Source: a virus. Taken from it: a stretch of 29,443 bases of DNA. Position numbers and translations under genes: made by a program. Positions within the stretch are counted from its first letter, which is position 1, and each line of letters begins with the position of its first letter. Shown here piece after piece: positions 1-29,443 of the stretch. The notes beneath the pieces are model-generated. The model was not told where the DNA came from. It did not search any database and was given only the letters and a program-made list of their open reading frames with translations. The stretch covers positions 1 to 29,443 of the IMG/VR virus record IMGVR_UViG_3300047359_000305; one strand, 5' to 3'.

Positions 1-249
1 TTCTCCCTTACGGTCTTCAGTAGTAATAAGTTTACCACCGTCTGCCATAAGTTCTTTAAGTCTTGCTTTAGCGGCTTCGCCAAACAAGTCTTCTACTTTA
101 TCTCTTGTGCGTGACTCAGGCGTATCGATGCCCATAATACGAACACGCTCGTCTGTTAGTGTTACACCAAAACCTAGATCAATATCTACGTCTACTGTGT
201 CGCCGTCTACTACTTTAATGACTTTTACATCATATTCATTCTGTTGCAT
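1..249 (-). CDS. Thermonuclease (staphylococcal nuclease-like), C-terminus cut by window edge
   Basis: The frame is open from an ATG at 249-247 to base 1, giving 83 codons without a stop, so the C-terminal half lies outside the window. The start is supported by a GAGGG ribosome-binding site just upstream. The visible part is the first half of an SNase OB-fold: VVDGDTVDVDID at residues 13-24, RVRIMGIDTPES at 35-46, then a GEAAKARLKEL helix. Family knowledge assigns metal and catalytic roles to the aspartate of the DGDT strand, the R of the RVR strand and the D-T-P-E segment (here R37, D42, T43, E45), all present. Such enzymes cleave DNA or RNA with calcium. No signal peptide is visible, so it probably acts in the host cytoplasm or in the virion, perhaps in host DNA breakdown. 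It is last in the short unit starting at 638. Confidence 0.85.
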   Translation of the reverse strand, partial: MQQNEYDVKVIKVVDGDTVDVDIDLGFGVTLTDERVRIMGIDTPESRTRDKVEDLFGEAAKARLKELMADGGKLITTEDRKGE

Positions 250-266
250 TTTATTTCCCTCGTTGT

Positions 267-638
267 TTATTCATCTAAGTTTAATGCTTGATCGCCCCAT
301 TCTTCCATTACAAACTCTCCAAACGCTGTTCCGAAGAGCCACATAAATGTTAGAATTATTACTCCTACACATATTATAAGAAGCCATATTAAAATTTTTA
401 TTATAATATGTTTGCCTTCCGTCCAATGTGCTACTTTCTTTATTTTGTTTTTTACACCGCCGAGCAGATACTCTCCAATAACCCAACGTGCTAATCTCAT
501 TACAATTAGTATTGGTGAACTTAGCACATCAAACAATATTAAGAATAAGTCTACACTAGCATCTATAATGTTGTCTATGTTGAACCAATTGCGAATACGC
601 TCAACACGTTCTTTGCGTTTTTGTTCGCGCTTGTCCAT
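267..638 (-). CDS. Small membrane protein of unknown function
   Basis: A 123-aa protein with a charged N-terminus (about ten K/R in the first 16 residues), two hydrophobic stretches around residues 28-50, which may lie along or enter the membrane, and a clear transmembrane helix around 87-108 (IIIKILIWLLIICVGVIILT). The C-terminus is acidic. The ribosome-binding site is the purine-rich AGGGCAGGG just before the ATG. A late-type box at 665-672 sits upstream and the nuclease gene follows after 17 bp, so the two are probably co-transcribed. The family was not recognised; a role in membrane remodelling, lysis or exclusion is possible but unsupported. Confidence 0.65.
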   Translation of the reverse strand: MDKREQKRKERVERIRNWFNIDNIIDASVDLFLILFDVLSSPILIVMRLARWVIGEYLLGGVKNKIKKVAHWTEGKHIIIKILIWLLIICVGVIILTFMWLFGTAFGEFVMEEWGDQALNLDE

Positions 639-664
639 TTGCCCTGCCCTTTATATGCTAACAT

Positions 665-672
665 TATTTAGT
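665..672 (-). promoter_or_regulatory. Candidate T4-type late promoter box (ACTAAATA)
   Basis: The minus strand reads ACTAAATA, two mismatches from the T4 late box TATAAATA. It lies 26 bp before the ATG at 638, after the terminator that closes the upstream porin unit. The same ACTAAATA octamer occurs at 22264-22271 and 26496-26503, also just before minus-strand genes. No start site has been measured. Confidence 0.45.
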
Positions 673-674
673 CA

Positions 675-703
675 TAAAAAAAGGCCGCCGAAGCGACCCT
701 TTT
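675..703 (-). terminator. Intrinsic terminator after the porin gene
   Basis: On the minus strand a 9-bp stem (arms 693-701 and 680-688, with two G-U pairs) closes a TTCG tetraloop and is followed by a run of T residues (plus-strand A tract 675-682). It begins about 20 bp after the stop of the porin-like gene and has the same design as the terminator at 2719-2745. Confidence 0.9.
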
Positions 704-720
704 AGTTGTTATGTTATAAC

Positions 721-1530
721 TTAGAAGTTAAACGATAGACCTGCTGTTGGTGTCCAATCTTTTGCGTCTGTGTCATAATCAACACCTGCGCTTAGTTCTG
801 CACCTGCTACGTTCATTGTGTACTCACCACCTACGTGCTGTAGTTTGTTAGTATCTGAACCGTTGATGTATGCTTCTAATCCACTTACTGCAACTGAACC
901 TTCAAAAGCCATTGCTTCTGCATCCATGTCGTATGTTGCCATACCACCTGCTGTTACCATACCTAAGTCTAGGCCAGCAACTTCTGCACCTAGTACAGTG
1001 TTTTCGCTTGCACGATTGTAGTCAGCACTTGCTGTTACGTTTGCAACGCCTGCATCTACTGTGTATGCACCTTGTAGGTTGCTTACTTCTGATACATCAG
1101 TTGTCCAGTCAGTTAAGCCTACTGCTACACTTGCGCCACCCATTGTTACTTGTAATGACTCTGTCATTGCTGGTTTTGCTAGTGTGCCGTCTGCTGATGC
1201 ATTTGCACCTGTTTCTGGCATTAAGTTGTTGTCATCACCAAATGCTAAATTAAATGCACCTAATGTTGTTCCTACAGTCCATGTGTCTAATGTTAGAGCA
1301 TTACCGTCTGTTGCTTTAAAGTCTAGATCAACAGTTGCTACATCACCTGCGTCAAAATCTAATTCGACGCCCATAGTGCCTGCTGTTTTACCTGCTGTTG
1401 TTTCAGCAAAGTCTAAGTTGATTGCACCTGTTAATACTGGTGCTGTTGGAGTAGCTACTGCTACTGTTTCTTCAGCCAGTGCTGAAGTTGTTGCCATTGC
1501 GGCAACCATTGCTAGTACGAATGTACGCAT
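721..1530 (-). CDS. Outer-membrane porin-like beta-barrel protein with signal peptide
   Basis: A 269-aa protein with a classic Sec signal peptide, MRTFVLAMVAAMATTSALA, and a likely cleavage after ALA-19. The mature part is almost free of lysine-rich helices and consists of alternating-polarity segments rich in G, T, A, D and V (for example VATVDLDFKATDG, AFNLAFGDDN). It ends in GLSFNF, so the last residue is phenylalanine, the signature read by the BAM complex for outer-membrane insertion. Porins of this kind form trimeric or monomeric pores. A ribosome-binding site (AAGGAAA) precedes the ATG. It lies downstream of prs without a recognised promoter and is closed by a strong terminator. A phage-encoded porin could replace a host porin, admit nutrients, or block superinfection; which of these applies is inference. 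A secreted adhesin-like protein is the alternative. Confidence 0.75.
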   Translation of the reverse strand: MRTFVLAMVAAMATTSALAEETVAVATPTAPVLTGAINLDFAETTAGKTAGTMGVELDFDAGDVATVDLDFKATDGNALTLDTWTVGTTLGAFNLAFGDDNNLMPETGANASADGTLAKPAMTESLQVTMGGASVAVGLTDWTTDVSEVSNLQGAYTVDAGVANVTASADYNRASENTVLGAEVAGLDLGMVTAGGMATYDMDAEAMAFEGSVAVSGLEAYINGSDTNKLQHVGGEYTMNVAGAELSAGVDYDTDAKDWTPTAGLSFNF

Positions 1531-1564
1531 TTGATAGTTTCCTTATTCTTCTTATTAAATTCTT

Positions 1565-1629
1565 GTGAGCGGGGGTGGGAATGTTTTGCTCACATATTAC
1601 TTACCTCGGCACGACCACCGAATGGCCGT
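1565..1629 (-). other. Two inverted repeats in the prs-porin intergenic leader
   Basis: The 136-bp gap between prs and the porin gene holds two hairpins. One has arms ACGACCA (1611-1617) and TGGCCGT (1623-1629), with a 5-nt loop. The other has 6-bp arms GTGAGC (1565-1570) and GCTCAC (1588-1593), with a 17-nt loop made of a G-rich tract and a T-rich stretch (plus strand). Neither is followed by a T tract on the minus strand, so they do not look like intrinsic terminators. They would lie in the 5' leader of the porin message and could be processing or regulatory structures. No promoter was recognised here. Confidence 0.45.
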
Positions 1630-1666
1630 TAGTGGAATAAAGAATAAAGAAACTGTTGCATAATTA

Positions 1667-2620
1667 TTACACGAACAAACTGCTAACTGATTCTTCGTTT
1701 GTTACTCTACGAATTGCTTCGCCAAACAAAGCCTCAACACTTACTTGACGTGTTTTCTTGCAGTTCTTAGGACAACGATTTATAACTGTGTCAGTAACTA
1801 CTAATTCATCTAACACACTCTTTTCAACCTTTTGACATGCTTCGCCTGATAGTACACCGTGTGTAATATATGCTCTAACACTCAATGCACCTGCGTCCAT
1901 AATTGCTTTGGCCGCACTACATAGTGTTCCGCCTGAGTCAACAATGTCATCAACTAGGATAGCATGTTTGCCTTGAACATCACCAATCAGTGCCATTACT
2001 TCACTCTTGCCTGCTTCAGGTCTGCGTTTGTCTACAATAGCAATGTCCCCGTGGAACATGTCTGCAAACTTACGAGCTCTTACTGCTCCACCTGCATCTG
2101 GTGATACAAATACTGTGCCTGCTTGTTCTACTTCTGGGTCGTCTATAATACCAATACTACGTTTAATGTCTTTGGCAAATACCATACGGCTTGTTAAATC
2201 GTCCACCGGAATATCAAAGAAACCCTGTATCTGTCCTGCATGTAAGTCCATTGTTAAAATTCTATCAGCGCCTGCTGTAACTAATAAGTTAGCAACTAGT
2301 TTTGCTGTAATAGGAGTACGACTTGCACTCTTACGATCTTGTCTAGCATATCCAAAATATGGAATAACTGCTGTAATACGACTAGCACTTGATCTACGTG
2401 CCGCATCAATCATTACTAGTAATTCCATTAGACTGTCATTGACTGGTGTGCTTGTACTTTGTACAATGAAAACATCTTCGCCTCTGACGTTTTCTAAAAA
2501 TTCAACACTCGTTTCGCCGTCAGCAAAAGTTGTAATTTTTGCTGGAACTAGTGTGGCAAAACATGCTTCTGCAATTCCTTGTGCGAGGGGTATATTTGCG
2601 TTCCCTGCGATGATTTTCAT
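1667..2620 (-). CDS. prs: Ribose-phosphate pyrophosphokinase (PRPP synthetase)
   Basis: A full-length class I PRPP synthetase of 317 aa that transfers pyrophosphate from ATP to ribose 5-phosphate. Visible landmarks are the opening [23 protein letters not shown] (54-68), [10 protein letters not shown] (88-97), the [19 protein letters not shown] catalytic histidine segment with H127, [14 protein letters not shown] (171-184), and the PRPP-binding loop [11 protein letters not shown] (223-233). The frame is open six bases further to a TTG at 2626, which sits closer to GGGAG; the ATG at 2620 is preferred because it matches the usual family start. A sigma70-type promoter lies at 2676-2704. Phages such as KVP40 pair prs with a nicotinamide phosphoribosyltransferase for NAD salvage; no such partner is in this window, so the use may instead be nucleotide synthesis alongside NrdAB. 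Confidence 0.95.
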
Positions 2621-2675
2621 TTTCAAATGGGCTCCCTTTCCTTATTAGGTTTAGTGGTTAATAGTAACTTTATTT

Positions 2676-2704
2676 ACTATAATACATTACAGTGTCTTTG
2701 TCAA
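2676..2704 (-). promoter_or_regulatory. Sigma70-type promoter for prs
   Basis: The minus strand has TTGACA (2704-2699), a 17-nt spacer, and TATAGT (2681-2676). The -35 box is perfect and the -10 box has one mismatch. It lies about 55 bp before the prs start and after the tmRNA terminator, which suggests early or host-polymerase transcription of prs and possibly the porin gene. Confidence 0.85.
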
Positions 2705-2718
2705 GTGAATTTTTAGAT

Positions 2719-2745
2719 AAAAGAAAAGGAGCCGAAGCTCCCTTT
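2719..2745 (-). terminator. Intrinsic terminator of the tmRNA gene
   Basis: A 9-bp minus-strand stem (arms 2737-2745 and 2724-2732, with one G-U pair) closes a TTCG tetraloop and is followed by TTTTCTTTT. It ends the tmRNA transcript just upstream of the prs promoter. Confidence 0.9.
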
Positions 2746-3030
2746 CCTGCTATGTTTGGTAACAAGGCCTAACTACCTCGTAACAGCCTAGGCCGCTAAT
2801 GAATAATTCGCGTTTGCAATTATTAAGTTTGTTCGCGTTAACCGAGCTTACATCCGGGCAACTCCACTCTTCTACTAATCCGCCTGTCGATCCTAGTTCA
2901 GCCCCATCAAAAATACATTCTCAGTTTATCAGTCTGTTGCTTCTGCTATACAGTAAGCAGAATGTATTTTTGGTGGAGCTGTCGGGTACCGCCCCCGAGT
3001 CCAGCTCGTCGTTTGAATTGCTTCAACGTT
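2746..3030 (-). ncRNA. ssrA: Circularly permuted (two-piece) tmRNA
   Basis: In minus-strand order the gene has an acceptor piece ending in CTCCACCA (CCA at 2973-2971), a 65-nt intervening segment (2970-2906), then a coding piece starting GGGGCTG at 2905. GGGGCTG (2905-2899) pairs with CAGCTCC (2981-2975) in a perfect 7-bp acceptor stem with G3-U at the third pair, the alanine identity element. The acceptor piece has a T-arm-like stem TCGGG/CCCGA (2998-2994 and 2986-2982) with a 7-nt loop. The coding piece continues AGGATCGACAGG, matching the conserved tmRNA D-arm region, then a short tag frame and a pseudoknot-capable segment (2766-2771 with 2789-2794). The intervening segment folds into 13-bp arms 2909-2921 and 2959-2971. 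Exact 5' and 3' ends are estimates. The form is the alphaproteobacterial type. It rescues stalled ribosomes and tags their products. Confidence 0.92.
2788..2817 (-). other. tmRNA tag reading frame (ANANYSLAA)
   Basis: Within the coding piece, a resume codon GCA at 2817-2815 opens A-N-A-N-Y-S-L-A-A followed by TAG. GCA-AAC is also how the E. coli tag begins, and the peptide aligns with ANDENYALAA with one residue missing. The terminal L-A-A is the signature read by ClpXP. The tag frame is assigned by this similarity; the other two frames give no plausible tag. Confidence 0.8.
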
Positions 3031-3037
3031 ACAAGTA

Positions 3038-3068
3038 TATTTATAACACAGAAATTGTTATATGTCAA
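3038..3068 (-). promoter_or_regulatory. tmRNA promoter: sigma70 elements with an overlapping late box
   Basis: The minus strand has TTGACA (3068-3063), a 17-nt spacer and TATAAA (3045-3040), a near-perfect sigma70 promoter. The -10 box is also part of TATAAATA (3045-3038), an exact T4 late promoter box. The -35 overlaps the stop codon of the 71-aa gene. Predicted start sites fall around 3030, at the beginning of the acceptor piece. Confidence 0.85.
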
Positions 3069-3280
3069 CCACCTGGGACAAATTCTTTTGGAGTATACCA
3101 ATTCTTTTGATGATGTATACGTCCTAGCAGTTCTTGTATCTCTGTCATCTCCGCATGGAGTTGAGTAGATACATCGCCTTGAGCAATGGCCATTCCTCTA
3201 CGGCCAGCCTTTGCTCTTAGTGCTGATTCAATGACTTCAATGTCTCTTACTGTAAGTTCAAATTTTTTATTTGGTTTCAT
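3065..3280 (-). CDS. Small hypothetical protein, 71 aa
   Basis: The protein is mostly helical by composition: a basic start (KPNKKFELTVRDIEVIESAL), a middle rich in A, R and Q, a helix EMTEIQELLGRIHHQKNW and a short PKEFVPGG tail. This layout is typical of small proteins in marine T4-like phages, but no function was recognised. Its start ATG overlaps the stop of the 110-aa gene by one base, so translation is probably coupled. Its stop codon lies inside the -35 box of the tmRNA promoter. Confidence 0.7.
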   Translation of the reverse strand: MKPNKKFELTVRDIEVIESALRAKAGRRGMAIAQGDVSTQLHAEMTEIQELLGRIHHQKNWYTPKEFVPGG

Positions 3281-3612
3281 TACATCATACTCATGCCAAA
3301 CAAATCTAGTTCTTCTGCTTCTTTAGTAGCATCTTCATCTGGATTCTTAATTGGCTCTAACCAAGTATCTGCAATATATGCACGAGGCGATGGCCCAAGC
3401 ATAATGCTCAGGTCATCTGCTTCAATCCACCAAAAGTTATCAGTGACTGCCGCTTGACACATTACTCCATTAAAATGGAAATGTGTTCCTCGTTCATAGT
3501 GTCCAATGTGTTCAGCAACTTTTACAATACGTCCAATGTTTTCGGGTCGTACACTGTATTTTATAATTGCTAAGTCGCCTTGTTTACACTTCATTAGTTT
3601 TACTACTTTCAT
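3280..3612 (-). CDS. Hypothetical protein, 110 aa, small beta-rich domain
   Basis: After a short MKVVKL lead the protein reads CKQGDLAIIKYSVRPENIGRIVKVAEHI, which resembles a small SH3-like or KOW-type beta barrel, followed by a W-W pair (FWWIEADD) and a charged tail. No firm family assignment. The frame begins at 3612, which overlaps the upstream gene by 29 bp. An internal ATG at 3594, giving MKCKQGD, would cut the overlap to 11 bp and may be the true start; neither has a clear Shine-Dalgarno sequence. Confidence 0.7.
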   Translation of the reverse strand: MKVVKLMKCKQGDLAIIKYSVRPENIGRIVKVAEHIGHYERGTHFHFNGVMCQAAVTDNFWWIEADDLSIMLGPSPRAYIADTWLEPIKNPDEDATKEAEELDLFGMSMM

Positions 3613-3811
3613 GTTTTAACAGCAAGGCATTAACTTCATCAGTTTTTACAAGCCAGCCATTTTCGTTAACAATAAACACATCGCCTGGTTTATACAGCCA
3701 ATGGTCTCTTTGTGTTCCGTCTTGAGCGATACCCATAACCTCTCCGGCCCATTCTCCTTTGACTTTGAAGTTAGGACCGATTTGGTCAATGTTGTAGTCA
3801 ACCCACATCAT
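3584..3811 (-). CDS. Small hypothetical protein, paralogue of its upstream neighbour
   Basis: A 75-aa protein with a predicted small beta-rich core. The segment PGDVFIVNENGWLVKTDEVNALLLK aligns with IGDEFRVGPNGYFEKIGNMTQLVSK of the adjacent 68-aa gene: shared G-D-x-F-x-V, N-G-[W/Y], K and the final L-x-x-K pattern. The two probably arose by tandem duplication. Its ATG overlaps the upstream TAA by one base, indicating translational coupling. Function unknown. Confidence 0.7.
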   Translation of the reverse strand: MMWVDYNIDQIGPNFKVKGEWAGEVMGIAQDGTQRDHWLYKPGDVFIVNENGWLVKTDEVNALLLKHESSKTNEV

Positions 3812-4017
3812 TACACAATGTCTTCTTTTTGAAATTTGCTTACTAATTGAGTCATATTGCCAATCTTCTCAAAGTATCCATTTGGACCTACTCTGAATTC
3901 GTCGCCAATATCTAATTTAACTTCATCAATAACAAAGAACTTGTCATCTAAATCTTTTGTGGATAAGATCCTAAAACCATTCTCAAATTTATGTAGTACT
4001 AGATTTTTATGTAACAT
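3811..4017 (-). CDS. Small hypothetical protein, first of a tandem paralogue pair
   Basis: A 68-aa protein (starting MLHKNLVLHKFENGFRIL) with alternating hydrophobic strands, then IGDEFRVGPNGYFEKIG shared with the following gene. The Shine-Dalgarno sequence AGGAG lies in the end of the preceding 56-aa gene. Function unknown; a small all-beta fold is likely from the strand pattern. Confidence 0.7.
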   Translation of the reverse strand: MLHKNLVLHKFENGFRILSTKDLDDKFFVIDEVKLDIGDEFRVGPNGYFEKIGNMTQLVSKFQKEDIV

Positions 4018-4022
4018 TATTT

Positions 4023-4193
4023 CTAATCTCCTAACAATAATTTTGTGTTACCCGCAATAATCATACAGCATGTTACTATATGGAGAAGCACCCAGCCAGT
4101 ACGGATAAGTGCTACTCTGTCTGCTCTTAGATCATCATCGTATGCTTTTTGTCCAATGGCCTTACACCAATATTCCCACATACGACTGATCAT
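4023..4193 (-). CDS. 56-aa single-pass membrane protein
   Basis: A short frame that is easy to miss. It starts at ATG 4193-4191, overlapping the TAA of the upstream gene by one base (TAATG), and stops at TAG 4025-4023, inside the sequence that carries the next gene's AGGAG. The protein begins MISRMWEYWCKAIGQKAYDD, then has one hydrophobic helix (about residues 32-48: TGWVLLHIVTCCMIIAG) with two adjacent cysteines. The tight coupling on both sides supports it as a real gene. Function unknown. Confidence 0.65.
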   Translation of the reverse strand: MISRMWEYWCKAIGQKAYDDDLRADRVALIRTGWVLLHIVTCCMIIAGNTKLLLGD

Positions 4194-4378
4194 TACATTG
4201 CGTTCTTTTTGTCTTGTATTTCTGCTCTACGTGATTTTGTGAGCTTGCCTAAGTCACCAAGTGCTTTTCTAGCTCTTGCCGCGGCCGCTTTAACACCTTT
4301 TTCATCAAAAGTCGATGCTTCTGTTAGATAGTTGTTAAAGGCTTGTACGATTTGATCGTGTTGTGATAATTCACTCAT
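4193..4378 (-). CDS. Small basic helical protein, 61 aa
   Basis: The protein has an N-terminal acidic-polar helix (SELSQHDQIVQAFNNYL) and a basic Ala/Arg/Lys-rich helix (KAAAARARKALGDLGKLTK, SRRAEIQDKK). A good ribosome-binding site (AGGAG) precedes the ATG. Proteins of this look are common in marine T4-like phages; the basic helix could bind nucleic acid, but no family was recognised. It heads the run of six small genes down to 3065. Confidence 0.7.
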   Translation of the reverse strand: MSELSQHDQIVQAFNNYLTEASTFDEKGVKAAAARARKALGDLGKLTKSRRAEIQDKKNAM

Positions 4379-4409
4379 TACATTCTCCTATTGTTGTTAA
4401 TGTCAATAT

Positions 4410-4417
4410 TATTTAAT
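4410..4417 (-). promoter_or_regulatory. Possible late promoter box (ATTAAATA)
   Basis: ATTAAATA on the minus strand, two mismatches from TATAAATA, 32 bp before the ATG at 4378 and downstream of the PAAR gene. The 73-bp gap it lies in also holds an imperfect hairpin at about 4421-4442 without a T tract. Weak evidence on its own. Confidence 0.3.
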
Positions 4418-4451
4418 GAATGTACATCTAAGGGGTCTTAAATGTGGTTTA

Positions 4452-4748
4452 TTATGAATTTGCAAAAACGTCAGGACTTCCGGTGCTAGCCGCATTTGGT
4501 ACCCAACTACCATGACCTCCAGTTGCATCACCTTTTCGGTGTACTGGTATGTTGTTAACAAACACTGTATCTGATCCTGCATCTGCTGGATCTCCACAAA
4601 CTGTAGTATCTCCTACCCTAACAGTTGCTTCGTTATTAGTAAACACATCAGGAGATCCTACGTTATAACTAGTTTGATGATAAGGTCCTGGACTAGGTGA
4701 AGCATGTCCTTCGTGTACGTCTACATTTGTTCTTACTACTTCTGGCAT
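4452..4748 (-). CDS. PAAR-domain tail spike tip protein
   Basis: A 98-aa protein with the glycine-rich, short-strand pattern of PAAR proteins: repeated GSPDVFxN (about 32-38 and 90-97), VRVGDTTVCGD (43-53) and a histidine-rich stretch VHRKGDATGGHGSW (69-82). In this family histidines and a cysteine hold a zinc ion at the tip of a sharp cone that caps the central spike (gp5.4 in T4) and helps pierce the envelope. The start overlaps the final base of the giant fibre gene, so the two are translated together. Small size matches the family. Confidence 0.85.
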   Translation of the reverse strand: MPEVVRTNVDVHEGHASPSPGPYHQTSYNVGSPDVFTNNEATVRVGDTTVCGDPADAGSDTVFVNNIPVHRKGDATGGHGSWVPNAASTGSPDVFANS

Positions 4749-7700
4749 TACATTCTCCCTACAACTACTTCTATTACACCTTCGCCTGCGGTGTCTTTAT
4801 CTTCAAGTGCTTTACCTATTACTGCGCCGCCTATAAAATAACGTGCTACCATTGCATAGCCTGGCTTAGTACCACAGGTTACCATCATATCACCTTTTTG
4901 TACTTTACCTAGTACCTTTACTGGTACTCTACCTTGTAGTGCTACTACTGCACCATCTTCATTTGAGTTCATGCAGTATGCAGGGAATTCGGAAATTACT
5001 CCTGCTACTCTAGTGTTAGCAAATCCTGTTGATATAGTAACTTCTTGTTCACCCCCAAATGCTACAACTGTGCCTGGTTCATAATCAGCATCGCTGGTAT
5101 AGACTTCTGCCAAGTCAGCGTAGTTAGCAGTATTAGAATTACCAGCAAAGGTTGTTGCTCTTAGTGTTGATGAACTAGGAATATATGATAGTCCGCCAGT
5201 ACCACTTGAATGTTTATCAATGTTGATACTTTGTGCGCCATCATTTGCAACAAACGCAACATTCCATTCACTTGCATCACTTGATGTATTTGTAACAGCA
5301 ACGTCTGTAGCACTTGCACTACCTGTTAGTGTAATAGTACTGCCAACTTGTGTTGCTGTAACATTACCTGCACCAGCAATAGTAACTGTGCCTGTGGTTT
5401 CACTTCCGCTTATGCCTACACTAGTTACTGTGTTAGTATTTGTATCCCAAGGAACACTAACAAACATTTTATCGTTGCTGTCAAGTTGTACTGCATATGT
5501 TTTAGCAACACTTGGTGTAGCACCAATTTTAACAAGTCCAAGTGTTGAAGACGTTGCAGTTGAATATGTTGTGTCAGTGTTTGTATCTGTAAACAATGCA
5601 CCTGTTGGTACTGCTGTTTTAACATTATCAAATGCCCAGTCTGAGCTAATTGATGTAGTAGTTGCACCATCAGTAGGAGTACTACTAATGGCTCTAAATG
5701 TGTTAGTATCTGTAAACAATGCATTTGCAGGTACTGCTGTTTTAACATTGTCAAACGCCCAATTACTTGATATTGCTGATGTAGTTGCACCATCTACTGG
5801 AGTATCGTCTACATCAATTATAGTATCAGTTGAACTGATTGTTACTGTAGGTCCTGATGAAGGAGTAATAGTTGTTGCCCCTGATCCTACAAAATTAATA
5901 TTAGTACCAGAAGTAATTGCTGTTGCTTCACCACTGTTGGCTTTAATTCCCCAACTTGTATATGTATCAGCATCATTTGTACCTGAGTAACCTAAGTCAG
6001 CAAGTGTACCTAAATCTTCTATGCTAAGTGTTTTAGAACTGATGTCAGTGATGTGACCAAAATCATCAACACTAATACTTTGTATAACTGTATCGTTTGC
6101 TGAGTTGCTAACGCTTTCTTGATTGTTAGAAGTGTCAGCATGTGTAACTGTAATTTTATTATTTGCACCAGCAACATTAATTGCGGCACTGCCTGCAAAT
6201 AATACATCCTGGTTAGTAGCACCATCTGATAATCTTACTCTTGTTTGATCAGCGGCAGTATCACCTGTTGCATTATTTACTGTTAGGGCATACGTTGTAT
6301 CAACACCTGTTAGTGTAACTGTATTACCGATTTGTGTTGCTGTAACACTGCCACCGTCTGCAATAGTAATTGTTCCACTTGCTTCACTTCCAGTTATACC
6401 AACTTTAGTTTTAGTAACACTGAAACCACCAGTAATACTACTATAACTAAGATCGCCGCCACCGCTAAACAAGTTACGTATTTGAGCATCTGTACGTTGT
6501 GCGCCTTCTGAAAAACTAAAGTTACCAGTAAGTGCGTCATAAGTTAAATCGCCACTGGCATTAAATAATCCACGTATGTCTGCATCTGAACGATCAGTAT
6601 CAGTAAAACTAAATTGACCTGTTGCACTGTTGTATGTTATATCACCAGTAGCACTTAATAGTCCTCTAATGTCAGCATTGCTTGGTCCTGTGTATTCAAA
6701 TACACCTGTGTTTTCAGTATAGGAAAATGATCCTAATCCGCCTGCGTCACTTGCACTTACGTTAGAACGTACATCACCTGATCCAATAGCACTCTGTGTA
6801 AAACTAAACTCACCTGTACTGTCATCGTAAGTAACATCACCACTTGCACTAAACAAACCACGTATGGTATTGTCAGTACGTTCGTTATATGTTAATTCAC
6901 CTGTAGCCGCATTATAACTTAAATCACCTGATACACTTAAAGCACTTCTTACTTGTGTTCTACTTGCACCAGTAAGTGTCATAGCACCTGTGCTATTGTT
7001 GTATGCTAATGATCCATAATATACTTCGCCAGCACCGTCTGGTGTGTTAGCACTTGTGATACTTGCTCTTGCATTTGATGTTGTAAATTTAGTAACACTA
7101 AACACACCTGTGTTTACATTGTAATTAAGATCGCCACTTGCACTAAACAAGCCTCTAATATCGCCATCTGTCTTTTCGTCGAATTCTATTTCACCTGTAG
7201 CCGCATTATAAGTAATACTACCTGTTACGGTAAATGCACTACGTATTTCATCTAACGATATACCTGTGTATGTGTAAGTTCCGTTGTTAGTGTCGTATTC
7301 TAATCCACCATAACGTGTTACACCATCTCCGCCAGTTTGTGCGGCACTAAAGTGAGCTCTTACTTCTGAAGCACTAGGACCTGTATAACTAATAACACCT
7401 GTGGTGTTGTCATATGTTAAACTACCATCGCCTCCTAAGTCAGTTGCACTTATTGCACCTCTGGCTCTTGCATTTGTAAAGTATAAGTTTGTTGGCGATA
7501 ACGGACTTGTAACTTCCTGTACATCGTCTGTATTCAATACTATACTGTTGTCTACGTTTGCACTTTTACTGTTAACTTCAAATGTTTTACTATTAGCATA
7601 AGTTTCTACAAAGTCTTTGTTAGCGGCGTCTGTGCTTACTGTAGGCGTTGCTATACGCTCTACTTTGAAGTTCGCTAAGTCTAGGTTACCTTGTAATGCT

Positions 7701-10700
7701 TGTGTTGCTGTTAAGTCTAAATAACCAGGTCCAATTTTGCCAGGTTGTATAACGTTTGCATGTGTAAGTCCTAGTCTTCTGTTTACATAACTGCGTACTG
7801 CACTTTCAGTTGGTACAGTATCACTTGCATTGTCAGTCATTGCATCGTCAGTTGAAAACTCACTAACTGCAACACCACGTTTAAATCCAATACCGTCTAA
7901 GTTTGAAAGAGCAATACTTGCTGAGAATGTAACAGTACCTGTGCCTTGATCAACCTTAAAATAGTCACCTACTCTAAAGTTACCATCTTGGTCAGTGGTT
8001 ACATAAAACACACGACCTTTGCCTTCTTCAACTACTTCTTTTGGTTGACTTGCCGCTATCTCAGGCTGTCCATAAATTTCTCTTGGGTAACTAGATGTTT
8101 GATAACTTCCTGTACCAATGTCAAGTAAATCATGTCCTGTACATCTTAGTGTACTAATACCTACAGTAATTCTAGCAACGTGTCCTGCTTGTACACCTGC
8201 TCGCATTGTAGGTTTGTCTGAGTATGATCCAAATGATTTTGTTAGTGCCGGAGTAAAGTCAACCTCTGCATATAGTTGTCCAGTAGTTGCTTTATCTCTG
8301 TATGCTGTAATTTCGTGTACAGTATCATTGAAAGCAAATATGTAACCTGTACCTGCACTGTTTGCTGTGTCTATTCTAGACTTTTCATTTACATCAAAGT
8401 CAACATCAAGACGTATTGTTGTATCGCCAACTTGTCCGGATCCTGCTACAGCACCTGCTGTTTCATCTAATACTAATTTTACATAATCGTATGTTTCTCT
8501 AAGAGTAATACGTGCTTCATTTACTGGCAAGCCTGCAACATCATATGCAAGTACACGATATACTTTGTCTGGGTCATCATCATATACAAGAGCAGTACTA
8601 GGTCTTGTTGGGTTAACATCTACAATGCCGTTGTACTTAACAACTTGTCCATTTCTAATAATTACATTAGTTGCGTTAGGAACGTCAACTTGTATACCAG
8701 GTTTACTTGCTATACCGACTGCAATGTTAAGTTGATAAACTTGTGGACTTGTTCCGTCAACTGCTGTAACACTTGTTACTTCATATCTGTTTAAGAATAC
8801 TGGTTCGTTTTCTAAGTCGGTGCCACCATTGTGATCTATTTCAACTTCACTTACATTAAATGGTTCGTAATCTAAGTTAGTAACATAAAGTACTGTATCG
8901 TTTTGTTCGTTAGGATAGTCTGATGTAGTAAACGCTGTACCAATTTGTATTGTATCTTGGTCAACAAACACTTGGTCGCTTACTTCTAATGGATCACTGC
9001 CTTTAGCAACAAGAGCAAAGTCACCGTATGCTGTTGAACCGTTTAATGAACGTATGTCTGATCCATTCTCTGCTAGATAACTTATGTGGTTATAGTAACA
9101 GAATACACTAACAAGCTCTGAACGTGCATTGTTGGTTGTGTACACACCATAACCTAAATCGTTAATTTGTGTAAAGTCATTACCTAACATACTGATGTTA
9201 CCAGCAGTAAGTATTTCTATGTTGTAGGGCACCGTAGGCAACGCTACAGCGGTCTCGTTTACAATTTGGTAGTAAGCAAGCGTCCAAGGTGTGTTATCGT
9301 TTAAAATAAGACGATATTCTCCTGCACCTACTCCTACTGTGTCTGCTTTGTCTATTTGAAAACGTGTGCCGTCAATAAAGAAACTAGTTGGAGTTTGTGG
9401 TTGTCTAAACACATTATCAATAACAATTTCAGTTGGACTGTTTATTTGTTTAATACGTGCATCTAAGTTACCAGCAAATCCGTCAATAAACATACCACCT
9501 GCAAAACTTACATCAGGTGCTTTTGATTTTGAGAAACTTGATGCTGTTTGTGTATAAGGTGACTTAGTAAGTATTTGTCCTTCTGGATCTAACACTTCCA
9601 TAAATCCGCCATGCCCTTGTACACTGATATTTCTTATGATAGTTGCGTCATTCATTAACAACACATCCATCTCATCATTGTCTTTAGGTGCGTTAAAGTT
9701 TCCTCTAATTATTTCTGCTACTGAACCAATTAAGTCTTCAACTACACTTTGTTCAGCACTTTCAAGTAACATACTTGTTTGTGTTTTTAGATGGTCTATA
9801 GCCGCCGCTGTTTCTGTAACTTGATCGCCTGGTAGTTGTCCTTGATATGTTAGTGCGGCAAATAATGTTTCATTAAAGCCTCCATATAACATATCCAATG
9901 CCGCGGCATCAATTATATAACCTACGTCACGTCTACACTTTGCTACATCATATACTAAACTTGGGTACGTTGTAGTAATAAAATTAATTGTGCTGTCTGC
10001 TAGTTGTTTCTTTGTTGACGCTGTACTTAATGTTTTATATGCTTCGTCATAGTCGCCTACATTTTCTGCATAGTTGTATATGTGATTGTTACGGTCTGCT
10101 AGGTAGTGAGCACCAAAAGGAAGATTGCCAACTACTGCTGGATCTAGTCCAAGGTTTACAGCATCTCTTTTAAAACGTATGTTTGCATATGGACTAGCAC
10201 TTGCACCAGGACGTGGTCTAATAATACTACGTCTAAACTCATCACCTTTAATAGAAGTATTGTTTGGAACCTTCATTGGAAAGTGTTCAAAGTAAATTCC
10301 ACTTTCAACTCTAATTGTTATTTCAGGATAAGATGTGCCTGCGGCTTTAAATGCACTGTATGGAACTCCTGGAATAGGATTGCCAAACTTTAGTTCCTCG
10401 CCTTGTACAAATGTACCATCTTCAACATTAACAATAAATTCATCATAGTTCTCTGTTGATTGTATATTGTATTCTTCTATAATAGCAGTTGCACCACTAG
10501 TCATACCAAGTATTCTAAAGCCACTGCGTAACTCTGTTTGTGCATCTAAGAAACTAGCACCTTTGCCAACATTAAGAACTTTAAAGTCGCCTTGGTCTGC
10601 TATTGCTATGATAGTACTTTTCTTTTGGCTTACTTGACTGTCATATGTAATAAACTTTTGATATGGACCTAAGCCCTTGCTTGCTCTATTAACAACACGT

Positions 10701-11158
10701 TCTGCTTCTCTACAAGCCGCATTTAAACTAGCAAATGCTGTCCCTGGAGTTCTACCACGCTTCTCGCCGTATGTGTTATCATCCTTACCGTTAGGACTAA
10801 CAAATAATACATTGGTGCTTGTTTGGAATGGTGTGCTTGCTACTAGATAGTAGTCTTCGCCATCAGAATATTCTAAACTTTGTGTGTTAGGATTGTATCT
10901 AAATAAACCATCAGTTGGACTAGGACGATCTTGTTCGCCACGCATCATTATTTCAGTTACGTTGCCAACTACATCAACTTTTATCTTATCACCAAATGCA
11001 GGCTTACCTCCACCTGTTACACCATCACCTATATACAGTTGATCGTTTTCGGTGTCGTAGATAACTTCACCATTAAGCGGTGTAAATGCTTGTCTATCTG
11101 CTGTTGGTCCGCGTCTTACTAATATACTACCGCGATCTGGCGTAGAGTCTTCCGACAT
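4748..11158 (-). CDS. Giant tail fibre protein, 2136 aa
   Basis: The N-terminus (SILVRRGPTADRQ...LNGEVIYDTENDQLYIGDGVTG) matches the Mtd-type fibre attachment motif RRG...L..GE..YD...LYIGDG. A long beta-rich part follows (residues about 110-1100) with VFVSPNGKDDNTYG, TAFASLNAACREAERV and a beta-helix-like IRVESGIYFEHFPMKVP. Residues about 1232-1582 hold a repeat array, and 1788-1862 a 41-residue duplication. The C-terminus carries NYADLAEVYTSDADYEPGTVV and ends in VIGKALEDKDTAGEGVIEVVVGRM, resembling the C-terminal domain of cyanophage fibres and possibly an autoproteolytic or chaperone domain of the peptidase G2 kind. It should form a long trimeric receptor-binding fibre. The small gene at 11162 precedes it by 3 bp and PAAR follows. 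Confidence 0.9.
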   Translation of the reverse strand: MSEDSTPDRGSILVRRGPTADRQAFTPLNGEVIYDTENDQLYIGDGVTGGGKPAFGDKIKVDVVGNVTEIMMRGEQDRPSPTDGLFRYNPNTQSLEYSDGEDYYLVASTPFQTSTNVLFVSPNGKDDNTYGEKRGRTPGTAFASLNAACREAERVVNRASKGLGPYQKFITYDSQVSQKKSTIIAIADQGDFKVLNVGKGASFLDAQTELRSGFRILGMTSGATAIIEEYNIQSTENYDEFIVNVEDGTFVQGEELKFGNPIPGVPYSAFKAAGTSYPEITIRVESGIYFEHFPMKVPNNTSIKGDEFRRSIIRPRPGASASPYANIRFKRDAVNLGLDPAVVGNLPFGAHYLADRNNHIYNYAENVGDYDEAYKTLSTASTKKQLADSTINFITTTYPSLVYDVAKCRRDVGYIIDAAALDMLYGGFNETLFAALTYQGQLPGDQVTETAAAIDHLKTQTSMLLESAEQSVVEDLIGSVAEIIRGNFNAPKDNDEMDVLLMNDATIIRNISVQGHGGFMEVLDPEGQILTKSPYTQTASSFSKSKAPDVSFAGGMFIDGFAGNLDARIKQINSPTEIVIDNVFRQPQTPTSFFIDGTRFQIDKADTVGVGAGEYRLILNDNTPWTLAYYQIVNETAVALPTVPYNIEILTAGNISMLGNDFTQINDLGYGVYTTNNARSELVSVFCYYNHISYLAENGSDIRSLNGSTAYGDFALVAKGSDPLEVSDQVFVDQDTIQIGTAFTTSDYPNEQNDTVLYVTNLDYEPFNVSEVEIDHNGGTDLENEPVFLNRYEVTSVTAVDGTSPQVYQLNIAVGIASKPGIQVDVPNATNVIIRNGQVVKYNGIVDVNPTRPSTALVYDDDPDKVYRVLAYDVAGLPVNEARITLRETYDYVKLVLDETAGAVAGSGQVGDTTIRLDVDFDVNEKSRIDTANSAGTGYIFAFNDTVHEITAYRDKATTGQLYAEVDFTPALTKSFGSYSDKPTMRAGVQAGHVARITVGISTLRCTGHDLLDIGTGSYQTSSYPREIYGQPEIAASQPKEVVEEGKGRVFYVTTDQDGNFRVGDYFKVDQGTGTVTFSASIALSNLDGIGFKRGVAVSEFSTDDAMTDNASDTVPTESAVRSYVNRRLGLTHANVIQPGKIGPGYLDLTATQALQGNLDLANFKVERIATPTVSTDAANKDFVETYANSKTFEVNSKSANVDNSIVLNTDDVQEVTSPLSPTNLYFTNARARGAISATDLGGDGSLTYDNTTGVISYTGPSASEVRAHFSAAQTGGDGVTRYGGLEYDTNNGTYTYTGISLDEIRSAFTVTGSITYNAATGEIEFDEKTDGDIRGLFSASGDLNYNVNTGVFSVTKFTTSNARASITSANTPDGAGEVYYGSLAYNNSTGAMTLTGASRTQVRSALSVSGDLSYNAATGELTYNERTDNTIRGLFSASGDVTYDDSTGEFSFTQSAIGSGDVRSNVSASDAGGLGSFSYTENTGVFEYTGPSNADIRGLLSATGDITYNSATGQFSFTDTDRSDADIRGLFNASGDLTYDALTGNFSFSEGAQRTDAQIRNLFSGGGDLSYSSITGGFSVTKTKVGITGSEASGTITIADGGSVTATQIGNTVTLTGVDTTYALTVNNATGDTAADQTRVRLSDGATNQDVLFAGSAAINVAGANNKITVTHADTSNNQESVSNSANDTVIQSISVDDFGHITDISSKTLSIEDLGTLADLGYSGTNDADTYTSWGIKANSGEATAITSGTNINFVGSGATTITPSSGPTVTISSTDTIIDVDDTPVDGATTSAISSNWAFDNVKTAVPANALFTDTNTFRAISSTPTDGATTTSISSDWAFDNVKTAVPTGALFTDTNTDTTYSTATSSTLGLVKIGATPSVAKTYAVQLDSNDKMFVSVPWDTNTNTVTSVGISGSETTGTVTIAGAGNVTATQVGSTITLTGSASATDVAVTNTSSDASEWNVAFVANDGAQSINIDKHSSGTGGLSYIPSSSTLRATTFAGNSNTANYADLAEVYTSDADYEPGTVVAFGGEQEVTISTGFANTRVAGVISEFPAYCMNSNEDGAVVALQGRVPVKVLGKVQKGDMMVTCGTKPGYAMVARYFIGGAVIGKALEDKDTAGEGVIEVVVGRM
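5573..5794 (-). repeat. Two tandem 41-residue fibre repeats (123-bp period)
   Basis: Two copies of a unit starting D-G-A-T-T (codons beginning at 5794 and 5671) continue [S/T]-[A/S]-ISS-[N/D]-WAFDNVKTAVP-x2-ALFTDTNT. The copies are nearly identical in DNA and protein, so the duplication is recent or kept alike by gene conversion. Confidence 0.85.
6412..7455 (-). repeat. Array of degenerate fibre repeats (about 30-45 aa each)
   Basis: About eleven copies of a unit with core R-x-L-[F/L]-S-A-[S/T]-G-D-[L/I/V]-[T/S]-Y-[N/D]-x-x-T-G-x-F-[S/E]-[F/Y]-T. Longer units containing GGxGSxxY alternate with short ones. The pattern is typical of a trimeric beta-fibre shaft. The copies differ enough in DNA that they are old. 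Confidence 0.85.
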
Positions 11159-11161
11159 TTA

Positions 11162-11392
11162 TTAATCCTCTATCAATGGACTGTTTGGTCCGTAAGTAAC
11201 ATTAGGATCGTAAGTCGCTGTACCTGCTAATGGAATATAACCACCATCAAAGTAATTAGACGGAGTTTGGGTAATTGGTTCACCGTCAACTCTATCAACT
11301 TTAGACGTATATAGTGGTTTTATTTCTCCCGCATCTACAGGCGGAATATTAAAGAAGTTATCTTTATCAAATGGTGCACCACGTCTAATCAT
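11162..11392 (-). CDS. Small structural companion of the tail fibre, 76 aa
   Basis: A proline- and tyrosine-rich protein of low helix content (MIRRGAPFDKDNFFNIPP, SNYFDGGYIPLAGTATYDPN). It ends 3 bp before the giant fibre gene and is the first gene after a late-type box, so a virion or fibre-attachment role is plausible. The ribosome-binding site is AAAGGA. The family was not recognised. Confidence 0.65.
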   Translation of the reverse strand: MIRRGAPFDKDNFFNIPPVDAGEIKPLYTSKVDRVDGEPITQTPSNYFDGGYIPLAGTATYDPNVTYGPNSPLIED

Positions 11393-11408
11393 ATACTATC
11401 CTTTAGTA

Positions 11409-11416
11409 TATTTATC
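11409..11416 (-). promoter_or_regulatory. Candidate late promoter box (GATAAATA) for the fibre operon
   Basis: GATAAATA on the minus strand, one mismatch from TATAAATA, 17 bp before the ATG at 11392, and followed by the expected ribosome-binding site. It would drive the 76-aa gene, the giant fibre and PAAR. Confidence 0.65.
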
Positions 11417-11436
11417 GGACTCTGTGGTGCTTTAGG

Positions 11437-11727
11437 TTAAGTTACAATACCAGTAGTTTTTTCAGTATATTGCTTTGCAAGTCCTTCTTCAGTTCTTGCT
11501 ATACATACTATTGCGTTTGCTTTGATCTTAAATTTTGAATGATCAGGGTCAACACTAAACATAAATGGTGCTAATCCTAGACCTTGTCCTTGTGCAATTA
11601 ATGCCATTGGCTTGTGAAGTGTAACTACATCAGAATCTTCTGAATCATATCTGGCAATGATTTCTTCGCCTGCGTTTAATTTTAGACTTACTGTGTCGCC
11701 TGATGAAATTGGTTTTTCTAATAACAT
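11437..11727 (-). CDS. Small beta-rich protein, possible Sm/Hfq-like fold
   Basis: The frame is open to 11754, but the ATG at 11727 is chosen because a strong AGGAAA lies just before it and it removes a 26-bp overlap. The 96-aa product starts MLLEKPISSGDTVSLKLNAG, then EEIIARYDSEDSDVVTLHKP and an APFMFSVDP strand, ending in EEGLAKQYTEKTTGIVT. The order of strands with a G-x-E-[I/V] turn and D-x-[V/T]-L-x-x-P recalls the Sm1 motif of LSm/Hfq proteins; this is resemblance only. It follows the 2OG oxygenase and precedes the fibre promoter. Confidence 0.7.
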   Translation of the reverse strand: MLLEKPISSGDTVSLKLNAGEEIIARYDSEDSDVVTLHKPMALIAQGQGLGLAPFMFSVDPDHSKFKIKANAIVCIARTEEGLAKQYTEKTTGIVT

Positions 11728-11728
11728 A

Positions 11729-12358
11729 TTATTTCCTGTATGTGCTGTTTTCAAACAGTAGATTTCCTGCTACACTTACTCTGTACTCATCAGATGTATA
11801 AAATGGATACACCATGTGTTGCAACTTTGAAGAAAATAAAGCAATACCGCCTTCTTGTTCTTGAGGACATAATGATCCTCGGTTGCCGAATACGTCAGAG
11901 TAAATAAAGTGAAATTCTCCGTTTACTGCTCGTTCGTTTGTTTTTGTAAATTGTTTTTGTTCGTCTTCCTTATTGTAAGGAATCTTTACCCATATCACAA
12001 AACTTATATCTGCGTCATGATCGTGTATAGGGTTGAACTCGTACTTCTCTTGGTAGTTTGCCCAAAGGCTTACTAACTCAGATCTTTGTATTGTAGAATA
12101 CTTAAACACATCTTGATATACACGAGTCATTTCTTGTACATATGGTTCAAGTATACTATTACATCTAGTCATCTCAAACTCTTTATCAATATGTCCTACT
12201 AAGTCTTGATTCTTAGGAGCACTGTTTGTAAAGTTTGATTCAAATATACCATCTGTTTCTTGTCTTACTGCTTGCATTATTTCTTGCGGTACTGTGTCTA
12301 CCATATATCCAACATTTGGAAGGTTGAATATTTTACAAGTTTCTGGGTTTACTAGCAT
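11729..12358 (-). CDS. 2-oxoglutarate/Fe(II)-dependent oxygenase
   Basis: A 209-aa protein of the prolyl-hydroxylase-like 2OG-Fe(II) superfamily. The core is visible as SLWANYQEKYEFNPIHDHD (97-115) with the metal-binding histidine region H112/H114 and D115, followed by ADISFVIWVKIP, then the distal histidine H181 and the 2-oxoglutarate-binding arginine R193 in LQHMVYPFYTSDEYRVSVAGN (179-199). Such enzymes hydroxylate proteins, nucleotides or small molecules. The exact second metal ligand cannot be fixed by eye. The gene follows glutaredoxin with a good ribosome-binding site (AGGTGA). Related genes are frequent next to structural genes in cyanophages and pelagiphages. Confidence 0.85.
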   Translation of the reverse strand: MLVNPETCKIFNLPNVGYMVDTVPQEIMQAVRQETDGIFESNFTNSAPKNQDLVGHIDKEFEMTRCNSILEPYVQEMTRVYQDVFKYSTIQRSELVSLWANYQEKYEFNPIHDHDADISFVIWVKIPYNKEDEQKQFTKTNERAVNGEFHFIYSDVFGNRGSLCPQEQEGGIALFSSKLQHMVYPFYTSDEYRVSVAGNLLFENSTYRK

Positions 12359-12365
12359 CTATCAC

Positions 12366-12617
12366 CTATAGAGTAAATCCGGTACCATTGTACCCTGTGT
12401 TATCAATATATGCAACCATTTGTTCGTAACCACCTACTTTGTTTCCACCTATAATAATCTGTGGGAATGTTCTAGCAGTTGGAAATGTTTCAAATAAGTC
12501 TTCTCGAGTAAAATCTACATCTAGTTGCTTGTACTCGTATTCTAAATTATACTTCTCACACATTGCTTTTGCTTTATCGCAATAAGGACAAGCAGGTTTA
12601 CCATATATGGTTATCAT
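12366..12617 (-). CDS. Glutaredoxin
   Basis: An 83-aa thioredoxin-fold protein with the CPYC active site (C10-C13 in MITIYGKPACPYCDKAK), the cis-proline segment TARTFPQIIIGG and the GGYEQM glutathione-binding turn. It reduces the C-terminal cysteine pair of ribonucleotide reductase, whose small subunit gene overlaps it by 4 bp (ATGA). This is the functional equivalent of T4 nrdC. Confidence 0.95.
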   Translation of the reverse strand: MITIYGKPACPYCDKAKAMCEKYNLEYEYKQLDVDFTREDLFETFPTARTFPQIIIGGNKVGGYEQMVAYIDNTGYNGTGFTL

Positions 12618-13717
12618 AAACTAAATCCTTTTAGGCTGTCTTTATCAACATCCTGTTTGATGCCACCAATGATATAACTTTCAACTTCTGTCTCTTGCGG
12701 TGCAACTTGCAAGCCTGAGCTAGATAGCCAATGCTGTGTCCATGGTAGCGGGTTAGTGTTTACTGGTGCATCAAATATTGCATTCATACCTAGTGCTTTC
12801 AAACGTCTGTTAGCAATGTATTCTACATACTGATGTAGTAGTGTATCATTAAGACCAATCATACTACCGTCTTTAAACAAATAGTTTGCCCAGTCTTTTT
12901 CTTCTGCAACACATTCACGCCATAAGTCGTATACTTCTTCTTGACACTCTTTAGCAATCTCTGCCATCTCTGGATCGTCTTTGCCTTGCGCCCACAACTT
13001 TAATACGTGTGTGCTTAGTGCCAAGTGTTGTGCTTCGTCACGAGCAATTAATGAAATAATCTTTGCAGAGCCTTCCATTAGTTTTAGCTCGCCAAATGCA
13101 AACGTACATGCAAAACTTACATAGAAACGTAAACCTTCTAAGATGTTTACTGTTTGCATTGCAAGATAAAGTTTCTTCTTAACATCACGCATGTTGCCTT
13201 TGTTGCGATGTGTATACGCATCAGCGGCTTCTGTAAATGCATCGTAATGCTTAGTAACACTTTGTGCTCTAGCAATAATTTTTTCATCATCTAGAATAGT
13301 ATCAAATACTTCACTTGGGTCAGCATATACATTCTTCATAATGTGTGTATAACTACGTGAGTGAATTGTTTCAAAGAAGTCCCAAGTAACAATACAACCT
13401 TCTAGTTCAGGAATACTTACGTGTGGCAAAAATGCTAAACACGGTCCACGTCCTTGTACACTGTCAAGCAGTGTTTGATACTTTAGGTTACTGGTAAAGA
13501 TATGTTTTTGCTCTGGTCTAAAGTTAGTAAAGTCAGCTCTATCTTTTTGCAAACTTACTTCTTCAGGACGCCAAAAGTATCCTAGCATAGTTTGATTTAG
13601 TTTATCAAACACAGGGAACTTAAACACATCATAACGTTGTGTATTCTGATCAGCACCAAAGAACATATTCTGTTTGGTGAAATCTACTTTTTCTTTATTA
13701 AAAACTGTCTTAGCCAT
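12614..13717 (-). CDS. nrdB: Ribonucleotide reductase class Ia, small (R2) subunit
   Basis: A 367-aa R2 protein that holds the di-iron centre and tyrosyl radical used by NrdA. In LKYQTLLDSVQGR and TWDFFETIHSRSYTHI the ligands D85, E116 and H119 and radical tyrosine Y123 are present. RFYVSFACTFAFGE and LIARDEAQHLALSTH supply the remaining ligands. The C-terminal end (DKDSLKGFSL) is the kind of tail that docks on R1. A sigma70-type promoter at 13747-13775 and a purine-rich ribosome-binding site precede it, and glutaredoxin follows with a 4-bp overlap. All key residues are intact. Confidence 0.97.
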   Translation of the reverse strand: MAKTVFNKEKVDFTKQNMFFGADQNTQRYDVFKFPVFDKLNQTMLGYFWRPEEVSLQKDRADFTNFRPEQKHIFTSNLKYQTLLDSVQGRGPCLAFLPHVSIPELEGCIVTWDFFETIHSRSYTHIMKNVYADPSEVFDTILDDEKIIARAQSVTKHYDAFTEAADAYTHRNKGNMRDVKKKLYLAMQTVNILEGLRFYVSFACTFAFGELKLMEGSAKIISLIARDEAQHLALSTHVLKLWAQGKDDPEMAEIAKECQEEVYDLWRECVAEEKDWANYLFKDGSMIGLNDTLLHQYVEYIANRRLKALGMNAIFDAPVNTNPLPWTQHWLSSSGLQVAPQETEVESYIIGGIKQDVDKDSLKGFSL

Positions 13718-13746
13718 TTCTCTTACTTCCTTATCATCGCTCTTGT

Positions 13747-13775
13747 ATTGTAACTTCTTTTAAGAGCTGTGTCAA
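13747..13775 (-). promoter_or_regulatory. Sigma70-type promoter for nrdB
   Basis: The minus strand has TTGACA (13775-13770), a 17-nt spacer and TACAAT (13752-13747). It starts 4 bp after the nrdA stop and lies about 30 bp before the nrdB start, so nrdB and glutaredoxin can be transcribed apart from nrdA. Confidence 0.8.
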
Positions 13776-13778
13776 CTA

Positions 13779-16079
13779 TTAAATTGCACATGCCTCACAT
13801 TCGCCATCTTCATCTATTACACCTGCTTCTAAAGCTGGTAACTCTTCTTCAACAAATCCTTCACTAGGATCTTCCTTATAGTCATAAGTGTTTTGATAGT
13901 AACTTGTCTTCCAACCTAACTTGTAAGTTGTTAGTAAATCTTTAATCATTACACTCATTGGCACTTCATTGTTTTCGTAGTGTGTTGGATTGTAACTCCA
14001 GTTACCACTAATTGCTTGGTCAAAGAACTTTTGCATTACTGCTACTACATTAATATAACCTTCGTTGCTTGGCATATCCCATAACAACGTGTAGTGGTTC
14101 TTTAGAGTTTGATACTGTGGAACAATCTGCTTAAGAGGCCCTTTTTTGCTTTTCTTAACGGACAAGTAACCTCTAGGAGGTTCGATTCCGTTGGTAGCGT
14201 TCGACACAACGGAACTGCTCTCCGAAGGCATTTGTGCGGACAATGTGCTGTGCCTGAGCCCGTGTTCCCTAATCTGTACTCGTAAAGTATCCCAATCATA
14301 ATGTAACTTATTCTCTACTACTGCATCAACATCCTTCTTATAAGTGTCAATAGGAAGAATGCCCTTGCTGTATTTAGTACGGTTGAAGTATTCACAAGCA
14401 CCTCTTTCCTGTGCTAATTTGTTACTTGCTTTTAACAAGTAGTACTGGAACGCTTCTGTTAAATTGTGTACTAGTGTCCATGCTTCTTTGTCTTCGTACT
14501 TAACATGATTCTTAGCAAGATAGTGTGCTAGTCCAATGTAGCCTACCCCTAGTGAACGTCTTGCTTTTGTACTAACTTCTGCCGCTCTAATTGGATAGCG
14601 TTGATAGTCAATAATTTCTTCTAATGCTCTTACTGCTAGGTCACATAAGTCTTCTAGGTCATCTAGTTCTTTTAGTGTACCTACGTTGATAGCACTTAAA
14701 ATACATAAAGCAATTTCGCCTTCTTCATCATCGATATGGTTAAGTGGCTTAGTTGGTAGTGTAATCTCTTGACACAAGTTACTCATGTAAACTTTATCTT
14801 CAAACGAACTATGTGTGTTACAGTGATCAACATTCATAATGTAGATACGTCCTGTTTCTGCACGTTCTTTGATCAACGCACTAAACAATTCCATAGCTGG
14901 GATCTTTTTCTTCTTGATACTTGTAGCACGTTCATACTTTTCATAAAGTTCATTAAACTCATCTGGATCACCAAAGTATGCTTCGTATAAACCAGGCACA
15001 TCATGTGGCGAGAAAAGAGTTATATCGCCGCCGGCTAATAACCTTTCATACATAGTTTTGTTAAGCTGAATTGAATAGTCTAGTTTACGTACACGATTGT
15101 CCTCTGTACCTTTGTTGTTCTTTAGTACAAGGATGTCTTCAATCTCTTGATGCCAAAACGGGAAGTGTGTAGTTGCACTGCCGCCACGTACACCATTCTG
15201 TGTACAACAACGTACAGTTGCTTCGAACTTTTTAAGGAACGGAATTATTCCTGTGTGTGCAACCTCTCCTCCTCTAATCTTTGCGTTAACGCCTCGTATA
15301 CGTCCAGCATTGATACCAATTCCTGCTCTCTGCGCGGTATATCGTCCGATAGACATATCACTAGCAAATATGGAGTCAAGAGTGTCGTCACTGTCAACGA
15401 GAACACAACTAGCAAATTGACGTATTGGAGTACGTACTCCTGCCATAACTGGCGTAGGTATGTTAACTTTAAATAATGATGTTGCATCATAATAACGTTT
15501 CACGTATTGTATACGTGTTTCCTTTGGATAGTTAGCAAACAATGTAGCCGCAATCATCATATACATGAACTGGGGAGTCTCAAATATTTGTCCTGAAGAT
15601 CTATCCTGACACAAGTACTTGTCAACTACTTGACGCATGCCTGCATAGGTAAAGTTCTCATCACGCTTGTGCTTAATGTAAGCATCTAATGATGCAATTT
15701 CTTCTTCTGTATAAGAATCTAAAATGCCTGCGTCATATACTTTACGTTCAATGTTTGCTTTAATAATATCTATAAATGGTAGTGCAAGGAACTCTCCAAA
15801 CACATCTTTGTATAACCCGTAAGTTAATAGTCTTGCCGCCGCATATTGATAATTTGGATTTTCTAATGAAATAAGATCATTTGCACTGCGTACCATAATC
15901 TCTTGAATCTCTGCTGTACTCATTCCATCATAAAATTGTAAGTTAGCATTCATTTCAATTTGGCTACTACTTACTCCAAAAATGCCTTCACATGCATGTT
16001 CCACTACTTTGTGTATCTTGTCAATGTTAATTGGTTCTTTACTACCGTTTCGTTTTACAATGTGAATGCCATTACTCAT
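13779..16079 (-). CDS. nrdA: Ribonucleotide reductase class Ia, large (R1) subunit
   Basis: A 766-aa R1 protein that reduces ribonucleoside diphosphates. It has an N-terminal ATP-cone (IHIVKRNGSKEPINIDKIHK), the redox cysteine in RQFASCVLVDSDDTLDSI, the catalytic N-x-C-x-E in NLCQEITLPTKPL, the second redox cysteine in GEIALCILSAINVG, the phosphate-binding PSESSS segment, the radical-path tyrosine pair in TSYYQNTYDYKED, and the C-terminal CEACAI that is reduced by glutaredoxin. The ATG at 16079 is chosen over 16100 because AGGAG lies 6 nt before it. About 120 bp around the PSESSS segment is richer in GC than the rest (see findings). Confidence 0.97.
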   Translation of the reverse strand: MSNGIHIVKRNGSKEPINIDKIHKVVEHACEGIFGVSSSQIEMNANLQFYDGMSTAEIQEIMVRSANDLISLENPNYQYAAARLLTYGLYKDVFGEFLALPFIDIIKANIERKVYDAGILDSYTEEEIASLDAYIKHKRDENFTYAGMRQVVDKYLCQDRSSGQIFETPQFMYMMIAATLFANYPKETRIQYVKRYYDATSLFKVNIPTPVMAGVRTPIRQFASCVLVDSDDTLDSIFASDMSIGRYTAQRAGIGINAGRIRGVNAKIRGGEVAHTGIIPFLKKFEATVRCCTQNGVRGGSATTHFPFWHQEIEDILVLKNNKGTEDNRVRKLDYSIQLNKTMYERLLAGGDITLFSPHDVPGLYEAYFGDPDEFNELYEKYERATSIKKKKIPAMELFSALIKERAETGRIYIMNVDHCNTHSSFEDKVYMSNLCQEITLPTKPLNHIDDEEGEIALCILSAINVGTLKELDDLEDLCDLAVRALEEIIDYQRYPIRAAEVSTKARRSLGVGYIGLAHYLAKNHVKYEDKEAWTLVHNLTEAFQYYLLKASNKLAQERGACEYFNRTKYSKGILPIDTYKKDVDAVVENKLHYDWDTLRVQIREHGLRHSTLSAQMPSESSSVVSNATNGIEPPRGYLSVKKSKKGPLKQIVPQYQTLKNHYTLLWDMPSNEGYINVVAVMQKFFDQAISGNWSYNPTHYENNEVPMSVMIKDLLTTYKLGWKTSYYQNTYDYKEDPSEGFVEEELPALEAGVIDEDGECEACAI

Positions 16080-16132
16080 TTGCGTCTCCTGTTCTTTCAT
16101 AATTCTTCTAATAATTTATTTTTGTTACGAGG

Positions 16133-16140
16133 TATTTATT
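16133..16140 (-). promoter_or_regulatory. Possible late-type box (AATAAATA) before nrdA
   Basis: AATAAATA on the minus strand, one mismatch from TATAAATA, overlapping the stop codon of the 141-aa gene and 54 bp before the nrdA start. The region is A/T-rich and nrdA would be expected to be early, so this may be chance. Confidence 0.3.
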
Positions 16141-16561
16141 GTTGCTCTTGTAAGTGATAGACTCTTTGCGAGTGAAGTGCATCTGGTAATTCCTCATGAG
16201 AAACGACTTCACCATTGTAGCCAACAACTGTGGATTTATCCACGACTAAAAGGTAATGCGTCTCTGATTGTTTTCTGTTTGTACTGATATGTATCTCGAA
16301 TTCTGACCCAGCAAACCGATCGGTTAACTGTAGTGAATACGCCATACCTAGTACGGTTCCAAAGTCACAATAACAATTCTCTCTCAAAAGCTCCCACGGT
16401 CCTAGCCACGCTTTTTGATCCCACGGATCACACGTAATACTAGTCTTTGGTGCTTGCTTGTAAAAGTCTATTACTTGCTCGAAAGGCTCGTCAGCGGTCT
16501 CTAAAGAGTCCCTGAACTCCTTCCAACTTGCAAGTTGTTCCTCATATTTTTTTGTAAACAT
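16136..16561 (-). CDS. Hypothetical protein downstream of the fibre, 141 aa
   Basis: Visible are WDQKAWLGPWELLRENCYCDFGTVLGMAYSLQLTD (about 47-81), with a C-x-C pair, EFEIHISTN, SETHYLLVVD and a short acidic-Q tail. The order cysteine helix, then histidine strand, then aspartate strand faintly recalls transglutaminase-like proteases, but this is only a guess. The start overlaps the fibre stop by one base, so it is expressed with the fibre and may be a fibre assembly or maturation partner. Family not recognised. Confidence 0.7.
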   Translation of the reverse strand: MFTKKYEEQLASWKEFRDSLETADEPFEQVIDFYKQAPKTSITCDPWDQKAWLGPWELLRENCYCDFGTVLGMAYSLQLTDRFAGSEFEIHISTNRKQSETHYLLVVDKSTVVGYNGEVVSHEELPDALHSQRVYHLQEQQ

Positions 16562-18288
16562 TAAGTCCTTGACGTAATAGTAAAAGTTAAAGTTGGTAGT
16601 ATAACTGTAGACTCGGACGTAGCGTTTTTCATTTCAATATACACTGTTGGTCCTGCTCCTGTTGTACTATTAACTACATTAACAAACTTTCCTCTAAATG
16701 TCAAGTTATTTCCGTCCCCTGATACGGAATTATCGTTACCTATGAACTCAAAATCATCTGTTACACTAATATTGTTGTTTTCTTTGTCAAGAAGAACATT
16801 AAGTGTACCATGACGAGCACCATTTACGTTGTCACTGTTATAGTGATACTGGAGTTCGTATGATTTAGATCTATCAGCTGGTAACCTAAAGGCAGTTGCC
16901 CAATTACCTGCTGTGTTTACTGGGGTAACTGAATGGACTGTAGTATTTGCAAATGTAGCAATGCCTTCAACTTCTGGTAGATATTCAACAGTGTCGCTAT
17001 CCCAGTTATTGCCGCCTGTATCACTTACAGTAACGTAGTCCGCTCCGTAGGATAAATCTTCTGTACGCTGAAAGTAATCATTTAAAGTATGGTTACCTGC
17101 TGTTACAAATTTAATAACGGAAGTAGTTACGTTTGCACTCGTACCTCCATCATTACCTACGTCATAGTATTTGTTGTTAAGTGAAGTATTTCTAAATCCT
17201 TTGTCAACTACAAATGCTTGTGCAAAAATTTCTTTGAATGTGCTGTTTTCAATTAGTGTGTTGTTAGGACCGTATGCTTCACCTTGTCCTAATTTATCAG
17301 CAAGGTCAGTGGCATCAGTATAGTCTACTGCTGGCATGCCGTTACCTAAACGTACACCTATTAATAATGTTTTAAATGTAAAATCTCTAAACGAATTGTC
17401 TTCGATATCATAAGAACTGTTCACTCCATAACAGAAGCCTTCAATGTCACAGTTTTCAAATAAGTTATCTTTTGATCTAATAGAAGCACTAAAACTCTTA
17501 AGGTTAATAGCAATGCTGTTTGCTTGTACACCATCGCCGTCCCAATGTGCTTTAATTTTTAAGTTAGAAAAGCGACCGTATAAACTACTTTGTAAGTCAA
17601 TCGCTGTGTTGTATATGTTAGTTGCGGCATTATGATATTGTAGTGTCATATCACTAATTTCTATATTAGTTGCTTGGTTAGCCGCTGTTAGTGCTGTAGT
17701 TGTATCATAGTTGCCTACTGTACTAGAACCGTTAATTGTAACAAATATTGGATTGTTAGTAGTTTGTTCGATAATTGTTTTGTCTTTGCCTGCACCTTTT
17801 AGTGTAGTGTAAGGCGGTATCTTAAGACTGTTATCAATTTTATACATACCAGGAGCAAGATGTAATACATATCTGTTCTCTGGAGATGATTTAGTGTTTA
17901 AAAAGATGTTATCAATTGCACGTTGTAATGCTGGAGTTTGAATAACACTTGTGTCATGCTCTGCTCCAAAGTTAGCAACGTATACATCATAGTCTAAACG
18001 CTTTTGTAATGAACTAGTAGTAGGTACTTTGGCAGTGGCTCCAGTTTGTATATAAGATACTCCGCTCTTATATTCGTAACTACTTGATATTTCAAAAATA
18101 CTATCAGCGGCTGTAAGTATCTTAGTGTTTCCTACTTGTGGAGCACCTTCACTTACTGATCCGTTTCCTATGTAAAGTTCTTGGGAATCTACTGCCCAAC
18201 CTATTTCACCTGACGCAAGTTGAGGGATATTACTAGTACCTTTTTTACCTCTTCTTACTTGTATTCTTGATATCTGTACAACAGCCAC
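16561..18288 (-). CDS. Tail fibre/spike with Mtd-type N-terminus and pectate-lyase-like beta-helix
   Basis: A 575-aa protein. Residues 1-60 hold IQVRRGKKGTSNIPQLASGE, IGWAVDSQELYIGNG and the NTKILT segment, the same attachment module as the giant fibre. After a linker (DYDVYVANFGAEHD) comes a right-handed beta-helix of the Pectate_lyase_3 kind: YVLHLAPGMYKIDNSLKIPP, TTLKGAGKDKTIIEQ and many NxxIENSTFKEI-like rungs (about 130-400). The last 170 residues form a jelly-roll-like beta domain. It probably binds or cleaves surface glycans; no catalytic site can be named. A late-type box lies at 18315-18322. Confidence 0.88.
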   Translation of the reverse strand: MAVVQISRIQVRRGKKGTSNIPQLASGEIGWAVDSQELYIGNGSVSEGAPQVGNTKILTAADSIFEISSSYEYKSGVSYIQTGATAKVPTTSSLQKRLDYDVYVANFGAEHDTSVIQTPALQRAIDNIFLNTKSSPENRYVLHLAPGMYKIDNSLKIPPYTTLKGAGKDKTIIEQTTNNPIFVTINGSSTVGNYDTTTALTAANQATNIEISDMTLQYHNAATNIYNTAIDLQSSLYGRFSNLKIKAHWDGDGVQANSIAINLKSFSASIRSKDNLFENCDIEGFCYGVNSSYDIEDNSFRDFTFKTLLIGVRLGNGMPAVDYTDATDLADKLGQGEAYGPNNTLIENSTFKEIFAQAFVVDKGFRNTSLNNKYYDVGNDGGTSANVTTSVIKFVTAGNHTLNDYFQRTEDLSYGADYVTVSDTGGNNWDSDTVEYLPEVEGIATFANTTVHSVTPVNTAGNWATAFRLPADRSKSYELQYHYNSDNVNGARHGTLNVLLDKENNNISVTDDFEFIGNDNSVSGDGNNLTFRGKFVNVVNSTTGAGPTVYIEMKNATSESTVILPTLTFTITSRT

Positions 18289-18314
18289 TTGCTATCTCCT
18301 ACGCATTTATTATG

Positions 18315-18322
18315 TATTTATG
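18315..18322 (-). promoter_or_regulatory. Candidate late promoter box (CATAAATA) for the spike gene
   Basis: CATAAATA on the minus strand, one mismatch from TATAAATA, 27 bp before the spike ATG and overlapping the stop codon of the upstream nuclease gene. Confidence 0.55.
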
Positions 18323-19022
18323 CGAACTTCTCGTAATATGTGTAGACTCTATTGTACCATTCGTTACGCCACTCATCATACTCATGTGGCCATACATCAA
18401 ACTGTTGATATGTTTCTCCTCCGAGCTCCATACCGTCATCTCCGCGGCTACACATAAAGATATGTCCTTCACGTATGTTAGTGCCGTAGATTTCGTTGTG
18501 TGCTTCTGCGTATGCTACTAGCTGTAAGAAGTAGTTTTGTACATACTCTAGCTTCTTAGGCTTATTAGTCTGTTTAAAGTCCATAATACACGGATTGCCT
18601 TTGTACTTGCCAACTAAGTCAGTAGTACCAGCATACATCTGTGGAACATATAGTGCAACTTCACTGCCCCATATTTCGTCTACATCAACCATTGCATTGT
18701 CACGTACTTGTGTAGCCATTGCGTGAGCTTTCTTAGCAAATGGATTGCTACCTGGAGTAGGCCATTCGCCAAACTCAATGTAGTCTTCTAAGTACTTGTG
18801 CATACGTGTTCCAACGCCTGCCGCTTCGGTTGTAATTTCTCTTGCTTTAGTTTCGCCAACACGTTTACGCCACGCAATAAGTCCTGACTTATCACTAGTA
18901 GCATCAAGTATAGTAGTAACACTAGCAACAGCGCCTCCGTCAGGCGTCATGTACTTTCTTTTACCGTCTACTTGTTTTCTGTTTATTGGCTGGTAATCAA
19001 ACGTCTTTGTAATTAAGGACAT
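18318..19022 (-). CDS. PD-(D/E)XK exonuclease (RecB/MGME1-like)
   Basis: A 234-aa single-domain nuclease. The catalytic layout is visible: VASVTTILDATSDK near the start, GTRMHKYLED with H75, EVALYVPQMYAGTTDLVG with E121 and D135, IMDFKQTNKPKK with D148-x-K150, and the QLVAYAEAHN helix with its Q-x-x-x-Y pattern. These residues bind metal ions and attack DNA; relatives act as single-strand exonucleases in recombination or DNA end processing. The start lies 26 bp inside the end of the NfuA-like gene, so translation is probably linked. It is transcribed from the strong sigma70 promoter at 19334-19362. Confidence 0.9.
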   Translation of the reverse strand: MSLITKTFDYQPINRKQVDGKRKYMTPDGGAVASVTTILDATSDKSGLIAWRKRVGETKAREITTEAAGVGTRMHKYLEDYIEFGEWPTPGSNPFAKKAHAMATQVRDNAMVDVDEIWGSEVALYVPQMYAGTTDLVGKYKGNPCIMDFKQTNKPKKLEYVQNYFLQLVAYAEAHNEIYGTNIREGHIFMCSRGDDGMELGGETYQQFDVWPHEYDEWRNEWYNRVYTYYEKFA

Positions 19023-19311
19023 TTACGGTTCCCTTGTCATAGTATGGATCGACTTCGCTATCTTCGTCATCAACTGCATCGACCAATTCTACTTCAGGAA
19101 CGTTTGCTTTGATAATTCTTTCAACACCCATTTTGAGTGTCATCTTACTACCTGCGCAACCTGCACATGCTCCACTGAGCTCTAGTAGTAATTCACCGTC
19201 GTCATAACTCTTAAAATTAATGATTCCACCGTGCCTTGCAACAGCAGGTTTAATCTGAGAAGCAATAATTGATTCTATTTGTTCTACGATTTCTTCGTTT
19301 GTTCGAGACAT
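18997..19311 (-). CDS. NfuA/NifU C-terminal-domain-like Fe-S protein
   Basis: A 104-aa protein. Residues 6-80 are a NifU C-terminal-type domain: IIASQIKPAVARHGGIINF, then ELLLELSGACAGCAGSKMTL with the iron-sulfur-binding C49-A-G-C52, then MGVERIIKANVPEVELVDAVD. In bacteria this domain carries 4Fe-4S clusters to target proteins. The remaining acidic tail (DDEDSEVDPYYDKGTVNVL) is not part of the family core. The gene follows a perfect-consensus promoter and overlaps the PD-(D/E)XK nuclease gene; some RecB-type nucleases of this fold carry an Fe-S cluster, though cluster cysteines are not evident in this one. Confidence 0.9.
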   Translation of the reverse strand: MSRTNEEIVEQIESIIASQIKPAVARHGGIINFKSYDDGELLLELSGACAGCAGSKMTLKMGVERIIKANVPEVELVDAVDDEDSEVDPYYDKGTVNVLNYKDV

Positions 19312-19333
19312 AGTTTCTCCTTGTTAAGCATAC

Positions 19334-19362
19334 ATTATATGCTATTTTTACTTAGTTGTCAA
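19334..19362 (-). promoter_or_regulatory. Perfect sigma70 consensus promoter (TTGACA-N17-TATAAT)
   Basis: The minus strand has TTGACA (19362-19357), a 17-nt spacer (19356-19340) and TATAAT (19339-19334), identical to the bacterial housekeeping consensus. It precedes the NfuA-like gene by 23 bp, with an AAGGAG ribosome-binding site between. It indicates strong early transcription by host polymerase. Confidence 0.92.
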
Positions 19363-19366
19363 GAGT

Positions 19367-19693
19367 TTATTGACCTTTAGACATGGCTCGTTTTGCCATT
19401 TGGGCTACTTTCTTGTTTCCCGTGTCTTGTTGCGGTGCAGAAGTATCTGCATCTGTATCAGTTTTGAGTGTTATACCGTCTTGGTTAAAGTTCTTAACCA
19501 TAGACTTTACACGCTCATCACTGTCATAAGCCGCTTTGAACGTTCTGTAGTCGAACTGTTCGCGGTTACTATTGCGCATTAGTTTGTTAAGTGCATCAAA
19601 AGAAAACTCGCTTGCTTGCTTTTTCAAGTTTGCATCAGCGAGTCTGTTTCTAAGAATTAAAACTAATTTGGAAGCATCACTTGCTTCGTTTAC
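19367..19693 (-). CDS. Frame-shifted extension of the 281-aa protein, or separate small gene
   Basis: The frame from 19693 to the stop at 19367 is open for 108 codons and has no ATG or GTG in its first 38. The first usable start inside it is a TTG at 19627 without a Shine-Dalgarno sequence, giving 86 aa. Upstream of that TTG the frame continues without a stop (VNEASDASKLVLILRNRLAD...) back into the last codons of the 281-aa gene. The product is helical and charged: FSFDALNKLMRNSNREQFDY, RTFKAAYDSDERVKSMV, then a polar low-complexity stretch TDTDADTSAPQQD and a basic end. It is most simply read as the C-terminal 108 residues of a -1 frameshift product of 389 aa. Function unknown, probably structural. 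Confidence 0.65.
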   Translation of the reverse strand, partial: VNEASDASKLVLILRNRLADANLKKQASEFSFDALNKLMRNSNREQFDYRTFKAAYDSDERVKSMVKNFNQDGITLKTDTDADTSAPQQDTGNKKVAQMAKRAMSKGQ

Positions 19694-19699
19694 TTTTTT
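19671..19699 (-). promoter_or_regulatory. Candidate programmed -1 frameshift site
   Basis: The minus strand carries the heptamer A AAA AAG (19699-19693) in frame at the end of a nine-A run, with TAA as the very next codon. After 5 nt comes a hairpin with arms GAAGC (19687-19683) and GCTTC (19675-19671) and a 7-nt loop. A AAA AAG is the E. coli dnaX slippery sequence. A slip of -1 leads into the frame open to 19367. Confidence 0.6.
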
Positions 19700-20535
19700 T
19701 TTGAAAGAATAGTACCTAATTTTCTGCTTCTCTCTACGCTTTCACGTTTTGCACGACCTGCTTCTTCTTCGCCACCTACTGCGGCATCAGCGGCGCCCAT
19801 GCCATCGTCATCTGCAGGTAGTTCAGCGTCAATAGCGCCAGCTTCTGCATCTACGGTTGGTTCCATTTCTGCTTCGCCTTCAGGTGCTACTTCGTCGCCC
19901 ATTGGTTGCTCAGGCATTTCTTCGCCTGTCATTAGTCCAACACCTTGAGTTGTTGCTTCACGTGTTGCTTCTAATGCTGTATATAATGCTTCAAGAGCTG
20001 GTTTCACAATATTAACAAAAGCCTCTGACTGCTCTGAACCCATTTCATCACGAATTGAGTCTGCAAGTTCTAACATTGACTCTGTTTGCATTTCTGCTGT
20101 GTCTTCCATCCAACCTGTAATGCGGTTCACCATATCTTTTGCCGCCATTACTAATTCAGCTTGCTCTTCAGCACCTTCACTTACTTTTTTCTTCTTCTTG
20201 TCCTTAATAGCCTTTTTCATAGGTTCTTTTTTGTCGCCGTCTTTGTCCATGTCAAGGAAGTCTGGCTTAGCACCTTCACCTATGTTCTCACGCTCTGCAA
20301 TTTCAGCATTCAATACATCAAGGAAGAGCTTTGATTTTTGATATGCTTCGCGCTGTACTGAGTTAAAACTTTCAGTAGTTTCAACGTTAAATAAATCTGT
20401 ACGTAATTTGTTCTGAGCATTTTGTAACTGCTCTAATGTAAATGTTTCTAATGCAATACGCTTGCCGAATCTTTTGGCAAGACTCTCGTTAAGCGCCTTT
20501 GCTGTTACTGGTTTTGATATCTCTCTGATGTTCAT
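19690..20535 (-). CDS. Putative prohead core/internal structural protein, 281 aa
   Basis: N-terminus MNIREISKPVTAKALNES, with L15-N16-E17|S18 as a possible head-protease site. A helical region follows, then DFLDMDKDGDKKEPMKKA with a run of lysines (KDKKKKK, about 115-121), further helices, and a very acidic C-terminal part (about 200-262, rich in E, D, A, P, G). The end is basic and lysine-rich. Alternating charged helices and an acidic stretch suit a scaffolding/core protein, and similar proteins occur in the structural regions of marine T4-like phages. A ribosome-binding site (CAGGAAGAG) and a late-type box at 20569-20576 precede it. It ends on the slippery sequence described separately. 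Exact role unknown. Confidence 0.7.
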   Translation of the reverse strand: MNIREISKPVTAKALNESLAKRFGKRIALETFTLEQLQNAQNKLRTDLFNVETTESFNSVQREAYQKSKLFLDVLNAEIAERENIGEGAKPDFLDMDKDGDKKEPMKKAIKDKKKKKVSEGAEEQAELVMAAKDMVNRITGWMEDTAEMQTESMLELADSIRDEMGSEQSEAFVNIVKPALEALYTALEATREATTQGVGLMTGEEMPEQPMGDEVAPEGEAEMEPTVDAEAGAIDAELPADDDGMGAADAAVGGEEEAGRAKRESVERSRKLGTILSKKK

Positions 20536-20568
20536 TTTAATTCTCTTCCTGTGAACTGTTGTTATAGT

Positions 20569-20576
20569 TATTTATC
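20569..20576 (-). promoter_or_regulatory. Candidate late promoter box (GATAAATA)
   Basis: GATAAATA on the minus strand, one mismatch from TATAAATA, 34 bp before the ATG at 20535 and a few bases after the stop of the 143-aa gene. It is the same octamer as at 11409-11416. Confidence 0.6.
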
Positions 20577-20580
20577 ATCG

Positions 20581-21012
20581 TTAATAGATATACTGGTCCA
20601 ATCTTTCTTTTGCAGATTGTGTTCTACAGTATGCAATATCGTATCTGCACTGTGCTACATCGTATTTAATCGAGTCTTTTGTTACTTTCATCATGTGTCT
20701 ATGAAACATTGCGTCATTAAAGTTCTTCATAACTTCATAATCTAGTTTCATAATCTCATTTGTATTGCTTTCTGGATCTGTAGCAAGTGTCTTTGCTAGT
20801 GCTACTGCACTTGTTTTACAGAACATTTTATCAATTTCTTTATTGTTTTTAGTATCAAATACTAAAAAGCCAAAATTTGTTTCACGTATAATAATATGTT
20901 TAATACGTATACTCTTGCCTTTGACATAGGGAAACAGGCTCATATCAATATTGCTATTAACCAAAGTTTCTAATTCTTTTACTAATTCAGGACTAAGTGT
21001 TTTAGAGTTCAT
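20581..21012 (-). CDS. Hypothetical protein of the head/structural block, 143 aa
   Basis: The protein has beta strands in the first half (GKSIRIKHIIIRETNFGFLV, FDTKNNKEI) and helices after it (MFCKTSAVALAKTL, then a C-terminal helix with regularly spaced Y, R and C in QCRYDIAYCRTQSAKERL). The pattern resembles conserved but uncharacterised proteins of T4-like cyanophages. The start lies 11 bp inside the end of the 67-aa gene. Function unknown. Confidence 0.7.
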   Translation of the reverse strand: MNSKTLSPELVKELETLVNSNIDMSLFPYVKGKSIRIKHIIIRETNFGFLVFDTKNNKEIDKMFCKTSAVALAKTLATDPESNTNEIMKLDYEVMKNFNDAMFHRHMMKVTKDSIKYDVAQCRYDIAYCRTQSAKERLDQYIY

Positions 21013-21205
21013 TTACCATCACCAGAGTAGATCCATTGCGCTGTACTTTACTTACTAGACTTTTACGTATTAAGTTCTCAATTATGGCTTGTTCTCGTTC
21101 ACTAAATGTTTCGATTGCTTTAATGCCTTCAAGCCGTTCTAATACTTCTGATTCTTCGTTAGTCTGAAAAATCACAAAGTCCTGTAATAGCTCGTTGAGT
21201 TTCAT
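21002..21205 (-). CDS. Small protein with winged-helix-like pattern, 67 aa
   Basis: N-terminus MKLNELLQDF has the same M-[K/R]-x-x-E-hydrophobic lead seen in the neighbouring genes. The middle, FSEREQAIIENLIRKSLVSK, followed by NGSTLVMVNEL, gives a helix-helix-strand order that would fit a small winged helix. No L-x-E cleavage site at the usual place. Its ATG follows the stop of the 145-aa gene directly. Function unknown. Confidence 0.65.
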   Translation of the reverse strand: MKLNELLQDFVIFQTNEESEVLERLEGIKAIETFSEREQAIIENLIRKSLVSKVQRNGSTLVMVNEL

Positions 21206-21643
21206 TTATTGTCCTTGCACCATGTTTTGTATAATTGGGTCAAGTTCTTTTGTCTTGTGTACAGTTTTAACTGGTTCGCCTGGTTTTGGCTTTGGATTGG
21301 TTAGTGTAACTTCATCGCCCTTGATGTCGTCCACTTCGAAGTCTGCAACTTTCTTGCCACCGTCTGTAGGCATAGTAATACTTTGCCCTCGCTTCAATAC
21401 GGCCTTCTGTAATGCTTTTGCATTTTTAGCGGCTACTTTTTTAGCAAGTCCTTTGCCCACACCTTGTGCGCCTTTGACTGCCGCCGCTCCTACTTTCTGT
21501 GCTGCCTGTGCGCCTGCTTTGGCGCCGGCTTTCGCAATACCTGTAGCCGCTTTTGCCGCTACACCTGCTACTGCTCCGATTGCAGGGATGATTTCATCTA
21601 ACTGTTCTTCATTTACTTTTTTGTTAAACTCGTTAAATCTCAT
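21206..21643 (-). CDS. Ala/Lys/Gly-rich histone-H1-like putative internal head protein
   Basis: The 145-aa protein begins MRFNEFNKKVNEEQLDEI, a capsid-targeting-like lead with L15-D16-E17 as a possible cleavage site. Residues 18-85 are Ala/Gly/Lys-rich (IPAIGAVAGVAAKAATGIAK and following), like the tail of histone H1 or the basic part of DNA-compacting proteins; a membrane-active helix is the alternative for residues 18-40. The last third is a small polar domain (VADFEVDDIKGDEVTL, PKPKPGEPVKTV). It overlaps its upstream neighbour by 4 bp. A DNA-binding role inside the head is inferred, not shown. Confidence 0.7.
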   Translation of the reverse strand: MRFNEFNKKVNEEQLDEIIPAIGAVAGVAAKAATGIAKAGAKAGAQAAQKVGAAAVKGAQGVGKGLAKKVAAKNAKALQKAVLKRGQSITMPTDGGKKVADFEVDDIKGDEVTLTNPKPKPGEPVKTVHKTKELDPIIQNMVQGQ

Positions 21644-21978
21644 CTTCTTCTCGCTGTTCTTTTTCTAGGTTTCAATTTAGATCTAGAATGTACATTCAAT
21701 ACACCTAAACGCTTACTAGTCTTTCTAGCTCTCTTGGTTCTGTTAGATTTGATGCTCATTACTGCACCTTTTCTACGCTTCGCCTTTTTAATGTTAATAC
21801 TACTACCAACATTCTTAGGAGCAGTGCAAGTGCTAGGTTTGCTTACAATGCGTCCTCTACGTGTTCCGCTAGTACATCTATACTTACGAACAATTTTGTT
21901 TCCGCTACGTCCAGCAATTTGAACATAACCTTCTTCTAGGAACTCTAAGTCGATATCTTCGAGATCATCGTACTTCAT
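21640..21978 (-). CDS. Arg/Lys-rich putative internal head protein, second tandem paralogue
   Basis: 112 aa. An acidic lead of 16 residues (MKYDDLEDIDLEFLEE|G) ends in L-E-E followed by glycine, a good match to a T4 gp21-type site, which would release a very basic mature protein. A conserved module follows: KIVRKYRCTSGTRRGRIVSK and CTAP, with two cysteines about 17 residues apart. It is shared with the preceding gene (KVVRKYRCSGGKRHGRIVSK...C). The remainder is a string of R/K/S typical of DNA-neutralising proteins. The start overlaps the upstream stop by one base, so the pair is co-translated. Confidence 0.75.
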   Translation of the reverse strand: MKYDDLEDIDLEFLEEGYVQIAGRSGNKIVRKYRCTSGTRRGRIVSKPSTCTAPKNVGSSINIKKAKRRKGAVMSIKSNRTKRARKTSKRLGVLNVHSRSKLKPRKRTARRR

Positions 21979-22259
21979 TAACGTCCCCTTTTATTCAGTG
22001 CCGCTACTCTACGTGACGCTGGATTGACTCTCTTTGTTCTACGTGCCTTACGTGTCATCTTGCTACCAATACGTGCTTTCAATCGTTTCATAGCGAAACG
22101 CTTCTTCATGTCTGGTGCCGCAAAACATTGTTGTATCTTAGATACAATACGTCCATGGCGCTTGCCTCCGGAACAGCGATACTTACGTACAACTTTCTTT
22201 CCGCTCTTAGCCCATACACGCTTCTCGTCAAGGCTCGATGTCAACTCTCTTAATAACAT
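21978..22259 (-). CDS. Arg/Lys-rich putative internal head protein, first tandem paralogue
   Basis: 93 aa, starting MLLRELTSSLDEK, with L10-D11-E12 as a possible head-protease site. The module KKVVRKYRCSGGKRHGRIVS with a second cysteine (QQCFAAP) is shared with the next gene. The C-terminal half (KRFAMKRLKARIGSKMTRKA, RRTKRVNPASRR) is strongly basic and should bind DNA. There is no clear Shine-Dalgarno sequence; an ACTAAATA box at 22264-22271 lies directly in front, so the message might be nearly leaderless or the gene may depend on read-through. Confidence 0.75.
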   Translation of the reverse strand: MLLRELTSSLDEKRVWAKSGKKVVRKYRCSGGKRHGRIVSKIQQCFAAPDMKKRFAMKRLKARIGSKMTRKARRTKRVNPASRRVAALNKRGR

Positions 22260-22263
22260 ATTG

Positions 22264-22271
22264 TATTTAGT
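22264..22271 (-). promoter_or_regulatory. Possible late-type box (ACTAAATA) directly before a start codon
   Basis: ACTAAATACAATA on the minus strand, the same 13-mer as at the 26476 gene, but only 4 bp before the ATG at 22259. A promoter here would give an almost leaderless message, so it may be non-functional. Confidence 0.25.
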
Positions 22272-22285
22272 TTTTTTGTAAAGTG

Positions 22286-22531
22286 TTATTGTGGAAACGA
22301 CATTAGCAGTACAACAATAGTTGATAATAATCCTGCTACAATAGTTCCTGCGGCTCCAATAATAACCTTAGTCATTGATGCATTGCCGTCTTTAATGTCT
22401 TTGTGTACTTCTTGAATCTTTTCTTCGACCTTGTACAAACGGTCGTCTAAACTTTTATATCGAAGAGCGCATAGGTCAACGTGAGCTTCTAAGCTCTCTT
22501 TTTCTAATTCTGTTGTAGGTAGTTCAGACAC
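22286..22531 (-). CDS. Small membrane-anchored coiled-coil protein (possible XhlA/holin-like)
   Basis: 81 aa. Residues 5-50 form an amphipathic coiled coil (ESLEAHVDLCALRYKSLDDR, LYKVEEKIQEVHKDIKDGN) and residues 54-78 one hydrophobic helix (KVIIGAAGTIVAGLLSTIVV). The order coiled coil then C-terminal transmembrane helix is that of haemolysin XhlA-type and some holin or spanin-associated proteins. A lysis role is possible but not proven. The ribosome-binding site is GGAGAAC. Confidence 0.65.
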   Translation of the reverse strand: MSELPTTELEKESLEAHVDLCALRYKSLDDRLYKVEEKIQEVHKDIKDGNASMTKVIIGAAGTIVAGLLSTIVVLLMSFPQ

Positions 22532-22581
22532 ATTGTTCTCCGTTATTGTGTATTAAGTAAACTCTGTCGTTAGCCTTAATT

Positions 22582-22992
22582 TTAGTCAACTAGTGAAAAA
22601 GATATATTCTTGTCTTTTCCCTTAGTTCTAAACAATGCCTTGTCTGTTGTTATAGTTTCGTCTAAGCCTATAATGATCGGTATAAGATCAAAATCTTTTG
22701 TAAGCATTGCTAAGTCTATTGCTCCTTCAAATTCTACTTCAAAGTCGAACGACCAAACGTTTTGCTTACCTATGTATTTATCACCAAATGAACTTTTCAC
22801 TACGCTTAATTTGCCAAAACTTGGACTTTTGTCATAGTTTAAATTAACACGTAACCCTATTGTTTGTAATACGGTTTGGAAATTAGCCTCTTGCTTGTAA
22901 GCATACTTGTCATCATCCTGCCTGCGACTGCTGGTGTTTGTGATGTCTATTAATGTGTCGATACGAAACTTCATACTATTACTTATAGCCAT
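22582..22992 (-). CDS. Hypothetical protein, likely virion structural, 136 aa
   Basis: Mostly beta-strand pattern with aromatic residues (NFQTVLQTIGLRVNLNYD, KLSVVKSSFGDKYIGKQNVW, SFDFEVEFEGAIDLAML), which suits a tail or head decoration domain. No family recognised. Its ATG abuts the T tract of the terminator of the upstream gene and lacks a Shine-Dalgarno sequence, so expression must be low, by read-through, or from an internal start (an ATG at 22974 also lacks one). Confidence 0.65.
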   Translation of the reverse strand: MAISNSMKFRIDTLIDITNTSSRRQDDDKYAYKQEANFQTVLQTIGLRVNLNYDKSPSFGKLSVVKSSFGDKYIGKQNVWSFDFEVEFEGAIDLAMLTKDFDLIPIIIGLDETITTDKALFRTKGKDKNISFSLVD

Positions 22993-23027
22993 AAAAAAAG
23001 GGTCCAGTAAAAACTGAACCCTTTTAG
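22993..23027 (-). terminator. Intrinsic terminator of the 115-aa structural gene
   Basis: Minus-strand stem of 10 bp (arms 23013-23022 and 22999-23008, one G-T pair, extendable by A-T pairs) with a TTTT loop, followed by a run of T residues that touches the ATG of the next gene. It ends the transcript from 23423. Confidence 0.88.
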
Positions 23028-23075
23028 TGTGACGTCTGCCTTACGGCTGTAAATCACGTTCCTAAGGTAAAGGAA

Positions 23076-23423
23076 TTATGTTGCGCTAAACGCATCCAAG
23101 TCACGAATAAGAACAACTTGAGCTGATAAATCAATACCGTCTACTGTTCCTAATGCTTGATGTCTACGAGTCAAAGATGCCGCATCACTGTGATGTCCAT
23201 CGATGATTGCAAAGATTTTACCTGCTGTACCTGTTGATACATACATAAGTGGTGAAAACTCACGTACAATCGCTTCGATTGCTCCGCCGATTCCGTCTTT
23301 TGCCGCTAATGAAGCGCCAGCGTCGATTTCGATCGCTGTAATTTGTGATGTGCTGTACTGCTCACCATGGTCGTAGCCTGATCCTGCGCCTGCTACTGGG
23401 TTTGTTCTTGTAAATTCAGCCAT
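23076..23423 (-). CDS. Putative abundant structural/decoration protein, 115 aa
   Basis: A polar, alternating strand-helix protein with AEFTRTNPVAGAGSGYDHGE near the N-terminus, ITAIEIDAGASLAAKDGIGG, YVSTGTAGKIFAIIDGHHSD and VVLIRDLDAFSAT at the end. The gene is a unit of its own: a late-type box (23490-23497), a strong TAGGAG ribosome-binding site, the gene, and a strong terminator. This layout suggests high late expression, as expected for a major structural protein. The family was not recognised; a small capsid decoration or tail protein is likely. Confidence 0.7.
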   Translation of the reverse strand: MAEFTRTNPVAGAGSGYDHGEQYSTSQITAIEIDAGASLAAKDGIGGAIEAIVREFSPLMYVSTGTAGKIFAIIDGHHSDAASLTRRHQALGTVDGIDLSAQVVLIRDLDAFSAT

Positions 23424-23489
23424 TTTATTTCTCCTATAATTTATCTAATGACAACATTAAACGACGACTCTGTCGCTTTTTGTTATATG

Positions 23490-23497
23490 TATTTAGC
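23490..23497 (-). promoter_or_regulatory. Candidate late promoter box (GCTAAATA)
   Basis: GCTAAATA on the minus strand, 67 bp before the ATG at 23423. Two mismatches from TATAAATA. It is followed by a short hairpin (GCGAC-AGA-GTCGT) in the leader. The unit it heads has its own terminator. Confidence 0.5.
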
Positions 23498-23525
23498 CTT
23501 TTGAATAAAAATAGGTGAATATATG

Positions 23526-23843
23526 CTATTTTTTAAGTCTCTTGTGCAAGTTGCGTAGTTGTGTAATACCTGCGGGGCCTGCATCTACTATATCGTCTAT
23601 CATGTCTATGATAGGTAGATATGCTTGTACAAAGGTACTAGGTACACCTTTTCCGTCTTGTGCTAGTTCAGTAAAGCGTCTTGCTTTAACAGCATTTTCT
23701 ACGCCTACCAAGTAACCGTAAAGAGCAACTTGCCTGTCTTTGGACAAACGCTTAACACGCTCGCCTCTAATATTAGCCCATGCACCTTCGTCTAGGTGTT
23801 TCTCAACTAGTCCTTCTTCGTACATGTTCTTAATAAAATCCAT
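23526..23843 (-). CDS. Hypothetical protein of the head block, 105 aa
   Basis: N-terminus MDFIKNMYEEGLVEKHLDEG, with L17-D18-E19|G20 as a possible head-protease site. The remainder is helical (SKDRQVALYGYLVGVENAVK, FVQAYLPIIDMIDDIV, ITQLRNLHKRLKK). It directly follows the 112-aa gene (adjacent stop and start). Function unknown; the leader suggests an internal head protein. Confidence 0.65.
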   Translation of the reverse strand: MDFIKNMYEEGLVEKHLDEGAWANIRGERVKRLSKDRQVALYGYLVGVENAVKARRFTELAQDGKGVPSTFVQAYLPIIDMIDDIVDAGPAGITQLRNLHKRLKK

Positions 23844-24182
23844 TTACTTAACTAAGCCCTTTGCTTTACAGAACTTCATCATTTTTTCTAAGCCTGCTGA
23901 ATTTTGAATGTCCTTCATAATCTTCATCTTAGTGTCTGGTGGCATCTGCATTTTAAGTATTTTCATAAGTGCAACTGCCATTGGGCGTTCAACACGTATT
24001 TGTTTGCCGTCATCAGTTTTTACTGTGCGGATTGGATTTTTAATGTCTGGATGATCTTCACTGTCTTCAATTTTCATTAATTGAACTTGCATTGCTTCTT
24101 GTTCGAAATCAGTTTCACTGTCTCCGCCCACGCTCATGTCAAAGTCTAAATCATCGCCTTCGTACATTTCATTGATTTTCAT
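23844..24182 (-). CDS. Hypothetical acidic protein of the head block, 112 aa
   Basis: N-terminus MKINEMYEGDDLDF has the shared lead motif; the first 50 residues are very acidic, followed by a basic helical part (ERPMAVALMKILKMQMPPDT, MKIMKDIQNSAGLEKMMKFC). A GGGGAA ribosome-binding site precedes the ATG. The acidic-basic layout suits a scaffold or head-internal protein. No family recognised. Confidence 0.65.
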   Translation of the reverse strand: MKINEMYEGDDLDFDMSVGGDSETDFEQEAMQVQLMKIEDSEDHPDIKNPIRTVKTDDGKQIRVERPMAVALMKILKMQMPPDTKMKIMKDIQNSAGLEKMMKFCKAKGLVK

Positions 24183-24197
24183 AGTATTCCCCTATTG

Positions 24198-25355
24198 TTA
24201 TCTTTCAACTGCTCTGTTGTATTTACTAAAAGTTTTACGTGGCACAAGTTTTATGTCGCCTCCTGGATGTGCTAATACATATCCTTCGCCGCCATCAACT
24301 GAATCGTCTTTGTTTGACATACTCTGTTTTACAGGTGCCCCTGGTTGGTTGTCAAGTTGAAAAATTACATCGTCCTTGACTTGTTGTATCTTTGCAACTA
24401 CTTCCCATAGTGCATTGAAACCTTGTTGGTTGTTTGTTATATACTCGGCAATACGCTTTTGTTTAACACCACTTATCTTATTGTTGTTGTTAACCCAATC
24501 CATAAAGTCACCGCCTAGGTTATCTAAGCCTGTGTCTACTTTGCTGTTCATATAAGCATAAAAGATCTTTGGTAAGTCTTTCATTTTTAATTCTGTTAGT
24601 GTGTTGATGTTTATTAAACTATCCATTGCCGCGGCATCTTTAGCAATAACTGCTTTAAGTTCTTTAACACTAGTATCGTCTATTTGTGGTGCTGACTGTG
24701 CTTGTACTGGTGGTACAACTAACACATCATTGCCTTCAAATATATCTGCATTAGACAAAGGACCTTCACTGCCTACACTATCAACTTCTCTGTGTATAAC
24801 AATGCCTGTTTTACTTGCGCCAATTTGCTCTCCTAAGGAAGAGTCTGTTGTTACTTTATATGTAACAATGTTAGGAGTAAACACATAATGTCCATCTTGT
24901 ACTTTTGGTGTATCAAAGTATAGCATGTCTCCTTTAAAGAATCCTTTGTAGTCTTTAGGAGTTGCTTTTTCAAATGCTGTATATGCATTTTTCATCTTGC
25001 CAATCATTACGCCATAACCTTCTGGGTTCTTTGCAAAGCCCGGACGGTTCTTAAACATTGTTTCTAAGTCGTCTGCTGACTTTGCTTTGCCATCGTATCC
25101 TTTGGCACTAAATCCTGACTTGTCTGTGAATATAAAGTTACCATCAGTGTCGCGCCCAAATATGACTGCGGGACTTCCATCCCACTTAATGGTGACATCT
25201 TGGACACCGCTTTTTTCCATATTGATAAAACTTTGTAAAGCTCTGTTAGCACCTTTACTTCCTTCCCAAAAAACTATATCCTCAGCATGTTGTATGCGAG
25301 CTTCTGCTTCTAATAAAGGCTTTCTGTTTTTATTTGCAAATTCTCTAAGCCTCAT
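24198..25355 (-). CDS. Ligase-like nucleotidyltransferase with capsid-targeting-like leader
   Basis: 385 aa. N-terminus MRLREFANKNRKPLLEAEAR, with L14-L15-E16|A17 matching a T4 gp21-type cleavage site. The core carries the covalent nucleotidyltransferase motifs of DNA/RNA ligases: motif I K57-W-D-G60 in TIKWDGSPAVIFGRD, motif IV EGYVL (357-361) and motif V IKLV (K369). Lysine 57 would form the AMP adduct. The middle part (about 215-345) is an insertion of mainly helices. No separate OB-fold is evident, so it may be a minimal or diverged ligase. It overlaps the pol-beta-type gene by 11 bp. Substrate unknown; DNA or RNA end joining is the family expectation. Confidence 0.8.
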   Translation of the reverse strand: MRLREFANKNRKPLLEAEARIQHAEDIVFWEGSKGANRALQSFINMEKSGVQDVTIKWDGSPAVIFGRDTDGNFIFTDKSGFSAKGYDGKAKSADDLETMFKNRPGFAKNPEGYGVMIGKMKNAYTAFEKATPKDYKGFFKGDMLYFDTPKVQDGHYVFTPNIVTYKVTTDSSLGEQIGASKTGIVIHREVDSVGSEGPLSNADIFEGNDVLVVPPVQAQSAPQIDDTSVKELKAVIAKDAAAMDSLININTLTELKMKDLPKIFYAYMNSKVDTGLDNLGGDFMDWVNNNNKISGVKQKRIAEYITNNQQGFNALWEVVAKIQQVKDDVIFQLDNQPGAPVKQSMSNKDDSVDGGEGYVLAHPGGDIKLVPRKTFSKYNRAVER

Positions 25356-26226
25356 AACGATTGTATCCCGATAGTTGTAGTATTCTATTCATTTGTTTGT
25401 CTGCTAAACCTTCTTTAGTTAGAAGTTCATCTGGAACACCAATATCTTTTACTGTTCCGTTTTTAGCAAAACTATCTTTAATCTTTTGTACTTTGTCAGC
25501 AGGGTAGTTTGCTTCAACTGCTGATAGCAACGATTCAAAACTGTTTAAGTCTTTACCACTAGTTAAGTTTAATGCTTTAGCAATACCGTTTTTATCTTTG
25601 ATTGGCTCTTGTACTTTAGTATCAACATTCTTTTTAGTAAAGCCCTTGCCGTCTTTACGTTGTGCAGGTACACGCTTGACTCTTACAAGTCCATCTGACG
25701 GGCTCCATATCCAACGTTCTATTTCTACTGGACGGCCATCGTCAATTGTTTCTTCTGATGCTCTGCTATCATGGAAAGCGGCAATAGTAGCAATCATTAA
25801 ATTACGGAATACACCTTTATACTTTGACTCTTTGTCACTTGGTGAGTGATAGTATGTTTTCATCCATTCAGGGTCACCTGGCATAAAGTCTATTTGTACA
25901 TAACCTGTACGTGGTTTTGTTGTTTGCTTACTTTCATCGTAGCCTTCAATCTTAACTTTTGTCATTATGACTGAACTTTTAGCAATGTCTAATACTAACG
26001 GACATGCTTCTATCTTTTTAACTAGCTCTGGTATCTTATCTGCATCAACTTGTATAGCAACATCAATGTCACCACTAAACTCTTTTTTACCGACTGAACC
26101 AAGTACATTGTTTTGTAGATCTATTCCTAGATGCTTTTCCATTGTTGCAAGTGTAGGTTTGATTTCATCTATATGAATAGGTCCTACACCAGGCATTGAT
26201 CCGCCTTCAAAGAGTTTATTTGTCAT
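25345..26226 (-). CDS. Pol-beta-type nucleotidyltransferase
   Basis: 293 aa from the ATG at 26226; the frame runs on to a TTG at 26241, which is less likely. The active site shows GSVGKKEFSGDIDV (43-56: GS...D53-x-D55) and the third aspartate in YVQIDFMPGD (D113), which together bind two metal ions. The family adds nucleotides to tRNA, antibiotics or proteins, or acts as antitoxin. The C-terminal half is helical and may recognise substrate; it ends YNRYEA. L5-F6-E7|G8 could be a head-protease site. The gene sits between an 86-aa gene and the ligase-like gene, with short overlaps on both sides, so the three are co-translated. Confidence 0.82.
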   Translation of the reverse strand: MTNKLFEGGSMPGVGPIHIDEIKPTLATMEKHLGIDLQNNVLGSVGKKEFSGDIDVAIQVDADKIPELVKKIEACPLVLDIAKSSVIMTKVKIEGYDESKQTTKPRTGYVQIDFMPGDPEWMKTYYHSPSDKESKYKGVFRNLMIATIAAFHDSRASEETIDDGRPVEIERWIWSPSDGLVRVKRVPAQRKDGKGFTKKNVDTKVQEPIKDKNGIAKALNLTSGKDLNSFESLLSAVEANYPADKVQKIKDSFAKNGTVKDIGVPDELLTKEGLADKQMNRILQLSGYNRYEA

Positions 26227-26476
26227 TCTTTTTGCTCTCAATAATTTTGTTTATTCCACGTTTGAACTTGCGTGGATCACCTGATCGTATACTATTTAAA
26301 AAACGTCTTTCTAATTCACCTGCGGTGTTTTCATCATATGTATTGCTAATTCTATTTAATAAGTTAATAGAACTTTCAATAATGTTATTTGCAGTTGTTT
26401 CAATTAAACGATCATTATCTTGGCTACGGCCCAAGTTGTTTAATTCGTCTAATATGCTTCTTGTACGTTTTTTCAT
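26216..26476 (-). CDS. Small helical hypothetical protein, 86 aa
   Basis: Charged helices throughout (MKKRTRSILDELNNLGRSQD, LIETTANNIIESSINLLNRI, LERRFLNSIRSGDPRKFKRG). Proteins of this pattern are common in T4-like cyanophages and pelagiphages but have no assigned role. It is first in a minus-strand unit behind an ACTAAATA box, and its stop overlaps the start of the nucleotidyltransferase by 11 bp. Confidence 0.7.
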   Translation of the reverse strand: MKKRTRSILDELNNLGRSQDNDRLIETTANNIIESSINLLNRISNTYDENTAGELERRFLNSIRSGDPRKFKRGINKIIESKKNDK

Positions 26477-26495
26477 TATAGATACTCCGTTATTG

Positions 26496-26503
26496 TATTT
26501 AGT
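26496..26503 (-). promoter_or_regulatory. Candidate late promoter box, leftward (ACTAAATA)
   Basis: ACTAAATA on the minus strand, 19 bp before the ATG at 26476. With the plus-strand box at 26514-26521 it forms a divergent pair in an 80-bp intergenic region. Confidence 0.5.
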
Positions 26504-26513
26504 GCATTTAAAC

Positions 26514-26521
26514 TATAAATA
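26514..26521 (+). promoter_or_regulatory. Late promoter box, rightward (TATAAATA)
   Basis: An exact TATAAATA on the plus strand, 35 bp before the lipase ATG, with AGAGG as ribosome-binding site between. It would drive the only two plus-strand genes. Confidence 0.75.
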
Positions 26522-26556
26522 GTATTGCAATTGGGGCAACACTTAAGAGGGATAAT

Positions 26557-27342
26557 ATGAACATTTCGAAACTATCTTTTCCTCAGCGAAGTTTATTGTT
26601 TGCAAAGCTGTCTAGTATAGCTTATAATGATAACATCAAAGAGGTAAAAAAGCAAGTAAAAACTTTAGGCTTTACAACCGTAGAGTTTTACAATAGAGAA
26701 GGCGCACAAGCATACCGTTTTATGAACAAAGACGATATAGTTATTGCATGCCGTGGAACACAACCTACTGAATTCAATGACATTAGTGCAGATTTAAAGG
26801 CATTTCCTGTTGTTGCTGAAACAATTAGTAGAGTACACAGAGGATTCAAAGCAGAAGTAGACGAACTTTGGCCTATGGTGTGCGAAGATATAGCACGTAC
26901 AGTTAACGTTAAGAAGAAATTATGGATATGTGGACATAGTTTAGGAGCCGCAATGGCAACTATTATGGCTAACCGTTGTGAATGTGATACAACACTAAAC
27001 AATCCAGAAGAATTATACACATATGGTTCACCAAGAGTAGGTTGGCCAACTTACGTAAAGAGTTTTGGCACTGTGCATCACAGATGGAAGAACAACAATG
27101 ACGTTGTTACTACTGTTCCACCAAAATTCTTAGGATTTAGACACTGTGGCGAACTACATTACCTAAATGCATTTGGTAACTATAGAAAGCCTACAGGTTG
27201 GCAACTGGTTAAAGACAAACTACGTGGCATGTGGATGGGCATTAAAAAAGGTCAAATAGATAACTTTAGTGATCATTCAATGGATAATTACATTGCACAC
27301 TTAGAAAATTACAGTTCAGGAAAAGAGAACGTACAAAGTTAA
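26557..27342 (+). CDS. Class 3 lipase (alpha/beta hydrolase)
   Basis: 261 aa with all parts of a Lipase_3 domain: FAKLSSIAYND near the start, VIACRGTQPTEFNDISADLK (oxyanion region), VHRGFKAEVDELWP, the nucleophile elbow GHSLGAAMA (S128), YTYGSPRVGWPTYV, catalytic D182 in NNNDVVTTVPP and H240 in SDHSMDNYIAHL. It hydrolyses acyl esters of glycerolipids. No signal peptide, so it acts in the cytoplasm or as a virion part; membrane lipid attack in lysis or membrane remodelling is possible. Relatives are known in marine myoviruses. It is transcribed rightward from the box at 26514-26521. Confidence 0.92.
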   Translation: MNISKLSFPQRSLLFAKLSSIAYNDNIKEVKKQVKTLGFTTVEFYNREGAQAYRFMNKDDIVIACRGTQPTEFNDISADLKAFPVVAETISRVHRGFKAEVDELWPMVCEDIARTVNVKKKLWICGHSLGAAMATIMANRCECDTTLNNPEELYTYGSPRVGWPTYVKSFGTVHHRWKNNNDVVTTVPPKFLGFRHCGELHYLNAFGNYRKPTGWQLVKDKLRGMWMGIKKGQIDNFSDHSMDNYIAHLENYSSGKENVQS

Positions 27343-27358
27343 TGTACTAACTAATAAT

Positions 27359-27856
27359 ATGAGCAATATAGTTACAATTCACGAAATGGAAGAAACATTC
27401 CTTAGTGTTGACTTGAGCTCATATGATACAATTACCTACGATGATGGTCTAGTATCTCAATTAGAACATCGACACAAGTTTCCAAATCATCGTTCAATAT
27501 TTTTTATCTCGCCTGCGTTTATACAGCGAGGAGTAAACGACCTTGGGCAAGAGTGTATGACACTTGAACACGTAAAGATGTTAATAGACGAAGGGTTTGA
27601 AATTGGAGGTCACAGTTATAGTCATGCTAAACTAGGACAGTTCAAAAACTTAGTTGAAATAAGTACGTACATAATGCACGACACTAAACAATGTGCAAAA
27701 TGGTTTGAAAACAATTTAGGGTTTCTTCCTAAGTCGTTTGCATTTCCTTACAATGATGACTGTAAAGGTGTGTACAAGGCTGTAGCAAAGAAGTATGGAT
27801 TTAAAGAGCTGTTTGGCCTCGAGCGAAAACCAATTGAAACGCTTCTGCGTAACTAA
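27359..27856 (+). CDS. Polysaccharide deacetylase (NodB/CE4 type)
   Basis: 165 aa with the three CE4 motifs: TYDDG (26-30) with the metal-binding aspartate D29, HSYSH (85-89) with the metal-binding histidines, and FAFPYN (127-132). The enzymes remove N- or O-acetyl groups from glycans such as peptidoglycan, chitooligosaccharide or O-antigen. At 165 aa it is a compact form lacking the usual final segment. No signal peptide. No clear Shine-Dalgarno sequence is seen, so translation may be coupled to the lipase gene 16 bp upstream. Its last 56 bp overlap, tail to tail, the LmbE-like gene on the other strand. Confidence 0.88.
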   Translation: MSNIVTIHEMEETFLSVDLSSYDTITYDDGLVSQLEHRHKFPNHRSIFFISPAFIQRGVNDLGQECMTLEHVKMLIDEGFEIGGHSYSHAKLGQFKNLVEISTYIMHDTKQCAKWFENNLGFLPKSFAFPYNDDCKGVYKAVAKKYGFKELFGLERKPIETLLRN

Positions 27857-28454
27857 CACCACACTGTTTACCACGATAATTAGCCTGTAGCATCATACTA
27901 TCAACTGACCTTGCATCAGGAAAATCATACACTTCAGTTTCATAATAACCTAACAGTTCTGCTTTACGTCCTGCATAAGGCGTTACATCAATGTATACAT
28001 TAGGAGTAAAGGCTCCATGTGTACCAAAGGCCCATTCTGTACTTGCTGGTATCTCACACATTAGTAATTTGGTTACACTGCTTTCAGGCTTTGGTCTACA
28101 AGCAACAGTTACGCACTCTGCTACCAGTCTATGGTCTTGGTGTACATCGCCAATAAAATGTGTGTACACTGTGTCAGGTTTTATGTTATTCAGTAGTTGT
28201 TCTACAGAATTACTTGTTTCTTGTCGTGTCATTATACAATCTGACTGATCTAATATTATTCCACTGACACCCATTGCTTTACAGTTCTTTTGAAATTGTG
28301 TACTTCTAGAATCTTCTACGTCTGCGCCTGGACGATTGCCTTTGCATAAACTTACTACTGTAACATCATCGCCGGCACCAAGGTGAGCCATTATTGTTCC
28401 TGCTGGACCAAATGATTCATCGTCTGGGTGTGCGAAGATAAACAGTACTTTCAT
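27801..28454 (-). CDS. PIG-L/LmbE family deacetylase
   Basis: 217 aa. The zinc-binding motifs are clear: AHPDDESFGPAGT (8-20; H9, D11, D12) and HQDHR (105-109). Members deacetylate N-acetylglucosamine-type sugars or conjugates. Neighbours are a sugar epimerase (4-bp overlap, ATGA) and, on the other strand, a CE4 deacetylase, so surface glycan or nucleotide-sugar modification is likely. The end overlaps the plus-strand gene by 56 bp without a terminator between. Confidence 0.92.
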   Translation of the reverse strand: MKVLFIFAHPDDESFGPAGTIMAHLGAGDDVTVVSLCKGNRPGADVEDSRSTQFQKNCKAMGVSGIILDQSDCIMTRQETSNSVEQLLNNIKPDTVYTHFIGDVHQDHRLVAECVTVACRPKPESSVTKLLMCEIPASTEWAFGTHGAFTPNVYIDVTPYAGRKAELLGYYETEVYDFPDARSVDSMMLQANYRGKQCGVSYAEAFQLVFARGQTAL

Positions 28455-29377
28455 ATCATGTCCGTAATAATATCGTCTAATGAATACTTAGGTTCATATC
28501 CAAGACTGCGTATCTTATCAATGTTTGGTACACGATACATAATGTCTTCAAACTCTTTTGTAAATGCTTCTTCGTAAGGTACGTACTGTATCTTAGAACT
28601 ACTACCTGATAGTTTAATTACTTGTTCAGCAAGTTGTTTCATGCTCACAGGATTGTCTGCACCAATATTATAAATTTCATTTGGTTTCTCACTTGCTTTT
28701 ACAAGTGCTTCAACACAATCTTTAATGTGACAGAAACTTCTTACTTGTGAACCATCTCCATGTACTATAATATCTTTGCCTGCTTTAGCGGCTTCAATCA
28801 TCTTTGGCAATACCATTCCGTAGTTAGGAAGTTGGCTAGGTCCTGTAATATTAAAGAAACGTACAATGGTGCTGTCAAACCTACTAGCACGTATCATGTG
28901 TTCGCTCATTAGTTTGCTTGTAGCATATGCCCAACGAGCTTTTGAACTTGACCCAATGCCTGGATTGTCTTCTTCTTTAAAGGTAGGACCTTCGCCGTAA
29001 ATTTCACTTGTGGAACTATAGACAACAGGTATCTTTCCTATGTCGTCTAGTATAGGTATAATTTTGTTTGCCAATGCAACATTGTTAAACATTGTTTGCT
29101 TAGGTTGTTCATCGCCTAGTTGTACGCCAACTGAACTTGCAAGGTGGTACACTTGATGTTTGCGACTACATAGTTTCCTAAAGGCACGTTCTTCAATAGT
29201 GTTTAAGTCTGCTTCAACAAACTCAAATAAATTTTTATATTCATCAAACTCATCAAGATCAATTTTACTTGTAGCCAAGTTATCAACTACTGTAATTCTA
29301 TTCCAACGAGTTTTTAGTAAGCGGTGCGTTAGCTCTTTACCTATGAAGCCGGCGCCGCCCAGTAGTAAAATGTTCAT
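28451..29377 (-). CDS. NAD-dependent sugar epimerase/dehydratase (extended SDR)
   Basis: 308 aa. Rossmann motif G7-G-A-G10-F-I-G13, cofactor aspartate in VVDNLATSK, HLASSVGV, the active-site S/T of YSSTSEIYG, and the catalytic Y151-x-x-x-K155 (WAYATSKLMSE). NITGPSQLPNYGMV and the FCHIKDCVEA/NIGADNPVSM segments are those of UDP-glucose/GlcNAc 4-epimerase-like proteins. The exact substrate cannot be told by eye. Ribosome-binding site TTAGGAG. It probably makes or alters a nucleotide sugar used with the PIG-L enzyme downstream. Confidence 0.93.
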   Translation of the reverse strand: MNILLLGGAGFIGKELTHRLLKTRWNRITVVDNLATSKIDLDEFDEYKNLFEFVEADLNTIEERAFRKLCSRKHQVYHLASSVGVQLGDEQPKQTMFNNVALANKIIPILDDIGKIPVVYSSTSEIYGEGPTFKEEDNPGIGSSSKARWAYATSKLMSEHMIRASRFDSTIVRFFNITGPSQLPNYGMVLPKMIEAAKAGKDIIVHGDGSQVRSFCHIKDCVEALVKASEKPNEIYNIGADNPVSMKQLAEQVIKLSGSSSKIQYVPYEEAFTKEFEDIMYRVPNIDKIRSLGYEPKYSLDDIITDMI

Positions 29378-29443
29378 ATATGTCTCCTAACGTAATCTCT
29401 TCAACTTCTATTTCTCTTAGCTCTATAAGTGCATTGACTACTT
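29337..29443 (-). CDS. C-terminal end of an upstream gene (partial)
   Basis: A minus-strand frame entering at the window edge reads NALIELREIEVEEITLGDIY and then runs 41 bp into the start of the epimerase gene, ending at TAA 29339-29337. It is the only one of the three frames here without an early stop. The residue mix looks coding, and such overlaps are usual in this genome, but 34 codons are too few to name it. Confidence 0.45.
   Translation of the reverse strand, partial: VVNALIELREIEVEEITLGDIYEHFTTGRRRLHR

Follow-up and report, generated by a model that had tools for sequence, protein, structure and literature searches.

A probably working two-piece tmRNA gene with a derived 3' end in a relative of marine T4-like phages

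Does a fragment of a viral genome encode a complete tmRNA, and would that RNA work? The locus in question lies on IMG/VR virus record IMGVR_UViG_3300047359_000305 (29,443 bp), and we will call this whole stretch the window. An initial annotation, made without database searches, placed a phage-borne, circularly permuted (two-piece) tmRNA with its own promoter and terminator at 2746-3068. Our answer is that the window contains a complete permuted tmRNA gene of the alphaproteobacterial type that very probably works; the phage that carries it is a relative of marine T4-like phages.

One gene is cut off at the low end of the window, which is therefore probably a fragment of a phage genome. We compared 20 of its ORFs to PHROGs, and 14 match families, including an endonuclease, Prs, PAAR, a 2OG-Fe(II) oxygenase, both subunits of ribonucleotide reductase (RNR), an exonuclease, a virion protein, and others. 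In nucleotides, the RNR region shares 69% identity with Pelagibacter phage Mosig (over 75% of the query) and 68.5% with Pelagibacter phage HTVC008M. These are the top-ranked of 765 matching records, and both phages are Kyanoviridae. Given the RNR relatives and the phage protein families, the record is from a phage, as the annotation had supposed. The phage appears to be related to marine T4-like phages, and its relatives suggest a marine origin. A 575-amino-acid protein of the window had no match in the phage collection.

Rfam's covariance models, which the annotation had named as a way to check its claim, gave significant matches. With cmscan, RF04321 (tmRNA_permuted) aligned to 3032-2788 on the minus strand at 100.4 bits (gathering score 47, E = 1e-18), and RF01849 (alpha_tmRNA) aligned to 3072-2725 on the same strand at 83.6 bits (gathering score 50, E = 1.7e-21). 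Both scores are above the cut-off, and the parts come in the permuted order: the T arm and CCA are upstream, followed by the spacer, and then by the 5' acceptor strand and the tag. This bears out the permuted two-piece form. ARAGORN disagrees with the covariance models and reported no tRNA and no tmRNA in the window. A wider Rfam search (E up to 1) found, besides the tmRNA, only the flavivirus cHP family, below its cut-off.

All parts of the gene are on the minus strand, which the annotation had left unstated, and we give their coordinates in that direction. A sigma-70-type promoter (TTGACA at 3068-3063, 17 nt, and TATAAA at 3045-3040) is expected to start the RNA seven bases on, at about 3032. 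The acceptor piece (3032-2971), as matched by RF04321 and RF01849, includes the 5' strand of P2 (GCAATTC, 3021-3015), the T arm (2998-2982), the 3' acceptor strand (CAGCTCC, 2981-2975), and the encoded CCA that the annotation had noticed (2973-2971). The 65-nt intervening segment (2970-2906) is presumably cut out. As claimed, it folds into a hairpin (z = -3.5), with a 12-bp base (2970-2959 with 2921-2910). The coding piece (2905-2749) begins at G1 of GGGGCTG and is taken to reach through a conserved CATAGC. GGGGCTG (2905-2899) pairs with CAGCTCC to form the perfect 7-bp acceptor stem that had been proposed, with G-U as the third pair, and the 3' strand of P2 (GAGTTGC, 2864-2858) pairs with GCAATTC of the acceptor piece.

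A pseudoknot (2857-2835) precedes the tag; it consists of S1 (CCG at 2857-2855 with CGG at 2844-2842) and S2 (GCT at 2847-2845 with A(C)GC at 2838-2835). The annotated tag frame, from GCA to TAG (2817-2788), translates to ANANYSLAA plus the stop. The predicted fold and the alignment of the window's subgroup place a hairpin at the end of the tag (2798-2792 with 2787-2781). It is followed by a derived tail hairpin (2780-2776 with 2767-2763), which replaces the canonical AACAGA hairpin, and then by TTACCAAACATAGC. Next is an intrinsic terminator, a hairpin with a T-rich tail (2748-2719, -17.2 kcal/mol, z = -3.5). The gene's own promoter is at the right end of the annotated interval; its own terminator is also present, but it lies mostly beyond the annotated left end at 2746.

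The whole precursor has a minimum free energy of -101.8 kcal/mol (z = -4.5), and none of 100 shuffles were as low. Taken by itself, neither the coding piece (2907-2800, z = +1.3) nor the tail (2805-2749, z = -0.9) was more stable than shuffles; folding a single piece cannot show pseudoknots or helices that are shared with the other piece.

How widespread are such genes? In viral contigs, a pattern for the permuted core matched at least 120 stretches, and two window-specific patterns matched 31 and 25 stretches. Among the patterns' matches and some isolates, 131 distinct phage sequences were picked out by a script, which had found 170 phage rows before duplicates were removed. The script missed 18 of 227 records: some lack the gene, and others, Melnitz, Mosig, and HTVC008M among them, are named phages. 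Rfam scores were above the cut-off in 17 of 17 records tested; these were preselected by earlier searches, so the rate is meaningless. Ten named records have a match: Mosig, HTVC008M, Melnitz, Ruegeria phages V10 and DSS3P8, Rhodobacter phage RcXuper, Brevundimonas phage Bajun, Sinorhizobium phage Phosso, Mesorhizobium phage Cp1R7A-A1, and marine virus AG-345-P14. Among bacteria, the RNA was above the cut-off in 349 of 385 genomes sampled from the class of Hellea.

In V10, DSS3P8, RcXuper, Phosso, and Cp1R7A-A1 (our loci L125, L127, L128, L130, and L131), which match RF04321, the tmRNA is unannotated in the stretches shown. The spacer of Phosso is 410 nt. We did not keep a comparison of phage and bacterial spacer lengths, since the permuted-core pattern itself fixes the spacer to 26-56 nt.

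We then asked if the fold is under selection. Among the matches listed, each of the 131 distinct phage sequences has standard pairs at all seven positions of the acceptor stem. Most of pairs 1-3 are dictated by the search patterns, as is one side of pairs 4 and 7, which leaves pairs 5 and 6 alone as a test of the stem. Pair 5 appears as CG, GC, TA, AT, or TG and is standard in all 131, versus a mean of 57.5 after shuffling. Pair 6 is also standard in 131, versus a shuffled mean of 98.8.

In an alignment of 14 sequences from the window's subgroup, 97.8% of cells are paired, and controls that were slid by up to three columns gave 39.5-44.4%. Fifteen pairs changed on both sides, versus a mean of 6.9 after shuffling (0 of 500 shuffles were as high); because the structure was derived from the window's own sequence, this test leans in the structure's favour. 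The two-sided changes are in the spacer stem (9, of its 12 pairs), the T stem (3), the acceptor stem (2), and the tail hairpin (1). P2 and the tag-end hairpin have none in this alignment. P2 is paired in 98.0% of cells but is almost invariant; RNAalifold favours other pairings for both of its strands, and RF01849 itself pairs GCAA with UUGC.

The segment that had been annotated as capable of forming a pseudoknot is backed by covariation in the relatives. Among the phage sequences that fit a hand-made motif, S1 pairs in 48 of 48 (variants of CCG/CGG include CGG/CCG and CCC/GGG), and the end pair of S2 is T-A in 25, A-T in 14, and G-C in 3, or 42 of 42 versus a shuffled mean of 20.7. The compensatory changes indicate that the two-piece fold is being kept, so it is under selection.

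Two other structures came up. A second pseudoknot, in the tail, was rejected: RNAalifold gives a nested hairpin, and the alternative that we drew by hand clashes with locus L024. RNAalifold also proposes a helix between GUAA at the start of the acceptor piece and UUAC in the tail. These letters hardly vary, and we consider the possible helix unproven.

The tag gives an independent view of selection. ANANYSLAA has the resume codon, a short tag with a hydrophobic-Ala-Ala end, and a stop. The script called a tag in 117 of the 131 phage rows (some of the other 14 have no call because the locus ends), and 95 of these 117 tags end with LAA; at least two of the 117 calls are plainly wrong (ARNQ and ASRIIG). 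The 84 distinct tag DNAs ending with LAA contain 41 spellings of LAA plus stop. Therefore, the peptide end is what is conserved.

With 9 residues, the window's tag is short: among 85 bacterial tags that passed a filter, 84 have 10-14 residues, and a doubtful one has 29. (The filter dropped 4 phage rows and 11 bacterial rows.)

Some phage tags are long. Tags of 20-31 residues account for 16 of 113 phage tags, as compared to the one doubtful bacterial tag of 85. The tags have 31 residues in L042, L044, L058, L155, and L055; 29 in L041, L045, L065, L051, and L095; 24 in L030 and L049; 23 in L050; 22 in L014 and L028; and 20 in L069. LAA is at the end of 12 of these 16 tags. Of the codon differences between the tags of L042 and L058, six are silent and six alter the residue. 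This comparison is suggestive of, and does not prove, coding constraint on the long tags.

The signals for transcription also seem to be maintained. TTGACA-17-TATAAA, with the same hexamers and spacer, is found in 15 of 15 rows from the subgroup, 7 nt before the conserved GTAACG (6 nt in L158). These rows are 14 distinct members plus L152, which is an exact copy of the window's tmRNA gene. In the 13 other members, the promoter stretch is just 44-96% identical to the window's, with the hexamers unchanged. A looser promoter pattern matches 87 of the 131 phage rows. After CATAGC, all 14 members have a stable hairpin and T-rich DNA, often in other letters. A generic scan for promoters and terminators, which demands T as the last base of the -10 element, listed neither the tmRNA's promoter nor its terminator. 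Downstream of the tmRNA, prs has its own promoter (TTGACA-17-TATAGT, 2704-2676), which suggests that the tmRNA is a transcription unit by itself.

As for the neighbouring genes, the window encodes a 110-amino-acid protein at 3280-3612 (minus strand) that belongs to phrog_2529, a PHROGs family of unknown function. Relatives of this protein are present in 12 of 16 related loci, and in 8 of these they are at most about 250 nt from the tmRNA. Among the same 16 loci, some of which are short, prs was found in L161 and L153 only.

How does the window's RNA compare to the alphaproteobacterial families RF01849 and RF04321? It shares their order of pieces, the T loop, the acceptor stem with G3-U, the context of the resume codon, and the LAA end of the tag. 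It differs in having a 9-residue tag and no AACAGA hairpin, and its coding piece runs into the terminator. The 3' hairpin of alpha_tmRNA with the ...GCAACAGAA loop, which is in upper case in the consensus of RF01849, was not found in the window. We regard the window's gene as a derived form and not a textbook alpha_tmRNA, even though RF01849 scores above its cut-off.

AACAGA is present downstream of the core in 92 of 96 bacterial rows, and the other four have only 107-119 nt there. (Duplicates were kept in this set. Thirty-nine rows are from a search with a pattern that demands ANDN, and one of those is the doubtful L205. The other 57 were parsed from 69 higher-scoring members of the class, with the 12 unparsed members left out of the counts. 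L262 was excluded because it duplicates the location of L250.) The tail is complete in 113 phage rows: AACAGA lies no more than 110 nt past the tag in 96 of them, the window's type of tail is present in 13, and 4 show neither. A strict motif for the canonical tail catches 71 of the 113. The window's type of tail was not seen in any of the 96 bacterial rows. Locus L020 looks intermediate, with the canonical stem kept and the loop changed.

Loss of the AACAGA hairpin could change the function of the RNA. This phage subgroup, without the hairpin and with a coding piece that runs into the terminator, is possibly new: a limited search of the open-access literature turned up neither the derived tail nor long phage tags. 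The derived 3' end can be viewed as a natural experiment that bears on which components a two-piece tmRNA requires.

Some of the genes look mosaic, with the promoter, tRNA-like part, spacer, tag, and tail each closest to different relatives. In L179, the promoter is 98% like that of L078, the 5' part of the coding piece is 98% like that of L015, and the spacer is 97% like the window's. In L162, an acceptor piece (94%) and a spacer (87%) that resemble the window's are combined with a canonical tail. It is conceivable, but we think rather unlikely, that marine T4-like phages evolved their own class of permuted tmRNA. In such a class, a new 3' hairpin leading into the terminator would replace the AACAGA hairpin, parts would be swapped as cassettes, and sister tags would reach 20-31 residues; during infection, the phage RNA would compete with the host's tmRNA or be preferred over it, or its products would be sent to a different fate.

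Because the fold is kept by compensatory changes and the LAA end is conserved, the tmRNA very probably works. Its protein partner, SmpB (PF01668), was not found in any of 13 phage records, with the control positive in 10 of 14 genomes; the window, two IMG/VR pieces (16 and 20 kb), and AG-345-P14 (79 kb) say little on this point. Since smpB is missing from these records, the host's SmpB is presumably used.

From general knowledge of tmRNA biology, we can propose how the RNA would act, from transcription to proteolysis. The host's RNA polymerase with sigma-70 would make a single precursor. Host nucleases would excise the 65-nt hairpin, with RNase P cutting before G2905 and others cutting after the encoded CCA, and the acceptor stem and P2 would hold the two pieces together. 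The host's alanyl-tRNA synthetase would recognise the G3-U pair and charge the tmRNA with alanine, and the host's SmpB and EF-Tu would carry it to ribosomes that are stalled on broken mRNA. The ribosome would switch to the GCA codon at 2817, add alanine and ANANYSLAA, and stop at TAG, and the tagged protein would go to host proteases of the ClpXP type. The phage might gain by keeping ribosomes available and by clearing broken products while host mRNA decays or host tmRNA is short. This gain is the weakest step, and the benefit that the annotation proposed, in which the RNA would supplement the host's trans-translation during late expression or host RNA decay, is equally tentative.

Another potential gain would come from a working tmRNA that mainly tags host proteins for degradation, so that amino acids are recycled to the phage, instead of rescuing ribosomes. 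This was proposed for Melnitz (PMC9004378). The kept LAA end is consistent with it, and the near-consensus sigma-70-type promoter would permit early expression. However, nothing in our data shows selectivity for host proteins. Also, tmRNA selects its targets by ribosome stalling, regardless of whether the mRNA is from the host or the phage. We consider this idea improbable.

Still less probable is a decoy that soaks up the host's SmpB or stalled ribosomes and thereby blocks the host's trans-translation. Mycobacteriophage DS6A has an RNA with only the tRNA-like domain, and this type of RNA is reported to inhibit tmRNA (PMC4131195 and PMC11915505). The changed 3' end of the window's RNA could alter its function in this direction. 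But a decoy needs no tag, and yet the LAA end is conserved as a peptide across the phages; the pseudoknot before the tag is conserved as well.

Least probable of all is that the gene is a fragment of a host tmRNA or a decaying passenger, such as from an attachment site in ssrA, that no longer functions: ssrA can be an integration site, fragments of it are seen in prophages (PMC9004378), and modules are shuffled between the relatives, but the gene is whole with its own promoter and terminator signals, the compensatory changes in stems and the respelling of LAA across many phages are signs of ongoing selection, and no integrase family was found among the 20 of the window's ORFs that were compared to PHROGs (a subset of the ORFs of a probable fragment).

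Ribosome recovery during the breakdown of host mRNA is our preferred reading of what the phage gains. The gene shows that selection keeps a full ribosome-rescue RNA in phages, together with the end of its degradation tag. Because some phages with the same kind of gene have been isolated (HTVC008M, Mosig, Melnitz, and the Ruegeria phages), its role in infection is directly testable.

Two-piece tmRNAs in phages are not new, a point absent from the annotation: they have been published, and we see them in ten named records. A two-piece tmRNA was reported in Methylophilales phage Melnitz, and the same study counts 53 two-piece forms among 133 unique structures of phage tmRNAs; marine or aquatic samples supplied 50 of those 53 (PMC9004378). 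PMC11915505 describes the tmRNA_permuted model and the processing of viral genomes as well, PMC12656738 describes tmRNAs in phages of Bradyrhizobium elkanii, and PMC10504331 reports no tmRNA for the SAR11 phage Skadi-1. PMC4131195 lists the phages with ssrA that were known in 2014, and its phage-borne tmRNAs include those of Bacillus phage G and of mycobacteriophages such as Bxz1 and Wildcat.

Melnitz and its relatives resemble the phage of the window in being marine Kyanoviridae with a permuted tmRNA of the alphaproteobacterial type, including the acceptor stem. The tags are alike at the end as well, that of Melnitz finishing with ALAA. In contrast, the spacer of Melnitz is 142 nt instead of 65 nt, and its full tag is ANDNYVPVDYALAA. 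Melnitz also has a reported glutamine riboswitch (PMC9004378), whereas no riboswitch family matched in the window (Rfam, E up to 1). Mosig and HTVC008M, the top-ranked RNR relatives, match RF04321 at 93.6 and 90.6 bits, respectively, but a blastn search that used the window's tmRNA as the query did not detect theirs at E = 0.01. The tag of HTVC008M is ANFNEYALAA, and the script called no tag for Mosig. Unlike the window's, the tmRNAs of mycobacteriophages and of Bacillus phage G have the one-piece form.

We rejected the idea of naming the host from the closest bacterial tmRNA. In our bacterial sample, nothing was closer to the window than 69% over 228 nt, and this hit (L205 and L229, which are one place) is from a doubtful contig of a metagenome-assembled genome. 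The contig (PBPT01000016, 335 kb) is labelled Neomarinimicrobiota and has a phage-like permuted tmRNA with the tag ANDNYAPEMAMAA. Its ten relatives have no match. Nearby on the contig are genes for an endolysin-type hydrolase and a NifU protein. PBPT01000016 might be a phage that was binned with the genome or a contig of foreign origin.

At the other end of the window (26557-29377), genes for an esterase/lipase-like protein, a polysaccharide deacetylase, a PIG-L deacetylase, and a nucleotide-sugar epimerase are clustered. Perhaps the phage uses these to modify sugars.

Follow-up and report, generated by a model that had tools for sequence, protein, structure and literature searches.

Among phage structural genes, frameshifting has been described chiefly in tail chaperones and in a small number of capsid proteins. 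In phages A2 and PSA and in T7 gp10B, a low-level frameshift extends a particle protein, and these capsid extensions stay fused. In E. coli, the frameshift sites of dnaX and IS911 combine the heptamer A AAA AAG with a downstream stem-loop. In lambda, gpG and gpGT arise by a −1 slip near the end of the upstream structural gene, just before the tape measure gene, so that an abundant short product and a minor long one are made, and this tail assembly chaperone frameshift is described as conserved across tailed phages (Xu et al. 2004, as cited in PMC10885494 and PMC9024508). A different process operates in the T4 head, where short N-terminal peptides ending in L/I-x-E direct proteins into the capsid (Mullaney and Black 1996; PMC9026906). 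The protease gp21 cleaves after L/I-X-E, and for IPIII the first 10 residues are enough to direct it to the capsid (PMC9026906).

The locus described here, in which a structural gene (A) is followed by a second frame (B) in the −1 phase, combines features of these systems. The window, the whole stretch of 29,443 nucleotides that was analysed, is a 29-kb virus record. A-B resembles gpG/gpGT in the position of the slip, the short and long products and the conservation across phages, but no sequence relation of A or B to tail chaperones was detected, the locus does not precede a tape measure gene, a protease-like site is present at its junction and relatives encode B as a gene of its own. Like the extensions of A2, PSA and T7 gp10B, B would be added to a particle protein at low level; unlike them, it exists unfused in relatives, and its removal by cleavage is predicted. 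The heptamer is that of dnaX and IS911, and in many loci a downstream stem-loop follows their logic, although A-B has no general upstream Shine-Dalgarno (SD) stimulator (present in 10 of 67 frameshift loci). As in T4, a short N-terminal peptide ending in an L/I-x-E-like motif is found on A and on unfused B, and a clade member encodes a Peptidase_S77 protease; B in the frameshift state differs in that it lacks its own targeting peptide, and would ride on A. The gene pairs GAP32_293/294, CBB_298/299 and PA5oct gp247/gp246 share the gene order before an exonuclease, an A-homologous virion protein and a small protein at the position of B, but they are two separate genes with no frameshift, and their sequence similarity is weak. 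Recoding of phage structural genes is already known, and the new part is the proposed link to capsid targeting and processing. Searches of the open-access literature found no earlier report of the A-B frameshift.

A slip site conserved between two frames

Gene A of the window (19690–20535, minus strand) encodes a 281-aa relative of jumbo-phage virion structural proteins. It has an N-terminal helical domain, a long helical hairpin, a disordered acidic linker and a C-terminal basic helix ending in SKKK. Its 3′ end reads TCA AAA AAA AAG TAA. The slippery heptamer A AAA AAG (19693–19699, minus strand) is in frame 0 inside an A9 tract (19694–19702) and abuts the frame-0 stop TAA (19690–19692). The −1 frame is open from GTA at 19693 for the 108 codons of B (19370–19693, minus strand) and ends at TAA 19369–19367. 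The reading frames thus give A alone at 281 aa and a fusion A-B at 389 aa. Within B, ATG first appears at codon 39, which lies in the conserved domain, and the sole earlier start is a TTG at codon 23. The initial annotation had read the heptamer, the open −1 frame, the two product lengths and the lack of ATG or GTG in the first 38 codons in the same way. It had also described a hairpin with a 5-bp stem starting 5 nt after the heptamer. The spacing was correct, and the stem (GAAGCA-AGTGA-TGCTTC, 19671–19687, minus strand) was measured at 6 bp, with a folding energy of −8.4 kcal/mol and a shuffle z of −1.7.

Relatives of gene A were found in hundreds of uncultivated viral contigs, and removal of duplicates left 147 distinct loci. 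In 124 of these, an in-phase A AAA AAN is followed by a frame-0 stop 0–7 codons on (0 codons in 60 loci, 1 codon in 46) and B is open in the −1 frame; the other 23 have no such heptamer and encode a separate B with its own ATG. The X XXY YYZ pattern typical of programmed −1 frameshift sites therefore stands in frame 0 just 5′ of the stop in 124/124 frameshift-type loci, as AAAAAAG in 107, AAAAAAA in 15 and AAAAAAC in 2. Within A genes, A AAA AAR occurs at 138 of 159 lysine pairs in the last 25 codons and at only 8 of 275 elsewhere. This arrangement is far beyond chance. The proposal that a programmed −1 frameshift fuses two frames of the structural block is thus supported by the comparison of the 147 loci. 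As judged from these sequences, programmed −1 ribosomal frameshifting at A-B is almost certainly a conserved trait of a large clade of T4-like large phages, which are uncultivated and for the most part marine.

The initial annotation had also considered that a tenth A was lost by assembly or sequencing error and that A-B is in truth a single 389-aa protein. Long A tracts are error-prone on some platforms, and the only support for this reading was the general caution of that annotation. The out-of-frame layout, however, recurs with tracts of different length: among the 67 non-redundant frameshift loci, 53 have 9 A's, 8 have 10, 4 have 8 and 2 have 6, and every length keeps A AAA AAN in phase. 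In all 124 loci the stop lies at most 7 codons from the slip, compared with about 21 codons on average by chance, and the relatives without heptamer supply B with its own start. The probability of an error is negligible.

Slippage of the RNA polymerase on the A9 tract could also produce an A-B message. Most tracts have 9–10 A's, a length that permits transcriptional slippage in some bacteria. Two loci (L059 and L065), however, have only 6 A's and others 8, with the exact heptamer in phase in all. The last codon is AAG far more often than AAA (107 versus 15), and AAG is also what ribosomal slippage of tRNA-Lys favours in E. coli. RNA structure is also enriched just downstream of the slip: in the first 15 codons of B, the mean z against synonymous shuffles was −1.22 in frameshift loci (Stouffer −10), compared with −0.42 in the same region of separate-gene loci. 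Because 6-A loci exist, transcriptional slippage is unlikely as the common mechanism and improbable as the source of A-B, although it could add to the effect in long tracts. The downstream hairpins differ between loci in where they lie and how strong they are, and are lacking altogether in some. RNA structure is therefore likely a helper of the ribosomal slip rather than a fixed element.

B as a protein in two interchangeable states

Several lines of sequence comparison indicate that B is a real protein. Between close pairs the median dN/dS in the B frame was 0.16, consistent with purifying selection, and in shifted frames dN was usually equal to or higher than dS. As at other programmed −1 frameshift sites, the selected −1 frame usually has no usable start of its own. 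An ATG before the conserved B domain is absent in 64 of the 67 frameshift loci, and in 55 no start codon (ATG, GTG or TTG) occurs from the upstream stop up to the domain. These counts bear on whether B might be translated alone, from a weak internal start that is used by re-initiation or by coupling. A GTG overlaps the stop of A in L012, L140, L147 and L158, and L065 has an SD-preceded ATG besides its heptamer, as such translation would predict. Yet an SD-preceded start lies in the first 45 codons of B in only 2/67 loci, and in the window a start at the first ATG would fall within the domain. We consider independent translation of B very improbable. With a −1 frameshift, the peptide across the junction of the window would be SKKKVNEASDASK.

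Searches of PHROGs, Pfam and PDB sequences gave no convincing match for the B family. AlphaFold predicted a helix-strand-helix-helix-strand-strand order with moderate confidence. By our own reading the predicted fold is winged-helix-like, also with moderate confidence, and fold searches of the PDB returned winged-helix matches that were weak only. In one locus (L023:4942–5088), 49 codons of the B frame are followed by an interruption, close to where the stored locus ends, through either decay or error.

The initial annotation had held that homologues with a separate downstream gene, its own start and its own ribosome-binding site would speak against a frameshift. Such genes do exist in a minority of the relatives, and an SD sequence precedes the ATG of B in 13 of 16 separate-gene loci. 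The heptamer is lost in these loci, which makes the case for frameshifting stronger. In a tree of A, well-supported branches force at least four changes between the frameshift and the separate-gene state. One frameshift locus, L120, is nested in a separate-gene group, and L065, L140 and L158 adjoin such a group. L140 and L158 retain a start-like VKISE/VRINE sequence in the −1 frame. L065, L140 and L158 look intermediate between the two states. The 6-A heptamer and the SD-preceded ATG for B in L065 lie together at L065:4941–4985 (plus strand). All cultured outgroups examined have A and B as separate genes, and the direction of change is not settled by the A tree. The comparison of genomes strongly supports the existence of two frames joined by a conserved slip site, as well as selection on B and the alternation of this arrangement with a two-gene state. 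One locus with two interchangeable states in related phages is a natural experiment on what the frameshift replaces. Standard gene calling misses or truncates the A-B product in many environmental phage genomes.

Relatives of A and B-position proteins in cultured jumbo phages

The family phrog_14154, 'virion structural protein', was matched by 75 of 83 A members. The A profile also matched proteins of Phosso, PA5oct, Atu_ph07, GAP32, RaK2 and Vibrio phage 2.275.O, with E values of 2.8e-17 to 1e-5 against the jumbo-phage A family (GAP32_293, PA5oct gp247 and Atu_ph07 gp044). A was predicted by AlphaFold to be helical, with a disordered acidic linker. With A and B, tblastn searches of 50,697 phage records returned matches only once the core consensus served as the query. 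In the virion table of CBB, ORFs 298 and 299 are listed with 10 and 2 peptides (PMC5259590). We take these to be gp298 and gp299 of the RefSeq record, which are annotated as similar to GAP32_293 and GAP32_294. We infer that A and B are located inside the head and not elsewhere in the particle. A role of A as a gp22-type scaffold was considered and rejected, as in the clade member G005 the gp21-type protease, the major capsid protein and a scaffold-like 364-aa ORF sit in a separate cluster.

In GAP32, CBB and 2.275.O, a gene for a protein of 111–118 aa follows A just before an exonuclease gene. In PA5oct, gp246 directly follows A (gp247); gp245 had been considered as the counterpart of B and was dropped for gp246 on N-terminal similarity. 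The exonuclease is the synteny anchor common to the cultured jumbo phages and the window, where A-B is followed by NifU-like and PD-(D/E)XK exonuclease-like genes (the latter phrog_298, 18318–19022, minus strand); in the cultured relatives, too, it is the exonuclease that comes next. Near its C-terminal end, B has a conserved V..MA..A motif (VAQMAKRA in the window, 19385–19408, minus strand), and a similar V..MA motif is present near the C-terminal end of GAP32_294 and 2.275.O_026. The B profile scored weakly against the cultured B-position proteins, above controls for GAP32_294 and 2.275.O_026 only. Fold matches for B in BFVD include a 118-residue protein, the same length as 2.275.O_026. For the B-position genes of Atu_ph07 and Phosso, profile comparison showed no homology to B. 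Synteny, size, N- and C-terminal motifs and the fold match suggest that B and the cultured proteins may be homologous. The small NifU-like protein between B and the exonuclease (window 18997–19311, minus strand) is missing at that place in G005.

Junction motif and possible head targeting

Two features absent from the initial annotation are a protease-like [V/I/L]-x-E site at the junction and a targeting-like peptide on unfused B. A [VILM]xE motif lies at most 14 aa past the slip in 65 of 67 fusions, compared with 20% expected. In the window this candidate prohead-protease site is VNE/A (19682–19693, minus strand), assigned by motif match. Most junction sites have V at P3, where T4 favours L/I. 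The hydrophobic P3 is partly forced, since in the −1 frame the T of the frame-0 stop is read as the second base of a codon; only the glutamate is informative. Of the loci with an immediate stop, 82% have this glutamate at residue 3. Separate B proteins (16/16) begin with a short N-terminal peptide ending in [IL]xE, for example MKVSEILKE or MRVSDIILE, and five cultured B-position proteins likewise start with a short peptide ending in a similar motif. A itself has LNE[STN] near its N-terminus in 82 of 83 members; in the window A starts with MNIREISKPVTAKALNE, followed by S, a capsid-targeting-like peptide by motif match (20482–20535, minus strand). The genes of a 357-kb clade member include those for gp23, a T4-type portal and a Peptidase_S77 prohead protease. 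The window is a fragment, and the protease is known from G005 (Peptidase_S77 match, 4.6e-26).

These features suggest the following pathway. Most ribosomes would terminate after A, and a fraction would slip on A AAA AAG to produce A-B, in many loci with the aid of the downstream hairpin. A would enter the prohead by its own N-terminal targeting peptide and carry B along. A T4 gp21-type prohead protease would then cut at [V/I/L]-x-E just past the slip and release mature B inside the head. The fusion to A might thus do the work of the targeting peptide that B has lost, and separate B would use its own targeting-like peptide, which ends in the same motif. The explanation as a whole, comprising frameshift, carriage and cleavage, is very likely. 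The step in which B is carried into the prohead by A and cleaved is, taken by itself, slightly favoured. The chances are evenly balanced that the frameshift is a targeting device, with B carried in by A, cut free, and repeatedly swapped for a separate gene with its own targeting peptide. If B is carried and then cut free, translational recoding would be linked to capsid targeting and maturation; this would suggest a way to set the amount of an internal head protein, and makes a direct prediction for mass spectrometry.

The frameshift may also be real and the [V/I/L]-x-E uncut, so that A-B stays fused as a minor virion protein, comparable to the extended capsid or tail proteins of T7, A2 and PSA, and the motif reflects the N-terminus of B or the hairpin. 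The codon for the glutamate is often in the hairpin stem, as is the GAA of GAAGCA in the window. However, the glutamate is retained in the near-hairpinless loci L069, L051 and L015. Where the slip site is further upstream (L020, L033, L040 and L054), the motif stays with B, and a variable region separates the motif from the B domain. An uncut fusion is a serious possibility that falls somewhat short of an even chance.

A targeting-like N-terminal peptide was found in 7 of 24 genes of the surrounding cassette and in 0 of 34 others, by a pattern that was defined after seeing the data, and this excess is only suggestive. In the window (19690–26476) and in L097:12400–18946, several cassette genes start with M-x-x-x-E/D-hydrophobic and have a nearby [LIVM]xE[AGSND]; such genes may together encode head proteins that are targeted and processed. 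Two adjoining small basic proteins (window 21640–22259, minus strand) have the common motif KxVRKYRC..G.R.GRIVSK; they are apparently tandem paralogues and possibly head-associated. A DUF6267 protein (2.6e-35) adjoins a nucleotidyltransferase-like protein (window 24198–26241, minus strand), and the pair is also found in the 357-kb relative (L097). Elsewhere in the window, a 2136-aa tail-fibre-like protein has many imperfect internal repeats (4748–11158, minus strand), and the gene at 1667–2626 (minus strand), judged by eye only, looks like a ribose-phosphate pyrophosphokinase.

What the first reader, a model, noticed from the sequence alone, without database searches (positions are those of the whole stretch)
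24198..26226. Co-translated pol-beta nucleotidyltransferase and ligase-like enzyme, probably packaged in the head
Two enzymes with intact catalytic motifs (GS...DID plus third D; KWDG...EGYVL...IKLV) overlap by 11 bp and lie in the predicted internal-protein block. The ligase-like one has a leader with LLE|A. T4 packages Alt and other internal proteins and injects them. A nucleotidyltransferase plus a ligase would fit an injected end-repair system, for example repair of tRNA or DNA cut by host defence nucleases. This functional link is inference.
Basis: partly seen in the sequence, partly recalled or inferred. Interest (0 to 1): 0.82.

Follow-up and report, generated by a model that had tools for sequence, protein, structure and literature searches.

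The report
Head-loaded ligase and nucleotidyltransferase pair
A marine phage carries two neighbouring enzyme genes, one ligase-like and one resembling DNA polymerase beta, that are found together and often fused in many related phages and bear the cut-site signature of proteins packed inside the virus head, so they are probably injected to mend broken RNA or DNA ends at the start of infection; the repair function itself is untested.

Summary
25345-26226(-) is an intact pol-beta-superfamily nucleotidyltransferase (NT). 24198-25355(-) is a DUF6267 protein (PF19782) with the ordered covalent-ligase motifs KWDG, GD, EGYV and KLV. They overlap by 11 bp. The pair is conserved: of 103 non-redundant DUF6267 proteins, 52 have NT directly upstream and 29 are fused to NT in one ORF. 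Fusion state changed at least 6-7 times on a quick tree. DUF6267 is a distant homologue (hhalign 92%, full length) of RNA_ligase-like proteins beside NT homologues in jumbo phages PA5oct, Atu_ph07 and Phosso. The NT model matches DNA polymerase beta and is not RlaP. Packaging is supported indirectly. The leader MRLREF...LLE|A resembles T4 capsid-targeting leaders and is disordered in the model. Such sites recur in 55/79 leaders (shuffled mean 2.3) and at 28/32 fusion junctions (mean 1.1). The block is colinear with a PA5oct block in which most proteins, including the NT orthologue, carry virion mass-spectrometry notes. Best explanation: a prohead-protease-matured, injected end-repair kit, most likely for RNA (tRNA), possibly DNA gaps. 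Substrate and activity are inferred. New variant of a known kind.

The parts
25345..26226 (-). Pol-beta-superfamily nucleotidyltransferase (NT), 293 aa
   Evidence: ORF; AF2 pLDDT 93.9; Foldseek to DNA polymerase beta, prob 1.00, best E 2.8e-5; invariant G52/D53/D55/Q111/D113 in 93 homologues
26206..26226 (-). NT leader MTNKLFE ending in a prohead-protease-like site LFE|G
   Evidence: 113 of 125 distinct NT N-terminal regions keep hxE|[GS][GKN]; 6 start exactly at MGG/MSGN, without a leader
26062..26100 (-). NT catalytic motif GSVGKKEFSGDID (G43-D55)
   Evidence: alignment A4
25888..25896 (-). NT third carboxylate QID (Q111-D113)
   Evidence: Q111 and D113 invariant in A4
24198..25355 (-). DUF6267 ligase-like covalent nucleotidyltransferase, 385 aa
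   Evidence: PF19782 E 2.6e-35, 122.9 bits against a 27-bit cut-off; AF2 pLDDT 93.1; hhalign to RNA_ligase-like family 91.8%
25308..25355 (-). Capsid-targeting-like leader MRLREFANKNRKPLLE, cut site LLE16|A17
   Evidence: low confidence in the model, residues 1-17 pLDDT <50; 55/79 distinct leaders have the site; compare T4 IPI/II/III leaders
25176..25187 (-). Ligase motif I KWDG (K57 = predicted nucleotidylated lysine)
   Evidence: K57/D59/G60 invariant in 96 homologues
24927..24929 (-). Motif III acidic residue D143 (KGDMLYF)
   Evidence: invariant
24351..24677 (-). Mostly helical insertion (residues 227-335) between motifs IIIa and IV
   Evidence: secondary structure of the model; a 298-aa cyanophage member matches PF19782 end to end, suggesting the insertion is dispensable
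24276..24287 (-). Motif IV EGYV
   Evidence: E357/G358 invariant
24243..24251 (-). Motif V KLV
   Evidence: K369/V371 invariant
25345..25355 (-). 11-bp overlap of the NT and DUF6267 genes
   Evidence: among non-redundant homologues overlaps of 4 bp (31 cases) and 1 bp (7) dominate
26216..26476 (-). Upstream 86-aa gene of the same operon (phrog_11854, 'virion structural protein')
   Evidence: PHROG E 1.1e-16; homologue of PA5oct EST35_0225, labelled virion structural protein in NC_071039 and other records
19690..24182 (-). Downstream block of predicted virion/internal proteins, several with CTS-like starts (MNIREI, MKLNEL, MRFNEF, MKYDDL, MLLREL, MKINEM)
   Evidence: colinear with PA5oct EST35_0233, 0234, 0236, 0237, several marked ESI-MS/MS; CTS-like starts 6/12 in the block against 0/29 elsewhere in the window

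Best explanation
[quoted passage not shown] Proposed steps: (1) both are made from one message as precursors with short N-terminal leaders; (2) the leader draws each protein, or the fused polyprotein in related phages, into the prohead core; (3) a gp21-type prohead protease cuts after LLE16 in the ligase-like protein and LFE7 in the NT, and at the junction in fused versions; (4) the mature enzymes enter the cell with the DNA; (5) the NT adds one or a few nucleotides to a broken 3' end, using D53, D55 and D113; (6) the DUF6267 enzyme charges K57 with AMP and seals the 5'-phosphate to the 3'-hydroxyl. The most likely target is RNA cut by host defence, such as tRNA anticodon loops. Gapped or nicked incoming phage DNA is the main alternative. 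Shown here by computation: the pairing, the fusions, the fold of the NT, the ligase motifs, the remote homology to RNA_ligase-like proteins, and the conserved cut sites. Inferred: cleavage, packaging in this phage, injection, catalysis and substrate.
For: Pairing: 101 loci 'NT DUF' and 39 fused among 199 loci. Of 103 non-redundant DUFs, 52 are adjacent and 29 fused, with at least 6-7 changes of fusion state. In three contigs where they are not adjacent, both occur at distant sites. Ligase nature: motif order and invariance; hhalign to the RNA_ligase-like neighbours of NT in jumbo phages 91.8%, E 7.5e-7, 293 columns, with negative controls at 0.4-0.6%. Those neighbours match PF09414 weakly (E 2e-4 to 0.085). 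The best, insignificant, Foldseek hits include tRNA ligase, DNA ligase 1 and capping enzyme. NT: Foldseek to DNA pol beta, prob 1.00. Packaging: leader site statistics; 28/32 fusion junctions keep the site, shuffled mean 1.1, maximum 5; leader of low confidence in the model; CTS-like starts concentrated in the block; T4 IP leaders share the layout. The window block is colinear with PA5oct proteins marked ESI-MS/MS, including the NT orthologue. Peptidase_S77 occurs in all 7 complete named phages tested. T4 IP and Alt leaders of ~10-20 aa are cut by gp21 (PMC7411985). RNA context: a CCA-adding enzyme fused to a HAD phosphatase, with a CTS-like start, beside an NT-bearing polyprotein in G001. Concept: RlaP/RNA-ligase pairs (PMC7824862).
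Against: No virion data for this phage. In PA5oct the NT has no leader and the ligase-like protein EST35_0228 carries no MS note; its MS list also includes ribonucleotide reductase, so some entries may be co-purified. The cyanophage DUF6267 of P-HM1 lacks the leader. The NT is closest in fold to DNA polymerase beta, which favours DNA over RNA. DUF6267 itself reaches no known ligase family in Pfam and gives no significant PDB fold hit. The window and most marine contigs hold no detected Peptidase_S77 or Gp23; as fragments this is uninformative but not supportive. Shuffles do not correct for shared ancestry of leaders. No polynucleotide kinase or 2H phosphoesterase was looked for.
Confidence: 0.5

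Rival explanations
1. DNA version: the pair is a head-packaged gap-filling and sealing system. A family-X polymerase-like NT fills short gaps and DUF6267 seals nicks in the incoming phage genome, comparable in logic to the PolX-ligase repair pair of African swine fever virus.
For: The best structural match of the NT is DNA polymerase beta, all 50 listed hits. Some NT members hit Pfam DNA_pol_B_thumb and palm weakly. Foldseek lists DNA ligase 1 and AsfvLIG among weak hits for DUF6267.
Against: The ligase-like relatives match RNA_ligase and RNA_lig_T4_1 rather than DNA ligase models. DUF6267 ends just after motif V, so no C-terminal OB-fold domain (typical of DNA ligases, from general knowledge) follows it. 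The pol-beta match has a low global TM-score (~0.4), and the PDB is rich in pol beta entries.
Confidence: 0.27
2. Not nucleic-acid repair: the enzymes nucleotidylate host proteins or small molecules (for example NAD-type cofactors) early in infection.
For: DUF6267 is also paired or fused with HxGH (CTP_transf_like, NMNAT-like) enzymes in cyanophages and other phages, and that partner is a virion protein in several cyanophages, where NAD synthesis was proposed (PMC3037559, PMC9602691, PMC10665884). Pol-beta domains of polyvalent injected proteins have been predicted to modify proteins (PMC5512222).
Against: The full-length profile match of DUF6267 to RNA_ligase-like proteins, the pol-beta-like NT fold, and co-occurrence of all three enzyme types in single loci such as L127 and L095 fit nucleic-acid ends better.
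Confidence: 0.2
3. The pair acts in the cell during replication and is not packaged. The conserved leaders have another role, such as scaffold assembly, or are inherited remnants.
For: PA5oct NT is leaderless and its ligase-like partner carries no MS note. The locus lies next to primase and helicase genes in relatives.
Against: Cut sites persist through leader turnover and at internal fusion junctions; neighbours in the colinear PA5oct block are marked as virion proteins; CTS-like starts are rare elsewhere in the genome.
Confidence: 0.18

Closest known systems
RlaP - RNA ligase repair pairs (Pfam RlaP PF10127 with Rnl1/Rnl2 ligases), described for phages including jumbo phages
   Same: A pol-beta-superfamily nucleotidyltransferase working next to a ligase; proposed to restore lost nucleotides and then seal cut tRNA (PMC7824862).
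   Different: The NT is not RlaP: no RlaP hit listed among 93 members and hhalign probability 0.2%. RlaP occurs as a separate gene in T4, Atu_ph07 and other genomes. DUF6267 shows no match to T4 Rnl1 or Rnl2. Head-leader signatures and the cleavable polyprotein form are not mentioned in the RlaP passage read.
T4 internal (ejection) proteins IPI, IPII, IPIII and Alt
   Same: Short N-terminal leader, M[KR]...EF... ending in [LI]xE|A/G for the IPs, about 10-20 aa; Alt is an enzyme.
   Different: The cargo here is a predicted repair pair, not a restriction inhibitor or ADP-ribosyltransferase; packaging is not yet demonstrated.
PA5oct / Paride group (Arenbergviridae, Wroclawvirus) locus EST35_0225-0241
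   Same: Colinear block; NT orthologue EST35_0231 and ligase-like orthologue EST35_0228.
   Different: In PA5oct the ligase-like gene precedes the NT with two genes between, the NT lacks a leader, and no enzyme function is annotated.
Cyanophage DUF6267 (T4-GC 71) with HxGH 'cytidylyltransferase' (T4-GC 190)
   Same: DUF6267 directly followed by a nucleotidyltransferase, which is found in virions (PMC3037559).
   Different: The partner is an HxGH-type, NMNAT-like enzyme, not a pol-beta NT; DUF6267 of P-HM1 has no leader.
ASFV PolX - AsfvLIG repair pair
   Same: A viral pol-beta-family polymerase plus a DNA ligase acting in repair.
   Different: Unrelated virus; DNA repair; relationship not supported beyond weak fold hits.

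Membership tests
DUF6267 (PF19782) | Score above the curated cut-off over the full length | tested here: met
   122.9 bits against 27, residues 21-383 of 385; all 96 aligned homologues match
Covalent nucleotidyltransferase / ligase superfamily | Ordered motifs I (KxDG), III, IV (EG), V (K) conserved | tested here: met
   Invariant K57, D59, G60, D143, E357, G358, K369 in 96 sequences
Covalent nucleotidyltransferase / ligase superfamily | Significant fold match to solved ligases or capping enzymes | tested here: inconclusive
   Best hits include tRNA ligase, DNA ligase 1 and capping enzyme, but none below E 0.001
Covalent nucleotidyltransferase / ligase superfamily | Lysine-AMP adduct | not testable with these tools
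   Needs biochemistry
RNA_ligase (PF09414) / Rnl families | Pfam score above cut-off | tested here: not met
   No PF09414 hit listed for DUF6267 members; one member hits RNA_lig_T4_1 at E 0.011. The homologous RL family is sub-threshold, E 2e-4 to 0.085. Profile link of DUF6267 to RL 91.8%
Pol-beta nucleotidyltransferase superfamily | hG[GS]...[DE]h[DE]h plus third carboxylate | tested here: met
   G43-S44...D53-I-D55 and D113; invariant D53, D55, D113
Pol-beta nucleotidyltransferase superfamily | Fold | tested here: met
   56 PDB hits below E 0.001; the 50 listed are all DNA polymerase beta, prob 1.00, TM about 0.4
RlaP (PF10127) | Match to the RlaP profile | tested here: not met
   Not among the families listed for 93 members at E <= 1, no Pfam hit for the window protein; hhalign 0.2%
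CCA-adding enzyme (PF01743) | Match to the PolyA_pol head profile | tested here: not met
   Not among families listed for NT members; hhalign 3.5% to a phage CCA enzyme
T4-type internal / ejection proteins | Capsid-targeting-like leader with [LI]xE|[AGS] cut site | tested here: met
   MRLREF...LLE|A; family statistics; T4 leaders
T4-type internal / ejection proteins | gp21-type protease in the same phage | tested here: inconclusive
   Present in all 7 complete named phages tested, T4 included, and in 4 of 25 marine records; the window is a 29-kb fragment
T4-type internal / ejection proteins | Found in mature virions | tested here: inconclusive
   NT orthologue in PA5oct marked ESI-MS/MS; no data for this phage or for DUF6267
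T4-type internal / ejection proteins | Injected with DNA | not testable with these tools
   Needs experiment

The most novel reading that the evidence does not exclude
A widespread, virion-preloaded nucleic-acid repair kit: a new pol-beta-like polymerase family plus a new ligase family (DUF6267) that are targeted to the phage head by leaders, made in some lineages as a single polyprotein that the prohead protease cuts into two enzymes, and injected to undo host defence damage before any phage gene is expressed.
Probability: 0.38. Interest if true: 0.87.

Novelty: new variant of a known kind. Interest (0 to 1): 0.74.

Why it matters
DUF6267-like proteins are detected in 471 phage records, mostly cyanomyoviruses, and no function was found for them in the literature searched. 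Assigning them to the ligase superfamily, with a fixed nucleotidyltransferase partner and a head-packaging signature, turns an anonymous, abundant ocean gene into a testable enzyme. If right, phages carry their repair tools in the particle and could act against tRNA-cutting or DNA-cutting defences at once, before gene expression. The cleavable polyprotein form would be an unusual way to load two enzymes together.

Tried and rejected
NT as RlaP or CCA enzyme: rejected. Direct match of DUF6267 to T4 Rnl1, Rnl2 or gp30 single sequences: no signal. PDB sequence searches with single proteins or profiles: nothing significant. Close T4 relative: the marine contigs' terminase is nearest to the PA5oct group, and Gp23 was not found in the fragments of the window's own group. 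Head genes would be expected just beyond the end of the 204-kb contig G001, judging from PA5oct gene distances. Peptidase_S78 as the protease: absent in 22 records. Scan of genome contigs with the NT alignment failed for lack of a conserved stretch. The H-partner counts are invalid because of a stale variable; NT counts there are not affected, and H patterns are taken. Literature: no paper in the library mentions DUF6267; the original RlaP paper is not held.

Full report
Observation. The window is a 29,443-base virus record. The two genes are on the minus strand. NT is 25345-26226, 293 aa from its ATG. The ligase-like gene is 24198-25355, 385 aa. They share the 11 bases ATGAGGCTTAG. The ligase-like protein belongs to Pfam DUF6267 (E 2.6e-35). 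The NT has no Pfam hit. The 86-aa gene upstream, 26216-26476, belongs to a PHROG called virion structural protein.

Motifs and fold. In 96 DUF6267 homologues K57, D59, G60, D143, E357, G358, K369 and V371 are invariant. They follow the order of motifs I, III, IV and V of ligases and capping enzymes. In 93 NT homologues G52, D53, D55, Q111 and D113 are invariant, as expected for pol-beta nucleotidyltransferases. AlphaFold2 models from these alignments have mean pLDDT 93.1 and 93.9. The NT model matches DNA polymerase beta with probability 1.00 but a TM-score of only about 0.4. The DUF6267 model has no significant PDB match. Its best weak hits include a tRNA ligase adenylyltransferase domain, DNA ligase 1, a capping enzyme and AsfvLIG. 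A mostly helical insertion (residues 227-335) between motifs IIIa and IV probably hampers the comparison; a 298-aa cyanophage member matches the whole Pfam model.

Link to RNA ligases. In jumbo phages Atu_ph07 and Phosso, the NT homologue is preceded, with a short overlap, by a gene with a weak RNA_ligase match (E 0.002 and 0.085). PA5oct has the homologous gene three genes upstream of its NT. The profile of this family aligns with DUF6267 along its full length (hhalign 91.8%, E 7.5e-7, 293 columns). Unrelated profiles give 0.4-0.6%. So the jumbo-phage pairs and the marine pair are probably the same pair, with swapped gene order and deep divergence. A third ligase-like gene, with weak Rnl1 and RNA_ligase matches, sits between NT and an HxGH enzyme in L095.

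Co-occurrence. Among 199 loci, 101 show NT then DUF6267 and 39 show both in one open frame. After removing redundancy at 90%, 52 of 103 DUF6267 proteins have NT directly upstream, with 4-bp overlaps most common, and 29 are fused. On a FastTree phylogeny fused and separate states change at least 6-7 times; one fusion has the reverse order (L140). In contigs G001, G005 and G015 the two genes are far apart but both present. Exceptions exist: some DUF6267 genes have only an HxGH nucleotidyltransferase partner (cyanophages, L033, L193), and two NT contigs of about 100 kb (G003, G004) have no DUF6267 detected.

Packaging. The DUF6267 leader is variable, from under ten to about 60 residues, and usually ends in a site like that of the T4 prohead protease. 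In the window it is MRLREFANKNRKPLLE|A, and residues 1-17 are the only low-confidence segment of the model. Of 79 distinct leaders, 55 carry [LI]xE|[AGS] 4-8 residues before the conserved domain; shuffled leaders give 2.3 on average and 7 at most. The NT shows hxE|GG or a close variant in 113 of 125 distinct N-termini, and 6 start at MGG or MSGN with no leader. In fused proteins the site persists at the junction: 28 of 32 distinct junctions, shuffled mean 1.1, maximum 5. T4 IPI, IPII and IPIII begin MKTFKEF...ITE|A or MKTYQEFIAE|A. Such leaders of about 10-20 residues target T4 proteins to the prohead and are cut by gp21 (PMC7411985). Shuffling does not correct for common ancestry, so these numbers show non-randomness rather than independent events. 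The repeated fusions and leader turnover are the better argument.

Context. The block from about 16.6 to 26.5 kb is colinear with PA5oct EST35_0225-0241. Seven window genes have significant matches there (19690, 20581, 22582, 23076, DUF6267, NT and 26216); of these NT, 19690, 22582 and 23076 correspond to proteins marked ESI-MS/MS. CTS-like starts are found in 6 of 12 block proteins, 0 of 29 elsewhere in the window and 2 of 152 in control regions of G001. Caution: PA5oct ribonucleotide reductase is also marked, its NT has no leader, and its ligase-like protein is not marked. The terminase of a pair-bearing contig is 55.6% identical to that of the PA5oct group, so the window comes from marine relatives of that group. 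Peptidase_S77 is present in all 7 complete named phages tested, but not detected in most marine fragments.

Function. A pol-beta nucleotidyltransferase beside a ligase matches the logic proposed for RlaP and RNA ligases, which would restore lost nucleotides and seal cut tRNA (PMC7824862). The NT is not RlaP; RlaP is a separate gene in T4, Atu_ph07 and others. An RNA role is favoured by the RNA_ligase matches and by a CCA-adding enzyme fused to a HAD phosphatase, with a CTS-like start, near an NT-bearing polyprotein in G001. CCA-adding enzymes occur in 5 of 32 records, all above 200 kb. A DNA role is favoured by the pol-beta fold. A third possibility comes from cyanophages: DUF6267 there is followed by an HxGH enzyme that is repeatedly found in virions and was proposed to make NAD. 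I give RNA-end repair the lead, with DNA repair second.

Novelty. DUF6267 has no described function in the library searched. What is new is the assignment of DUF6267 to the ligase superfamily, its fixed and often fused partnership with a distinct pol-beta family, and the protease-site signature at leaders and fusion junctions. The concepts of phage RNA repair pairs and injected head proteins are known, so this is a new variant of a known kind.

Noticed in passing
L016:7917-9935, L098, L104, L143, L161-L178, L183 and others: NT and DUF6267 fused in one ORF, in most cases with a conserved [LI]xE|[AGS] site at the junction, resembling a cleavable capsid polyprotein.
   Followed up: yes
L095:6010-8355: Overlapping trio: NT, a third ligase-like protein (KVDGS...EGFV...FKV) and an HxGH nucleotidyltransferase.
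   Followed up: partly
L242:14751-16598 (contig G001): CCA-adding enzyme fused to a NT5C-like HAD phosphatase, starting MKIFEV like the head-targeted proteins.
   Followed up: partly
L193:5296-7227; L181:5962-8181: DUF6267 fused to an HxGH (CTP_transf_like) nucleotidyltransferase domain.
   Followed up: partly
L057, L062, L068, L094: NT as C-terminal domain of large polyproteins (533-1,099 aa), or beside them, with a domain 'EFTRHFLDRVND.R' and CTS-like starts; looks like polyvalent injected proteins.
   Followed up: no
window 1667-2626 (-): Host-like PRPP synthetase gene; also near the block in L028 and present in contig G001 (L240:10032-10979).
   Followed up: no
window 18997-19311 (-): NifU-like Fe-S scaffold protein, also present in L009 and G001.
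   Followed up: no
L239, L242 (contig G001): Arrays of many related genes with radical-SAM/SPASM-like cysteine motifs and 'CxLPF/CSIPW' starts.
   Followed up: no
L160, L142, L147, L153, L157, L158: DUF6267 lineages without adjacent NT carry a long leader that resembles the NT leader (MKI.DI.G..KR...), as if NT had been lost or the leader exchanged.
   Followed up: no
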